A stretch of DNA of 64,000 bases from Branchiostoma floridae (lineage: Eukaryota > Chordata > Leptocardii > Amphioxiformes > Branchiostomatidae), in contig NC_049982.1 in assembly GCF_000003815.2 (NCBI RefSeq), positions 8,994,717 to 9,058,716 of the forward strand, given 5' to 3'. The position numbers and the translations under genes were made by a program. This document shows, one piece after another, positions 1 to 64,000 of the stretch. Below the pieces are notes generated by a model. That model made no database searches. It saw only the letters and a list, made by a program, of their open reading frames with translations, and was not told the DNA's origin. Each line of letters starts with the position of its first letter. Within the stretch, counting starts at the first letter, position 1.

Positions 1-2339
1 TGATGAATGAAACTCCTGTGCTGGCTTAACTCTTTCCCAAGCTTAATTGATACGATCTCATGCCACCGCAAGATCTGCTTGGAGATTACACTTTATATAA
101 ATGGAGCGGACTAAACCGCCAGATAACCGACAAGCTGCGACCGTGAACCGTGCGGCTCCGGCCGTCGTACTGAGCCTTACACTCAATAGTTTATCGACAG
201 TGGAGAAATGGAATGTATACGTGGATCTATCCGGCCACAGCAGGATATACACATCAACGTCGGTGCCAGCTAGAGTGTATTATTACGCCTGCCGTGATCA
301 TTCAGGCAACGATTTATGCACGCATTCAAGCAAGCAATGCCTCTGGAATCCCGCAACCTATTCATTACCGACATTGCTGTCAGCGCCCATGTCTCGGGAG
401 AAAAGAGTAGATCTATTTTCGTTAACATTAATTTTCTAGTTCACAAACGCAGCCAAAAGTTAAACACGGTTATCCCCTTTGTATCCATTTTGGCAAGGTC
501 TGTAACGACTTCGGTGAATATCTCTTCACCGGAACATTGGTGGGAATAAAGAAAAAAAAATGAAAGGAAATGGAAGTTTGCATGCTGAAGAGGAAAGCGA
601 GAAACTACGATTAAGACAGGAACAAAGAGGATAGAAAGGAGACAAAGCACAAGCACAAGAGAAAACTTTTGAAATGCCATAGAGGTGGAGGAAATGGAAC
701 AGATACATACTAGACGGAAACCGATGGGGAGCAAAGAAGCAGAACTTGTCGATATAACAGGGGAAGGCTCGTGATTGTGTCTGAACCCAGCGACCATGGC
801 CTTCATTCCTGAACAACGTTTTACAATCATCACCACATACATGTATGTCATTCATCGTAAGTGCCTCTGGCATAAGGTAGGCTGCGAGAGGAGCGGATTT
901 ACGGACTGAAGCCTGATTGCCTGCAAGTCACGTCTGGCAAGCGCCACTAATCAACCAGGCGATGAGTTTAGGCGCCAAACAAACAAGAGTTCGTAGACCT
1001 CAGGCCTGCATGAAATGTATTGGGTTTCTGTAGACCTATTGTGTATTTTTGCCTTTTTGTCTGTGGTACGTGGTTGGAAAAATGAGCTTTTTACTGTGTT
1101 GGTTGTGCACCATGCAAAAGTCTGACTCTGAAATTCCATTTTCTGAATTTGTAAGTTTGGACAGGGATGAACATTACTTATTTTGGATTTCTTAAGTATG
1201 TAACCAACCACAGTACTTTGAAGTTGTTGAGACGCTACCTTTTTTTGTCTCAGATGGCCCATGCACATGTAGTTACTCTGTCACATGATATACTAATATC
1301 TTCCTATTTCAATGTACTGACCTAATGCAGCTGCTAAGTCTCCTTGGTTTGTGTTCTTCCAATGATATTCATTAAAGATTTATTTCTGGGGTGTTATTCA
1401 CTTGACATCGGAATGTTACTCGCATAATTTGACCAATGATACTTTTATCTGTAGTTCCATAGACATTAGACAACATGAATAGTGGTAGCCCCCATGCAGC
1501 AGCAACAGTTAGTCCCCAGGGTGGTATGATATTTTCATTCAATCCATCCAACCCAAACCTAAATCTCCTGTAGTATCTAAGCCAAATTTAACAGCATAAT
1601 TTACTATGAAAAATGTCCTTGTCAATCCCATTTATAGATGGCAAGCTGCTGGCAATGGAAGCTTTGAAAAGTTCAGAAGCTGTTGTAGTCAAAGCAAACA
1701 CCCAGCAAACATCCCCACAAACCAATGAGCAGTTGCTTAGAAGGGGAATTTCATCATATATTTGCCGCGACAAAATGCAACAAACGATACTGAATTTAAA
1801 ACAGAACAAAGCTAAGCCTCCACCACTTAACCCTGCCTGTACCATAGATTAAGCAGGCCCAAAAACCAAGCGAATATGACTAGCCCAAAACAACAAATTA
1901 CCTGTATACAGTATGGAAATGGCATTACCAAAGAAACAAAAAGAAACACAGGACAAATCATACACATACCTTTCTCTTATGCCCACACTCTATACAGTTC
2001 TCCTCCACATTAGAAAATTGCATCTTCTTCTGTTTCAGTTCAAGTTCAACCATGATTGCCAACAGGGTAAAGGAACTTGTACCGGAACTTAAAACTCAGT
2101 ACTATACAGCTCTAGAAACACCACAAAGAGTAATAAGCAAACTCCAATTATACCTGACCAACAGATATATAATCTGGCACACTCCCGTCATCTGGCAAAC
2201 TGTCAGTGCCACTAAGTAACCTGATACATTGAAGGTGGCCCAGGCCAGATGATGGTTCTACACCCAACCATAATCTGTTTTTAAAACCAAGCAGATATTG
2301 GGAGGATGCCCCAACCACACTAAAACAGGGTCAACCAAT

Positions 2340-2905
2340 ACAGTATCAAGTTCAAGCACTAGGAGGCCCAAAATCAAACCTGACCACCAGGACACCACAA
2401 ACAACTCACGTACCAAATGGCAACACAATGGCACCTTGCGTTCCGGAGATACAGCGCACGCCCCGTGCCCGCACAAAAGGTAACCTAAAATGTCAAGTTC
2501 AAGCACCAAGGGCGCCAAAATCAAAATTGAGCATTATTCAGCCACCGCCGACACATGTGCCAAATATCATCGCGCCAGCACCAGCCGTCCGGAAACACCC
2601 CTCCCGGACACAAAATTCGACCTGCCGGGTCAAGTTCAAACGCGACAAGGCCCAAAGTCAATCCTAGGCAACAGGCAACAACCCCCCACCCATGCACCAA
2701 AAATCGTCGCAATCGCGCGTATCGTTCCGGACACACAGCGCCAAAAGTGCCCCAAAAACACCAAAAATGCCACCTTCAATGTCAAGGTCAAGCGCCAGGA
2801 GGCCCAAAATCACACCTGAGTGTCAGGCTACCACCCCCAACCCACGTACCAAAAATCGTTGTGCTCGCACCATCCGTTCACGAGATACAGCGCCCTACAT
2901 CCCCG
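2340..2905. repeat. Degenerate tandem array, unit about 140-160 bp, about four copies
   Basis: The motif TCAAGTTCAAGC followed by a GGCCCAAAATC-like block recurs near 2346, 2493, 2628 and 2785. A block like GTACCAAAAATCGT and a block like CGTTCCGGAGATACAGCGC also recur in most units, in the same order. Spacing is roughly 135-160 bp and the copies are strongly diverged. Several overlapping open frames in this stretch are a by-product of its composition and are not called as genes. Confidence 0.7.
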
Positions 2906-3143
2906 GCTACCGAAAAGTTTCCACCAGCATCAAAACCATACCTGCATACATGCAGGTAATCAGTCAGCGATCACAACGGTGTCCAGCAATACAAGAAACC
3001 CAATAAGTACCGACTGCACCTTGCTAGATATCTCCATGCTCTCAAGAACATGTCGCTTTCTCTTACCACAAATGGTCATTTATATACAGGTAACATTTGT
3101 GTGGCTTCACAGTCTGCTTACATCGACGATAAGCTCACACACT

Positions 3144-3490
3144 GACTTCATTATATGGATGACCTCCGCGTGCGTATCAATTTATGAGAAACGTTTACAG
3201 ATATTCTGTAAATTGTAGGAAGATGCTGCAAAATGTGAACTGTAATTTGCAAAAAGCAATATCTGAAAGGAAAAGCGAATGCAAATATCGTCAATTCAAA
3301 GTCAAAAAAGAAAGTGTCAAAGAACATATACACAAATATGGAATGTATTGCTGGCACACCATGTTATGCGTGTTTAGGCATTTGACCAACCTACCTGACA
3401 ACTTTTGTCAGTCTTTCTTCTGGCATGCTCTCATCAGTTCAAGTTGAGGTGCTGAAAGGATGTCATCCATATAATACTATCAACATGGAC
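3144..3490. repeat. Inverted-repeat element, family also at 52.2-52.7 kb
   Basis: The left part carries CATTATATGGATGACCTCCG and the right part carries the inverse GGATGTCATCCATATAATAC followed by CAACATGG. The same pair of inverted blocks borders 52188-52655, so this is a dispersed element with inverted ends and probably a MITE. No coding content was recognised. Confidence 0.5.
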
Positions 3491-3536
3491 TAACCTTTCT
3501 TTGCCTTGCTATCTTTTCATTTCCAGGATAATCAAA

Positions 3537-6500
3537 ATGCTGAAAAGATGCATCCAGGCAAGACACCTGCTTCTTCGCGCTGTGTATGTGCACAACAAGT
3601 ACCTCAGCACCGCTGCGAGAGGGAGAACCCGGGCATTGTATAGACCAACTTTGCTTCTTGGAGGGGCGGTCGCGATAGCTGGAACAGCCTTTCTAAGTTG
3701 GAGAAGGTAGGACCAGATCGTTATTGAAATTCCACTTTATACCAAGGTCGTATTGCCCTGTCCACACATGGAAGAAAATATTGGTGAAAAATAGATGATC
3801 CTTCAGTGATAAATCCTTTGATTTGTGGCGTACTTTTCGTTTCCATAGAAAGCTGCAAGCAGCAGAAGAAGATAGGAAGAACGGGACAGCAGATAAGACA
3901 GCTTCAGGAGAAGATGACGAACTTCAGGGGAAGAAGAAGAGACCGACCTTCAAAGATAGGAAGGTTAGATAAAAACGTTATTAGAGGCGACACATAAATC
4001 ATGTCTAGCTGTGGAGAGTGTGCTTACCTTTCACGAGTAGGTGAGGGGATTATTCCCTCTGACGTTCAGATGTTTTACTGTAGTGGGTTATTTTTTCACG
4101 ACGAGCCAATATCCGATTTCTGACCTTTTGTGACATTCTAAGAATTCTCAAGCGCACTGACGATATTGGGTATGTAAACTTCAGCATTTCCCTTTATCTG
4201 CGTGAAATAGCCGTAGTGTAATGTACTGATATGGAAGCATTAAATGTCTCCTTTCCATCACCGACGGTCGGGCGACTAAAGGTAATTGGTATGGAGTCTA
4301 TGGGAAGAGCCTGGAGACCATCGCTTTAAGTGACTGAAGAAAGTCGTCTTCGCAACACAACCTTATTCAATTCTTCAGTAAACGTTTCGACGATAATCTG
4401 TCGCCTTCACCATTACAATTTTTTTTACCGGTGAAGGCGACAGAAGGTCGTCGAAACGTTTACTCAAGAATAATAGAAGGTTGTGTAACGAAGAAGACTT
4501 TGTTCAATTGATCTACCAACCTGATGAAAATATTTACGAACGTTTCAAGTGACCTTTCAATCATCCCCTTAATCCTTCAATGGTCTCCCAATGATATTTG
4601 AATGATTTCAATGACAAACGTCTTTTGGTTGCTCACCGGCTACCCCGTGGTCGTCATTCTGTGTACAAATTAAAAAACATATAGGTAACGACTAAGGCGT
4701 ACTTGTTTAAGAGACATTGTAAATATCAATACTTTTTAACCACAGGTGATCGAATATGAGAACAGAATCCGGTCCTTCTCCAACCCGGACAAGATCTTCC
4801 GGTACTTCGCGACGCTGAGCGTGATCTCGGACGGGCACTCGGAGGTCTACATGACGCCGCAGGACTTCCTCAGGTCCATCACGCCCGGGGAGATGCAGCC
4901 AGAAGGTTAGGGGGACCAGGGCGTTTTGCTCAAACGTTTATCGTTGTAATCGGTGTTTGTATGGGTTCACTGACCTGTAACATCTACAAGAGAAAGACAG
5001 CAACTGATAGCTTTGTATGTTTATAAAATCAGCTATCAAATAGTTAAATCAGAATTTTTTTCTATATTTTTATGTTTGCACTGTAATGCTCTACCATAAC
5101 AGCATCTTTCAGATCTTTCTTGCATGATATAGAGCTTAGTATAATCCCCATGCCTTTGTCCAACAAATATTTAACAAGAAACGAAGTATTCTGAAGACGT
5201 TTAATGTTTGTTTGTGACCATTATTCTGTAGGTCTGGGTCTGGATCAGTTCATGCATATCCGAAAGGAGGTACGAAAATATATCAGATACAATATCCCGA
5301 AGTGTCTTTTATTTTACCAAAATCTTTTTTTGTGCTTTACTACTTTAGTCATCTAGCTGTTTAGGCTTTAAAACTCAGTTCGTACTGATCAAAAGACGAC
5401 GGTGAGATTTTGACACATGAAAGAAAATGATGAAGTTGAAATATAGCTTGATGCTGTTTAAATTGTAGATGTTTTTAAAAGACGTGTTTGCCCAATTAAG
5501 CAATGTTGATAGATTCAACTAGTCACATCCAAAGAATTGTATGTGACTTCCTACTTGCAGGATGTTGGCGAGGTGGTGAGCGTGAAGTGTTCCTCCCCGG
5601 ACATCTTCTCCAAACTCGGCAACAACGGGCTCATCAACTTCACGGACTACATCTTTCTACTCACCGTGCTCACCAGTAAAATATCTTTGTTTTGTTTTTT
5701 ATAAGATATACGGTCTCCATACACTAGTCACAACGATACAATCTACAGAGTATAGTCTAGCCAGGCGGTCACTACAGACAGGATTGTTTACACTTGCATC
5801 AAATGGAACAGTTATCTAAGGGACCACCATAAAGTGTTGGCCTGTTGGCCACGTATGTAAAGGTGGTAGCAAGTTTGACTGTGGTGTTTAAATGTTTTTG
5901 GTAGGCTAGTAACACCATATCCTTCCCACCCAGCTCCCAGGCGGAACTTTGAGGTGACTTTCAGAGTCTACGACATGGACGGAGACGGCCACCTATCTCA
6001 TGACGAGTTCCTTAAGGTTAGTGCTTAATTAAGCTGTCGTAATCTCAGAACAAAAATTCTGCCATTCAGTTTTATGATACCTTCGTTTTGTAACAACTAG
6101 CACTGCTTACATGACTATACTATTATTTCAGTGTTAGTATTAGTACATAAAAAACTGTTCTTCCCCTCAGGTGGAGAACTTCGCCTTCCGGAACACCACT
6201 ACCGGCATGAAGCACTCAGAGCGTAGGTAAGTGCTGTATCCTGGGTTAAGCATACCGACGTCAACAATGCATTCGATACGTTAAGTAGATAAGCTTCATG
6301 TAAAACAAATATTCTATTGAGGAACTTTGACAAATGCAGCCGACTTAGGCAGATATGTCTGGTAAAATGTCATACGCATGTTGGTATTCCCTCATTTCTC
6401 ATTTTGTGGTATCCCACAAATTACATGATGGAGATCAAGTTATCATTAGTAATAACGTATGACATTACAGTGAGAAAGATCTAAGAGCATGATTGGGCTA

Positions 6501-8771
6501 TAATGATGGCTTTTATCTTATCATTTGACAGTGCCGTTGATAAGGACGGAATGGGGAGCTCCTTGGCTATGTACTTCTTTGGGCCTCACCTGAACCAACG
6601 ACTCACGCTGCAGAAGTTTCTGGACTTCCAGGAGAAGGTGCAGGATGCTGTGCTGAAGCTGGAGGTGAGGTTCCCAGTCTTGCCGTGAATCGTACAATGC
6701 TAATGTCATCGTATCCACTTCTAGTATTTGATGTATGGAATGAGACATCGTGTTTATGCAGCAACAGATATACTATATTTATATCGTGTACAAGAACGTG
6801 GATAACGTTTTGCGGCAGTCTTTGCAGTGAATCTTACAATGCTAAAATCCTTTCATCGCAGCCACTACTAATTAATTGATGTATGAAATGAGATATCGTG
6901 GTTGTGCACGTAAAATGTGCATTAGGATTCTGCGAGTGTGCGTGTTGGAACGGTCACAGATTATGGACTTTCTAATGGCAATTAGTGTAGCAGCCATGGA
7001 CGTGAGCTTCAATGTTACCGCTAACGACCCTGTGTATGACAGGAATAGCTTAAATGATACCACTAATCATCGGCCTATGTATGAAAGGAATAGCTTCAAA
7101 TCTTTTGCTACTTAGTATATGACAATTTACCTTTCGAATTCAACATTCGTCCACTGTAGTTCGATCGTTGTGAGCCGGATCACAGAAGCGGACTGATTTC
7201 TATCAGGGAGTTCTGCTACTCGCTGCTGATGTACTCAGGTCTTTCTGATAACAAGAAAAAGAAAATGGTGGCCAGGGTCAAAAAACACATTGAGGACAAA
7301 CCACACGTAAGTTCGTGTCACCGAAATGTGTAAGACGTTTTGTATAAGTATAACGCACAGCTTACATTTAGATGACCTATCTTACAATGTCGTCTTTGGG
7401 TATCCATGGTACTGTTATTGATTTTTCACTTCGTCTTGAAGTATATGTTGTGACGCTTCACATATGAAACACCTAATGTACCTCGGGTGTAATATTTATA
7501 TAAACTCAACACAAAGAAGTTTGGAGATCATATTTACATAATCACTATACAAATCATAAGGTGTTACGTAGTCGTATACTAGTATTTTGTATATAAATCT
7601 TGTTTATTCTGGTATTTTACAGGCACCCCCAGGCGTGTCGTTTGACGACTTCCGTAACCTGTTCCTGGCGCTGCAGCACCTGCACGACATCGACATCGCG
7701 CTGACGTTTTTCCACGCAGCAGGGGCGCCGCTGGACCCGAGTGAGTCACTTGGTCTGGTCAACTCTATGGTATCCTGCGAAATTCGGCTGTTTTGTCAGG
7801 AAAAAAATTGTCTTAGATCCTTGTCGGTGGTTGGCTTTCAGTTCGTACATGACTTAAAAGTTCTATAGAACCAAAACCGCACGACGAATGTGACCTCGTC
7901 GTTAAAAAATAACAACAACAGAACAGTCAATGAATGTTATCCATCATTAAGAAAACAGTTTTCTCTCTCAAAATAAAGAACTTGAAATATTCAAGTCTAA
8001 AACCTTTAGCTTGGAGCAAAAAATCTACATAGTAACACATCAACACGCCTGGTTAATTAAGGTTGGTAACAGACATTAACCAATATGGGTAAAGGTATTC
8101 GCTAACTGTACAACATTTCTTTTTTCCAGCTACCCTGACACACGTCGCCAAAACCGTAGCGGCTGTCGAACTGGCTGATCACATCATGCAAATTTGTTTT
8201 AAACTATTCGACGAAAACGGTCAGTGGAAAAAGTTTCCATTCAGTTAGATTCATTTTATTACATTGCCAATATATTTCCCCACGAGTACCCCTAACGTGT
8301 GAATACAAGCTAATGTAGTTATTCCTAACAGATCAATCATGCATTACGTTCTAGTGGAATCGGTCCAACAGATAGAATTAGGTCGTCGTGGCTATCAATA
8401 GTGTCGTTATTGATGTGACCATAAAAGGCCATAATCAAAGCTGACGTCCAATATACGATATATACACCTAGGGGTACATTTATCGGCTTTAGGAGTCTAT
8501 ACATCAAGTACAAAACGATGGACGTCCTCGTGAGATACGGTTGAAGTATTTCAGACGTGAGTCTTCTCAATGCTATCAGGTTTTATTGATTTTTTTTATT
8601 CATTCGCCCTTCACAGATGACGGAGTGTTGGACGACAGGGAGTTTGTCTCCTTGTTGAAACAGCGCGCCACGCGGGGGCTGACCCGTCACCATGACACCG
8701 GAGTGTCCCGGATGTTGTCCGCCATTATCAGGTGTACCAAGCAGGTCTACAGGGAGACATACAGTGACTAG
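3537..8771 (+). CDS. MICU1: MICU1-type mitochondrial calcium uptake regulator
   Basis: Coding exons: 3537-3706, 3849-3963, 4746-4905, 5232-5269, 5561-5675, 5934-6016, 6171-6226, 6532-6664, 7160-7306, 7623-7740, 8130-8219, 8617-8771; 459 aa (human MICU1 476). The frame stays open through all junctions. MICU proteins sit in the mitochondrial intermembrane space and gate the MCU calcium channel according to calcium bound by two EF hands. Seen here: a basic N-terminus, a hydrophobic segment at about 38-55, a Lys/Arg patch at about 85-88 before [17 protein letters not shown], and two complete EF-hand loops, D213-E224 ([12 protein letters not shown]) and D406-E417 ([12 protein letters not shown]). 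A Cys close to the C-terminus (IIRCTK) matches the position used for the intersubunit disulphide in MICU1. Wording such as YFATLSVIS and DYIFLLTVL favours MICU1 over MICU2 or MICU3. The start at 3537 is preferred over the in-frame ATG at 3501 because a splice acceptor ends at 3526, between them. Confidence 0.93.
4341..4500. repeat. Long imperfect hairpin (MITE-like) in MICU1 intron 2
   Basis: Arms of about 71 bp, 4341-4411 and 4430-4500, are imperfect reverse complements and share the core AAACGTTTCGACGA. The loop is only 18 bp and T-rich. The element lies wholly inside the intron between exons 2 and 3. It looks like a MITE or fold-back element; no coding content. Confidence 0.8.
6674..6910. 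repeat. Diverged direct duplication in MICU1 intron 8
   Basis: A block of about 85-90 bp starting CAGTCTTGCCGTGAATCGTA near 6674 recurs near 6817 as CAGTCTTTGCAGTGAATCTT. Both copies go on to a matching GATGTATGRAATGAGA stretch. The first copy begins only about 10 bp past the 3' end of exon 8, so this looks like a local intronic duplication. Confidence 0.6.
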
Positions 8772-10239
8772 CTAGGGTCTACTGTTAGCGGTGTCTTATT
8801 GGGGAAATGTTGTTTTATGGGGTGGGTATTAAGAATCGATGATGCGTTAAGTTATTTACATTGTTTTTATGTATAATGTAATTAATACAAAAGGTAAAGA
8901 TGAAGTTAGTCCCAAAGACAAAATACAACAAGATGGGTTTTCATACAAAGGCATTGTACCTCACAGTGTAGTAGTTCCCTTATAATAAGATTTCAAGAAA
9001 TTCAGAAGATGAAATTGACTCGACATTCCTACAGACTCAGATAGATAGCCCATGGTTGAAGAAAGATTTTGAAATCATCAGTCTGAATTTTCACATGTAA
9101 GAATAAAAAGAATCATTATGATACAATGTACATAAAAGATTCATGATTACTCTCATCTTTATACGTATCTGCGTTGCGAAATAAAATAGATAGTATCCGA
9201 TTCGTAGAGAAAAATAAGATTATAATGTGACTACAATCATAGCATTACAATCAAGCTTTCAACATTCCGAAAGACCAGACAGCTTAGATGTTTTCAAATA
9301 TTGCTCCCTCACATCTCTTAGACATTTTAAAGTCATGAACCGGCTATGGGTATGTTATAACGCGATGTAGGCGGATACATACTACGACCCAGGTAAGTCT
9401 AGGTCATGCCAATGGAACATCCTGTCGGTTATGTGAGCAGTGCAGATGAGTATGTGACCTCGTATATGTTGAAAGTTAGTTAAAGAATAAAGCAAGTCCT
9501 GGGAACGGACACACCTGCTCACATCGAGTGACATAGGGCTGGGTAAAGGCTCACAAAGAGTTTGCGTCGACACCATATCAATACAACCCGTCACGGTATA
9601 CACTGACTTTTTGTAAATTTCGAAAGTAATAACCACGTGTTCCATGACTTAAGAGACAGAAGTGGGTTTTCACGGTTGCTGTTGCCAGGAAAGCCAAGTC
9701 GATATTTTGGCTTTTGGCAATCCGTGGTGAATATAACGTTGAATATTGTCCCGTTTCTTTTCGGCCTTTGTTTAATTACTACCAGCGTTAAGCATTTTAC
9801 AGTGCTAGTTTTCACGTATGTTATCTGTAATATATGATGTTACGATCCATTCTTTGGTGCTCTGTCATTGTTGTAGAATTGTAGAACTAGCATTTTATTT
9901 GTATACTAAGAATTTGAAGAACTGATTATAGTGAATAAAAAATACACAAATATCAAGCCAGCGTCAGATGCATCATTTTTTCCTACACTTTGACAGATAC
10001 AATTCAGATACAATCTAAAAGCCAAATGAAAGCCAAGTGTTTTTCGTATGGCCCTTTCTGGCAATGAGGAAATTTGCTTCGCTGTCACATTTAGTGTTTT
10101 TCACGATGCCGAAATGCACGAACTCAGCATATGACTAAACCCCATACTGACCCACAACAATTAGTTGCCGATATCATCATATCATCCCTTCATTACTTTG
10201 ACATACAATACATGTAACAGGTGTGGAGTTAAAGGTGAA
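8772..10239. other. Intergenic, MICU1 3' flank to ApeC gene 5' flank
   Basis: AT-rich DNA holding the MICU1 3' UTR and the promoter region of the next gene. AATAAAA at about 9102-9108 is a possible MICU1 poly(A) signal. I recognise no coding exon. Confidence 0.4.
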
Positions 10240-13200
10240 ATGGCGGTCCCTGCAACTTTTATTTTGGGTATAGCCATTCTGTGCACAGGTGTTACATCTG
10301 ACAATGGTAAGTTAAACTTCTGATACAGGGTTTTAGAAGACTGACGTACAAAACTTGTGACGTTGCAGAGTATAATCAGGAATTATATTTTTTCAATTAA
10401 AGTGTTAGTGTTTGTAAATATAACTGAAATAATGCTAAAATTGTACCATACTTGATAACTGCTTTCAATGCGATAAAAACAACATCATTAACATGTGCCA
10501 TCCAGTCTGTGGCGGTGATCATTCCGGTACCGCGTCCGGTACCATCGTCGCCACCCCCGGCCCGGGACCCTGTCAGTGGTCCATAGAGGTACCCCGGGGA
10601 TCCTCTGTACGACTCACGTTCGACATTTTCCACCTTCATGATGGGGACGGTGACGTCATCGTGTACGAACACTGCAATGTTGGAAATCAACTAGGTAAGT
10701 TACTTCAAGAAACATTAAAAGACATTAAGTGCCTTATTGATACGTGATATACGGGGTAAAGACAGTAAAATTCCTCTTTCATCATAAAATTGAGACACTG
10801 AATTATTATTTCATTGCATCTCATGGCCTAGCAACGTCGACGTCGCCAACTTTTGGCATAATGGACTGCCCAGTTTACCAGAACAGTAAATGGTGACATG
10901 CAGCATGAGTGGATTACTTGAAGTTAGATGAATAGGCTATACCACTATGATACCATGCATTCAGAGTGGTGACTTTTGATGCCTATATGTAGAAGTAAGA
11001 AAACGTTGGTCACATGATTAGCTGTCTGTTTGTTTGTTTGTTTGTTTGCTTTGGTTCTGACTGATCAATGCTCTACAATCACTAGGAATATTCAAAGGAC
11101 TCGAGATTCCTCAACCAGTCACTTCTTACAGTAATAAGATGGTGGTAGTCCTGACGTCATCGGGGATCGGTACTGGCACCGGATTCCGTGCTCATTACGA
11201 AGGTGACTGTTTTCATTTTAGTCTTGGGTGTTTAGAACTTGTATAGAATACATATATTACTAATCTTGTTTGAGTGCCCAGAGCGGACGCGACATGAATA
11301 TACATGAAATATACAGAAACTGATCAATGTAACATATGCGATTTTGCTTGTCATCGGCCTGTCCTAATCTTTTTCTGCAGTCCAGCTCTTTGTCGTATTA
11401 GCTTGGTTTCAATTGACAATGAAATATCTACGTATACCTGCCAGCAGACATACGTCACTAGCATGATTATGAACTTAAGATATTTCATCATTCCAACACA
11501 TATTGCGTGAAGGTGAAGATAGCCTAGTGTGGACAAACTCAGTCAGATACAATAATGTTGACATTTATAACAAATCAATACTTTTCAGCTGTCCCTGTTC
11601 CCAGAGTCGTCCCAGGCGAGCTGTACAGCATTCCTGATGACCCGTCGCCTATTGACATTAAACAGGGCTGCCTAACGCATACGGTACGCGCCTACATTAG
11701 CTGCTTATGTTTTGCCGCCTCTGCCCGGATCTTTTTACATTCTGGTCACACAATGGGCAATCCACACAGCTATAAAAGTTCACTACCAACTGATTTAACA
11801 CAATAACAGAGCGGACGCGACATGAATATACATGAAATATAGAGACGACGGGCTAACACGTCATATCTAATTCATCCCGCAAAGCCAGCAATAATGGTGC
11901 TTAGCGCCGTAAGTGAAACTTGAAAGCCCGCTGACCTTGGTCGTCCTTCAAATTCAATATACCACGTATACATACACAAAGATCAGCTTAAACCACAGCT
12001 TGCATTATTGATTACTAATCGATAAAATGATACCCGACTCTATGTACTTACCGAACGATATGCATGTATCTAAATTCCGGACTGATCTAAGAGATTGTTA
12101 TTATCTATTAAACATTTAAGGACATAACCTTAAACTCTTACATTAAATTCAGCTATGGTAACAATGCCTCGCATCATTTTTGATGTTGAAGAAGTTGGGT
12201 GTTAAAGCAATGATGGTGTAAATTGGCTGTGCTAAAATGCTGACACAGGCCGGTGAACGCTGGGCTACAGAAGATAAGAAGCTGCTGAACTGTGTCTGTG
12301 GTGGGGATTACCGTGTATGTTATACCGTACGCTGTCTGATGGGCACCTCTGCAGTTATGGGCAAAGACGGGCATTGGGCCTGCCGCAAATACCAGGTGCA
12401 TGTAAGTTCTTTTGCGCTTATGATAATGTAATACTATTTTCCTGGTCATTTATGGACTAGTTTAAGCCTGGGTGCCATCCTATTAAGTTTATCGGGTCTT
12501 CCATATACTCGCCAGCGTTTGTGAGCGAGTGTGTATGGGAATCCCGGAAAACTAGATCTATAGATAGAACGGCACCCAAGCTACACAGGCTAAATGGAGG
12601 ACTCTCTTGGGCCACCGGTGTGGCACTGCGGGATTCGTTTACTGCGGCACTGTTTTGTTATTTTTGCGATTTTCAAAAATTTTGATATTGTGTAATACGT
12701 AAAAGTATGACTTAGACAACAAAATACACAAAACGGAAGAAAATTCGTTCTTTATCTCGTTGAGTCATCTACGAACTCCGCAATGCCGCACTGGTGCCCC
12801 AAGAGTCCACCTTTAGCCACAACCTATAATACAAAACTGCCAAGTCCTTTGTACTACAAGTGGAACATTGAGTCAGTGATATACAAAATGGAAAGTTCTG
12901 GTAAAAAAGGTTACTCCAGCTCTCTAGTTCCCATTAAAAATCTGATTGTCATGTTCTAAGAATGGGGAAACACCTTGGATATGGTGCTTGCAAATACAAT
13001 GCCTATGGTTTGGCTTACTTTAGGAAAAACAACGTGCAAACATCCCCGGGCAAGCGAAATTTGTCCCGGTACCTCTAATCGTGCATGCTGTCGTTGGATT
13101 GGTCAACTGGTCTCTAGGCAACGCCTTTGAGGAGCCTGACCCTCAGCAGCAGATTCTGGCCGATCTGCAGGCGCTGGACAACAGGCTGGACGATCTGCAC

Positions 13201-16200
13201 GGACAACTGGACTCGCTCCAGACCGGTGAGTGGCTTGACGGCAATGCTGATGGGCCTTGTTTCTTGAACCAATTGCAATGGACCATCTTGTCGTCTAATG
13301 TCTTCATATTTTTCCTTATCATTTGTTGTCTTGATGGTGCTTTATTGGTCTTCATATCTGGTCTCTTACATCCATCTTAACGTTTTCTTTCCTATTGATA
13401 TATCCTCATCCATTGAACCTTCCAGATGGAAGATACTTCACACATCAATGGCAACGATGTATAACCAGCATTTACGTCCTGATTCAGTACGTCCTGACGT
13501 ACGTACTTGATGTCGGGGATTTTCAGTACAATGCGTTTAACGATTAGTGTGTCTACTCCAATAGGTCAGGACTGGGCGGTGGGCGCTACCCTGTACGCTC
13601 ATGCCGAGCAGAGACTGCGGGACACGCTGGACTACCTCACCAATGTCCTTTATGTGGACCCGGCGGGACAGATGCAGCCGAGCGCCGCCGCGCATCAGTG
13701 GGCGGACACGGTCCTATCAACGGGACAGGACGGTCTGTTCTCGGTAAGTTTTCATCTGATCACCAGCCTTTCTTGGTCTTCGGAGTTTCCTTGACGACTG
13801 TGATAATAAGCTTCTACAGTCACCCGACCAAGTAATACCACTCACTGAAACATTTATCTGTAGTCCAAGGAGAGGCCGGGGCAGCTAGGGACAAGTTTAG
13901 ATAGACACTGTTGGCCACACGGGCAACTTTGTTTTGCTTTCACAACATTGCTGTTGCTCATGCATCCTTTGATTGATAGATAAGACCACCTAGAATCTTC
14001 ACTTCGTCAGCTTTTTGTGTGAACCTTGTTCACATCCATACCAGCTATGCTGCTGTCATATCCCGCATTTAACATTGAAAAAAGTTCATCATCAAAGTTA
14101 TTTTTTCTGCTCACAGGTACTGAACAGGTTCCATGACATGGTGGTCGGCTCCTCGGGCCTGTTCGGCACCAAGTCCCTCCTGCTGACGTACGACGCCACG
14201 TTGGTGTCAACCACTCCCAGGGACAGCGTGGCCTACTGGAACAAGGTAATCTTAGTTAAACAAATCCTAGTTAAACAAATAAAGTGAAAGTGAAAGTACA
14301 ACTAAAAGAGCATTCTTACACAGTGATGAGATGAAGGGAGTTATAGACTTGCAATTGGCCACGTTTGGAACCTCGTTCTTCACACTGAAGCAGTGAAACC
14401 TAGATTCAAGGCAAAGTAGAACCAGAATGTGACAGTCAACGAAACGGCGGCTGTTGCAACACCTTGGCTGTTAATAAAGGGCTTTGTGACTTATTCTTAC
14501 AAATCTTGATAAGAGTAACTGAATAAATTTGTTACACGCAATAAAAACAAAATGTATTGATAGCGCACAGCCGTGTCTAGATCTAACTTTGCAAACTGAT
14601 TTGACGATGACATGCACACTCTATTGATACTGACAGGCTTACCCGTTTCTTGATTTTTCCCCAACTCCAGCTGCTGTGGTTCTATGAGTACACCTACTCC
14701 CTCCAGGTGGCCGGGTACTCCGCCTGGTCCACGGCGCTGAACGTGAAGGGAAGGCAGGACGAGACATCAGCCGTGATGGCACGGGCGCGGGGGAAGCTCA
14801 GCGAGCAGGCCTGCTTTCTTGAGATGTACCTTAGGGGTGAGCAGGGAGACAAGTTACGCGTTAAGATAGAACATTGCTACTAAGAAGCTAAGTCTCTGCT
14901 AATGATCTGATTACAAGAGTAGACATTCGTGGAGCTTCTCCTAGTATACTGGGTAGCGATCGTCGAGATCACTTTAGATATGTGTATTGAACAAAAAAGA
15001 ACAGAAAAACGTTCTTTGTTGGTTTTATCTAAATTAGTAAGGCAAATATATTAAACATTTTTATTTTCGTTCCTTCCGTTAGAATGGCCGGCCGGTACTT
15101 ACGGACTACCCATGACCAACACCGGGTGTCCCGTGGCAACGAACGTCACCTGGGAAACCGGGTCTCGTTTCCAGGATACCAGCGGGTACAACGAGTGGTC
15201 AGACGGCCTTCATTTCCCGACAGACACCTTCCACAGTGGCAACATGCGACAGGAGTTCTGTATGAAGGTATGGTTTAACTTCATGCTGTCATGTTGAATG
15301 CCGTATTGGCCATTTGTTTGAGAAGCAGACTGGTACTCACTGGCTCAGTAAATTATTTGCTTGCTTTCTTGTTCCTCTTTACCTAATGCTTCCTTTACAG
15401 TCCTTATTCAATTAAGGGTTAGCTGGTGTCATAATATGCAACTTAAAATAAATTCCCAAATTTAGATGACAAGTCTTTATCCAGAGATGTCTTTCTTCTC
15501 CTAAGACTTCCAGCGAAGGCGGAAGTGGGCAGTGGCCGGCGGGGAACTACTGTATTTTCAAGAGGGGAGCGTGTCCTGACGGTATGCATGCGTTTTGTCA
15601 ACGTATTCATGTTATATTTCCCCTTATCAGCTTTGTATTTGACCTGTGTTTTCATAGTCACAGAAATCAGTTCACACTGGCTAAGCATGTCATGTTTGAC
15701 CAGTGGGTCTACAAATCATAAGTTAAGCATGTAATGCCCCGCAGTCTAGGCGCAGTCACATATTCACACTTATCAATTTCAAGATTTACTTCTTTCTTCT
15801 TCTTCCCTGACACCTCAGGGTTCCTCGAAGGCCACATCACGTGGGACGACCTAGACGTGTTCAATGATAACGAGATTTCGGGCGCACTGCCTGATGGGGT
15901 TTATTACGCCAACACGGAGATCCACTAATTTTAGGGGGGGGACAGCTCCTACAGGTGACGTCATCAATATGCTTTTTCAATTTCTTATGACATTGTAAGT
16001 GTCATTGATTCAGGACGTGATAACCAAAACGAAACATTTCGTTGACATAGATATGGCCAAACATTGATGGTATTAGCGGATGTGTAATCTCCCAACTCGT
16101 AGTTTTAAGAATGTTGCACAAATGTATGGACCATAACATTCGAATGCTTTTCTTATACAGAACACCGATACGCCTTCCAATCCTGGCTCCATTCTACCTG

Positions 16201-16491
16201 TTCCGTCATCAGCAAGGGTGTCAGATGGTAAGCGTAAACAGTGTCAAAGTTTGTTCTGTGTTTTGGTTGTACAAACTGAAAAGTACAGAAAACTCAGAGC
16301 GCAGAGAATTGAAAGTCTCTAACTTCTGCTTCCGTCAGGTCGAAGGCGTCAGCAGTCCTGTGAACGAATGGTTCTGGTTCGACGATGATGATTGGTTCAA
16401 CCATAACGAGCTAGGCGGGGCCCATCCCTATGACGACGGCGACCCGGAGAACCATAGAGTTCACTACTGCTTCTACCAACGGGATGAATAG
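10240..16491 (+). CDS. Secreted CUB / FN1-like / ApeC-domain protein, ApeC interrupted by in-frame stops
   Basis: Exons: 10240-10306, 10506-10694, 11086-11202, 11589-11683, 12249-12401, 13024-13225, 13565-13743, 14117-14245, 14671-14836, 15083-15267, 15506-15581, 15819-15954, 16161-16227, 16339-16491; a 638-codon frame. Domains: signal peptide 1-20; CUB 24-124 (begins CGGDHSGTASG); a fibronectin-type-I-like Cys module about 152-185 (C152, C171, C173, C180, with the C-x-C typical of FN1); a predicted helical, coiled-coil-like region 208-432 of unknown function; and ApeC about 434-634 (WPAGTYGLP, FCMK, WPAGNYC, CPDGF, then PFYLF, GCQ, EWFWFDDDD and HYCFYQ in the last two exons). Amphioxus apextrin-like proteins are reported to bind bacterial peptidoglycan, so secreted immune recognition is a reasonable inference. 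Codon 556 is TAA (15926-15928) and 558 is TAG (15932-15934), exactly where an aromatic residue and a Cys pair are expected; the ApeC frame then resumes unshifted. Either a pseudogenised or truncated allele, or an assembly error. Confidence 0.8.
11279..11841. repeat. 35-bp perfect direct repeats flanking exon 4 of the ApeC gene
   Basis: The same 35 bp, beginning CAGAGCGGACGCGACATGAA, occur at 11279-11313 and 11807-11841, in direct orientation and 528 bp apart. They bracket exon 4 (11589-11683) and its flanking intron DNA. The identity far exceeds that of nearby sequence. Confidence 0.85.
12465..12582. repeat. Short MITE, TIR AGCCTGGGTGCC
   Basis: The ends AGCCTGGGTGCCATCCTATT and the inverse of its right end (AGCTTGGGTGCCGTTCTATC) are near-complementary, giving a 118-bp hairpin-like element in intron 5 of the ApeC gene. 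The termini resemble those of the elements at 26580-26666, 40481-40652 and 43637-43728. Confidence 0.65.
12588..12817. repeat. MITE with about 45-bp terminal inverted repeats
   Basis: The left end GGCTAAATGGAGGACTCTCT and the inverted right end GGCTAAAGGTGGACTCTTGG match, and the match continues through a GGCACTGCGGGATTCG-like stretch. The 230-bp element starts only about 5 bp after the previous MITE. No coding content. Confidence 0.7.
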
Positions 16492-16556
16492 GTTGTAATG
16501 CTGCCTACACATATACGTTTCTGGGTCCGATCTTTCGATCGTCTGCCAAAGGCAGA

Positions 16557-16562
16557 AATAAA
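16557..16562 (+). terminator. Poly(A) signal AATAAA of the ApeC gene
   Basis: A canonical AATAAA lies 66 bp after the final TAG at 16491, just after a small stem (TCTGCCAAAGGCAGA). Its presence shows that the 3' end of the gene is structurally intact despite the stops in the previous exons. Confidence 0.6.
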
Positions 16563-17277
16563 GATTGGCATATGTATTAAGTACTTTGCTTGGAGTGTTG
16601 TATTATTCTATTCAAAATGCTCAACCAATTTTGAGCTATTCGTTGTGCATATATAGACTCTATGCTATAGCATTCATTTTGGAGGGTAGGGGGGCTGTAA
16701 AGTTGTAACTATTGGATATTACATACAAACACGACAGGACATATGCATGCCCATTTTCCACACAATTTTAATGGCAGTGACAACATTTCAACAAACTGAT
16801 TGCTTTGGTTTACACTTTGTCAGACATTTCAGCTCATTAGAAGCAAAAGTTTGCTTGGATAGCCATAAACCTCAAATCCCATACATTTGAATGAGAAAAC
16901 AATATGTATACAGCAAAACACAACTGTTAATAGAAACATGCAAAATGCAGATATATAAAAGACCCTGTGTTGGAATCACACTTATGTTAGATAAGACTAT
17001 TTTTGTGGCTACAAATATATATATATATATATTTTTTGCATGAAGAGAAAGAAAAGAAAATACGCATACTGTCCTGACAGACATACTGAGAGGACCAGTT
17101 CCATAAACAGAAAACATGAATGTCATTCAAGAGATTAAAAAAAGTATTTCAACATTAATTTTTATTTTCCTGGGAATTTCATGAGATAACACAGCATGTA
17201 TTTGTCCAAAATTCCCTTTACTAATGTTCTAACTTTTGATCAGTAGGCCATGGACCCCAGTCTGTGACTAATTAAAA

Positions 17278-17431
17278 TTAATGACAATACTTCATTTTCT
17301 AGATTAACCTACACTTCACTATGACGTCCTTGCTACAACCAAAATCAGGAATAACAATTAATGACAATTCTTCATTTTCTAGATTAACCTACACTTCACT
17401 AAAATGCTACAACCAAAATCAGGAATAACAT
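17278..17431. repeat. Tandem duplication of about 75-80 bp
   Basis: AATGACAATACTTCATTTTC and the following block, with AGATTAACCTACACTTCACT, CTACAACCAAAATCAGGAA and TAACA, is repeated immediately downstream with one small internal deletion and few substitutions. This looks like a recent local tandem duplication. Confidence 0.8.
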
Positions 17432-18196
17432 AGTCTAAACTATTTTTCACGTTAGACTATTCAATTTTGTTACATTTTATTCAAAATACATTCAACCACT
17501 TTTCAGCAACACAATTATCATTTCATGATTTTAGCAATGATTGCCACATCATAGACAATTTTCTGCCATTACGTTTATGTACAGCTTGTATCTTTAAAAG
17601 AACTGCAGAAAATTTGCATAGCTCAAGTAGAAATCTTAAGTTGTGCGCTGATGCAGTTTGTGGCAATAACCATTCCAGGCAATAGACCTAAATTGTAAGA
17701 CATATAAAACGTGCTCCTTTACCTTTAGTCTCCAAATACAAGAATCTTACATGGTACTGTACACGGCTCCTTCCATAGACTGCAAAATTAAACTCTTTAC
17801 TTGACAAAAGCAATCCACAGGCCTCAGCGTCCAAAATACCCACTTGCACACTTGCACATTGCAACCACTTTTTGCTTGGTGCAACTTACTTCTAAACTCA
17901 GGTTACACAGGGTGCAACTTAGATTTTGAACTCGATTTTGTTGTCAATTTACTTGGAAGAAATAAACGGACCGAGGCAGCTCTGTTTCATATCAGACAAA
18001 CATGTATGTACAAAATGTATTATACGTTTTTTCAGAAATTAGTGAATTGTAGGTGGTGCAACTTGAAATTCAGTTGTGCAACCTAGTTTTTGCCCCAGGT
18101 TGCACGTTTTGATTTTCCTGTGCAACCTGGCTCAGAAAAGTATTTTGTACACTGGGCCCTCAAAGAGAGTGTTCACCGGAATCTCCTGTCACAGTA

Positions 18197-18588
18197 AGGC
18201 CTAGGAAAAAAAATGTTGTGTTTCCTGTTTCCCTACCTACCCTAGAAAAACCTGCCGACCCTAGACTTTTTTTGGGGGGTGGGCAGTGGAGTCACATAGC
18301 TTCCAGTTAGAATTTTTATTAGTCTGCTTCCTATTGAAGTAAAAACACTGCTTGTCCCATCTAATGAAGGATAAATGTATCTATTATGCACAAAATTAAA
18401 GTTTGACATGGAAAGACAAGTGCCATCATACATTTCAGTTTACTTTGTTCAACTGTATTGTAAACATGTATCACTAGAATTTTGGCCAGCCTAAAAAAAA
18501 ATACAAGAAAAAAAACGATAATCCCTACCTACCGACCCTAATTTTTTCAGGACTGAAACAGGAAACACAACATTTTTTTCCTAGGCCT
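18197..18588. repeat. About 390-bp inverted-repeat element (MITE)
   Basis: The left end AGGCCTAGGAAAAAAAATGT, continuing TGTGTTTCCTGTTT, is inverted at the right end as AAACAGGAAACACAACATTT then CCTAGGCCT. An inner pair, CCCTACCTACC with CCGACCCTA, occurs near both ends in the same orientation. No coding capacity seen. Confidence 0.7.
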
Positions 18589-18933
18589 AACCTACAGTTA
18601 TCTCCATGGCATAGTTCAGTACACAGGAGCAGTCTCTTGGGTTGCACTTAGCAAACTGACATTAGGCAACACCAGATTTATTTGTTGCTTCTCGATTTTT
18701 TTCTTCAGAAAAAATTGGACTAGCAGGTGAAAAAAATAGAATTTCTCAAAAGGTCTGGGGTGAAGATATACGGCTAAAGTAACACAAAAAAACAACAGCT
18801 GAGGAGTTTATTGGCATGTTTTGTACAATGAATCCGTTCCTTTGATTCGCTACTAATGTCCTGAATGAAAGGCGTTGTTCTCTTCGCCAAGAAGAGTATG
18901 AGATTGCTGACTTGGGTCTGTATGTAGGTCAAC

Positions 18934-19945
18934 AGCATATAACTCGAGAAAGTGTAGATGGAACTTTGTGATTTTTGGTAGGTGTGTAGCAGTTGTCGAA
19001 AGGAATGCCAAGTTTGAAAACGGTTTACCTGGCGTTTTCCTACGGTACTGCAGCGAGCTTGGTATGTTTTTTGGGGTTTGTTTTTGGCAGCATAAGTCAA
19101 AATCTAGCTGGGCGATTTTCACGAAACTTGGTAGGTGTGTAGCGGTTTTGGAGAGGAAGGTCAAGTGCGAAAATGGTTTACCTGGCTCTTACCTATGGTG
19201 CTGTAGCGGGATTTGTATGTAAGTGCGTTTGTCTGTATGCAAGATAACTCGAGAACCCTTGAATGGATCCTGATTATATTTGTTAGGTGGATTGGGGTTA
19301 GGAAAACAAAGGTCAAGTTCGATAATGGGCACCCTAGTGGCTGCCTAAGGTACTGCAGCAAAACTTTTAATTTTGGCACTTCGTGTTCTGGACATGCTGT
19401 GGTCATGATTTTTGAGTGGTAGATAGCCCTTGGAACAGAGAGTAAGTGCTGTGAGTTTGGACCCCCTAGCGGCTTTTTGGGAACTGCAGGCACCGATTTC
19501 CGTTCAAACTTTGGACGAGGATAACTTGAGAACGTGTAAACAGATCATCAGGATTTTCGGTATGTACATAGAATGAGTGATGACTTATACAATGTAATAC
19601 TAATTATGCAAATCAGTAGCTAATTTGCATAATTAATGAGGAAAGTTCATAAATCCATGCCAACAGCATATAACTCAAGAAGCTGTGTATGGATTTTCAT
19701 GATATTTAGTATTTAAGTAGCGGCTGCGGAAAGGAAGGTTGTGTTCGAAAATAGTTGACGTAGCATTTTCCGTTAGGACGGTAGCGGGCCGAGTGTGTGC
19801 GTCCGTTTGTTTGTGGAATGCATACTAGTAACTCGAGAAGCCTTGAAAAAATCCTGATGATATTTGGTAGGTGGGTAGGGATCAGGAAAACGAAGATAAA
19901 TTATGATAGTGGGCCCCCTAGCGGCTTCCTAAGGTACTGCAGCAA
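18934..19945. repeat. Degenerate multi-unit repeat array
   Basis: Units share, in order, an AACTCGAGAA-like motif (near 18940, 19246, 19523, 19672, 19830), a TTTGGTAGGTG block, a GAAAGGAAGGTCAAGT-like block, and a GGTACTGCAGC-like block (near 19043, 19196, 19348, 19480, 19933). Unit length is about 150-300 bp and divergence is high. Several weak open frames on both strands are by-products of this periodicity. Confidence 0.65.
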
Positions 19946-20961
19946 AACTTATTAACAGAAATAAACTGTGCTCTATATATCTCATTTTGACCTATATCTA
20001 TGGACACAGCTGTTATACAGATGGATTGCTGGAGGACGCCCTTACACTGGGGACAAAGTCTAAATTGACAAGCATGAAATTCTGATTGACCAGGGATGCT
20101 ACCAGGTCATCTGTCAGGTCACAGTCTGGTTTTGGTAATGTTTGTGTGTTTGTCAGGAACACAGTTCATGCATTTGCTATTTACTTTTTAATTTAGTAAT
20201 ACATGAATAAGACCTTAAAGGCATAATTATTTGGCGAAGAGATGGGTTCGTTGAACTCTAGTTTTTAGACTGAAATTATCTGTATATGGCTCTCAATTGT
20301 AATATTTACAGGTTTGTAATAGCAAAAGCTGTGTTATTTTTCTCTGGACTCAATTGAATTGAATTTGAAAATGAAAAAAAAAAAAAAATAGACGCATCCG
20401 AGAAGCAACAAATAAAATTGGTGTGGCCTTATCAAATGAAAAAAAAGTATCACAGTAAATATTTAGGAACCATAGTTGCAGTACCACTGACTGTTGATAC
20501 CGAATGGCTCTGATTGAAAGTTTATTGTACAAATTAAGCAACATAATTACACAAACATGACATAACATTAGAAATGGATTAGTTCAACACTTTCAAATTT
20601 GGACTCATTGAAGAAAAAAATATGTTACTGACTTTCAAAATGTACCACAGGTTAACCTTTGGGTTTACAAAACCCACAACCTATTCAGTTACACTTTGGA
20701 CCTAACACCATACCTTGGCATACTAATACCATGTTATTAGTCAATGAAATAAAATTTTAGTTCCAAATATTGCACTTAAATTGAAGCTTTTTAAAATCAA
20801 TTTCATTGGTACACTTTTCCTACATTTTTCAGTCACTGGCTTTAGTACCAAAGTGGTATGGACAAAATCAAATATGGAAATTCACTATAAAATCATTATG
20901 ATAATGATTTGTTTTCTTCTTTTCGTAAGAAACCCAATGTACCATCTACATTAGTACAACT

Positions 20962-23900
20962 CTACAGACAGGACTCTCTTGTTTCTAGGAGAAAAATCTC
21001 TCCACTGCTTGCATCATAGCTGACTCTTTCTCCAAACTTCTCCCTCAACTGTGCTAATACCTCATGCACAGGTGGTCTCCTCCCAGCCTCCCCTGCCTGG
21101 ATGAGTGCATTCTCCTCAAGGTGCTGGCCACCCAGACAGGGGAATAGGACTCTCCTGAGGGACGCCTTGTCCGGCGCGCCTAACTGTTTGTCTGTGTCCG
21201 CTGTGCAGCACTGGTTTGCCCTACAGGTTCTCTGGCAGTTCAATAGACAATGGCAACTGCTCCTATAGTCACCCTAAAACAAAAGATATGAATCTAATTC
21301 ACACATATATTCATCCTGATCAAAATCTTATATCTAAATAACTACACATTATTTATCAATCTATTTACATGTATCAAAATAGGCAATATAATATCTAGAT
21401 AAACACACACTTTTTATCAATACATTTATCAATATTAGTAATCTAGATAAACATACACTATTAGAATCAAAACAGTGAAAAAAAAAATCAGTAGTTGCCA
21501 GTTTGAAAAATTGATTGCCCTTTTATTTTGTTTGTTTCTTTTCAAGCTAACAACTGCACAGTTACATCATGTAGACATTGAGGACACAAAATACACCTTC
21601 TGCACCCACCTGTGAAAACTCGGGCTGAATGGTTGTGGAGTGAATTCCCTCGTTACGAAGCAGGCTCTTGATCTCGCGACAGAGCTGCAGGTAGACCTGG
21701 TAGTTTAGCGGAGACAGGAACACCACATGGAGCGTCGCAACAATCTTCTCTCCCGTCAGCGGCCACACGTGGAGCTCATGGATGTTCACAATACCTGGGA
21801 TCTGGATAAGGAAAAACACACTTCTGTGAGATATTGAGAGTATACTACATGTCAAAGACTTGACTGCTGTAGCATCTAGTAATCTGTATCTGTATCTGTA
21901 TATATATAGCCGGTATAACTGTAGCCTGATTTAATCGCGCTTCTCAGGCCCGTCGTACATTGCCGCGCCGATCCGCGGGGAGGAGTCTACAAGCTCCGGA
22001 TAGCGGAGTTTGCGTTACACAGACTAGTATAACTGCTGTTCGGCGTAACACACCAGCTTCGCAGGCACGCGGCGCGGCAGTAGCTGGTTATATTACACCG
22101 AACGACTCGTTACCCCTAACTTTTGCACATCATTTAGTAAACCTTTATGTGTGCTTTGTAAATGCTTTTATATTATACTTCTAGTTACTCTTGGAAGAAG
22201 AGTCACCTCCTGACGGAGTACAAAATGTATTGTAGTTGGGATTGTAGTGCTGTTCGCAGTGTTATCTCACCATCCCTTTCCTGCATTTGAACGTGAAGGA
22301 AAAGCCCAAAAAACAAAATCATAATACAAAGTAGTTGATTAGAAGCGGGTCTGTATGGGAATGCATGGATATAGAAAAGGATTATTGCTGGAAAGACTGA
22401 GGTGACTTAGCCATAAGTTCAAAAGGCTGCATTGTTTCCTGAAAAATACCCGCTTCTTCAGTGGAATGCCCCTTCAACAATAGATTCCAACAAGTTGGAT
22501 AGCCATGGCTGTATTTTTGCTATACAGTTGAATAAATCAACGAAAAAATCCTAAGATGCACTGAATTTCTGAAATGGCATGATGGCTTGTAATAACCTTC
22601 TTGCCCACTAGGTGGCGCTGCTGTGCTGCACAACAACCACTAACCAGTCTCACCTGCTGCAGCCTGGTCCTGAGTTTCTTCATTCTGACACTGGGTGGCA
22701 CCGACTGCAGGAGGATGGATGCTGACTGTTTTACTGTAAAATGCAAAATGTATGACAATATTTCTATGGTTTACCAATACGATATTACATCATATTTTCT
22801 CTAGTTATATCTAATTGCAAATAAAAGAATGGCACACTGTTCCTTCTGTGATGGAACATATGTATCGGTCAAAGTATCATTTTAAACTAATTGTGTACGG
22901 TAATATGACATACTGGTATATGTGTACAACACCTACAATGGCAATATCATTAATCAGATATGAGTGGTTACAGGTACTGGTACTGAACTGCATTCAGATC
23001 CAGGCACATGTAACTCTTACTCTTAGCATTTACAGTATATCTTTCGAAAACAATCTCTCTCTTTATACTTGCATCCACCAGAGGCTAATTTTATATACAC
23101 CTGACAAGATCTGATGTATGAGCTAAATAAGGCAAACTTACATTTGTACTGGATGTGAAAAGAGGCACAAGTAAGCAGATATGAATTAATTGGTCATGAC
23201 ACAACGAAGCTTTCATTATCCTATGAATAAGACGTGACAAGTATATGGATATCAAAATAACTTACACAGAGGCGCAGTTGTAGTAATGATGATGACCACC
23301 ATTAGGATGCTGCAAAAATGGGGGGAAAATTAGGAATACTTCAAAGTATAAGTCTATAATTACAGATAAGCTATGAAATCATTCTCATACATTTTACACT
23401 TCATTCTGCTTCACGTTCTAGTTTTATTTCAGATCAGTCTTCATGAAATTATCATACGTGAGTGGAAAGTACTGCCCAAAAGTAAAAGATAGGATATAGG
23501 AGAATTCTTTTACACATCTAATTAGTACCCACTTTGTTAAAGTTTTGATGTCTCTCTGACACGTTCCTCAGAGCTTCTGACTGGAGTTTTCCTTCTCGCC
23601 ACTATATTTACTGTTAGCAAGTGAGTACTAATTGGTTGTATAAAAGAATTCTCCTATAATATGTATTCTACCAGCCTGATTGAATTATTTTAGAAACTAA
23701 AAAGTAAATTAAAGATGTTTTTATCTACCTGAGGACAGGGTCACAGTACTTGATCCAGTCTCCCTCTAAATATATGATGATGAGTGCATTGATGAGGAGG
23801 ATGAGGGAGGACAGGGCGTCGCCCAGCACATGCAGGAACACGCCCCGCAGGTTCATCTGTACGGCATCTATTATAGCTGCAAAATGTAAACACACAGGGC

Positions 23901-26900
23901 AGCTGTTAAATCTGAGGCACCTAAAAAATAAGATTGCGTACCTGAGAAAACTGCGATTTACTAATCTGATGATGAATCAATCCAACCATCATTGATTGCA
24001 GTAATAGCTTAAATGTTGCAGGTAAAAGGTATTTTTTCTCATTTAATGGTTAAGATTTCATTAAAGTTACATGTGTCTAGTACAAGTTGGGAAGACAACC
24101 TGTAAAGGTGAATTATATCACCTGTTTTGTTTTCCTCTCTATTGTATTTAGACACTGTGGTAACTTCTAAAGACAAAGAAACAAGATTCACCAGTGTCCT
24201 GTGGTCTGCAGACAGAGCTGTCCATGTCTGAGTCAATACTGGAGTGGGACTCTCGTCTGGTCAGCTGGACCCCACTGTCTCTTCTGTGGATGCAATTTAC
24301 AGGATAATTATCATATAGCCAGACAACGTCGACCAATCAGAAGGCTCCATTTCCCCCATAACCCAGGTCATTAACACCCCATATACTACCTGTATTCAGG
24401 CTATAGGTCTCGTTCTCAGGGTATTGTCAACCATTAGTGATTAGAGGAATCCTTACAACGCTGGGAACGAGAGCCACAAAATGGCATGCAGTTCAGAGAA
24501 CAAAACGTGGAATAGAGCACAAACAGTGATGTTATGGCAGGTGCAGGGAGTGGTGGTAAGATTTTATCGCCCGGCCACACAGGTAAGAAGGTAGGGAGAG
24601 CAAGAATCCACCCCGTCCAGCAAGAAAAAAGGGCCACAACAAACAAAAACTGAATCTCATCAATGGGCTAATATTATTCTGTAATGTAATGCGCTCTTCA
24701 GGGCTGAGTCGTTACAGCTAGATATATGACAATGTCTAACACTAATTCACCTTTATTCGTTGGGTAACCTATATCCGTTGCTTTTAAATGCAGGGTACGT
24801 AGGCACATCAAGTCGACAGGTGATAGTTTTAAACTGCAATATCCTGAAAATATTGCAATTGGAAACTAACGTCCGTCGACGTGATATCCCCAAATACCCT
24901 GTTTTTAAAAACAACGGATATAGGTAACTCAACGGATAAAGGTGAACTAGCGTTATATGATAATAACGTTAATGACCCGCTTTCCTTCGGAGTATACAGA
25001 CTTGGTTGCTTCACTCAGTACTATAGGAACCGGCTATGAATTATGGCACTGTATACACCTCATGGCGGGTCATTAACTCTATAAGTCATTAAGTCTATAC
25101 TAAACCTCTTATGAGTTGTCAAGGAAAATAACATTTGGTGCCTTCAACTTTGTTTTACATTCTAAATGCATGAATATCTCACATCCACTCCTGCTGATTG
25201 GGAAGACACATTTTTTTTACCTGATGTCAGATCGGTCCACATCATATCCAGAGTCTGTGTCATATACCGGCTCTCTGGAGGAGGAGGAGGGGGCAGCTGT
25301 GTCCTGTTCTGTTGAGCTGTCTGCTGTGTGGTGGTGACCATGTTGGCCCACCATGAGGCCTGCCATTAGAATATAACAAAATCCAAGCATTCAGGTTTCC
25401 AAACTTTCCATCATAATGATGTATCTTTAACTTAGTGTCTGAAATAGGCAATTAATAAAATTTGGCGAAAGTTATATACCTCTAGCAACGAAGATAAAAC
25501 TTTTTCCTAAACTTAAGGTCCAACATGGCCTTGGTCTGGATACCTTAGCATGATGATGATTATGGCAATTGATAACCTAAAAGTAAAACTCTGGAATAGA
25601 CCCAAGCTCCGGCGCACTGAGGGCACTGCCTGGCAATGTGCATGATTTGTAATATGCCGGTTTCACTCCTCTGGCAGTTTTTGATATTATAGGCTACCGT
25701 TAAGGATCTGCTTGGAGATTACAGGATTGGGTAAAAATGAGGGTTAGGCAGAGTTAGAAGGTAGACCTATAATCACAATCATTGAGCTACTCTCATATTT
25801 ACCTAAGTCACGCACATTACCGAAAGATTGTGCTCTCGCAAGACCAGCTTTTGTAATGGAACCAGAGTTACGAAAGGGGTCTATCAGAGTTTCTACTCCA
25901 TTAAGGCAGGAAGCAAACAACTTCTATCGTGACGAATTGATAAAGCATGCCCAACTCACCCCTGAGGAGACCCATCCCAAAGAGGTAGAAAGCCAGTGAA
26001 ACTCCCCCGATGATGACCATTAGAAGTGGACTCTCCACAAGTTCAGGCATGATGAGCCGCTTGAAGGACTCCACCAGGATGGAGAAACACATGGCCAGTA
26101 GGAAGATACAGTTCACCAACCCTCCCAGCACCTCCGCTCGCACCCAGCCGAACGTGTTGATGTGTACCACTCTCTTCTTGGAGAACTGCAGTATCAACGT
26201 CCAACTTTCAGAAATGTCCAACAAAACTTTGAAATTCATAAATGTCCCACATATTATAAAGGCACACAACCTTATTTTACCTCTCTAGCAACATTTCGAC
26301 CGACTGTCTGCTGTCTTAATTATGGTGAAGTAAACTTGTCCTGTTGTGTGCTGTGATGTAACACAATAGGACAATACATGTACTTCACCCTTACCTGATG
26401 AAGACAACAGTCTGACAGTCCGTTGGAATGTTGTAACATTGATTGCATACCTGAGAAAACTGTGTTGGACATTGATTCACAAATCTGATGAAACTTTTTA
26501 CGGGTTTCAGATATGTCATAGTCATTTTTGATACCATGCCTTTTGGATGATTTTCATGTTATGTAGGAATTACTGATTGGCCTGGTTTCCGAATCTAATG
26601 TAGCTATGAGTCTCTGTGTTCTCAAACAGACTTGGCACCTAACTCCTAAGATTTGGATACCAGGCTAATTACTGATTGCAGGAACTGTCTGATATTTTTC
26701 ACTGTCTATGCCCTTTTCATGAATTCCACCTGCTACAAAAGTAATGAACCCTACTTTCTAATGTCCAGCACAGATAATGTCAGTAAAAGATTTATAACCA
26801 TAAAGTGTAATCAATCGACAAAGAATTTGCTGCATCAGACAGCACCTTAAAAATAGTGTGCAATCTCATTGCTCAATCATGCAAACTAATAATTATGGGT

Positions 26901-27655
26901 CATCACTCTGCCTTTTGGCCTCCGGCAGAACAACAAAATTTTTTTCGTCCAATGTTGTGAAAATACCTAACTGTGGTCTACAATGTAAACAAAGAAAAGG
27001 TGAACAAAGTACAGAATAAACTGCCGTAAAATTGTGTGTTTCTAAGAATCATTCCAGCAAAACCTGGAAATGTATTTGGACAACATACATACTTAGGGCT
27101 AAAAACTTTTTTATAGGTGCACTAGCGCATGTAATTAAAAAATCTAGGTTTGTATGTGCACAGAATCATTTGAGTACACAACATGAAATGGAAGAACTAA
27201 AATTCTAACAGACCTTCAACATTCTAAACAAGTAACCATTAATCAATCAATCAATGATTGATGCAACAAAGATTTTTCAAATACATGTATCAAGAATATG
27301 CTGTATATTGGCATACAATTAGTCTTTAAAGTACATGAACATTTCATGGACATGTTGTAAAGTACACTGATGGCCATCACCTAGTCAAGATTTGGTGCAC
27401 ACCTCCTGAATTTTGGGTGCTGGACAGTGGATCTGCACCCAGTGTTTCACACCTTAACACTTTTCAGGTACAACTCACCCTCATGGCAGACAGGCCTACT
27501 ATCAGGGACACCATGTCTGACAGACAATGGAAGGAGTCTGCAACTAGTGCCATGGAGTTAGTCACATAACCAACAATTATCTCCACCACGAAGAAGAGTC
27601 CGGTGAGGACGATCAGCGTCATAAGACGGCAGGTTTTCCCATCGTAGCGTCCCAT
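20962..27655 (-). CDS. ZnT1-type zinc exporter (SLC30A family), paralogue A
   Basis: Coding exons, 5' to 3' on minus: 27655-27479, 26185-25960, 25359-25221, 24283-24192, 23876-23729, 23309-23266, 22733-22654, 21801-21610, 21273-20962; 469 aa. Cation diffusion facilitators export Zn2+ in exchange for protons; ZnT1 acts at the plasma membrane. Seen here: six membrane segments, H43-xxx-D47 in TM2 and H227-xxx-D231 in TM5 forming the HDHD transport site (H43 points to zinc, whereas ZnT10-type proteins have Asn there), a cytoplasmic loop about 135-212 with HGHHH, and a C-terminal domain about 303-366 with NIHELHVW and GIHSTTIQPEF. The Cys-rich tail (C-x-C-x3-C, CC) ends in SCL, a possible PDZ ligand. 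A candidate acceptor, inverse of CTGGAA, puts the start of a 5' UTR exon at about 27707. Paralogue B at 44792-49527 has the same intron positions and phases. Confidence 0.93.
21918..22022. repeat. Dispersed repeat, TAGCCTGATTTAATC family
   Basis: A block of about 90-105 bp opening TAGCCTGATTTAATC and closing TTTGTGTTACACAGACT-like. Other copies lie at about 28134-28227, 38693-38790 and 38882-38990, the last with a diverged end. No protein or RNA gene recognised; probably a small mobile-element derivative. Confidence 0.6.
23495..23658. repeat. MITE with about 37-bp TIR in intron 5 of zinc transporter A
   Basis: The left end TATAGGAGAATTCTTTTACA and the inverted right end TATAGGAGAATTCTTTTATA match, and the match continues to AATTAGTAC. 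The element is 164 bp, non-coding and intronic; paralogue B lacks it in the corresponding intron. Confidence 0.75.
24399..24475. repeat. Tiny inverted-repeat element
   Basis: GGCTATAGGTCTCGTTCTCAG at the left and CTGGGAACGAGAGCC at the right are inverted partners enclosing about 40 bp. It lies in intron 3 of zinc transporter A. Confidence 0.4.
24739..24953. repeat. MITE with about 60-bp TIR, CTAGTTCACCTTTATCCGTT family
   Basis: The left CACTAATTCACCTTTATTCG and the inverted right CGCTAGTTCACCTTTATCCG continue as near-perfect inverted arms through ACCTATATCCGTTG to CAGGGTA. The element is about 215 bp, in intron 3 of zinc transporter A. Confidence 0.8.
26287..26436. repeat. MITE with ACATTTCGACCGACTGTC-like TIR
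   Basis: The left GCAACATTTCGACCGACTGT and the right end (inverse GTTACAACATTCCAACGGAC) form imperfect inverted arms of about 40 bp. It lies in intron 1 of zinc transporter A. No coding content. Confidence 0.6.
26580..26666. mobile_element. 87-bp MITE with 12-bp flanking direct repeat
   Basis: The termini GCCTGGTTTCCGAATCT and the inverse AGCCTGGTATCCAAATCT enclose a tiny element. AATTACTGATTG immediately precedes it (26568-26579) and immediately follows it (26667-26678), which is a strong signature of transposition; the true target duplication may be 9-12 bp because the ends are slightly ambiguous. The termini resemble the TAGCCTGG element at 40481. Confidence 0.8.
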
Positions 27656-28133
27656 TGTTCCTCAGTCAAGCCCCACAGGTATGGTAGTTGTCAGAGGGTG
27701 GTGTACCCTGGAACATGGACAACACAATTGTCATGACATCTTGACTTATTGCCAGAACATATGTTTCAAATGTCTAGCCGTTAATGATCTGCAAAGAGGC
27801 TAGGCAGTACAGAAGATGGATATCTTTTTTACTTTAGCCCAAAGGAAACCACCATAACTATATCAAAACTATATTTTATTTTGTACACAATCAAATATCC
27901 GTATATATACTAGTACTATTTCAGGGCCATGCATTATCGGATTACAGTATCCTGATACGGGCCATTCACTATCAAATATACAGTATCCTGGCATGCATAT
28001 CAGATATCAGATTATGAAAAGGTGTTGCATTGTCACATACATAACAATAATTACAACACCTTAAAGGCTGTCATTTCAAAGATTGTAATGCATCCCCTCA
28101 AATATTCTATGATTAACGTTACCCATCTATATC

Positions 28134-28227
28134 TAGCCTGATTTAATCACACTTCTATACAGCCCACGTACTAGTAAGATCTGCGGGGACAGCTGGGACA
28201 GCAGAGTTTGTGTTACACAGACTTTTA
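28134..28227. repeat. Dispersed repeat, TAGCCTGATTTAATC family
   Basis: Second copy of the family at 21918-22022: it starts TAGCCTGATTTAATCACACT and ends GTGTTACACAGACT. Confidence 0.6.
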
Positions 28228-28388
28228 AGTACATTATCCTGTGTTGATTCCATCTAGATCATGTGAATCATGTACTGTGACTGGTCTAGATGTGATTGCG
28301 TGGCTGCCAATGGCTGTATGGCATGTTCTGGTCTAATGAAGATACCAGGTCTGCCCTGGGGCAAGGCTATAACTAGTATAACTTATGT

Positions 28389-28602
28389 ATAAGCCCTTTC
28401 ACAGAAATCAGAACGCATGTGCGACGGCAGGAACTCCAGGTAATATGTCAATTTGTAAAGGCCCACAAAAAGTAAACAAACCCCGTCTGGACATTGTTAT
28501 GCAAATTTGACAATTTTGGAGACAAGGACCGGCTTTACCTTTGACATATTTCCAAGAATTCCTGTCGCAGCACATGCGTTCTAATCTCAGTATTCGAGTT
28601 AT
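28389..28602. repeat. MITE, TIR ATAAGCCCTTTCACAG, copy 1
   Basis: The left ATAAGCCCTTTCACAGAAAT with AGAACGCATGTGCG is inverted at the right as GCACATGCGTTCT. The inner arms share GTCAATTTGTAAAGGCC and GACATATT. Related copies are at 35910-36133 and 37061-37302. The right extremity here ends TATTCGAGTTAT rather than GGGCTTAT, so the outermost right TIR has diverged or been lost. Confidence 0.75.
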
Positions 28603-28898
28603 CGCCAAGGCTGAATCCGTCTGACCTGACGGACGTCACTGACCCGATTCTCATTTATCATGTCGCCTGCACGTGATCAGGTCACAGTAAAGTAAACAAC
28701 AATAGAACAGACTCGGTTGCAAGCTGCACTCATTTACATGTAAATAAGCATACTAAAGCCTGTATGTTACAAAATATGCATTTTGTTGTATATTTACCAC
28801 CAGTTAACTCTCCAACATTGGACCCTGGTTTATCACTTGTGGAAAAAAAATCGAGGCCGCTGTAAGGTTATATAGGCCATGGCATTAGGGTCAGTTTA

Positions 28899-31800
28899 GG
28901 GTGTTCGGAATTACCGGTCCGGTCCGGACCGCGGAATTACCGGTCCGGTCTGTTTGGGGGGCGGAAAAACCGGTCCGATCTGTTATGCGTATAGCTACGC
29001 CCCCAGGCAGGAAATAGCAGAATTGCAATTTGTATGGTGTGTTCCCGTATATCACAACATGGAGCGCATTAACGCTAATGAGGTGATGATGAGCCGCGTG
29101 TCCTCGCCGTAAGAACTGATTAGCGCCTCGATTTTACAACAGTATGAATAGTAAGAATGCCGGTATCCTTCCAGTGACAGTAGTAAATCAACGCATCAAC
29201 GTAAGACCGGCTCCGGTCGGTGCGGTCTTTCATGTTGCTAGCGGAGTGCGTTCTCATCCGTACAAAATTCTTCTCTTTTTTGGTGCGAAAATGTAATCCC
29301 TAACACTTGTTTCATAATGAGAGAACTGTAGGTTGGAATGATTGGATTGTGTATTAATAATATCCATCAGAAGTTTTCTGCATTCAAAGCGGCGCACATT
29401 AGGTCGTTGACCCCGAAATACGCAGCGTGCGTGGATACGTCGTTGATCCCGAAATACGCAGCGTGCATGGATATGTGTGCGATGTTTCTTGACATATCAT
29501 ATTCTCTGTATAAATGACAGATTTTACCGAGATTGATATTGATTGTTGTCTTGCACTTGTCGCTAAAGACGAATATTTTGTTTTGATGACAACAATCCCT
29601 TGTAATCACCTGCGAAAACTCGGACGCCGACGGGAAAGACGCCCGTGTAGTTTTTAGAGCCGAAACAGTCATGGGTGACCCTAATATAGTCGAACTTAAC
29701 CAAGCCACAGCGCTAAATAGACATCGTAATTTGTATGTTGGAAATAGATTTGACAGGAATTGACCAAAGGTGGGCTTTCAATGTTTCGGCAGTCTCGTGT
29801 CGGCCAGCTGAACGCGTGGGAAAATGTTGAAACAAGAGTGACAGTCCGGGGGTGCCTGGCGTCTTACACGGAGCGCCGCGAGTCTGTGACTGTCGCAGAC
29901 TCGTGCTGATTTCGTTACACATCGAGTGCGTAGAATATAAAAATGATAATAATACTATAGAGAATCGTAAATACAGTGGTTCGTTCTTTGTTGATGTAAC
30001 GTCCTTGGTTCTTTGGAGCTCTTGGCTTGATTCATTTCCAAAAGTAAATAGCACTTGTATTTTAATTCAAATCCCATCCGCAGACCGACAATGCCACAGC
30101 CTGGCTGTTACTATGGTTGTGATTGTGATTGGCAGTCGTGCGGTTTCCTCTGTAATGATATCCCTAACCTACTTAGCATATCGGTACCCTTTGATCAGGC
30201 CGACAGAACTCCACAAACTGCCGAGGGATAGCTTTTCAGGATCGTGTAGAACTTCCTACATTACGTTAGAAATCGGAGACTAATATACCCATTACAAATG
30301 TCTCACTGAGTATAACCTTTTTTCTTTGCAAGTGGAAATATAAGATTTGCCTGAGTTGGTTATTTATCATATACAAGGTGAAATTGTAAAACCATATTAT
30401 GCCCGGTCATAACTTATATTTCTATAGATAAGCTGATGCTCCTTTGTTAGGAATTGATTGATATCATAGCTACTTTTCTAGAGGCGGACTTTTCGGATAT
30501 TTTTTTCTTCTTTGAAATTTAATATACATTGTATAATACGCTATACAATTTACATTGTATAGTGTAACCATATGCCCATGTATTTCTAGTTAAGATGATG
30601 GTCCTTGTTTAATTAGTTATTGATATCACAACTACTTTACGAGACGATACAAAACTATGTTTTCATTCGACGACTTTGCTTGAAATGATGATGCTGGTCG
30701 TCGAGGGTGCCGAGGGGCCCAACAAGACCTACCTGTTACTGACGGAGCTCTTGGGACGGAACATCGCTGACGGCCGCTCCTGATCGTCGGATAGTCGACC
30801 GACGAAATCAATACAGGGCATTCATGTGTTTTTAATGTATTTTTTGATCGTATTTGTCTGTTCAATGTTGAGTTGGCGTACGTAACTAACTAACCGTACC
30901 TGTTCAAACTTGTGAAGTCGTAACTAACATTACACTTACTTCTATGTATTAATTTAAGACATACTACTATTAGGTAGCTACATTTCTAAGTCAGAATAAA
31001 GGGATTCGGGGTTCCATCCCTTGCACACTGCTGATCGTCGGGGGTGCAGCTCCGCCAACAAGACCTAGCCTCTACCAGGCTCCGCAGATCGGTAGTTTAA
31101 TTGTAGAAAATGGACAAATAGAGTCAATGGTACGCTAGGGGAGTCAGCCGGCCAGAGGAATGGCCTGGAATACAGTTAACCTTGCAGCGATCCTAGATTC
31201 TGATGTCCTGGTTTAACAACTGACACCGACATGAGGCAATAACTATCATGACCTCTTGATTTCAAAATCTTGATATAAAAAAAATAGCATTACAGAAGTT
31301 CATCGTCCAAATATTTCAAAAATTTTGTATTTCCGATTCATACTACAAGAAATGTCGAGAGGGGGTTGTATGAATGAGCCCCAAAACAACAACAAAAAAC
31401 AGCATATAATCTTCCGATTGTAATAAATATCGCTGTTAACAGTCGTGGCGATCTATCCCCATTTTAAACATTGTTTATTGATTTTATAATCTACAACTAC
31501 ACTGCAGTTGCGAACTTTCCAAAATTATCGGTGAGAAACTTTTAAATCTCCTTTAATTTGGAGAATACACATGTACACTACATGTACACTACAGGACATC
31601 TTAAAACGTTTAAAACCTGGAAGGTAAGTTCGTACGAGAGCTTTCCATCATCATTGTGCAGCTACCAGATCGACCATCATCTATTCCAAATGTGGAAATA
31701 CGGTAGGTACCTCGCTAAATGTAAGAAGAAACTCCATGCCTTTGTCGCGGTGGCACCACATACCAGTATAAATCGCAACTGAATATGTCTAACAATTTGT

Positions 31801-33363
31801 GCACGCCTGTTGAACTTTACGATGTGGGTTTACGGTACATGTTATTCCAAAATTCCAAAATATATTAATCGGTACTAAATATCGCTATGAAATAAAGTAA
31901 ACCAAGAAACAAAATCAAACACTGTGGAAAAACAAGCTCCGTGCTGATAGTTGTATTAATATGTGCATGGCCGTTCTTTGAAAGTATGCCGTCAAAGCAA
32001 TGCGATTAACCTCCTTGGTCAAACTCAAAGAAGCCGCACCCGCCCGCATGTGTCAATCAAATTGGGCGGCGCGGCGGGAGGGCCCGGGTCAGACCCATTT
32101 TTGCTACAATTCTACCGGTATCTGAACATCTACTAAACATATTCACCCGCACAAAATATCTATTGGTTTCTATTTCAATAATGTAGGTCCCATATTTCCG
32201 CTCAAAACCACAAAGTTTGACAACATTCCTCACTTTCTGAACCCCACACAAAACCCGTATACAAGGCCGTGACGTCGTAGTATTTACGGCGTGTACATGT
32301 CGACAGCTCGTGTCATACCATTGAGAAAAGTGCCTATAAACTCTATAGTGTACATAAGATCTTTGGTCATATCTAATAGAAAGCGTAGTACGTAGTAGTT
32401 CTAAAATACATGGTTGCACCATTCCAGATAGGTATTTACCGTGCACAGATATTCCTATCAAAATTCGAAGGTGGCTTTCCGATCGCGCGCTGACCAGTGC
32501 ATGTTCCCGATCTGGATCACGCCCAGCGGCAATATCAAAGTTGCCGGTGACTTGTGTTGTCCGGTAACGTTAGATTTTCTGCGAACATGTACAGGCGATT
32601 TATATTGACGTTGCAACGGTTGCATTTATCTCAGTATTGTTTAAATACACATATTTTTGTTTGAAGAAATATTTCCAAGAAAACATGGTGATGAGGATTG
32701 CCCTTTCGTGTTAGGAAAATAGCAAAACATCGGCTAGCGATTTTACTTTTAAAAAAAAAAAACACAGTCTAGTTACGTTGCGCACGTGGTAGAACCCCGC
32801 CCTTCCGGCCAAACGCTGTTAAATTTCTGCCGTAAATCAGGCTGTTTGATTGATAATTAATGGTGTTTCATGAATATTCCGTGTACACGGTATTCAAAGC
32901 ATACATGAATATTCTGAATATTACCGACCGCTCTTCTCGTGATACCGTTCCGTAAATACGGCCGTAATTACGATCGGATTTATGGCGTGTGCACGATTAC
33001 GCTAAGCGTAATCTACGGTAACGTTAGTGTTCAAAAGTGTCGGTTTTACTGCTTTGAGTGTTGTTGGCAGTAGGTTCCGTTCAGCGTATCGGGCATGGCA
33101 AACTCTCCACCAGTGCAATGTTTATGTTAACCGTCGCCAATCGATCTGACGTAAACAGTGACATTAGCATGCGGACCCCATGCATCCAATCAATGCGCTT
33201 CATGTTGTGATATACGGGAACACAGCATACCAATTGCAATTCTGCTATTTCCTGCCAGGGGGCGTTGATACACGCAGAACAGATCGGACCGGTTTTTCCG
33301 CCCCCCAAACAGACCGGACCGGTAATTCCGCGGTCCGGACCGGACCGGTAATTCCGAACACCC
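28899..33363. mobile_element. 4465-bp Mutator-like TIR element, no recognised transposase
   Basis: Terminal inverted repeats of about 171 bp (28899-29070 and 33193-33363) begin GGGTGTTCGGAATTACCGGT. Each TIR contains an 18-bp internal direct repeat, GGAATTACCGGTCCGGTC. The element is bounded by a perfect 9-bp direct repeat GTCAGTTTA (28890-28898 and 33364-33372). A 9-bp duplication with long TIRs fits the Mutator/MULE superfamily; this is inference, since no open frame resembles a transposase (the longest, 29852-30283, is 143 aa and unrecognised). It interrupts the first copy of the zinc transporter 5'-flank unit, which resumes at 33373. The interior includes a short tandem duplication at 29403-29475 and a GC-rich stretch near 32780-32830. 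Confidence 0.88.
29403..29475. repeat. Two tandem copies of a 36-bp unit inside the MULE-like element
   Basis: TCGTTGACCCCGAAATACGC followed by AGCGTGCGTGGATACG is repeated directly with three substitutions. Confidence 0.8.
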
Positions 33364-33372
33364 GTCAGTTTA

Positions 33373-34460
33373 TACACTACAGGAGCTAGGAGCGGACGGC
33401 TAACATGTCAGACAACGCAAGTTGGAAAACTTCAGGCGAGGGTGCCAACTCGAGATAGACATGATTACCATAGCCTGGAGGCCTGGAGTCAAGTCTTGTG
33501 AGCTTTGACCCGCTCCCAACAGTTGTTTTGTAGCAGCGCCAACCAAAGCTATAAGCCAAGGACGACTGACGCAATTTTAAGTATCATATATCATGTTGCC
33601 TGAGCGTGGCTGACCTGTCACAGTGAAGTAAACAACTAGAAGACTCGGGGTGCAGTCTGCACTCATTTACATGTAAATATACATGCAATTGCTAGAGTCT
33701 GTATGTTACAAAATGTGTACTTTACGGTATACTTACCTCCAGTAAACTCTCCAACATTGGACTCTAGTATGTTATGTCCCGGGTTATGGTTATTGTAGAA
33801 AAAATCGCGGCCTGGAGCAGCCGGCCTGGATGCCGCTGTATCTAGGCCAAGGGTCATGTAACATGCAGGCCAGCTCTTCCCTCACATGTCAGACAACGAA
33901 CTAGAAAACTTTAGGCGAGGGTGCCAACTCTGGGAGCGGGACATGTTTGTCCCCGAGTCAGCCGAAGAGAGACAATCTACCAACATTGGTCCAAATAATT
34001 GGTATCACCGTCGATTCCCCATCGGTCCCCTCCAGTCTGCTGTCTACAGCTCTCCCATCCCCTTCCCCTTCCCCCTGCCCCACCAATCCTGTTCCCTTCC
34101 CCCCTTCCAATCTATCAAATTCCAGCTCCGACCCACCTGAGTTGGCGGCTTACATGTCTATTAAAACCGTGCACAGCTCAGCGGGAAGCCAGATAAAGTC
34201 ACGGTCACTGGGACTGACCAGCAGCACCGTCGGTCAGCGTCCGGTCCCAGCCCCCAAAGAGGCCGGTGAAGGAGGGCTACCTACCGTTCGGGTTACCGTG
34301 TCAGCAGTTTTGGTTGCTTTTTTTTGGGCTACGCCTCAGGGGTTCATTCTTGTCGCTACTTGGGCAACATTTGGTCAGTTTCTACTAATTATCCAGCGAT
34401 CCACGGAGCCTGTTAGAGACTAGGTTTTATTTGCTTGTTTGAACCCTTGTTTATTCATGA
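33373..34460. repeat. End of 5'-flank unit copy 1 and all of copy 2
   Basis: 33373-33540 continues copy 1 after the transposon (CATGTCAGACAACGCAAGTT, then GGCGAGGGTGCCAACTC). Copy 2 runs from CAACCAAAGCTATAAGCC (about 33540) through CTCATTTACATGTAAATA, TATACTTACCTCCAGTAAAC, GGTTATGGTTATTGTAG, CACATGTCAGACAACG, GAGGGTGCCAACTC and CACCTGAGTTGGCGGC to about 34440. The 158-codon open frame at 33947-34423 is Pro/Ser-rich, unlike any family I know, and is probably chance. Confidence 0.7.
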
Positions 34461-34625
34461 AAGCTCAAATCGCCCTGCAGGCCGCTTTTCATTGAGGTCA
34501 TAAGGGAAGAGGCAACGGCCAGACGACGCACTGATAACAGAGCAGTGTAAATATTTCTTATAAGTCTAGTGCAGGTGAGGAATCACAGGCCAGTCGTCTG
34601 TACTGTGTATGTAGCATTGTTAATA

Positions 34626-34830
34626 CAGTAGAAGCCAGTTAATTGCACGTCGGATAACCGCACACTTCGGTCAATTGCACGGAATCCCCAAATTCCAAAC
34701 CGGCTCCCATTCACTCCATTGTTAATGACTTCGCTTATCTGCACGACGAAAAGTCACTAATGTCGGATAATCGCACAATTTGTCAAACATCGTCGACTGA
34801 AAATGGGTGCTAAAAATCGGCATAAGCGGT
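34626..34830. repeat. Probable end of a pogo/Tigger-like DNA transposon
   Basis: CAGTAGAAGCCAGTTAATTG and the following CACGTCGGATAACCGCAC, preceded by TA, resemble the terminal inverted repeats of pogo/Tigger-type elements, with internal variants such as GTCGGATAATCGCAC nearby. I did not find the other end, so this is a fragment or solo terminus. Confidence 0.4.
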
Positions 34831-35620
34831 ACAAGTGGGTGGGTCCCGGGCGTGTATAAAGATATAAAGAGACGCACCCCTACTTAGGCCGCAAAGCCCA
34901 CAGAGCCGGCATTACGATATGGGAGACAGCTTGCTACATGACATACTACAGCTAGCAGGTCTCGCGAGGTTGTAAACAATCACCATGTCCATGATTGACG
35001 GCGACAAAGTAGCCCAAGGAGCTTTTATCAAGCTCCTTGAGTAGCCTGACTAAAAATCTGGGCCAGCCCTACAATTGCTGCCGCCCTAGAAGGGGGTCAT
35101 TAACCCCAGCCAGCGAGAGATTGTGTAAACACAGGCTTGAGGACAAAAGAGCGCGTTTGGGACATCCAGGATGCGCTCAGTTTTGAGCGCTCCTGGCACA
35201 TCTGGCCGGGGATGCAGGAATATCCCAGCTGTGCTTCTATCCCAAAAGTGTTTCTGGGATGGCGTACATCTGGGATAGATCAGTCCCCAATACTTCTCTT
35301 TTTTATACACCGCTGACAAACTTTCAAATATGTACTTGTCACAATACTATTGAAAAATATAGGGAGTCAATGTATATAGACAATGCACAGCAGTGTATAT
35401 GTTGTCTACTGCCATCAGATCAATTTGTTTCATCCAGGTAATATTATTTCTTATCAGCTATCCTTTGATTAAAGTTTGAATATGCAAGTTAAGTCAAGCA
35501 TTGGGGAGTTGCTACAAACAAAGGGTATTTCGTCACTCCTATTTACACAAGGACAGTACAAGTCATGTAGAGTTTTCAGGTACGCAGCCACAATAGCCCG
35601 CTCCCGCTAGTAAGCATTCG
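34831..35620. other. Repeat-rich intergenic stretch
   Basis: Contains a diverged TAGCCTGACTAAAA block near 35043 and short internal inverted pieces around 35150-35280 (CATCCAGGATGCGCTC, TGAGCGCTCCTGGCACATCT). No coding exon recognised. Confidence 0.3.
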
Positions 35621-35624
35621 CTAG

Positions 35625-36260
35625 TAAGCAGCGCCAACCAAAGATATAAGCCAAGAACGTCACTGACAGGAATACTATCAAACATCATATATCATGTCGC
35701 CTGAGTGTGATCAAGCCAGAGTATTGTCAGTTAAGTAAACTACATGCCATGGTCAGAACAGACTCGGGTGCACGCTGCACTCATTTACATGTAATACAAT
35801 TGCTAAAGTCCGTATGATACAATCAATATGTGCATTTTGCTGTCTACTTACCACGAATAAGCTCTCCAAGATTGATCTCAGGCTATCTTTGTGACCCTGG
35901 GTTATGGTTATAAGCCCGTTCACAGATGGCAGAACGCATGTGCGGCGACAGGAAATCCAGATAATATGTCGAAGGGTAAAGTCCACAAAAAGTAAACAAA
36001 ACCCGTCTTGACGTAATGCTATGCAAATCGAACAATGGTCGACACCAGGACTGTTTGCTTTAAGTGGGCCTTACCCTTTGACATCTTAACTAGAACTCCT
36101 GTTCTGCGTTCTGACTTCTGTGAAAGGGCTTATTGTAAAAAAAAATCGCGGCCCGGATAGACTCTACCGCTGTACAGTATCTAGCGAGAACAGTTACACA
36201 TACAGGCCAGCTCTTCGGATCACATACGCCAGTCTCCCATTCAAGGTCATTTAAGAGAAA
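35625..36260. repeat. 5'-flank unit copy 3, carrying a MITE
   Basis: Copy 3 of the zinc transporter 5'-flank unit: CAACCAAAGATATAAGCC, ATCATATATCATGTCGCCTG, TTAAGTAAAC, CTCATTTACATGTAA, GTCTACTTACCACGAATAAG, GGGTTATGGTT. It is interrupted at 35910-36133 by a MITE and resumes with TGTAAAAAAAAATCGCGGCC. Confidence 0.7.
35910..36133. mobile_element. MITE, TIR ATAAGCCCTTTCACAG, copy 2, with empty-site evidence
   Basis: Complete copy ending GAAAGGGCTTAT. Compared with the uninterrupted 5'-flank unit near 33784 (GGGTTATGGTTATTGTAG), the insertion splits GGTTATTG and duplicates TTA (or TA). A 3-bp TTA duplication would suit PIF/Harbinger; a 2-bp TA duplication would suit Tc1/mariner. Confidence 0.8.
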
Positions 36261-36269
36261 GCAATTGGA

Positions 36270-36610
36270 AACTCAGTTGCCGCTTTCACTCGACTTTATT
36301 TTCAGCAAAGAACACTATCATTTGACAAAAGTTACAATAATACATTGTTTTCAACGTTGCAGCCCATGGTAACATGGATAGCACCTACTCTCCAGGCAGA
36401 GGTTGATTGGAAAATTCGACCTTTTGTCTTGTATCTGCAAAAGAACTGCAGAGAATTTGCATAGTTCAAGAAAAATCCTTCAGTAGTGCCCTGTTGCAAT
36501 GTGGCAACATTCAATATATAATGGCAATAAGGCTCAATATATGAGACATATAAAACATGCTCCTTTACCTGTATTTTGGCAGTATACAAAGGAAATACTG
36601 ACAAAAAATA
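36270..36610. repeat. Orphan fragment of zinc transporter 3' flank
   Basis: 36290-36440 matches 39920-40080 (ACTCGACTTTATTTTC, ATACATTGTTTTCAACGTTG, CCCATGGTAAC). 36420-36610 matches 42340-42520 and 17580-17760 (AACTGCAGARAATTTGCATA, GACATATAAAACATGCTCCT). No transporter exon lies beside it. Confidence 0.65.
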
Positions 36611-37050
36611 AGTCTTGTACCATAGTAACCTATACCACTATGCACTGAGCAAACCTGGGAGCCATATCATCATCATAAAGTCTCAGATTGTATCCGATTG
36701 TATTATTATTGTGCAGGGGCCAATTGGTCAGCCATCAAAGCCCTTTTTAAATTTTACAATTTTTTTTTTACTACCTAGTTTCATCCCCTAAAACCGACAA
36801 TGTCACTATCCTGAATTGAAGAGCAGTCCAAACTGGAGTCGACACTCCTACCCGGCCGAAACAACTCTACTCTACTTTACTCTACTCGAAGGTTGACACC
36901 CGTTCACTTACTGCTGACAAACTTTCAAATATGTACAAATCATGTAGTATTTGCAGGTACGAATTCAAAGACATATCTTAGCCTTGACTCTGGAGTCAAG
37001 TCTTGTTTTTATTAGCTCTGGCCTCAGCTCCTGACAGTCGCTACTACGTC
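36611..37050. other. Intergenic, nothing recognised
   Basis: Mixed low-complexity and unique sequence, with a short CTCTACTTTACTCTACTC stretch near 36865. No gene or clear repeat structure. Confidence 0.3.
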
Positions 37051-37660
37051 AACCAAAGTTATAAGCCCTTTCACAGAGATGAGAACGCATGTACGGCGAC
37101 AAAAACTCCAGGTTATATGTCAATTTGTAAAGGCCCACAAAAAGTAAACAAACCCAAAAATTCCGAAATTTGTTGTTATGCAAATTAGATAATGGTGGAC
37201 GCAAGGACTACTGGTATTTTCTTTTTCGAGGCCTTTACCTTTGACATATTTACAAGAATTCCTGTCGCAGCACATGCGTTCTGATCTCAGTATTCGAGTT
37301 ATTGCCAAGGCTGAATCCGTCTGACCTGACGGACGTCACTGACACGATTCTCATTTATCATCTCGCCATCAGGTCACAGTAAAGTAAACAAAAGAACAGA
37401 CTCGGGTGCAATCTGCATACAATTGCTAAAGCCTGTATGTTACAAAATATGCATTTTTCTGTATATTTACCACCAGTTAGTTACTCTCCAACATTGGACA
37501 TTGGTTTATGGTTTTTGTTGGAAAAATCGTGGCCACTGTATCTAGGCCAAGTGTCAGCTTCGGCTCACATGTCAGACAACGCACGTTGGAAATAGGCGAC
37601 GGTGCCAACTCGAGAGAGGCATAATCATCTAAATATAGCCCGGACTTTTGAGCTTTGGCC
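37051..37660. repeat. 5'-flank unit copy 4
   Basis: Begins CAACCAAAGTTATAAGCC, contains the MITE at 37061-37302, then TCATTTATCATCTCGCC, AGTAAAGTAAAC, GTATATTTACCACCAGTTAG and CACATGTCAGACAACGCACG, ending GGTGCCAACTCGAG. The CTCATTTACATGTAAATA block is missing in this copy. Confidence 0.65.
37061..37302. repeat. MITE, TIR ATAAGCCCTTTCACAG, copy 3
   Basis: Same structure and same right flank (GCCAAGGCTGAATCCGTCTG) as copy 1 at 28389-28602, so copies 1 and 4 of the 5' unit share one insertion that predates their duplication. Confidence 0.75.
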
Positions 37661-37689
37661 CGCTCCCATCAGTCGCTAAGAACAGCGCC

Positions 37690-38665
37690 AACCAAAGCTA
37701 TAAGCCATTGAACTGATGCGATTATCATATATCATGTCGCCTTAGCACGGCTGAGGTCATAGTAAAGTAAACACCAGAACAGACTCGGGGGGCAAGCTGC
37801 ACTCATTTACATGTGAATATACATGCAATTACTAAAGCCTGTATGTGTACTTGCCACCTGCAACATTAGACTCAGGTAAAGTTTTGACCCCCGGGCAATG
37901 CTTTATTGTAGAAAAAAATCGTGGCCTGCAGGATGCTGCTGTACATAACGTTATCTTAGGGCCAGACAAATATACAGGAGCTGGCTTCGGCTCACATATG
38001 TCAGTCTCTCATGTAAGACATGTCGACAACGCACTGGAAAACTTTGGGCGAGGGTGCCAACTCTGGGAGCGGGACATGTTTATCCCACAGCCGAAGAAAG
38101 ACCAACATTGCTCCGTAATATTGGTATCATCAGAGTCGAATTCCCACCCCTGACCCTCCAGTCCAGAGCTCTCCCATCCCTTCCCCCAGCTGCCCCAACG
38201 ATTCTGTCTATTCTGTTCCCTTTCCCCTTCCAATCCCTTCCCCGCCCTAGAGGGTGCCAACTGCTAGGACATGTTTGTCCCACAGCCGAGAAGAGACATC
38301 TATTACCAACATATTAAAGGTCCGTAATTGGTATCACAGTCGAATCCCAACCCTCTCCATACCTCAAGTCTAGCCGCTCTCCCATTCCCTTCCCTGCCCG
38401 CAAATTCTGTTCCCCACCTTCCAATAGACCAAATTCCAGCTCCGACCCACCTGAGTTGGCGGAATGGGGGGTGGGGGGAATTACACGTCTATAAATCGTC
38501 ACAGCTCAGCGGGAAGCCACAGAAAGTCACGGTCACTGGGGATGACCGACCACGCACGCGAGCAGCACTACGGTCAGCTCGGCCCGGCCACACGCGTCCT
38601 ACCGCCGGTCCTAGCCCCAGAGAGGCAAGTGATGAAGGTGCGTGATGAAGGAGGCTAACGTTACT
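37690..38665. repeat. 5'-flank unit copy 5
   Basis: Runs from CAACCAAAGCTATAAGCC through ATCATATATCATGTCGCC, AGTAAAGTAAACACCAGAAC, CTCATTTACATGTGAATA, GTGTACTTGCCACCTGC, GAGGGTGCCAACTCTGGGAG, CACCTGAGTTGGCGGAATGG and CACAGCTCAGCGGGAAGCCA. The late part also matches 34130-34260 and, more weakly, 50730-50850 upstream of zinc transporter B. An internal duplication repeats GGTGCCAACT ... GACATGTTTGTCCCACAGCC near 38052 and 38252. Confidence 0.7.
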
Positions 38666-38689
38666 AGTACATAACCTACCTACCGTCCG

Positions 38690-38995
38690 GGTAGCCTGAT
38701 TAAATCTCGCTTATAGCAGCCCGCTCAACATCCGCCGGCGGGGAGGGGCCAGTTACAGCCCTGGACAGCAGAGTTTGTGTTACACAGACTACCGTCCGGG
38801 TTACTGTGTCAAAAGTTTTGGTTGCTTTTTTGGCTACGCCTCAGGGGCCCATTGTTTGCTTATCTTGTTTGGACCGCAGTTAGCCTGATTTAATCACGCT
38901 TCTATTCAGCCAGCCCAACATTGCTGGCCTCTTTTTAGCTACCACAGAGATTGTGTTGCACCACGTTGCACAGTCTAGGCCGCAGTCAGATCTAC
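38690..38995. repeat. Two dispersed repeats of the TAGCCTGATTTAATC family
   Basis: Copies at about 38693-38790 (TAGCCTGATTAAATCTCGCT ... GTGTTACACAGACTACCGTC) and about 38882-38990 (TAGCCTGATTTAATCACGCT ... with a diverged end). See 21918-22022. Confidence 0.55.
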
Positions 38996-39240
38996 ACTAG
39001 AGGGTTTGGCCAATTTCTACTAATTTTTTCAGCGATCCGGCACGGAGCCTGGTAGAGGCTAGTTTTGTTGGATGAAGAGGGGTCTAGACCGTCTAGTGCA
39101 GGTGAGTGACAGTTAACGTGAATGTAATCGAATAACCTGTCGCATGTGAAAGACTGTGGACTGGGTGGTACAAATGCACAGCCTTTTTACACACAACTGA
39201 AGTAACGCTAACCTTTATTTCTTTATTTATTAGTGTTAGG
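38996..39240. other. Intergenic, nothing recognised
   Basis: Short stretch before the hAT-like MITE; no gene or repeat structure seen. Confidence 0.3.
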
Positions 39241-39672
39241 TAGGGCTGGGTACCGGTACAGAAAACTCAGGTCCAGGTCCGGTTCAGGTCCAAAGGATCA
39301 GGTCCAGGTCCGGACCTGAACCTGGACCTGATGCAGTATGACTCATACCAATGGTCCATTTCACTACAAATAGATCTGTTTGGTGGAGTATTAGACTTAC
39401 ACCGGCGTTTTAAAATCCTTCAACACTAACTGCACCTGTACGATTGGCTGTAAAACGTGGTAGAAATTACTATAAACTCTACTCTACTTCACTCTTGTCA
39501 TTTTCTTCCACCTACAAGCGTCAAAACGTGTGAATGCCTGATAAAATAATCTATTAATTTTCTAATCGGTCCAACATCCGGTCACCTAATTTTTTCAGGT
39601 CCGGTTTTTCTGGACCGGTCCAATAAGAAAAACCGGTTTTGTACCGGTACGCTGTACCGATACCCAGCCCTA
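39241..39672. mobile_element. hAT-like MITE, 432 bp, 8-bp target duplication
   Basis: Termini TAGGGCTGGGTACCGGTAC and its near-inverse at the right (GTACCGATACCCAGCCCTA) are flanked on both sides by GTGTTAGG (39233-39240 and 39673-39680). An 8-bp duplication and a TAGGG start are typical of hAT elements. The interior has palindromic CAGGTCCAGGTCCGGACCTG stretches but no open frame, so it is non-autonomous. Confidence 0.88.
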
Positions 39673-39919
39673 GTGTTAGGTATATGAAGGAACGTCTAGC
39701 TCTATGAAGAAGGTCCACTCTGAGTCATGTCCTGCGTGAGACTGATCTGGGGACATCTGGGTGCCCTCCTTTATTGGTTCTAATTCATAGCAGATGTCAT
39801 GGGCTAACTGGACACACATGGCCCATCGTTACATTAGGATTCACCATATTCGATGACGATATATATATATATGGAGGGTATGGCGGAACAGGTGTCAATG
39901 GACACCTCTTCAAAGCTGC

Positions 39920-40080
39920 CATACACACTCGACTTTATTTTCCACAATGAATGACACCATCAGACAAAAAGTGAATAATACATTGTTTTCAGCGTTGCAA
40001 CCCATGGTAACGATGATAACACCTAGTCTCCAAGCAAAGGTTGATGGGGAAAATCGACCTTTTTTTCTTATATGCCGGCT
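39920..40080. repeat. Second orphan 3'-flank fragment
   Basis: Matches 36290-36440 in the same orientation (ACTCGACTTTATTTTCCACA, AATACATTGTTTTCAGCGTT, CCATGGTAACGATGATAACA). Confidence 0.65.
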
Positions 40081-40480
40081 CTTTTTTCTGTCAGCTATCT
40101 GGTGGGGATTGCGTCAGATAAAATATGGTATATAAGAAAAGCCGCGCTGAGGTCACGAATTTCCCCATCAATCTCTCATTGCCATTGGAGAGTAGATGCG
40201 GCACCAACTTCTAGCAATGTGACAGTTTGCTTTGACAATAGAACAGGTGACGCGTGGCACGTGCTTCCTGAAGTGAAGCATGGCCATGGAGCTAGTATTG
40301 TTTTCTTTCTGAGTCCGCTCCCGCGAAATGTGAAGCCTTTATTTCTGTCGACCATGAACCAAGCTTAAGGTGTCATATGATACGATACATCCAGCAACAT
40401 TGTCCCAGGTGCGGGTACCCATTTGCACTAACCTCGAGCTCCCCTTGCTATCGTGATTTAGCGCTCAAGCAGGTGTTCCT
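40081..40480. other. Intergenic, nothing recognised
   Basis: No credible exon. An open frame at 40072-40368 (98 aa) has no recognisable domain. Confidence 0.3.
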
Positions 40481-40652
40481 TAGCCTCCATCTTAGGTGTA
40501 CCATCCGGAAAGTAGTTCTCTCCGGCGTTCATTATACTATATACAGTCGCTTCTAGCTCTGACATTCATTATACACTATAACTTATAAGTATATCGCTTC
40601 TCTGCTGAAGCGAAGATAAGAGCGAACTACTATCCGGATGGTACCCAGGCTA
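40481..40652. mobile_element. 172-bp MITE with 9-bp target duplication
   Basis: Ends TAGCCTCCATCTTAGGTGTACC and inverse TAGCCTGGGTACCATCCGGA; inner arms share CCATCCGGA and AGTAGTTC. GGTGTTCCT precedes (40472-40480) and follows (40653-40661). A 9-bp duplication again fits a Mutator-like mobiliser. Confidence 0.85.
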
Positions 40653-40661
40653 GGTGTTCCT

Positions 40662-41560
40662 CCTTTCTGCATGGGGTTTAGGTTCCGATTCGGAATTAGT
40701 TTTGTGAAAGAGTTCGTTGCAAATCACAGGTTTACCCCTTTAGTTTTGGCTACCCGATTTTTCGGCCACCACTATAACAATATTTGACCTTTGATATTTC
40801 CCCAAAGCCCGTTCTTCGTAGCATTTTTCGGTCGCGCAGATTTTGTCGTCTGGTGAATACAGCAGTGCGCGATGGCGGCCTTGTCGCCTGATTACCCAAA
40901 TCGTGCGTTCTTTTTGCGGTATGATATGGGTGCTTTTGCGCCATCGGGGTTGCGGAAAACGTATACATATCCCCACGATTATTTTCCAAGTTCTAAATCA
41001 GGTTGATGACCTGCACTGCGTCAAAGTTTTCCTGTTATATTTTACCTTTAATCAGCTTTGTCTTTGACCTAGCCGCGAAATCCGAGCCTTTAGCCAAAAC
41101 TGACAGCTCCGGTTCCCGCAACAGTCTATCTGAGCAGGTCTTGACCCACTCTTGGATGCATTCCGACGGTATACCGGTAGTGACCGGCTGGTTTGTTCCT
41201 GTTTTATTTTTCTGGAGACGTTCAAACTTGAGAGATCACTCATGACCAGGTTCCTTGAGCACAGACACACGAGTTCAACAACCTCAGAAGTTTCCCAACA
41301 TATTCACATAGAATCACCGGGTCATTCGGTCTCACTGGACAAAGTTAAAATCTTGGACATTGATCCCTCTAGCAAAAAGGTCTGGCTCTAAGAAGCCATC
41401 TACGTCAGAGCTTTACAACCATCCCTGAACAGAGACAGTGGGCGCCATCCTCCAACCTATGATCCACTGCTTACTGAGTCACGTGTACTATCTGCATAAC
41501 GTGACGTCACAACAGCAGTCAAAAATTTGGGTGAGTGCAACGTCCAATTTTGTGTTGGAT
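40662..41560. other. Intergenic, nothing recognised
   Basis: Moderately GC-rich with several 70-80 codon open frames on both strands, none resembling a known family and none supported by paired splice sites. Confidence 0.3.
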
Positions 41561-41569
41561 ATTACAGTT

Positions 41570-42620
41570 AAACCAGGCTCAATAAGGACATATGCATGAA
41601 CATTTTCCACACAATTTAATGGCAATGACAACATCACAACAAACTGGTATCATTTTAAATTAGCTTGGTTAGCACTTTGTCATTTTATCATCTTTCTCAT
41701 TAGATGCAGCATTTGGCTTGGAATATATACATTTGAATACAGCAAAATTATACCAATGTAGAAATGTACAAATGTAGAGATACAAGATCCTTTGTCAGAA
41801 ACACAAGGTAAGTATATTCTGAAAATAAAATATGCATACTGTCCTGTAAGACATACCAAAAATGACAGTTACAGAAAATATAGTACATGTCTGTCTAGAG
41901 ATGTTCTTGAAAAAAGAAAAGGATTAAACAAATTGACTTCAGCATGAACTTTGCATTTTCTGGGAATGTTTGCCAGTGAACACATGTATTTGGTCCTCAA
42001 TTGATTTTTGGTAATGTTGAAGTGTCTGGTCACTAAATGAAATGAATATCAGACAAAACTACACATGCATTAACTATACACATGAATAAAGTAACACAAA
42101 CATTCCCAAACATACCTACATAAGCACACTCACTTCAATCTTAAGTCAGAGTATGGAATAACTAGAATGGTTATATCAATATTTTCCATGTAGGACTATC
42201 AGATTCTTATAACATTGTTATTCAAAAATATATTTATTCCCTCACTTTGCAGGAGTAATATAATCTCAGATTATCATTTCTTTATTTGGACAATCATTGC
42301 AACATCATAGGATATTGCCATTAATATACTAGTATATACAACTTGTATCTGCAAAAGAATTGCAGAAAATTTGCATAGTTCAAAAAAAGTATTCACTAGT
42401 GCCCCTGTTGCATATGTGGCAACAATCATGGCAATAAGACTCAAAATATAAGACATATAAAACATGCTCCTTTACCTGTATTTAGGCCGTATACAAAGAA
42501 AATAGTGAGAAATCCAGCCCACACGACTTCAATGCCAACGTTCACAGAAGTCTTCTACCATAATGATAGTTATCTATATCACCAACTTATAATATTAAAA
42601 TTCTGTACTCTTGGCTATGC
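41570..42620. repeat. 3' flank of zinc transporter B, duplicated at 16.7-17.8 kb
   Basis: GACATATGCATGAACATTTT, TCCACACAATTTAATGGCAA, ATATGCATACTGTCCTGTAA, GAAAATTTGCATAGTTC and GACATATAAAACATGCTCCT all have counterparts in order at 16738-17720. On the minus strand the last block contains AG|GTAAAG, a donor-like site conserved in all three copies (near 17717, 36563 and 42470). Confidence 0.65.
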
Positions 42621-42668
42621 ACTGAGCAAACCTGGAAGCCCTATCATCATATACTAGTATATTGTTTT

Positions 42669-43310
42669 CTAAGCGGAAGATTCCGTCTTACTGCCATTGT
42701 CATATCCATGCAACTGAACCTTATGTTGTACACCCTTAAACCTGTTCCTTGTGCTCTCAGCTACACCAAAATGAGCAGACTTGGCATTTCTTAAGCCCAT
42801 TGCATCTTCCTTTATAGATTCCTCAAGGTGGTCTACTGATTTTACATGTCTGATGCCATGCATTTGCCCTGGCCTGATATTCTTGGGCGATACAATATGT
42901 TTGTATTTCAAGCTCTCTGATGATGGAGACCCCCCTGTGTTGGAGCACTTGGTATCTCCAAAGTCACTGTTAGTAGAGATGGTGTCATGTAAGTCAGGAG
43001 AGGACTGCACCATTTCCAGCATTGAGGTGGGAGGGGACAGGTTAGTTTGCTGCATCCCCAAGCAAGGAAGGGAGGAAACGACAGGCACCCCGTCAGCTTC
43101 AGTGGTGGAGTCTGCCACCACTGCTGAATTGTTAGAATTGTTAGTCACCACAGAAAACCTGCTATCGCTATACCCACTCAGTGAGATACTTGCAGCAGAA
43201 GATTGGTCCATGCAGTTAGAGGACCTGGACTGCTGGTCAGAGCTCACAGCATCAGAGGAAGGGTTAGTAGAGTCTTGGGGAAGGCTGGCTTGGTCAGGAG
43301 ATATGTGCTG
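42669..43310 (-). CDS. Candidate Ser/Asn-rich terminal exon, possibly an alternative tail of zinc transporter B
   Basis: An open frame of about 213 codons on minus follows a consensus acceptor (TTTTCCCCAG, exon from 43310) and ends at TAG, 42669-42671. The product is hydrophilic and rich in Ser, Asn and Asp (for example DQQSRSS, SGYSDSRFS, SSPDLHDT) with a basic C-terminal part (KSVDHLEESIKED, NRFKGVQHKVQ). I recognise no family. No other exons were found between it and zinc transporter B, 1.5 kb upstream on the same strand. Its phase-0 start is compatible with splicing from exon 7 or exon 8 of that gene in place of the Cys-rich last exon. The plus-strand frame at 42781-43359 is the antisense shadow. 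It could instead be a single exon of an unseen gene, or chance. Confidence 0.35.
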   Translation of the reverse strand, partial: QHISPDQASLPQDSTNPSSDAVSSDQQSRSSNCMDQSSAASISLSGYSDSRFSVVTNNSNNSAVVADSTTEADGVPVVSSLPCLGMQQTNLSPPTSMLEMVQSSPDLHDTISTNSDFGDTKCSNTGGSPSSESLKYKHIVSPKNIRPGQMHGIRHVKSVDHLEESIKEDAMGLRNAKSAHFGVAESTRNRFKGVQHKVQLHGYDNGSKTESSA

Positions 43311-43636
43311 CTGGGGAAAATATGTGGGATGTAAAGAAAAAGTTAGTAAGGAAATCTGAAATCTACCTGAAATATGGTATTTCATCCTTTGAAATTAGGT
43401 ATCATACAATAAAAATGAGCACTATTCTAACCGTATACTGTATAACAGTATTGGATTCTGATTATTTTTTTTCAATTACAATGAAAGTATGACTAAATAG
43501 TGATTTTCATAATCAATGACAAAATTTCCAAGAGAAGTCAAGGGTATCCTACCTTAAGAACTGCTTTGTCTATTATTCCATTGGAGATGATTGGAAGAGG
43601 CAATGAGAAAAATCGTGCCATGCCATGTAAGGTTAG

Positions 43637-43728
43637 CCTGGGTATCAGGCTTGTTCAGCTTCTCAGGTCTGCTCCAAAGTTATTGGTTGGAACTGACAGA
43701 GCAGTTTCACTGAACATACTGATACCCG
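43637..43728. repeat. Short MITE, TIR AGCCTGGGTATCAG
   Basis: AGCCTGGGTATCAGGC at the left and CTGATACCCGGGC at the right are inverted partners about 90 bp apart; same family look as 12465-12582 and 26580-26666. No clear target duplication. Confidence 0.55.
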
Positions 43729-44791
43729 GGCAATACCATAGGGCTGTTCCAGGTAATGCACTCCCTCCCCATGGGAGAGGGACCAGGAAACAACCCTGCT
43801 GAAGGCTTCAGGAGCACAATCACAGGAGAATCAATGTGGATTAGTTACAGCAGAAAATGATGAGCAGCAAGCATTACACAAAATCAGAAATTTAAGCACA
43901 CCTAATGTAAATGAAACTTATACATTTTTATCATAATCATTATCTTTAAGCCACATTTAAGCGGTCATAAATGCAACAACAACACTAAATCTTTACCACA
44001 GGTTTAAGACCAAGTTAAAGTCTGAGTAAAATATAGGTATCTTTACTTATACGGTCTTTTAAGTCGCACTCGTAAATATCATGTACAGAAGAGTGACAAA
44101 ATGTAACCATTAGTAATTACACTTGCTTTAAGAGTGCTCAAAGAGTGGATTTTGTGCAGTAAAACATTTTTCCAGAAAACAGTTTCCTTCACATGCTGTT
44201 AATCTAGAACAATCTGTCACAGAATATTTCAGTTGCATCTAGGATTGTTATTGATATCATTGGCAATACTGTCAAATTCTTGTATGATGTATGAATAAAG
44301 CTAGATAGTTACACAAACATATATAACATTAGAAATGGATTAGTTCAACACTTGAAGATTTGAAAACTATAAGATAGATTCCTAGATCTTTGTTGCTGAC
44401 TTTCAAAAAATACCATCATTCAGAGTTTAACCTTCAACCAAACAGCTTAACTGTTCGTAGCAAATGACCTAAATAGATCATCTGTGTTTTTTGTAATGTC
44501 TGTATGTTTTGTTTATCCAAGGAGCTCCTTGGTTTATCATAATGGAAAATGAATAAATATCTAATAAAATAAAAATTAAAAAAAATAGATCATTTTAGCT
44601 GAGTTCTGGATAAACATATTGCACTTAAATGGAAGCTTTTTGATAACCAATTTCATTGGTACAATTTTGTTACATTAATTCTTATTTCTGTAACAGTGGC
44701 TTACCAATGTGGTATCATATAAATTCACTTGAAAAGCATGACTTTCTTCTTTTCCTAAGAAGACTGGAAACCTGGCTACCATCCACACTCT

Positions 44792-47700
44792 CTACAGAGT
44801 TGACTCTTTTGTCTCTAGGAGAAAAATCTCTCCACTGTTCTCATCATAGCTGACTCTTTCCCCAAACTTCTCCCTCAAGAATGCAAGTACCTCGTTCAGC
44901 GATGGTCTCCTCCCAGCATCCCCTGGCTGGATGAGTGCATCATCCTCAGGGTGACCCAGACAGGGGAACAGGACTCTCCTGAGGGACGCCTTGTCCGGCG
45001 CACCTAACTGTTTGTCTGTGTCTGTTGTGCAGCACTGGTTTGGACTACAGGTTCTGTTACAGTCCAGGAGACAATGGCAACTGCTCCCAACACCCTGAAA
45101 CAAAACATAAAGTGCCTACATTAAGACTTTACCGCAAGCTGATTCAATAAGATCATATTGTATTATATATCTACTAATATAAGCAATCAAATATTTAAAT
45201 CAACATACACTATTTACCAATTAATCTATCAAGATACATTTCCTATAATCTACATAAACATACACTGTGAGAGTCAAAACTAAAAAATTCTTAGTTGGCA
45301 TAGTGTCAGCTTGAAAATTGATTGCCCTTTTATCTACATATTTTGTTTGTTCCTTTTGAAGCTCATGTAGCTAGAAGCTCACCTGTGAGAACTCAGGCTG
45401 AATGGTTGTGGAGTGAATCCCTTCATCATGAAACAGGTCCTTGATCTCACGGCAGATCTCCAGGTAGTTTAGCGGGGACAGGAACACCACGTGGAGCGTG
45501 GCCACAATCTTCTCACCGGTCAGCGGCCACACGTGTAACTCATGGATGCTCACAATACCAACAATCTGAATGAAAAAAACAAACTTAAGATTCGAGGCAC
45601 TGAAAGTATGTACAATAGACTTAATTACAGTATGATCTAATAAGTCAAACATGTTAAAATGTAAATGACTTGTATGTTATTCTTGTGTTGTGTGTAGTCA
45701 CCAGGTCTGGCATTTTTGTACTAGTATACAATATCATTAGACTTTAGGTAATAAGGTAGCCATGGCTACATCATCTTATACACCCAAACAAATAAATCAA
45801 TCATACAGTGATCCTCAGATGCAGGGAATTTCTTAGATGGCAATACTAGCTTGTAATTTGCTTCCTTCCTGTTAGGTGGCGATTCTGTGCATAACAACCA
45901 CTAACCAGTCTCACCTGCTGTAGCTTGGTTCTGAGTTTCTTCATTCTGACACTGGGTGGCACCGACTGCAGGAGGATGGACCCTGACTGTCTCACTGCAA
46001 AATGTGAAATGTATGATAACTGGTGTAACAATACCTTTGGTCGCGATCAACATGACTTTATATCATGTATTTTGAATTCTAATTGTGTCCAATTCCAAAT
46101 AAACAAATACCCCTCTGTTCCTTCAGTGATGGAATATGATACTTATGTATTAGTCAAAGCATTATGTTTCAAAGTATATGTGTAATAGCCCTAGAATGTC
46201 CTAAATGGCAATATCAGGAACATATGAGTGGTCGAAGCTGTCCTTGGTGCTGAACTGCACTCATATCCAGGCACATGTAACTTTATGGCTTTAGACAACA
46301 TTATAGTCTTTCAAAAACAATCTCTCTCAATCCTCCCTTCATACTTGCATCCACCAGAGGTTAATTTTGTATACACCCAACAAGATTGGATGTACATTAG
46401 CTGAATATGGTAAATTTGCACTTGTATTGGAAGTGACGAGAGGCACAACTTTTCATTATCCTATGAATAAGACATGATGTGGATATCAAAATAACTTACA
46501 CAGAGGCACAGTTGTAGCGATGATGATGACCACCATTAGGATGCTGCAAAAACAGAAAAAAATTAGGAATAAAGTAATCAAAAGTATAAGTCTATAGACA
46601 GAAAAGCTTTGAAATCATTTTTATACATTTTACACCTCATTCTGCTTCATGTGCTGGTTTTATTTAATTCCACTCTTCATGTAACATATTACAAAAAAAA
46701 AACAGTTAAAGATTCTTATATCTACCTGAGGACAGGGTCACAGTACTTGGTCCAGTCTCCCTGCACATACATGATGATTAGTGCATTCACAACAATGATG
46801 AGGGAGGACAGGGCGTCGCCCAGCACATGCAGGAACACACCCCGCAGGTTCATCTGTGTGGCATCTGCTATAGCTGCAGAATGTAAGCACACAGGGCAGC
46901 TGTCAATTCAGAGGCACCTGATACAACATACCAAAACTACCTGTGAATAGTAACCCAATCATTCATTGCAGTAGTTGCCTAAACGTTGGAGGTAAAAAAG
47001 GTATTTTTTCTCCCCAAAGATTTTACAAAAAGCTATTTGCTTATAAAAAACAGCTCAAAGTAAACGCTCAAGAGTCAAGCTAATTTGATACCGGGAGGAC
47101 AGCCTGTGGAGGTGAACTTTATCACCTTTTTTTTCCCGGCCATTGTATTCAATGGTTAAATTCAAATACAATTTAAACAAGTTTCACCATTGTCCTGTGG
47201 TCTGCAAGCAGAGTTGCCCATGTCTGAGTTAATACTGGAGTGGGACCCATGTCTGGCCAACTGGGCATCACTGTCTCTTCTGTGGACACGGTCCAAAGAA
47301 ACAATTCATTATCAAGACATTCGACCATGGTTATCATACAGGATTGAATAATTGAATGTCTCAACGCCTGTGACCCAGTCAAGTACTAGTACTGTAGTAG
47401 TAGTATCAAGTCAATGGAACTTCCTATGTTGCAACAAGCAATTGACCCCTTGAACCTTGCTTTACAAATTGTACTGATGTCCAACATTTCCTCCTCACAG
47501 GGAAGTTTACCTGTTATCAGGGTCCACGGTTTGGTCCACGTCATATCCAGAGTCAGTCTCAGACACCAGCTCTCTTGAGGGTACATTATCTTTACCGGTC
47601 TGTGCAGCCGTGTCCTGTCCTGTTGGGCTGTCTGCAGTGTGGAGGTGACCATGTTTGCCCACCATAAGGCCTGCCAGTAAACCGTTACAAATGCAAACAT

Positions 47701-49527
47701 TCAGATTTCCTTCTTCTTCGTCTTGCTACATATGGCCAACTTGCATGTAGCTATAGTGTCTGATATAGACATTTCCTAGAAAATTAGAATCCTAGCATGA
47801 AAAGGGCTTATTTTTCCTCAACATGAGCATAGAGTGGAATTGTTCTGGGTAATCAAGCCAACAACAAAAACATCATCACCATCATAATGATGAAAATGAT
47901 GATGAGGATGCATGTCCAACTCACCCCTGAGAAGACCCATCCCAAAGAGGTAGAAGGCCAGTGAAACTCCCCCGATGATGACCATGAGAAGTGGACTCTC
48001 CACAAGTTCAGGCATGATGAGCCGCTTGAAGGACTCGACCAGGATGGAGAAGCACAGGGCCAGCAGGAAGATACAGTTCACCAACCCTCCCAGCACTTCT
48101 GCTCGCACCCAGCCAAACGTGTTCAGGTGCACCACTCTCTTCTTGGAGAACTGGAACGTCAACATTTCAACTTCAAAACTTCTCAAAAAATATCTCAATA
48201 AAACCTGATAAATTCTTAGGAGTTGCTGCATATTCTTTTATTCATAATTGCACAGACAATGTATCCGGCGCATCACACAACTTAGGTCATTGCCTCACAT
48301 ACAAGTTGCATATCAAGCCTGTTTGCAGTCATTTGCAGTTCTTTGTGGTTTTTAGGCATACAGCCTTTTCATGAATTCCACCTGGTAAGAAAGTAAGAAA
48401 CATGAACAGTGGCAAAACAATTGGAGCACTTAAACCATGCTTGGGTTGGAATAGTATGCCAAAGGGTGACCAAGACCAGAAAAGCTGGAGATCTTTTGTT
48501 GTTGCTCTACATGCCAGTAGCCATAGGCAGTGTTTAGTAAGAAAGTCTTGCATCCATAGCTTTTTTTCTGTCCAGTACCAATACGATGTCAGTAAAAAGA
48601 TTTATAACCTTCTGTTGTAATTAATCAACAGAGAAGCAGGATATAGCACCTTAGAAATAGTGTGTAATCAACAAAGATCAATAATTATGGGTCATCAGAC
48701 CACCAATTTGGCCTCAGGCAATAGAAATAGGCAAAACAACACCAAACTTTGACATGGTCAAATGTTGTGAAAACACCTGATTTTTGTTTACATTTGGTTA
48801 CATAAGCAATAGTAAAGGTGAACAAACTACAGGGCAAATTCCTGAAACATTGTAGTTTAACACTACACATGTAGTCCTACAAAATACAATTAAAGGAAAA
48901 TTTAACTCAAAAGTCATTAGACCAAAACCGCTTTTCACAGCTATTTGGGACACATACATATGTATAGCATACTAAAATGGGCTAAACATTCTTTTCATTT
49001 GGAACAGGTGCGCTGGTGCGCGCAACTTAAAAATCTCCTAGGTGCACAGAAAAAACTTTTTAGTGCGCAATATAAAATAGATGAACCCAAATTCTATAGC
49101 TTTGAATTTCAAAATTCAAAACACGACATTTAATGCAACCAAGGTTCCCTTATTTTTCAAGTATCAAGACTATACCTTACAGTTACACTTGTGTCATCAT
49201 ACATTACATAGACATGTAAGGTATACTCAGTCTGATGACCATCACTTACAGCCAAAACTGGGTGTACAACTCCATTTTTTTCTGGTTGCACAAAGTACAC
49301 AATTATGCATCTTGTCTTGAGCACTGATAAACATCAGGTATACAACTCACCCTCATGGCAGACAGGCCTACTATCAGGGACACCATGTCTGACAGACAGT
49401 GGAAAGAGTCTGCGACTAGTGCCATGGAATTAGTCACGTAACCAACTGTAATCTCCACCACGAAGAAGAGTCCGGTAAGGACGATCAGCGTCATAAGACG
49501 GCAGGTTTTCCCATTGTAGCGTCCCAT
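44792..49527 (-). CDS. ZnT1-type zinc exporter (SLC30A family), paralogue B
   Basis: Coding exons on minus: 49527-49351, 48150-47925, 47670-47511, 47279-47188, 46873-46726, 46543-46500, 45994-45915, 45565-45383, 45094-44792; 470 aa. Same nine-exon plan and phases as paralogue A; only exons 3, 8 and 9 differ in length (160, 183 and 303 against 139, 192 and 312). The transport-site residues are present: H43-xxx-D47 in TM2 and H234-xxx-D238 in TM5, so Zn2+/H+ exchange is expected. The loop begins GLMVGKHGHLH and has fewer His than in A. The C-terminal domain spans about 310-370 (SIHELHVW, GIHSTTIQPEF), and the Cys-rich tail (C-x-C-x3-C-x3-C, CC) ends in ESTL, a class I PDZ-ligand pattern. The start is at the ATG of MGRYNG; the frame is open upstream but offers no earlier ATG. 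Several kilobases of 5' and 3' flank were duplicated together with the gene. Confidence 0.93.
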
Positions 49528-51100
49528 TGTTCTTACAGCCAAGCCCCACAGGTATGGTAGTTATTTAAGGGGGTGGCTGGCGTAACCTGGAACATTGACA
49601 ATACAATTGTTATGACATCAGCATGTTGCTATAGCAACTGTCCATCAAAGGTGACTGATGGCTGAATTATGATGGCTGAATTCTGGAAAAGAATGGATGA
49701 AATGAAAGTCAACAAGAATTTTTAAGATCGGACTACTTTGAAATTCTATTACTGTATTCTTAGTTTTACCTTAACACTAATCTTATAAAGTTACATCCTG
49801 TTGGAGCTCAATCATTTATCTCCAGATTACAAGATTAATGGTACTTTAGGGGAAATGATAATTCCACACCTTCTTCCTTTTGATAACTTATGAGGCTGCC
49901 AGGTATATGATTCACCTACCATAATGTGTTTCGTCTACAAACCCCCAGGGTATGCAAATAAACATCCAGTTAATTTTTAACTACTGTGTAACGTTACAGG
50001 CTGTAAAATGAGGTCAGGTCCTGTGGGCTGAGTTGTTGTTGAAATATTTTTAAATTTTTTTCATTAAAATGGCTTGGAGAAGAATTACCAAATGACCAAA
50101 ACATAGACTTTGATCATTATCCAAATGATTCGTACTAAGTACCTGAGCTTAAATAATAATGCACTATCAGGTTACAAAAGGGTAAATGCACATATGTATA
50201 CTGAACAATTACAACAGCTGGTATTCAAAGATTTAATGCATGCCCTCCCATATTTCATGGTGCTGTGTTGATTGACCCCCTCCGTCCTCTATGTCCTAAA
50301 TCATGTCCCCTACTGACTATTCCACAAGTCGCAACAAGCCCTGCCAATAGCCTGTTGAGCCTGTAATAGCTTGGTGAGTTGTTCTGGTCCAGTGAATTCA
50401 GACAATGTTGACACACTACCTAGCCTCCCACTCCGTTCTGAACACGCCACTGACACCAAGCTCCTTCTTGCTGACACAGATGTGGTTTGTGCAAATTATG
50501 TCTCATGAAGAGTTGGCAGACACGCAGACATGTCTGATTGATGGGATTACATATCATATCGCTTGCATGTGATCAGGTTTAATACAGTAGTGCGGCAAAC
50601 AATCTCCTGGCAGATTTATCGGTGGCATACTAGTAGTAAGCCCTTAACTAGGCTTAAGCCAAGCTTGCTTGGAGTGTCATCAGCCTGCACGTCTGTTCCC
50701 TTTCCCCCTCTCCCCGCCCGAACCTACCTAAGTTGCCGGTTTACATGTCTGTCCGTGTCAGCTCTGTGGGAAGACACAGGAGGGGTCACGGGGCTGACTG
50801 ACCTGCAGCACGTACGTAGGGTCAGCCATCCGCGTCCTTCGGGTGAAAGATCCAGGATATCCACATACCGGATGTGACGCAACGTCTTTAATACCAAGGG
50901 GCGGGGTATTTAAGGTTGGGAACAACGTTACGTAACTTGATATTTGCTACCCCCCCTGGTACCGTACGATGGCCCGCGTTCTGTGTAAACTTGCCAAGCA
51001 GTTTGAAGGTATAAAGGAAACTGCGGGAAGACATGAAGAAAACAACACGAAATAAAAATTTTGAAAGCACCAAGTTATATGTATAAAACAGCCGGACTGC
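49528..51100 (-). promoter_or_regulatory. 5' flank of zinc transporter B
   Basis: Immediately upstream, sequence near 49530-49590 matches paralogue A, including the acceptor-like inverse of CTGGAAC near 49586. Blocks near 50530-50600 (CATATCATATCGCTTGCATG, TGATCAGGTTTAATACAG) and 50730-50850 (ACCTAAGTTGCCGGTTTACA, GGGGCTGACTGACC) are diverged members of the 5'-flank unit found five times upstream of paralogue A. A promoter or noncoding first exon here is inferred, not seen. Confidence 0.4.
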
Positions 51101-53482
51101 CGCGTGATTGCGCTTTTTGGCTTCAGTGGCTTTCTGTCTCTGTTACAATTTTTTAGGTGAAAGGCGATGATATTTTATATCCATGACAACAGGTATTTTT
51201 CAAATCAGCAGGGGTTACTAGTACCCGACTTCATAGAGCATTTTATTGTGCATAACAAACGACTCCGTTCTGAGGAAGTGATGCTTTTGTTTTGCCAAAC
51301 TGACACTTTTGAAAAGACCTCTGCCCGAGCTGATCGCCGACCACGCACAGGCAATTCCGCTGTACATGTGGTACATCAACTTTTTACACTTTAAAAATCC
51401 CGTTTAGCTCTACCTGTGCTATAAAAAAACATACCCCTGCTAGAGCATGTCTGTCCTTGGTGCTGATCTCCGTTCAAAAACAATCCATGCTATTGTATAC
51501 TTTTTCCTGCAGGACCCCTGCAAAGCTTTATTTTGGTCCCACCAAACAAAGAAGCAATACAAATATGTTGACGTTGTGTGCAGTTATAGTTACAAAGAAA
51601 AATCTACAGGTTTTAAGGAATATAGTATTATACAAAATCATAGCAAAATTTCACGAGGTCGTGTCAAATGCTTCTCTATCTCATGCAAAGATGTACACAT
51701 AATTTTTCCTCGGTATGAGTTTATTGTCAGGCTTGCAATACACCCATGGACTTATCTGGTAATCTATAACATTACTTACTTGGGCTCTTTGCCCCAGTGG
51801 GACTCACTGGGAGCATAGGACAACGATGATAAGTCTTCCACTGTACACTCTCTGGGCCTTCCTTTTTAGGTCTCACCAGCTGTTACTTATGGTCCTCATC
51901 TCTTCCAGTTTCACTTCTCCAGCTGCCCTTGGGCCTTCCCCACTTTTGCCTGCCTTGTGGGTTCCAGGTTAACCTCCACCAGTGCTGCTACAATGTATAG
52001 TGGAACTATGCTTATATCTGGCCTGCAAGTGTGTATTACTGCTGCCATCTCATGTTTCATGTTACCTACTCATATTCATTTATCATAATTCAACTAAGCT
52101 GGACTATGAACTACTACTAAGACTTGTTTGATTTGGTTATGTCATCCACACATGCATTGATTTTTGGCTTTCCAAAAATGTTTTCAACCATAGGCCATGT
52201 TGATTTGATTATATGGATGACATCCTCCGGGAACTCCAAAACTGATGCAAGCGAGCGAATAAAAAAAAAGTTTGGCCAAAAAAAAAAAGTTTCCTTCAGT
52301 ATGAAATCAAAGTGGCCAGGAAGGTTGAACATGGGACTAAACACACATAGTATGGTATACCATGATCCTCTGGACCTGAATTTTATGTACTGGTACCTCC
52401 CCCAACCAACAATAGATTTTTTTTCTTTCCGTCCTTTCACATCTTATTCTTTGACTTAAGATTCATTTTGGCATTCTATATATGGCATTAGGTATCTGTT
52501 TTCTGATACTTTTTTTTTCAATCTACGGAATATTTGTGCTCATTTAACAGCTGCTTTGCACAATTTATTGTGTGGTCGAAAACTTTTTTTTGTGTGGAAA
52601 TGGCCGAAAATTGGTGCGAGCGCGGATGTCATCCATATAATCAAATCAACGTGGCCATACTGTAAATTGCACAAAGCAGCTGCAAAATGAGCTAATATTC
52701 AAATGCTGTAGATTGCAAAAAAATATTGGAAAACATATACTAATGTCATAGAATGCCAAGGTCAATTCAATAAGATGTGAAAAACAGAAATGAAGAATCT
52801 ACTGTGTGGTATTTTGGGCCACATTATTTGCATTTGCACACACGCTTCAGTTTTTGGGTTCCCAAGGGATGTAATCCATATACATGTACTTGAAATTAAA
52901 TCAACATGGCCTCATGAACAGAAATACATTCAAATATTTGAATCTCTTACAGCGTAAAATAATGCTGGCACTATTTTGTGAAAAGTGTATTTATTAAACC
53001 AAATATTGTATTTACAATAACAAGTACTGTGTAACTAAAGCCCTCTAATAGCATTACCATAGTGTCCATACAGTCTACATTGATGTAGCATATCAATTTT
53101 TGGAGTATAATACAGAGCTGGCATTATTCCTGTGGTGCAAAGCCCAGTATTGTCTGTTACAATGAGTTTTTACCATGCTCTGTTGGACACAGAAATAAAC
53201 GTTAACTTTTCAAAAGTAGACATAAGGACCTTGATTATGTTGATGCCCATTTCTCAACCAAAGAAACATGCAAATGTTTGCTTCAATGCCAACATCTGGG
53301 CTCGTTGTGTCATCAACAAGAACAAAAACAGACAGTTCAAATCCTGTTAGGTGTACTAGTAAATGCTTCTAGTCTACTGTTGAGCTGCCGAACTATGGCT
53401 CACATGTTAGTATGTACAGATTTTTTTAATCCTAGATGTACATGATTCTTTTTTTTTGTTGTCTCAATACATGCATCGTCTC
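51101..53482. other. Intergenic between zinc transporter B and POLR2L
   Basis: The 123-codon frame at 51447-51818 overlaps another frame at 51457-51702, has no recognised domain and no splice context, and is not called. The main content is the inverted-repeat element at 52188-52655 and related blocks near 52860-52920. The 3' end of POLR2L lies at its right edge. Confidence 0.4.
52188..52655. repeat. Inverted-repeat element, second member of the 3.1-3.5 kb family
   Basis: GGCCATGTTGATTTGATTAT with ATGGATGACATCC at the left is inverted at the right as GGATGTCATCCATATAATCA with AATCAACGTGGCC. A further diverged block (GGATGTAATCCATATACATG) lies at 52868. No transposase frame. Confidence 0.65.
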
Positions 53483-54206
<724 letters not shown>

Positions 54207-54210
54207 TCAC

Positions 54211-54249
54211 CAAGGAGGTTAAAAAAAAGGTGATTTTTTAACCTCCTTG
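54211..54249. repeat. Perfect 16-bp hairpin
   Basis: CAAGGAGGTTAAAAAA (54211-54226) and its exact inverse (54234-54249) are separated by 7 bp. It lies in the presumed 5' intron of POLR2L. AACCTCCTTGGTC-like pieces also occur near 32010 and 55585, so it may be a minimal fold-back repeat. Confidence 0.75.
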
Positions 54250-55350
54250 CTCTCTCACTCAGTCCATAGCCCAAAGCTGTTGACAAGAGACAAAATAAGA
54301 CTTTATTAAAAATTTCAAAATAAGACTGCAGTTACAAGCTGTAGTACAGTGATGTTAACAAAATTAACACCAAATAGAAGCAATAGCTCACAGCAAGTAC
54401 GTTATAACGTCCTTGCTCACAGATATCATCATCTACCTTTACAGGCATGTAGTTTGTATGGCACACATCTCTCACAGCAAATAGTAATTTGCCCATGCCC
54501 CCCTCCCCATTTGCAAGAAAATTAAGGCAACATCACTCTCTGAGGTATCATTTGTCAAAATATAGATCTTTAACAATTTCTGAAGTGCTAGGAGTTGGTT
54601 CACATACCTAAAGTGTTTGTTTGTGGGAAGAGGGCGGCAAAATCTGACCAAAACGTGTTCCACACAGTCGAGCCCACGCTTGCTCTCTCTCTCTCTCTCC
54701 TGGGAGTAGTACCGAAATGCATGCCGGGAATTTAAGGCATATACGATTGCGCAATCCGGCATATGCCATCTTGAAAAGAGGGTGTGCTTCAGGTTAGTGT
54801 TGGCGTAACGTAAAATCTGAAGAAATCAACGAAAAAGTGTAATACTCATAAACGTTTAAGTATTTAATTGATTGAAAATTCATGATTTTTTTTAGCAAAT
54901 ATCAACGCTAATTTCTAACTTAAAGAGTAAAAATGGACCGTTCCAGGGTCACTGACCCAACAAATAAAGGAAAATGGAGGACAAGTAAACCTGGATTTTC
55001 GGTATTTTCCGTCGTGTTTTTGTGGTCCAAACTGCTCTAAGACTTAACCCTCACATATACGGATCTTTCAGCTTTGTTCTTATGGAGCCCCATGTGACCT
55101 ACATGGCGTAAAATGGACTTTTTGTGGAGAAAACGCCGCGAGTTTAGGACGTTCGCCTTGGCTCCGTAACGCTACGAAGTTCGTGTGCAAAGACTTTTGC
55201 ACAAATCACACTGCAAAGGGACGAGTGCAAACCGTCCTTTCATCATTCACGGAGGAAAATTCCAGACCTTTTCAGGAACAGGCTCTCAAGAGCAGCAGAA
55301 TTTATCCATTTTTTCGGCAAGGAAGGAGATTTTCGCTAATTTTAGGTAAG
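54250..55350. promoter_or_regulatory. Probable bidirectional promoter region, POLR2L (-) and zinc transporter C (+)
   Basis: The region contains a CT microsatellite (about 54680-54698) and a GC-richer segment around 55100-55340. On plus, that segment ends in TTTTAG|GTAAGTG at about 55346, a consensus donor that would suit a noncoding first exon of the gene whose next acceptor (TGCTTGCAG) ends at 59020. One sequence matching the metal-response core (GAGTGCA, inverse TGCACTC) lies at 55223-55229, but a 7-bp match can be chance. No TATA box was identified. Confidence 0.4.
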
Positions 55351-58300
55351 TGTAGGGTGTTTTAAAGGGGAGGGGTGGTGGGTGACAGGGTTACCCGCCG
55401 GCGTTTTTGTCAGATCGTTGTCTCTGTCGTTGTTCCAGTGGCCACCGTCCTATCCCAGACAGGAAATGTTAACAAAACGATGAATATTGTACATTGGAGC
55501 CTTCTTTTTAAAGACTAAGAATCTAAGGAAAATTAGGTAAGGTGTATCGATCCTGCCAAATCAATATTTTAGACCAAGTTGTTAGCCTCCTTGATCAGAC
55601 AGTCTGAATCGGCAACATTATGCACCTGTCAATCAAATTCACAGGGCAAAGGTGTAACGTTTAAGACGTTAGTATGGGGCCAAAATCTAATATTCCTTGG
55701 AAAAATTAGGCCGTTAGGGGCAGAGTTGTCATCAGGAAATGCGGTCTGACCATAAAATGTAACATTATAGATTAGTTACCTGTAATTTTTAATAAAACAA
55801 ACTTCAAACCTTTGATGTCTTAATATACTAAAAGCTGGCACAACTGCAGCTGGGGTTTGAGTTAATAAACATTATCAACTTAACATTGAATCAATATTGT
55901 TATCTTAATCTACCCATGGTCACTTTTGTTGAATCAATAGTTATTTCGTCAAAGACAAAAGTCAAAAGATTGACATAAACCAGGTCAAAAGTGGAAAAGA
56001 TTGACGTAAACTGGGTTTCATGATTATAAAAAAAGCAAGGCCCCTTTCCAACGAGCTGTGTGTATTTTTGTATTTAACCAGCATGACAGCAGCTTGACAT
56101 TTAGTCTGCAGGAAATATTCATCAAACATCATAGCAGCAAGCTCCAAGTAGGTGGAAATAAGGAAGAAAGTCCCTTTCTTTACTGTCTACTGGTTGAAGA
56201 GAAAAATATATAGATTGAGGCGGATATTTTTTTGCTTCGTCACAGCTTGCACTCCTTTCATTTGACTTTCTGCACACTGCACCTAAATGTAAGCAGTCAT
56301 GCCACTGGTACTTCTTGTCAGCTCTGGTTCCATGCAGATGAGTTTGAAAGGGATTGTAGAATGTGTCCTTGTCTTGAGTTCCTCTTCAGTTTTTTAAGGA
56401 CTTGTCCCCTAGCCTCTTTCTAGTCAACTTATGCATGTATAAATATTGGGTGTTCAAAGTTTTCTTTAGGTCAGTCTACTCACCGTCAGGGATTTGTTAC
56501 AGTTACCTCAAAGAAGTCAGTTGGATTTAGAAGAATGATTGTCTAAAGTAAAGGATTTAGATGTTATTGCTATCAGAGATGATGATGTTGAATACCACCA
56601 AAGAAGTTAAAGGACACAAGTTAAATCATGGGACCTGAAACTCTGAAAGAAAACGTGACCTGTCGCTTTAGATGCTAGATACAACTCCTTTTATTTGAAC
56701 ATTCGAAAGCTCATATAAATCCTTTGTAGTTTAATTGTAGGAGCCAATTTGCATTAATGGTGGAAAAATGTCTACGGGTCATTTTTGTTAATTGGCCTGC
56801 CTCACAAGCTCAGGGTTTGTTTTATGCACGCTTTGCCTAATGTTGTAATGATTCTTATTTGCACACTGCATGTATCGTAGGAACAAAGTATGGTACCTGT
56901 GTTTGATTTGCAGTCACTCTTTTATTTGCAAATTTTCTCCCTGGCCAAAGGCCAGGGGCACATTTTTCGGTTTCAAGGACAAAATCATCAAAGCTCTGAT
57001 GTTGAATTTCATTGTTGAATGTGACATGAGCTATGATATCTTTAAAGAATTTAATCTAATTATCTTAGATATCAGTTCGTTTTTGAATTATTGATCAGGG
57101 GCAACGAATTTACTACGGTTAATGGATAATACCAATCCCTTGCGCAAAGCCAGAAATGTGATGGATTGTCCTGGGATTCAAGACAAGACAGTAATATCAC
57201 ATGTACAGAATTAAAAATGCTTGTTTGTATGCTTAAATGTAGTGCTACAACAAGAGTATACAAGATATGTGTACATCGAGAGTATCACCAAAATTTTTAC
57301 ATTTCTGAGGTGTCCTTATGGGAATGGGTTTTCTGTTCAAGGAAAAATTTGTGCATGCCGAATAAATTTGTGTGCATGAAAAAAATTTGTTTCCTGAAAT
57401 ATGTAAAAAAATATGGAGGATGAAATTCTTAAGCAGAAAATGGACGCTGTGAATATGATTTTCCATCGGTAACCTGAATTTTTGGACAAAAAAAGTCTGA
57501 TTTCAGGTCCCTTGGGAAAAGTTCAACTTGAAGCCTGAACACTTGAACATAAGTTCCTTATGTAAGGTTTATATTGTAAAAGGTACCTTCTTGAGGCCTC
57601 TATAAGCTTAATTACATCTTTTCTCAAGCATTTTCTTTCACGCACAAATTTCAAACTTTTTTGCACGTGAAAACTTGATATTTGGAAATCACACAATAAC
57701 TTGAAAATTGAAAGAACAGGGTTTCGTAGTGTAGAATGCAATACTTGTAAGTTGTAATAGGATACTTGATTCCATTTTGTGCCATCTTATGCAAACTTTA
57801 TGAGAGCCAGCTTATATAATCCCAAGGGACCAGAAATGCAAACAAAAATTTCAGGTATAAAATCATACATTTGGCCACATTTTTCTGACATATCTTACGA
57901 ACATTATTTTTTCCCGCGCAAATTTCCCCCGTGCAAAAAACCCCAACACATTCTAGTTGGGACATTTAATGTCTGTTTGAAAAAGAGTTTAGTTCTGCAT
58001 TTTATAGATAAATATCGTGTATCAGGATTCACTCAGAGCTTACAACTTGTGCTAGATAAAGTGAAATGATGATCAGCAGCACAACTTTAGGAGCCATGGC
58101 ACTAAGGGCAGGCACCATATTCTGAAGAAACTGGTCTATAACGGTACCATAAAAACTAATAACAAAAGGGTAACAGGTGTTTTGGATCTAAAGACTTTGT
58201 GTTAGTTCGTTGCATGAATGTGATCATGCACTATTGTAGTTCATTCAGATGAAACCAAAGCTGAACTAGATGCACTTATTCTTTTGGACTGCTGCCAATG

Positions 58301-59020
58301 ACTGTGAATGACCTCTGTCACTGAAGAAGAGTTTCCATGGTTTGGATGCTCTTGTTTAACCGTGGAACCATCCAAACAATGGAATCTCTTCACTGAAAGT
58401 TAAAGTGCCATGCATTTTAGAAATGTAAAAGTAGTGCAGTCAATGTACAACAGGAACTGCGTACTACCTCTCAAACTTTGGGTAATCCTACAACAGATTC
58501 ACATAGTTTACTCAACATAATCTTTCCAGTCAAATGTTAATATCCGTTTCTGCTTTATCCTGTGTACAGTTTTCAGTAGAAGTTTTGAAGCATTATGAGC
58601 TTAATTATTTATATATGTTCACAAATACCCTCTAAACAACAAACACAGCCCTTTTATTCTAAAGAATGTGTGCCTGCAGGGTATAAACAAAAGTTCATGT
58701 GTACAGACATTAGACATGATTGATGCACATGTGTATTGATCCTGTTCGAACTGCAACTTATGTCATGTTTACAACATACTACTAGTATACTGAGTACTTC
58801 TGTATCAAAGTCACACCACTGTGCCCATCAATAGTGGTCCAATACTAGGTAATTTTTTCCAATTGCCCCAAGTACTGTATTAAGAATCATGTCCATTGTG
58901 GCCACCTGTCGTACTACGGTAGTCACAAATCTCCCTAAGTCCCTTGCAATTGTTGAGTGCCGTCATGTAACCTATACACAAGTTTGGCTGTATTCTCACG
59001 TAGTACATGTATGCTTGCAG
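55351..59020. other. Probable first intron of zinc transporter C
   Basis: AT-rich DNA with no recognised exon. It holds a small hairpin at 58318-58398 (CACTGAAGAAGAGTTTCCAT inverted as ATGGAATCTCTTCACTGAAA). Open frames such as 57779-58069 lack any recognisable domain. Confidence 0.4.
58318..58398. repeat. About 80-bp imperfect hairpin
   Basis: The left TCACTGAAGAAGAGTTTCCA with TTTGGATG pairs with the right CATCCAAACAATGGAATCTC plus TTCACTGAAA. MITE-like, non-coding. Confidence 0.7.
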
Positions 59021-59046
59021 CACAGTGAATCCAGGACTACTCTACA

Positions 59047-62000
59047 ATGGGGCGCTACACGGGAAAGACATGCCGTCTGATCTGCATGCTGACCCTGACC
59101 TTCAGTTTCTTCCTGGTGGAGATCGTCGTGGGTTATGTGACCAACTCCATGGCGCTGGTGGCCGACTCCTTCCACATGTTGTCGGATGTGGTGTCGCTGA
59201 TTGTTGGGTTAGGTGCTGTCAGGGTAAGTGTTGTGTGTTAGGTGCTGTCAGGGTAAGTGTTGTGTGTTAGGTGCTGTCAGGGTAAGTGTTGTGGAGCTTT
59301 TGACTGGGAACTTGAAGTTGGGCTTGGAAATTCATTTTGCAGGGGAATAAGTGCACAAGAGCACCTAACTTCTGAAATGTAGGTGCACAGCAGAACCCAA
59401 TTCAAAAATAAGGTGCATAGCCCTTTATTGGTCAATTTTGGGTGCACAAAATTACATATGCACCCATTACATCTATTCCAGGCTGGTTGTATGCAGCAAG
59501 TCCCCATCATTTCATATTACAGATTGTAATCATAGTCTCTACCAAACTGTCATGATTTGGAAACTTTTCAGGAATAATTGAAAGCTTTCATGGCCTTACA
59601 GTTGACAAGAACAAGGTTGTATTAACAACAATGACAACAGTGACTAGTATTAAATGGCATACAAAATCAGTCATGAGTTTTCAAGTGCAGTTTCTGTTGC
59701 AAATGTAGGACTGGTGTGAAAGACTAACTGCTATCTGAAGATGTATATTGGGAGTCTTTAACTTTTTTTTTACAGATATCAAGGGTAAAAACGTCCAAGA
59801 ACACCTTTGGCTGGGCGCGAGCAGAAGTCCTGGGTGCCTTGGTCAACGCTGTGTTCCTGGCAGCTCTGTGCTTCTCCATCCTGGTCGAGTCCATTCAGAG
59901 ACTTATTGGTGAGTATATGTTTGATTTTATAAACACCAATTTTAGTCAAGAAATGTCATCAGATATTAGTAATATCTGACCTAATCATTCAGTCCAGTTC
60001 AGTCATCCATTTTCTGGTGACACATTATAATCATTATAGTTATTTATCTTTTGTTTACCTGTACCTGATGTGCCATGTAAGTTAATCTTGGTCAATGTAG
60101 TGTAGATTTTTAAAGGTGTTACTGTAATCCAATGCAGGGGAGATTTTAACAAACTTCTTGGTTTCTTTTTTTTACAGAGATTGAGGAGATCACTGACCCA
60201 ATACTGATCCTGATCGTGGGTGGGGCAGGACTCTTCATCAACCTCATTGGTCTCTTCCTCTTCCATGGTAAGGCAGATTGACTTCTATCACTTCTAACAG
60301 TAATGGCAGTACCTACCTACCTACCTAGTCCCTTGACCTCCAGGAGGGACTAGGTAGCAATGAAGATTAAGAATTGTCTCCAGTCTCGTCTTTCCATTGC
60401 CAGGGTCAGCCTTGGCAGTGGGTCTTGTCAAAATGACAAGAATCAGGAAAAGCTACAGTGTTTTGGTCAACATTTTGTGACAATAAGCTACAATGTATGA
60501 CCAAGTAGAATATCCTAGGCATAGGCTACAAAAGTGCTTGATTTCTATCCTAGATAAAGAAAATACTGGTAGATTGGTGATCATGACATGGGAGCCAGGT
60601 GTACATACACTTGTTGCCGGCTCTTCATTGTAGATTTGTATGCTTAAGTCAGATGTTTGTTCTTTTGTTGATACTTTACTTTTCAGGTAGTTCTTCTCTC
60701 ACCTTTTTTTTTCTTTAAAAAATAAAATAAAATTGGACGGACTGTAACTAAAGTGTATTGTTGCCAATTTCTTAGGACATGGACATGGCCACAGTCATGG
60801 TGGTGGTGGCCACGGGCACAGCCACGGTGGGCATGGAGAGGACAGCAGTGATGGTGGTGAGGAGGAGGACCTGATGGTGACTGTTGGGAGCAATGGGAGC
60901 AGCAATATTATTGCTAATGGAGATGTGGACTCCAAAGATGGCAAGCAAAAGACGAAGGAAGTTGGTAAGGTTGTTTCAGCTTCATCCTATCCACAAACAT
61001 GATAACAATGACTTCAGTTTGACTTCATAGTTATCATTTTTGTCATTGACATTGCTGCAAGCAGAGTCAATAATGTAAATGTATGTTGATGTTATATTTA
61101 CATGTCCTTCTAAACAGCAAGCACAACCCTTTTATTCTAAAGAATGTGGGCCTTCGGGTTATAGGCAAAAGTTAACATAGACACGCCCATGTGTATTGAT
61201 CCTGTAGAACTTATGTTATATATATACGCCTACATACTACTGACCACCATGACGTCACTTTAACTTCAAGGTGCAGCAAGCAAAGTCAATAAAGTAAATG
61301 TATGTCTGACAATAATTTCTGTTAAATATTGCATTAAATGCTTATGAAACTCATCAAAATAACTCTACAATGTCATATAATGTGTAGAATTGTTTTAAAG
61401 ATAGGTAGGATATAAAATGGAATGTTTTGTTGTCCAGCCTCCAGTGCCCAGCTGAACATGCGGGGAGTGTTCCTGCATGTGCTGGGTGATGCCCTGGGTT
61501 CTGTGGTGGTCATGATCAGTGCTACCATCATCTGGCAGGCAGAGGGGGCCTGGAAGTACTATGTCGACCCTGCCATGAGGTAATTTATTTGTATTTATGT
61601 CATACCTGTGATGCAAAAACGTTCGATACGGGTGTTCCAGACCGGGCCATAACTTCCGTATCACACAGGTTTGAAAGGCGTATCACACAGGCTTTCTTCG
61701 AGTAAATCGAACCATTTCGAGCGGGCCGAGTGTGGCACAGTTGGCAATTCGAATACCCGATTCGGACGTTGGAACATAACTGTTGCAACACTTTTTGTTT
61801 GAGGGCACCAATTTTGTTCAACTTCTGGCGCATTTTGCATCAAAACATGAGTTTTCTCAGGTGGGTATGACATCAATGAAATACAAGATGTATTCCACAT
61901 CACCCTCGGTCCCAGCCCTCCCACCGTGTTGTATTCTATATGTATATATGTCAATCGCTTCATACCGCAAGGTTATGCAGCTCTTGTTGTGCAATACTTT

Positions 62001-63778
62001 TTCTTTGAGTTTGGCGATTAGTGGTCGAGATTACCAGGGATGCTGTAAGTTCAATCTAAGTATCTTATATATGTATGCTCCTCCACAATTCTCTTTCCCA
62101 CCTGACGGTTTTCTAGTCTGTAGGGAGCTACAAAATCATGTACAGGAAAGGCACAAACTGCTTACTTTTGGCAGAGACTGTAGTTTAAATACTTTAAAAT
62201 ATCCTGTGAGGTAGAGGTGAACAGCTAAGACTGACTGTTGTGGTAATAAAGGTGGAAGAATTTTTGTCCCACCTAGTTATAACAAGCTTTGTCAGTATCA
62301 GTATCAACACTCTTGGATTGCAGCCAAAGAAATTTTGATCCTTTTTCAATGCCAAATGTTGCACTGTGCTCACATTTGTTTTTATCTGTTACAGTATTGG
62401 AATGGTGATCATCATCATGTCAACAACCTTCCCACTGTGTAAGTAAACCTCAACTTTCCAGCTACTAGACACTAGGCACAAAATCTAACATATTATTTTT
62501 ATACATTATGAAGCCTCTGTCAGCAATATAAATGTATTTTTCCTTGCAGTGAAGGAATCAGGGCTCATCCTCCTGCAGACTGTTCCCCCTCACCTCAAAA
62601 TGGATGCTCTCAAGAAGAAGCTGATAGAGCAGGTAACAGTTTTCTTTTTGTTCCTGCCTTGATTGTGTGACAAAGAATCCAAGTTGAAATATTAATTTCT
62701 GCCACTTGTAATACATTTGCATTGACCATTTTTTCCCGAGGAGTTCTGTAAAACATCTCAGATGTTTGTATCAGTATCAGTATAGCCAGTCTAAATGTCA
62801 TTCAGCATAACACACCAGCTAAGTGATCCACTATACAGAAGACTCTGACCCATCATCTATTTCATTGTTCCGTACCAGGTGGACGGAGTCTTGGCGGTTC
62901 ATGAGTTCCACATCTGGCAGCTGGCAGGGAACCGCATCATCGCCTCCGCACACATCAAGGTGCGCAACCTGGCCGACTACATGCTCATCGCTGAGAAGAT
63001 CAAGGAGTTCTTCCACAACGAGGGCATCCATTCCACCACCATACAGCCTGAGTTTGTGGAGGTATGGAGCATCTGTATTACAGAATCTTTCACTGCATCT
63101 TATGACTAAAGACGTATATGAAACATATACTGAATATATTCTGATACAATTATTCATTGAATAGACTGTCAGAATATGCTGCAACAAAATGAAGCACTGC
63201 TGATTCCATGTCACGCTATAATCATTAAAAGGATTCAGCAGTTCCAGTTTAGTACTGTAAATCTAAAAATTTGTGCGGATTTAATTTTGTGGTGATGTCT
63301 CTCCACAAAGTCATGTCTCCACAAATATGTCACTACTCCTTTTTCCTCCAAATGCAAAGTTAAATCCCTGTGAAAATAGATGAATTTACTACTAGTATGT
63401 ATAATGTAGCTGTACTGTCAAATAGGCATAGAATTTGTTGACCTTACCCTAAAATGTCTTTACCTCTGTCTCTAGCCATATGACGAGATGTTCCTGAATG
63501 CCAACTTGTCTCAGTCCGACGCCTGTTTCCTTACCTGTGCACCTGAGAAAAACTGCCTGACTAAGACCTGCTGTGGGAAACCTGGCTTGGAAGCCAACAA
63601 AGACGTCAGACAGAGGAATGGTAGAGGGGTGGAGAACGATGTCGTGAACGACCCTGTGATGGTTCGTGTGGTCACGTCCAACAGCCAGACGGTCAGGCCA
63701 GGCGATGTTAGACTAGCAGAAGGGGTAGATGGGAGCGACAGTCATCACAGTATCGTATCTGTGGAGAGCTCTCTATAG
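59047..63778 (+). CDS. SLC30A1: ZnT1-type zinc exporter with His-rich loop, paralogue C
   Basis: Exons: 59047-59223, 59776-59908, 60178-60267, 60776-60964, 61438-61579, 62395-62438, 62550-62632, 62879-63061, 63476-63778; 447 aa. H43-xxx-D47 (TM2) and H210-xxx-D214 (TM5, in FLHVLGDALGS) form the zinc site. The TM4-TM5 loop starts GHGHGHSHGGGGHGHSHGGH (residues 134-153) with eight His, typical of ZnT zinc-sensing or zinc-delivery loops; paralogues A and B have largely lost it. The C-terminal domain spans about 287-347 (AVHEFHIWQLAG, GIHSTTIQPEF). The tail has C-x3-C and CC clusters and ends VSVESSL, a class I PDZ-ligand pattern. Relative to A and B there is an extra intron between TM3 and TM4 (133 + 90 nt against one 226-nt exon), and the loop is a single exon. 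Of the three it looks most like vertebrate ZnT1. A noncoding exon probably starts at 59021, after TGCTTGCAG. Confidence 0.95.
59211..59297 (+). repeat. Three tandem copies of a 29-bp unit spanning an exon-intron junction
   Basis: Unit AGGTGCTGTCAGGGTAAGTG plus TTGTGTGTT occurs at 59211-59239 and 59240-59268, and nearly complete at 59269-59297. Each contains the last coding bases of exon 1 (GCTGTCAGG) and a consensus donor GTAAGT. Only the first donor keeps the frame; use of the second or third would read into TAG at 59239-59241. Confidence 0.95.
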
Positions 63779-64000
63779 AAGCAGTGGGGGGGAAATCTGG
63801 TATGTGTCCATCAACCAGAATTAGCAAGTCCACAAAATTCTACAAAATGTTTTCTGGGTCAGTTGGTTGAAGTGGTGACGCAAAATAAATTACAGTTTTG
63901 TGTAATACTGACTCACCAAGTTTGCCACAAAAGCCCTGTTTTCAAGGGAGCTTTCCATATCGTTTCAGGGAATCAGGGAAAGTTCTTATGTCTCTCATCT
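63779..64000 (+). other. 3' flank or UTR of zinc transporter C
   Basis: Follows the stop at 63778. CAAAATAAATTACAG near 63880 includes an AATAAA, a possible poly(A) signal. No other gene before the window edge. Confidence 0.5.

Follow-up and report, generated by a model that had tools for sequence, protein, structure and literature searches.

Two in-frame stop codons interrupt the ApeC domain of an otherwise open lectin gene of Branchiostoma floridae in the 64-kb stretch of DNA analysed here (the window). Matches to published primers identify the gene as B. floridae ACP5 (bfACP5), or as the locus of a very close relative. As the source of the double stop, a local consensus error in this assembly has a chance slightly better than even, and this reading is favoured over a real null allele, to which we assign a substantial chance that falls short of even. 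We infer a technical origin of the stops, in which a stretch at 15926-15941, no longer than about 15 bases and beside a run of eight G, would have been miscalled, while the animal's real gene would be open there.

Gene model and identity

In the splice model, the coding sequence runs on the forward strand from a start ATG at 10240 to a terminal TAG at 16489-16491, and comprises 14 exons with 1914 nt, or 637 codons and a stop. All 13 introns have GT-AG boundaries and measure between 111 and 622 nt. Codons 556 and 558 are the only stops within the frame, the other 635 codons being open, and outside the lesion the gene contains no further stop or frame break. The earlier note had reported a normal terminal stop and an AATAAA signal, and both are present (see table).

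On sequence agreement, the gene is bfACP5 or the locus of a very close relative, because the six bfACP5 primers listed in Table 1 of PMC8361754 fit the spliced model with two mismatches over 120 nt (F, 0 of 22; R, 1 of 19; qF, 0 of 18; qR, 0 of 18; 32aF, 1 of 22; 32aR, 0 of 21). Five control primers from that table, two of them for ACP3 and the others for ACP1, ACP2 and gapdh, are each off by 6-9 bases when placed on the spliced model and by 5-7 at their best site anywhere in the window. Since primers 32aF and qF cross the exon 1/2 and 12/13 junctions, respectively, the splice model is supported at both. Primers qF, qR and 32aR match exactly within the part of the gene from 15942 to 16491; 15926-15941 is covered by none of the six, and qF begins at 15947. 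The two primer mismatches lie at 10515, which is coding (Gly in the window, Asp in the primer), and at 16494 in the 3′ UTR, and are consistent with ordinary polymorphism.

The published bfACP5, ApeC-containing protein 5 of B. floridae and a secreted lectin of the gut (cDNA MZ004942, JGI gene 95439), was cloned intact and is described as a protein of 636 aa with a signal peptide, a CUB domain, a middle region, and an ApeC domain containing eight conserved cysteines and altered DXED motifs (PMC8361754). The same source reports that the recombinant protein, Asp21-Glu636, binds and aggregates bacteria and yeast, and that the mRNA occurs mainly in the intestine and hepatic cecum, the animals being from a Tampa stock. 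The window copy shares the order of signal peptide, CUB, middle region, and C-terminal ApeC; the signal peptide was recognised by eye and with the help of the published Asp21, and Pfam places CUB at codons 24-123 (40.9 bits) and ApeC at codons 434-633. It also has Asp at residue 21, where the mature protein starts, Glu as the last residue, and, by our own placement, three degenerate DXED positions (DDLD at 529, DDDD at 602 and DDGD at 619). The published protein differs in having 636 aa, an open frame and all eight ApeC cysteines, as against 637 codon positions, two stops and six cysteines in the window copy. By position, the part of the middle region that adjoins ApeC would correspond to the TRAF6-binding region of bfACP3.

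Table. Coordinates of the bfACP5 gene model and its parts within the window.
Feature	Position	Strand	Basis
bfACP5 gene, coding span	10240..16491	+	splice model; Pfam CUB and ApeC; six published primers
Exon 1: start ATG and signal peptide	10240..10306	+	by eye; Asp21 as mature start per PMC8361754
Exons 2-3: CUB domain, codons 24-123	10506..11202	+	Pfam CUB, 40.9 bits
Exons 4-9: middle region	11589..14836	+	splice model
Exons 10, 11 and most of 12: ApeC profile columns 1-129	15083..15925	+	Pfam, 137 bits, piece alone
Lesion: TAA, TTT, TAG and adjoining run of eight G	15926..15941	+	sequence
Remainder of exon 12, exons 13-14: ApeC columns 136-208, frame unchanged, terminal stop	15942..16491	+	Pfam, 57.5 bits, piece alone
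AATAAA polyadenylation signal	16557..16562	+	sequence

A tblastn search of the window with the gene model (E up to 1) returned the gene's own exons and flanks and no second ApeC copy; one weak match (25.9%) joined two parts of the gene's own ApeC domain. At Rfam gathering scores, no structured RNA was found between 8000 and 18500. Introns 3 and 4 share a 39-bp direct repeat (11279-11317 and 11807-11845, 97% identical), and a tandem duplication of about 80 bp (87% identical) lies downstream of the gene at 17270-17430.

The window also contains three copies of what we take to be SLC30A1-like zinc transporter genes, at 20965-27661 (-), 44795-49530 (-) and 59044-61580 (+). The Pfam domain Cation_efflux was detected in three of the four exon ORFs scanned from these copies, all three in the minus-strand copies; the fourth ORF, 59004-59267, is read in a frame other than the matching one. 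Corresponding stretches of exon in the copies share 52-97% identity at the protein level. Between two of the transporter copies, a 241-codon open frame at 42672-43394 (-) gave no hit in Pfam at E values up to 0.01.

The double stop and the ApeC domain

Exon 12 (15819-15954, 136 nt) is entered in phase 1 and reads ...YYANTEIH, then TAA, TTT, TAG, then GGG GGG GAC AGC TCC TAC AG, followed by a GT donor. The TAA occupies 15926-15928 (codon 556) and the TAG 15932-15934 (codon 558), and a run of eight G extends from 15934 to 15941. The earlier note had given this reading of the exon with exact coordinates, and its figures of codon 556 for the first stop and 82 codons lost, with no frame shift, agree with the splice model. 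The lesion is confined to about 15 nt; the two stops are certain from the sequence, and any further codon changes there would follow from comparison with the family. The 64-kb window has no second run of eight G or C, and this one is its longest. A first-order Markov model predicts 0.47 such runs per window, and 38 of 100 simulated windows contained one or more, so that the presence of such a run is by itself unremarkable.

With both internal stops written as X, the full-length protein contains a domain of about 200 aa at codons 434-633 that matches the Pfam ApeC profile (PF16977) at 197.6 bits, against a cut-off of 26.5, over columns 1-208 of 208. The parts on either side of the stops, the downstream one beginning at Ser 562, each match the profile when scanned alone (see table). 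Codons 556-561 therefore occupy the place of profile columns 130-135, and on balance nothing is inserted or deleted with respect to the ApeC family. Because all the remaining 635 codons can be read through and both flanking pieces match ApeC separately, this reading is not a product of chance.

The window copy departs from the family in two respects: the frame through the domain is interrupted at codons 556 and 558, and it has six cysteines (448, 492, 510, 517, 585 and 631) where eight are conserved. The two absent cysteines would be expected within the lesion. A Cys pair at these codons had been predicted in the earlier note, and it gains indirect support from the eight cysteines of the family and of bfACP5, the six found elsewhere in the window copy, and the gap in the profile match at this place.

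Intron 12, inspected by eye in the three forward frames for the missing piece of the exon, contained nothing ApeC-like. A search of the window for a donor of the odd 13-base string revealed none that was convincing; the one other site within two mismatches, at 55336, is about what we estimate chance to produce. Among prokaryotes, the upstream piece as query gave 24 pattern matches to possible ApeC relatives, none of them confirmed by tblastn. A comparison with solved structures returned one match, a defensin at E = 2, which we judged to be chance.

Consensus error, null allele and other explanations

A loss fixed in the species is ruled out because an intact bfACP5 cDNA has been published; the gene lives on in the species, and the lesion belongs to this sequence, which fits both an error and a rare allele. 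The earlier note had proposed a loss-of-function allele, a truncated natural variant or a base-calling error. The intact cDNA removes the first in the form of a species-wide loss, error and rare allele both fit, and a functional truncation is disfavoured. Elsewhere the gene shows no stop or frame break, which speaks for an error and against old decay. An error is also favoured by how densely the changes seem to be packed, with two stops and, presumably, the loss of two cysteines in three neighbouring codons as against two differences among 120 primer bases, and by the position of the lesion beside a run of eight G that has no equal among the G or C runs of the window. The B. floridae reference is described as resting on approximately tenfold Sanger shotgun data from a single diploid animal whose haplotypes were assembled apart (PMC7269912). 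Split over two haplotypes this would leave, by our reckoning, about fivefold coverage for each, so thin spots would be expected if the window came from that assembly.

The alternative to which we give somewhat less than an even chance is a recent, real null allele of bfACP5 on the sequenced haplotype, other haplotypes being intact. A small complex mutation would have created it, and its mRNA would be degraded or would yield a protein of 555 residues in which ApeC is incomplete. Homopolymer errors usually insert or delete bases; here the frame and the number of codons are preserved exactly across the lesion, which speaks against an error and for an allele. The window contains no N, which also argues against an error, and an N-free stretch of 64 kb is no less compatible with long contigs than with the 52-kb L50 of the Sanger assembly (PMC7269912); a long-read origin of the window would make an error less likely. 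Hand-picked coding exons elsewhere in the window are mostly open, in favour of an allele and against an error: when exons of the three SLC30A1-like copies were compared in eight such cases, seven were open, and the eighth has one stop in a poorly conserved leading part that is probably intron. A further pair outside this selection, 24151-24336 and 47174-47341, shows three stops where its leading part is badly aligned.

Variation in the animal and its immune genes also lends weight to a null allele. Heterozygosity in amphioxus is given as 3.2-4.2% (PMC12500494), presence-absence variation is reported for five of 13 annotated B. floridae ApeC genes in a study that includes 41 B. floridae samples (PMC12373286), and haplotype-specific pseudogenes are on record for the VCBPs of B. 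floridae (PMC2632668). The lancelet ApeC variation resembles the present case in that an ApeC gene is lost in some individuals of the same species, but those genes were scored as absent, whereas here a complete gene carries a lesion of a few codons known from this sequence alone. The VCBP pseudogenes are likewise disabled copies of immune genes on particular haplotypes, but they belong to another family, and are rearranged or partial copies, which were studied with BAC and PAC clones. In the literature on premature stops and loss-of-function variants in amphioxus immune genes, ACP5 is not named in the titles or passages seen. Against a null allele, such alleles usually arise from one base change or a small indel, whereas here two stops, presumably together with two cysteines, are affected within three codons, and the window offers no source for the odd string.

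Here 93 nt separate the first stop from the last exon junction, and under the 50-55 nt rule nonsense-mediated decay is expected, which supports a null allele and counts against a working truncated variant. Such a variant, which we regard as improbable, would have 555 residues with the signal peptide, CUB and TRAF6-binding region and no lectin domain, and would signal without binding microbes. In bfACP3 the TRAF6-binding region precedes ApeC and is conserved in ACP5, and it would thus survive the truncation; however, TRAF6 binding was mapped in ACP3 (PMC8361754) and is carried to ACP5 by analogy. Four of the eight ApeC cysteines would be left (448, 492, 510 and 517), the other four being the two presumed at the lesion and those at 585 and 631 downstream, and the partial ApeC would probably misfold. 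A separation-of-function allele segregating in B. floridae, in which the peptidoglycan-binding ApeC is lost and CUB and the TRAF6-binding region are kept as an NF-kappaB brake without a lectin, seems to us slightly less probable again.

We give the lowest chance of all, a very small one, to alternative splicing that skips the stops, either as a 36-nt in-frame GT-AG intron (15899-15934) or from donors at 15820, 15841 or 15859 to exon 13. These GT-AG pairs and a few others in exon 12 do exist and keep the frame, but 36 nt is far under the 111 nt of the gene's shortest intron and below the usual size range of animal spliceosomes. Every listed option also removes part of ApeC, and the published qF primer was built on the ordinary exon 12/13 junction. 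Stop-codon readthrough is very unlikely, given two stops one codon apart.

Meaning for bfACP5 and the ApeC family

The gene has been described before. Its double stop most probably reflects a local error, or failing that a private or rare null allele, and so is probably not a new kind of thing; neither outcome would surprise a specialist. The result is a caution nonetheless. Where this sequence is taken as the reference, bfACP5 could be miscalled a pseudogene or a gene with a broken ApeC domain, despite its intact, microbe-binding product. If instead the stops are real, the allele should be null, since a large part of ApeC is lost and nonsense-mediated decay is expected, and a lectin gene would have been knocked out naturally, on a small scale, in a family for which variation between individuals is on record.
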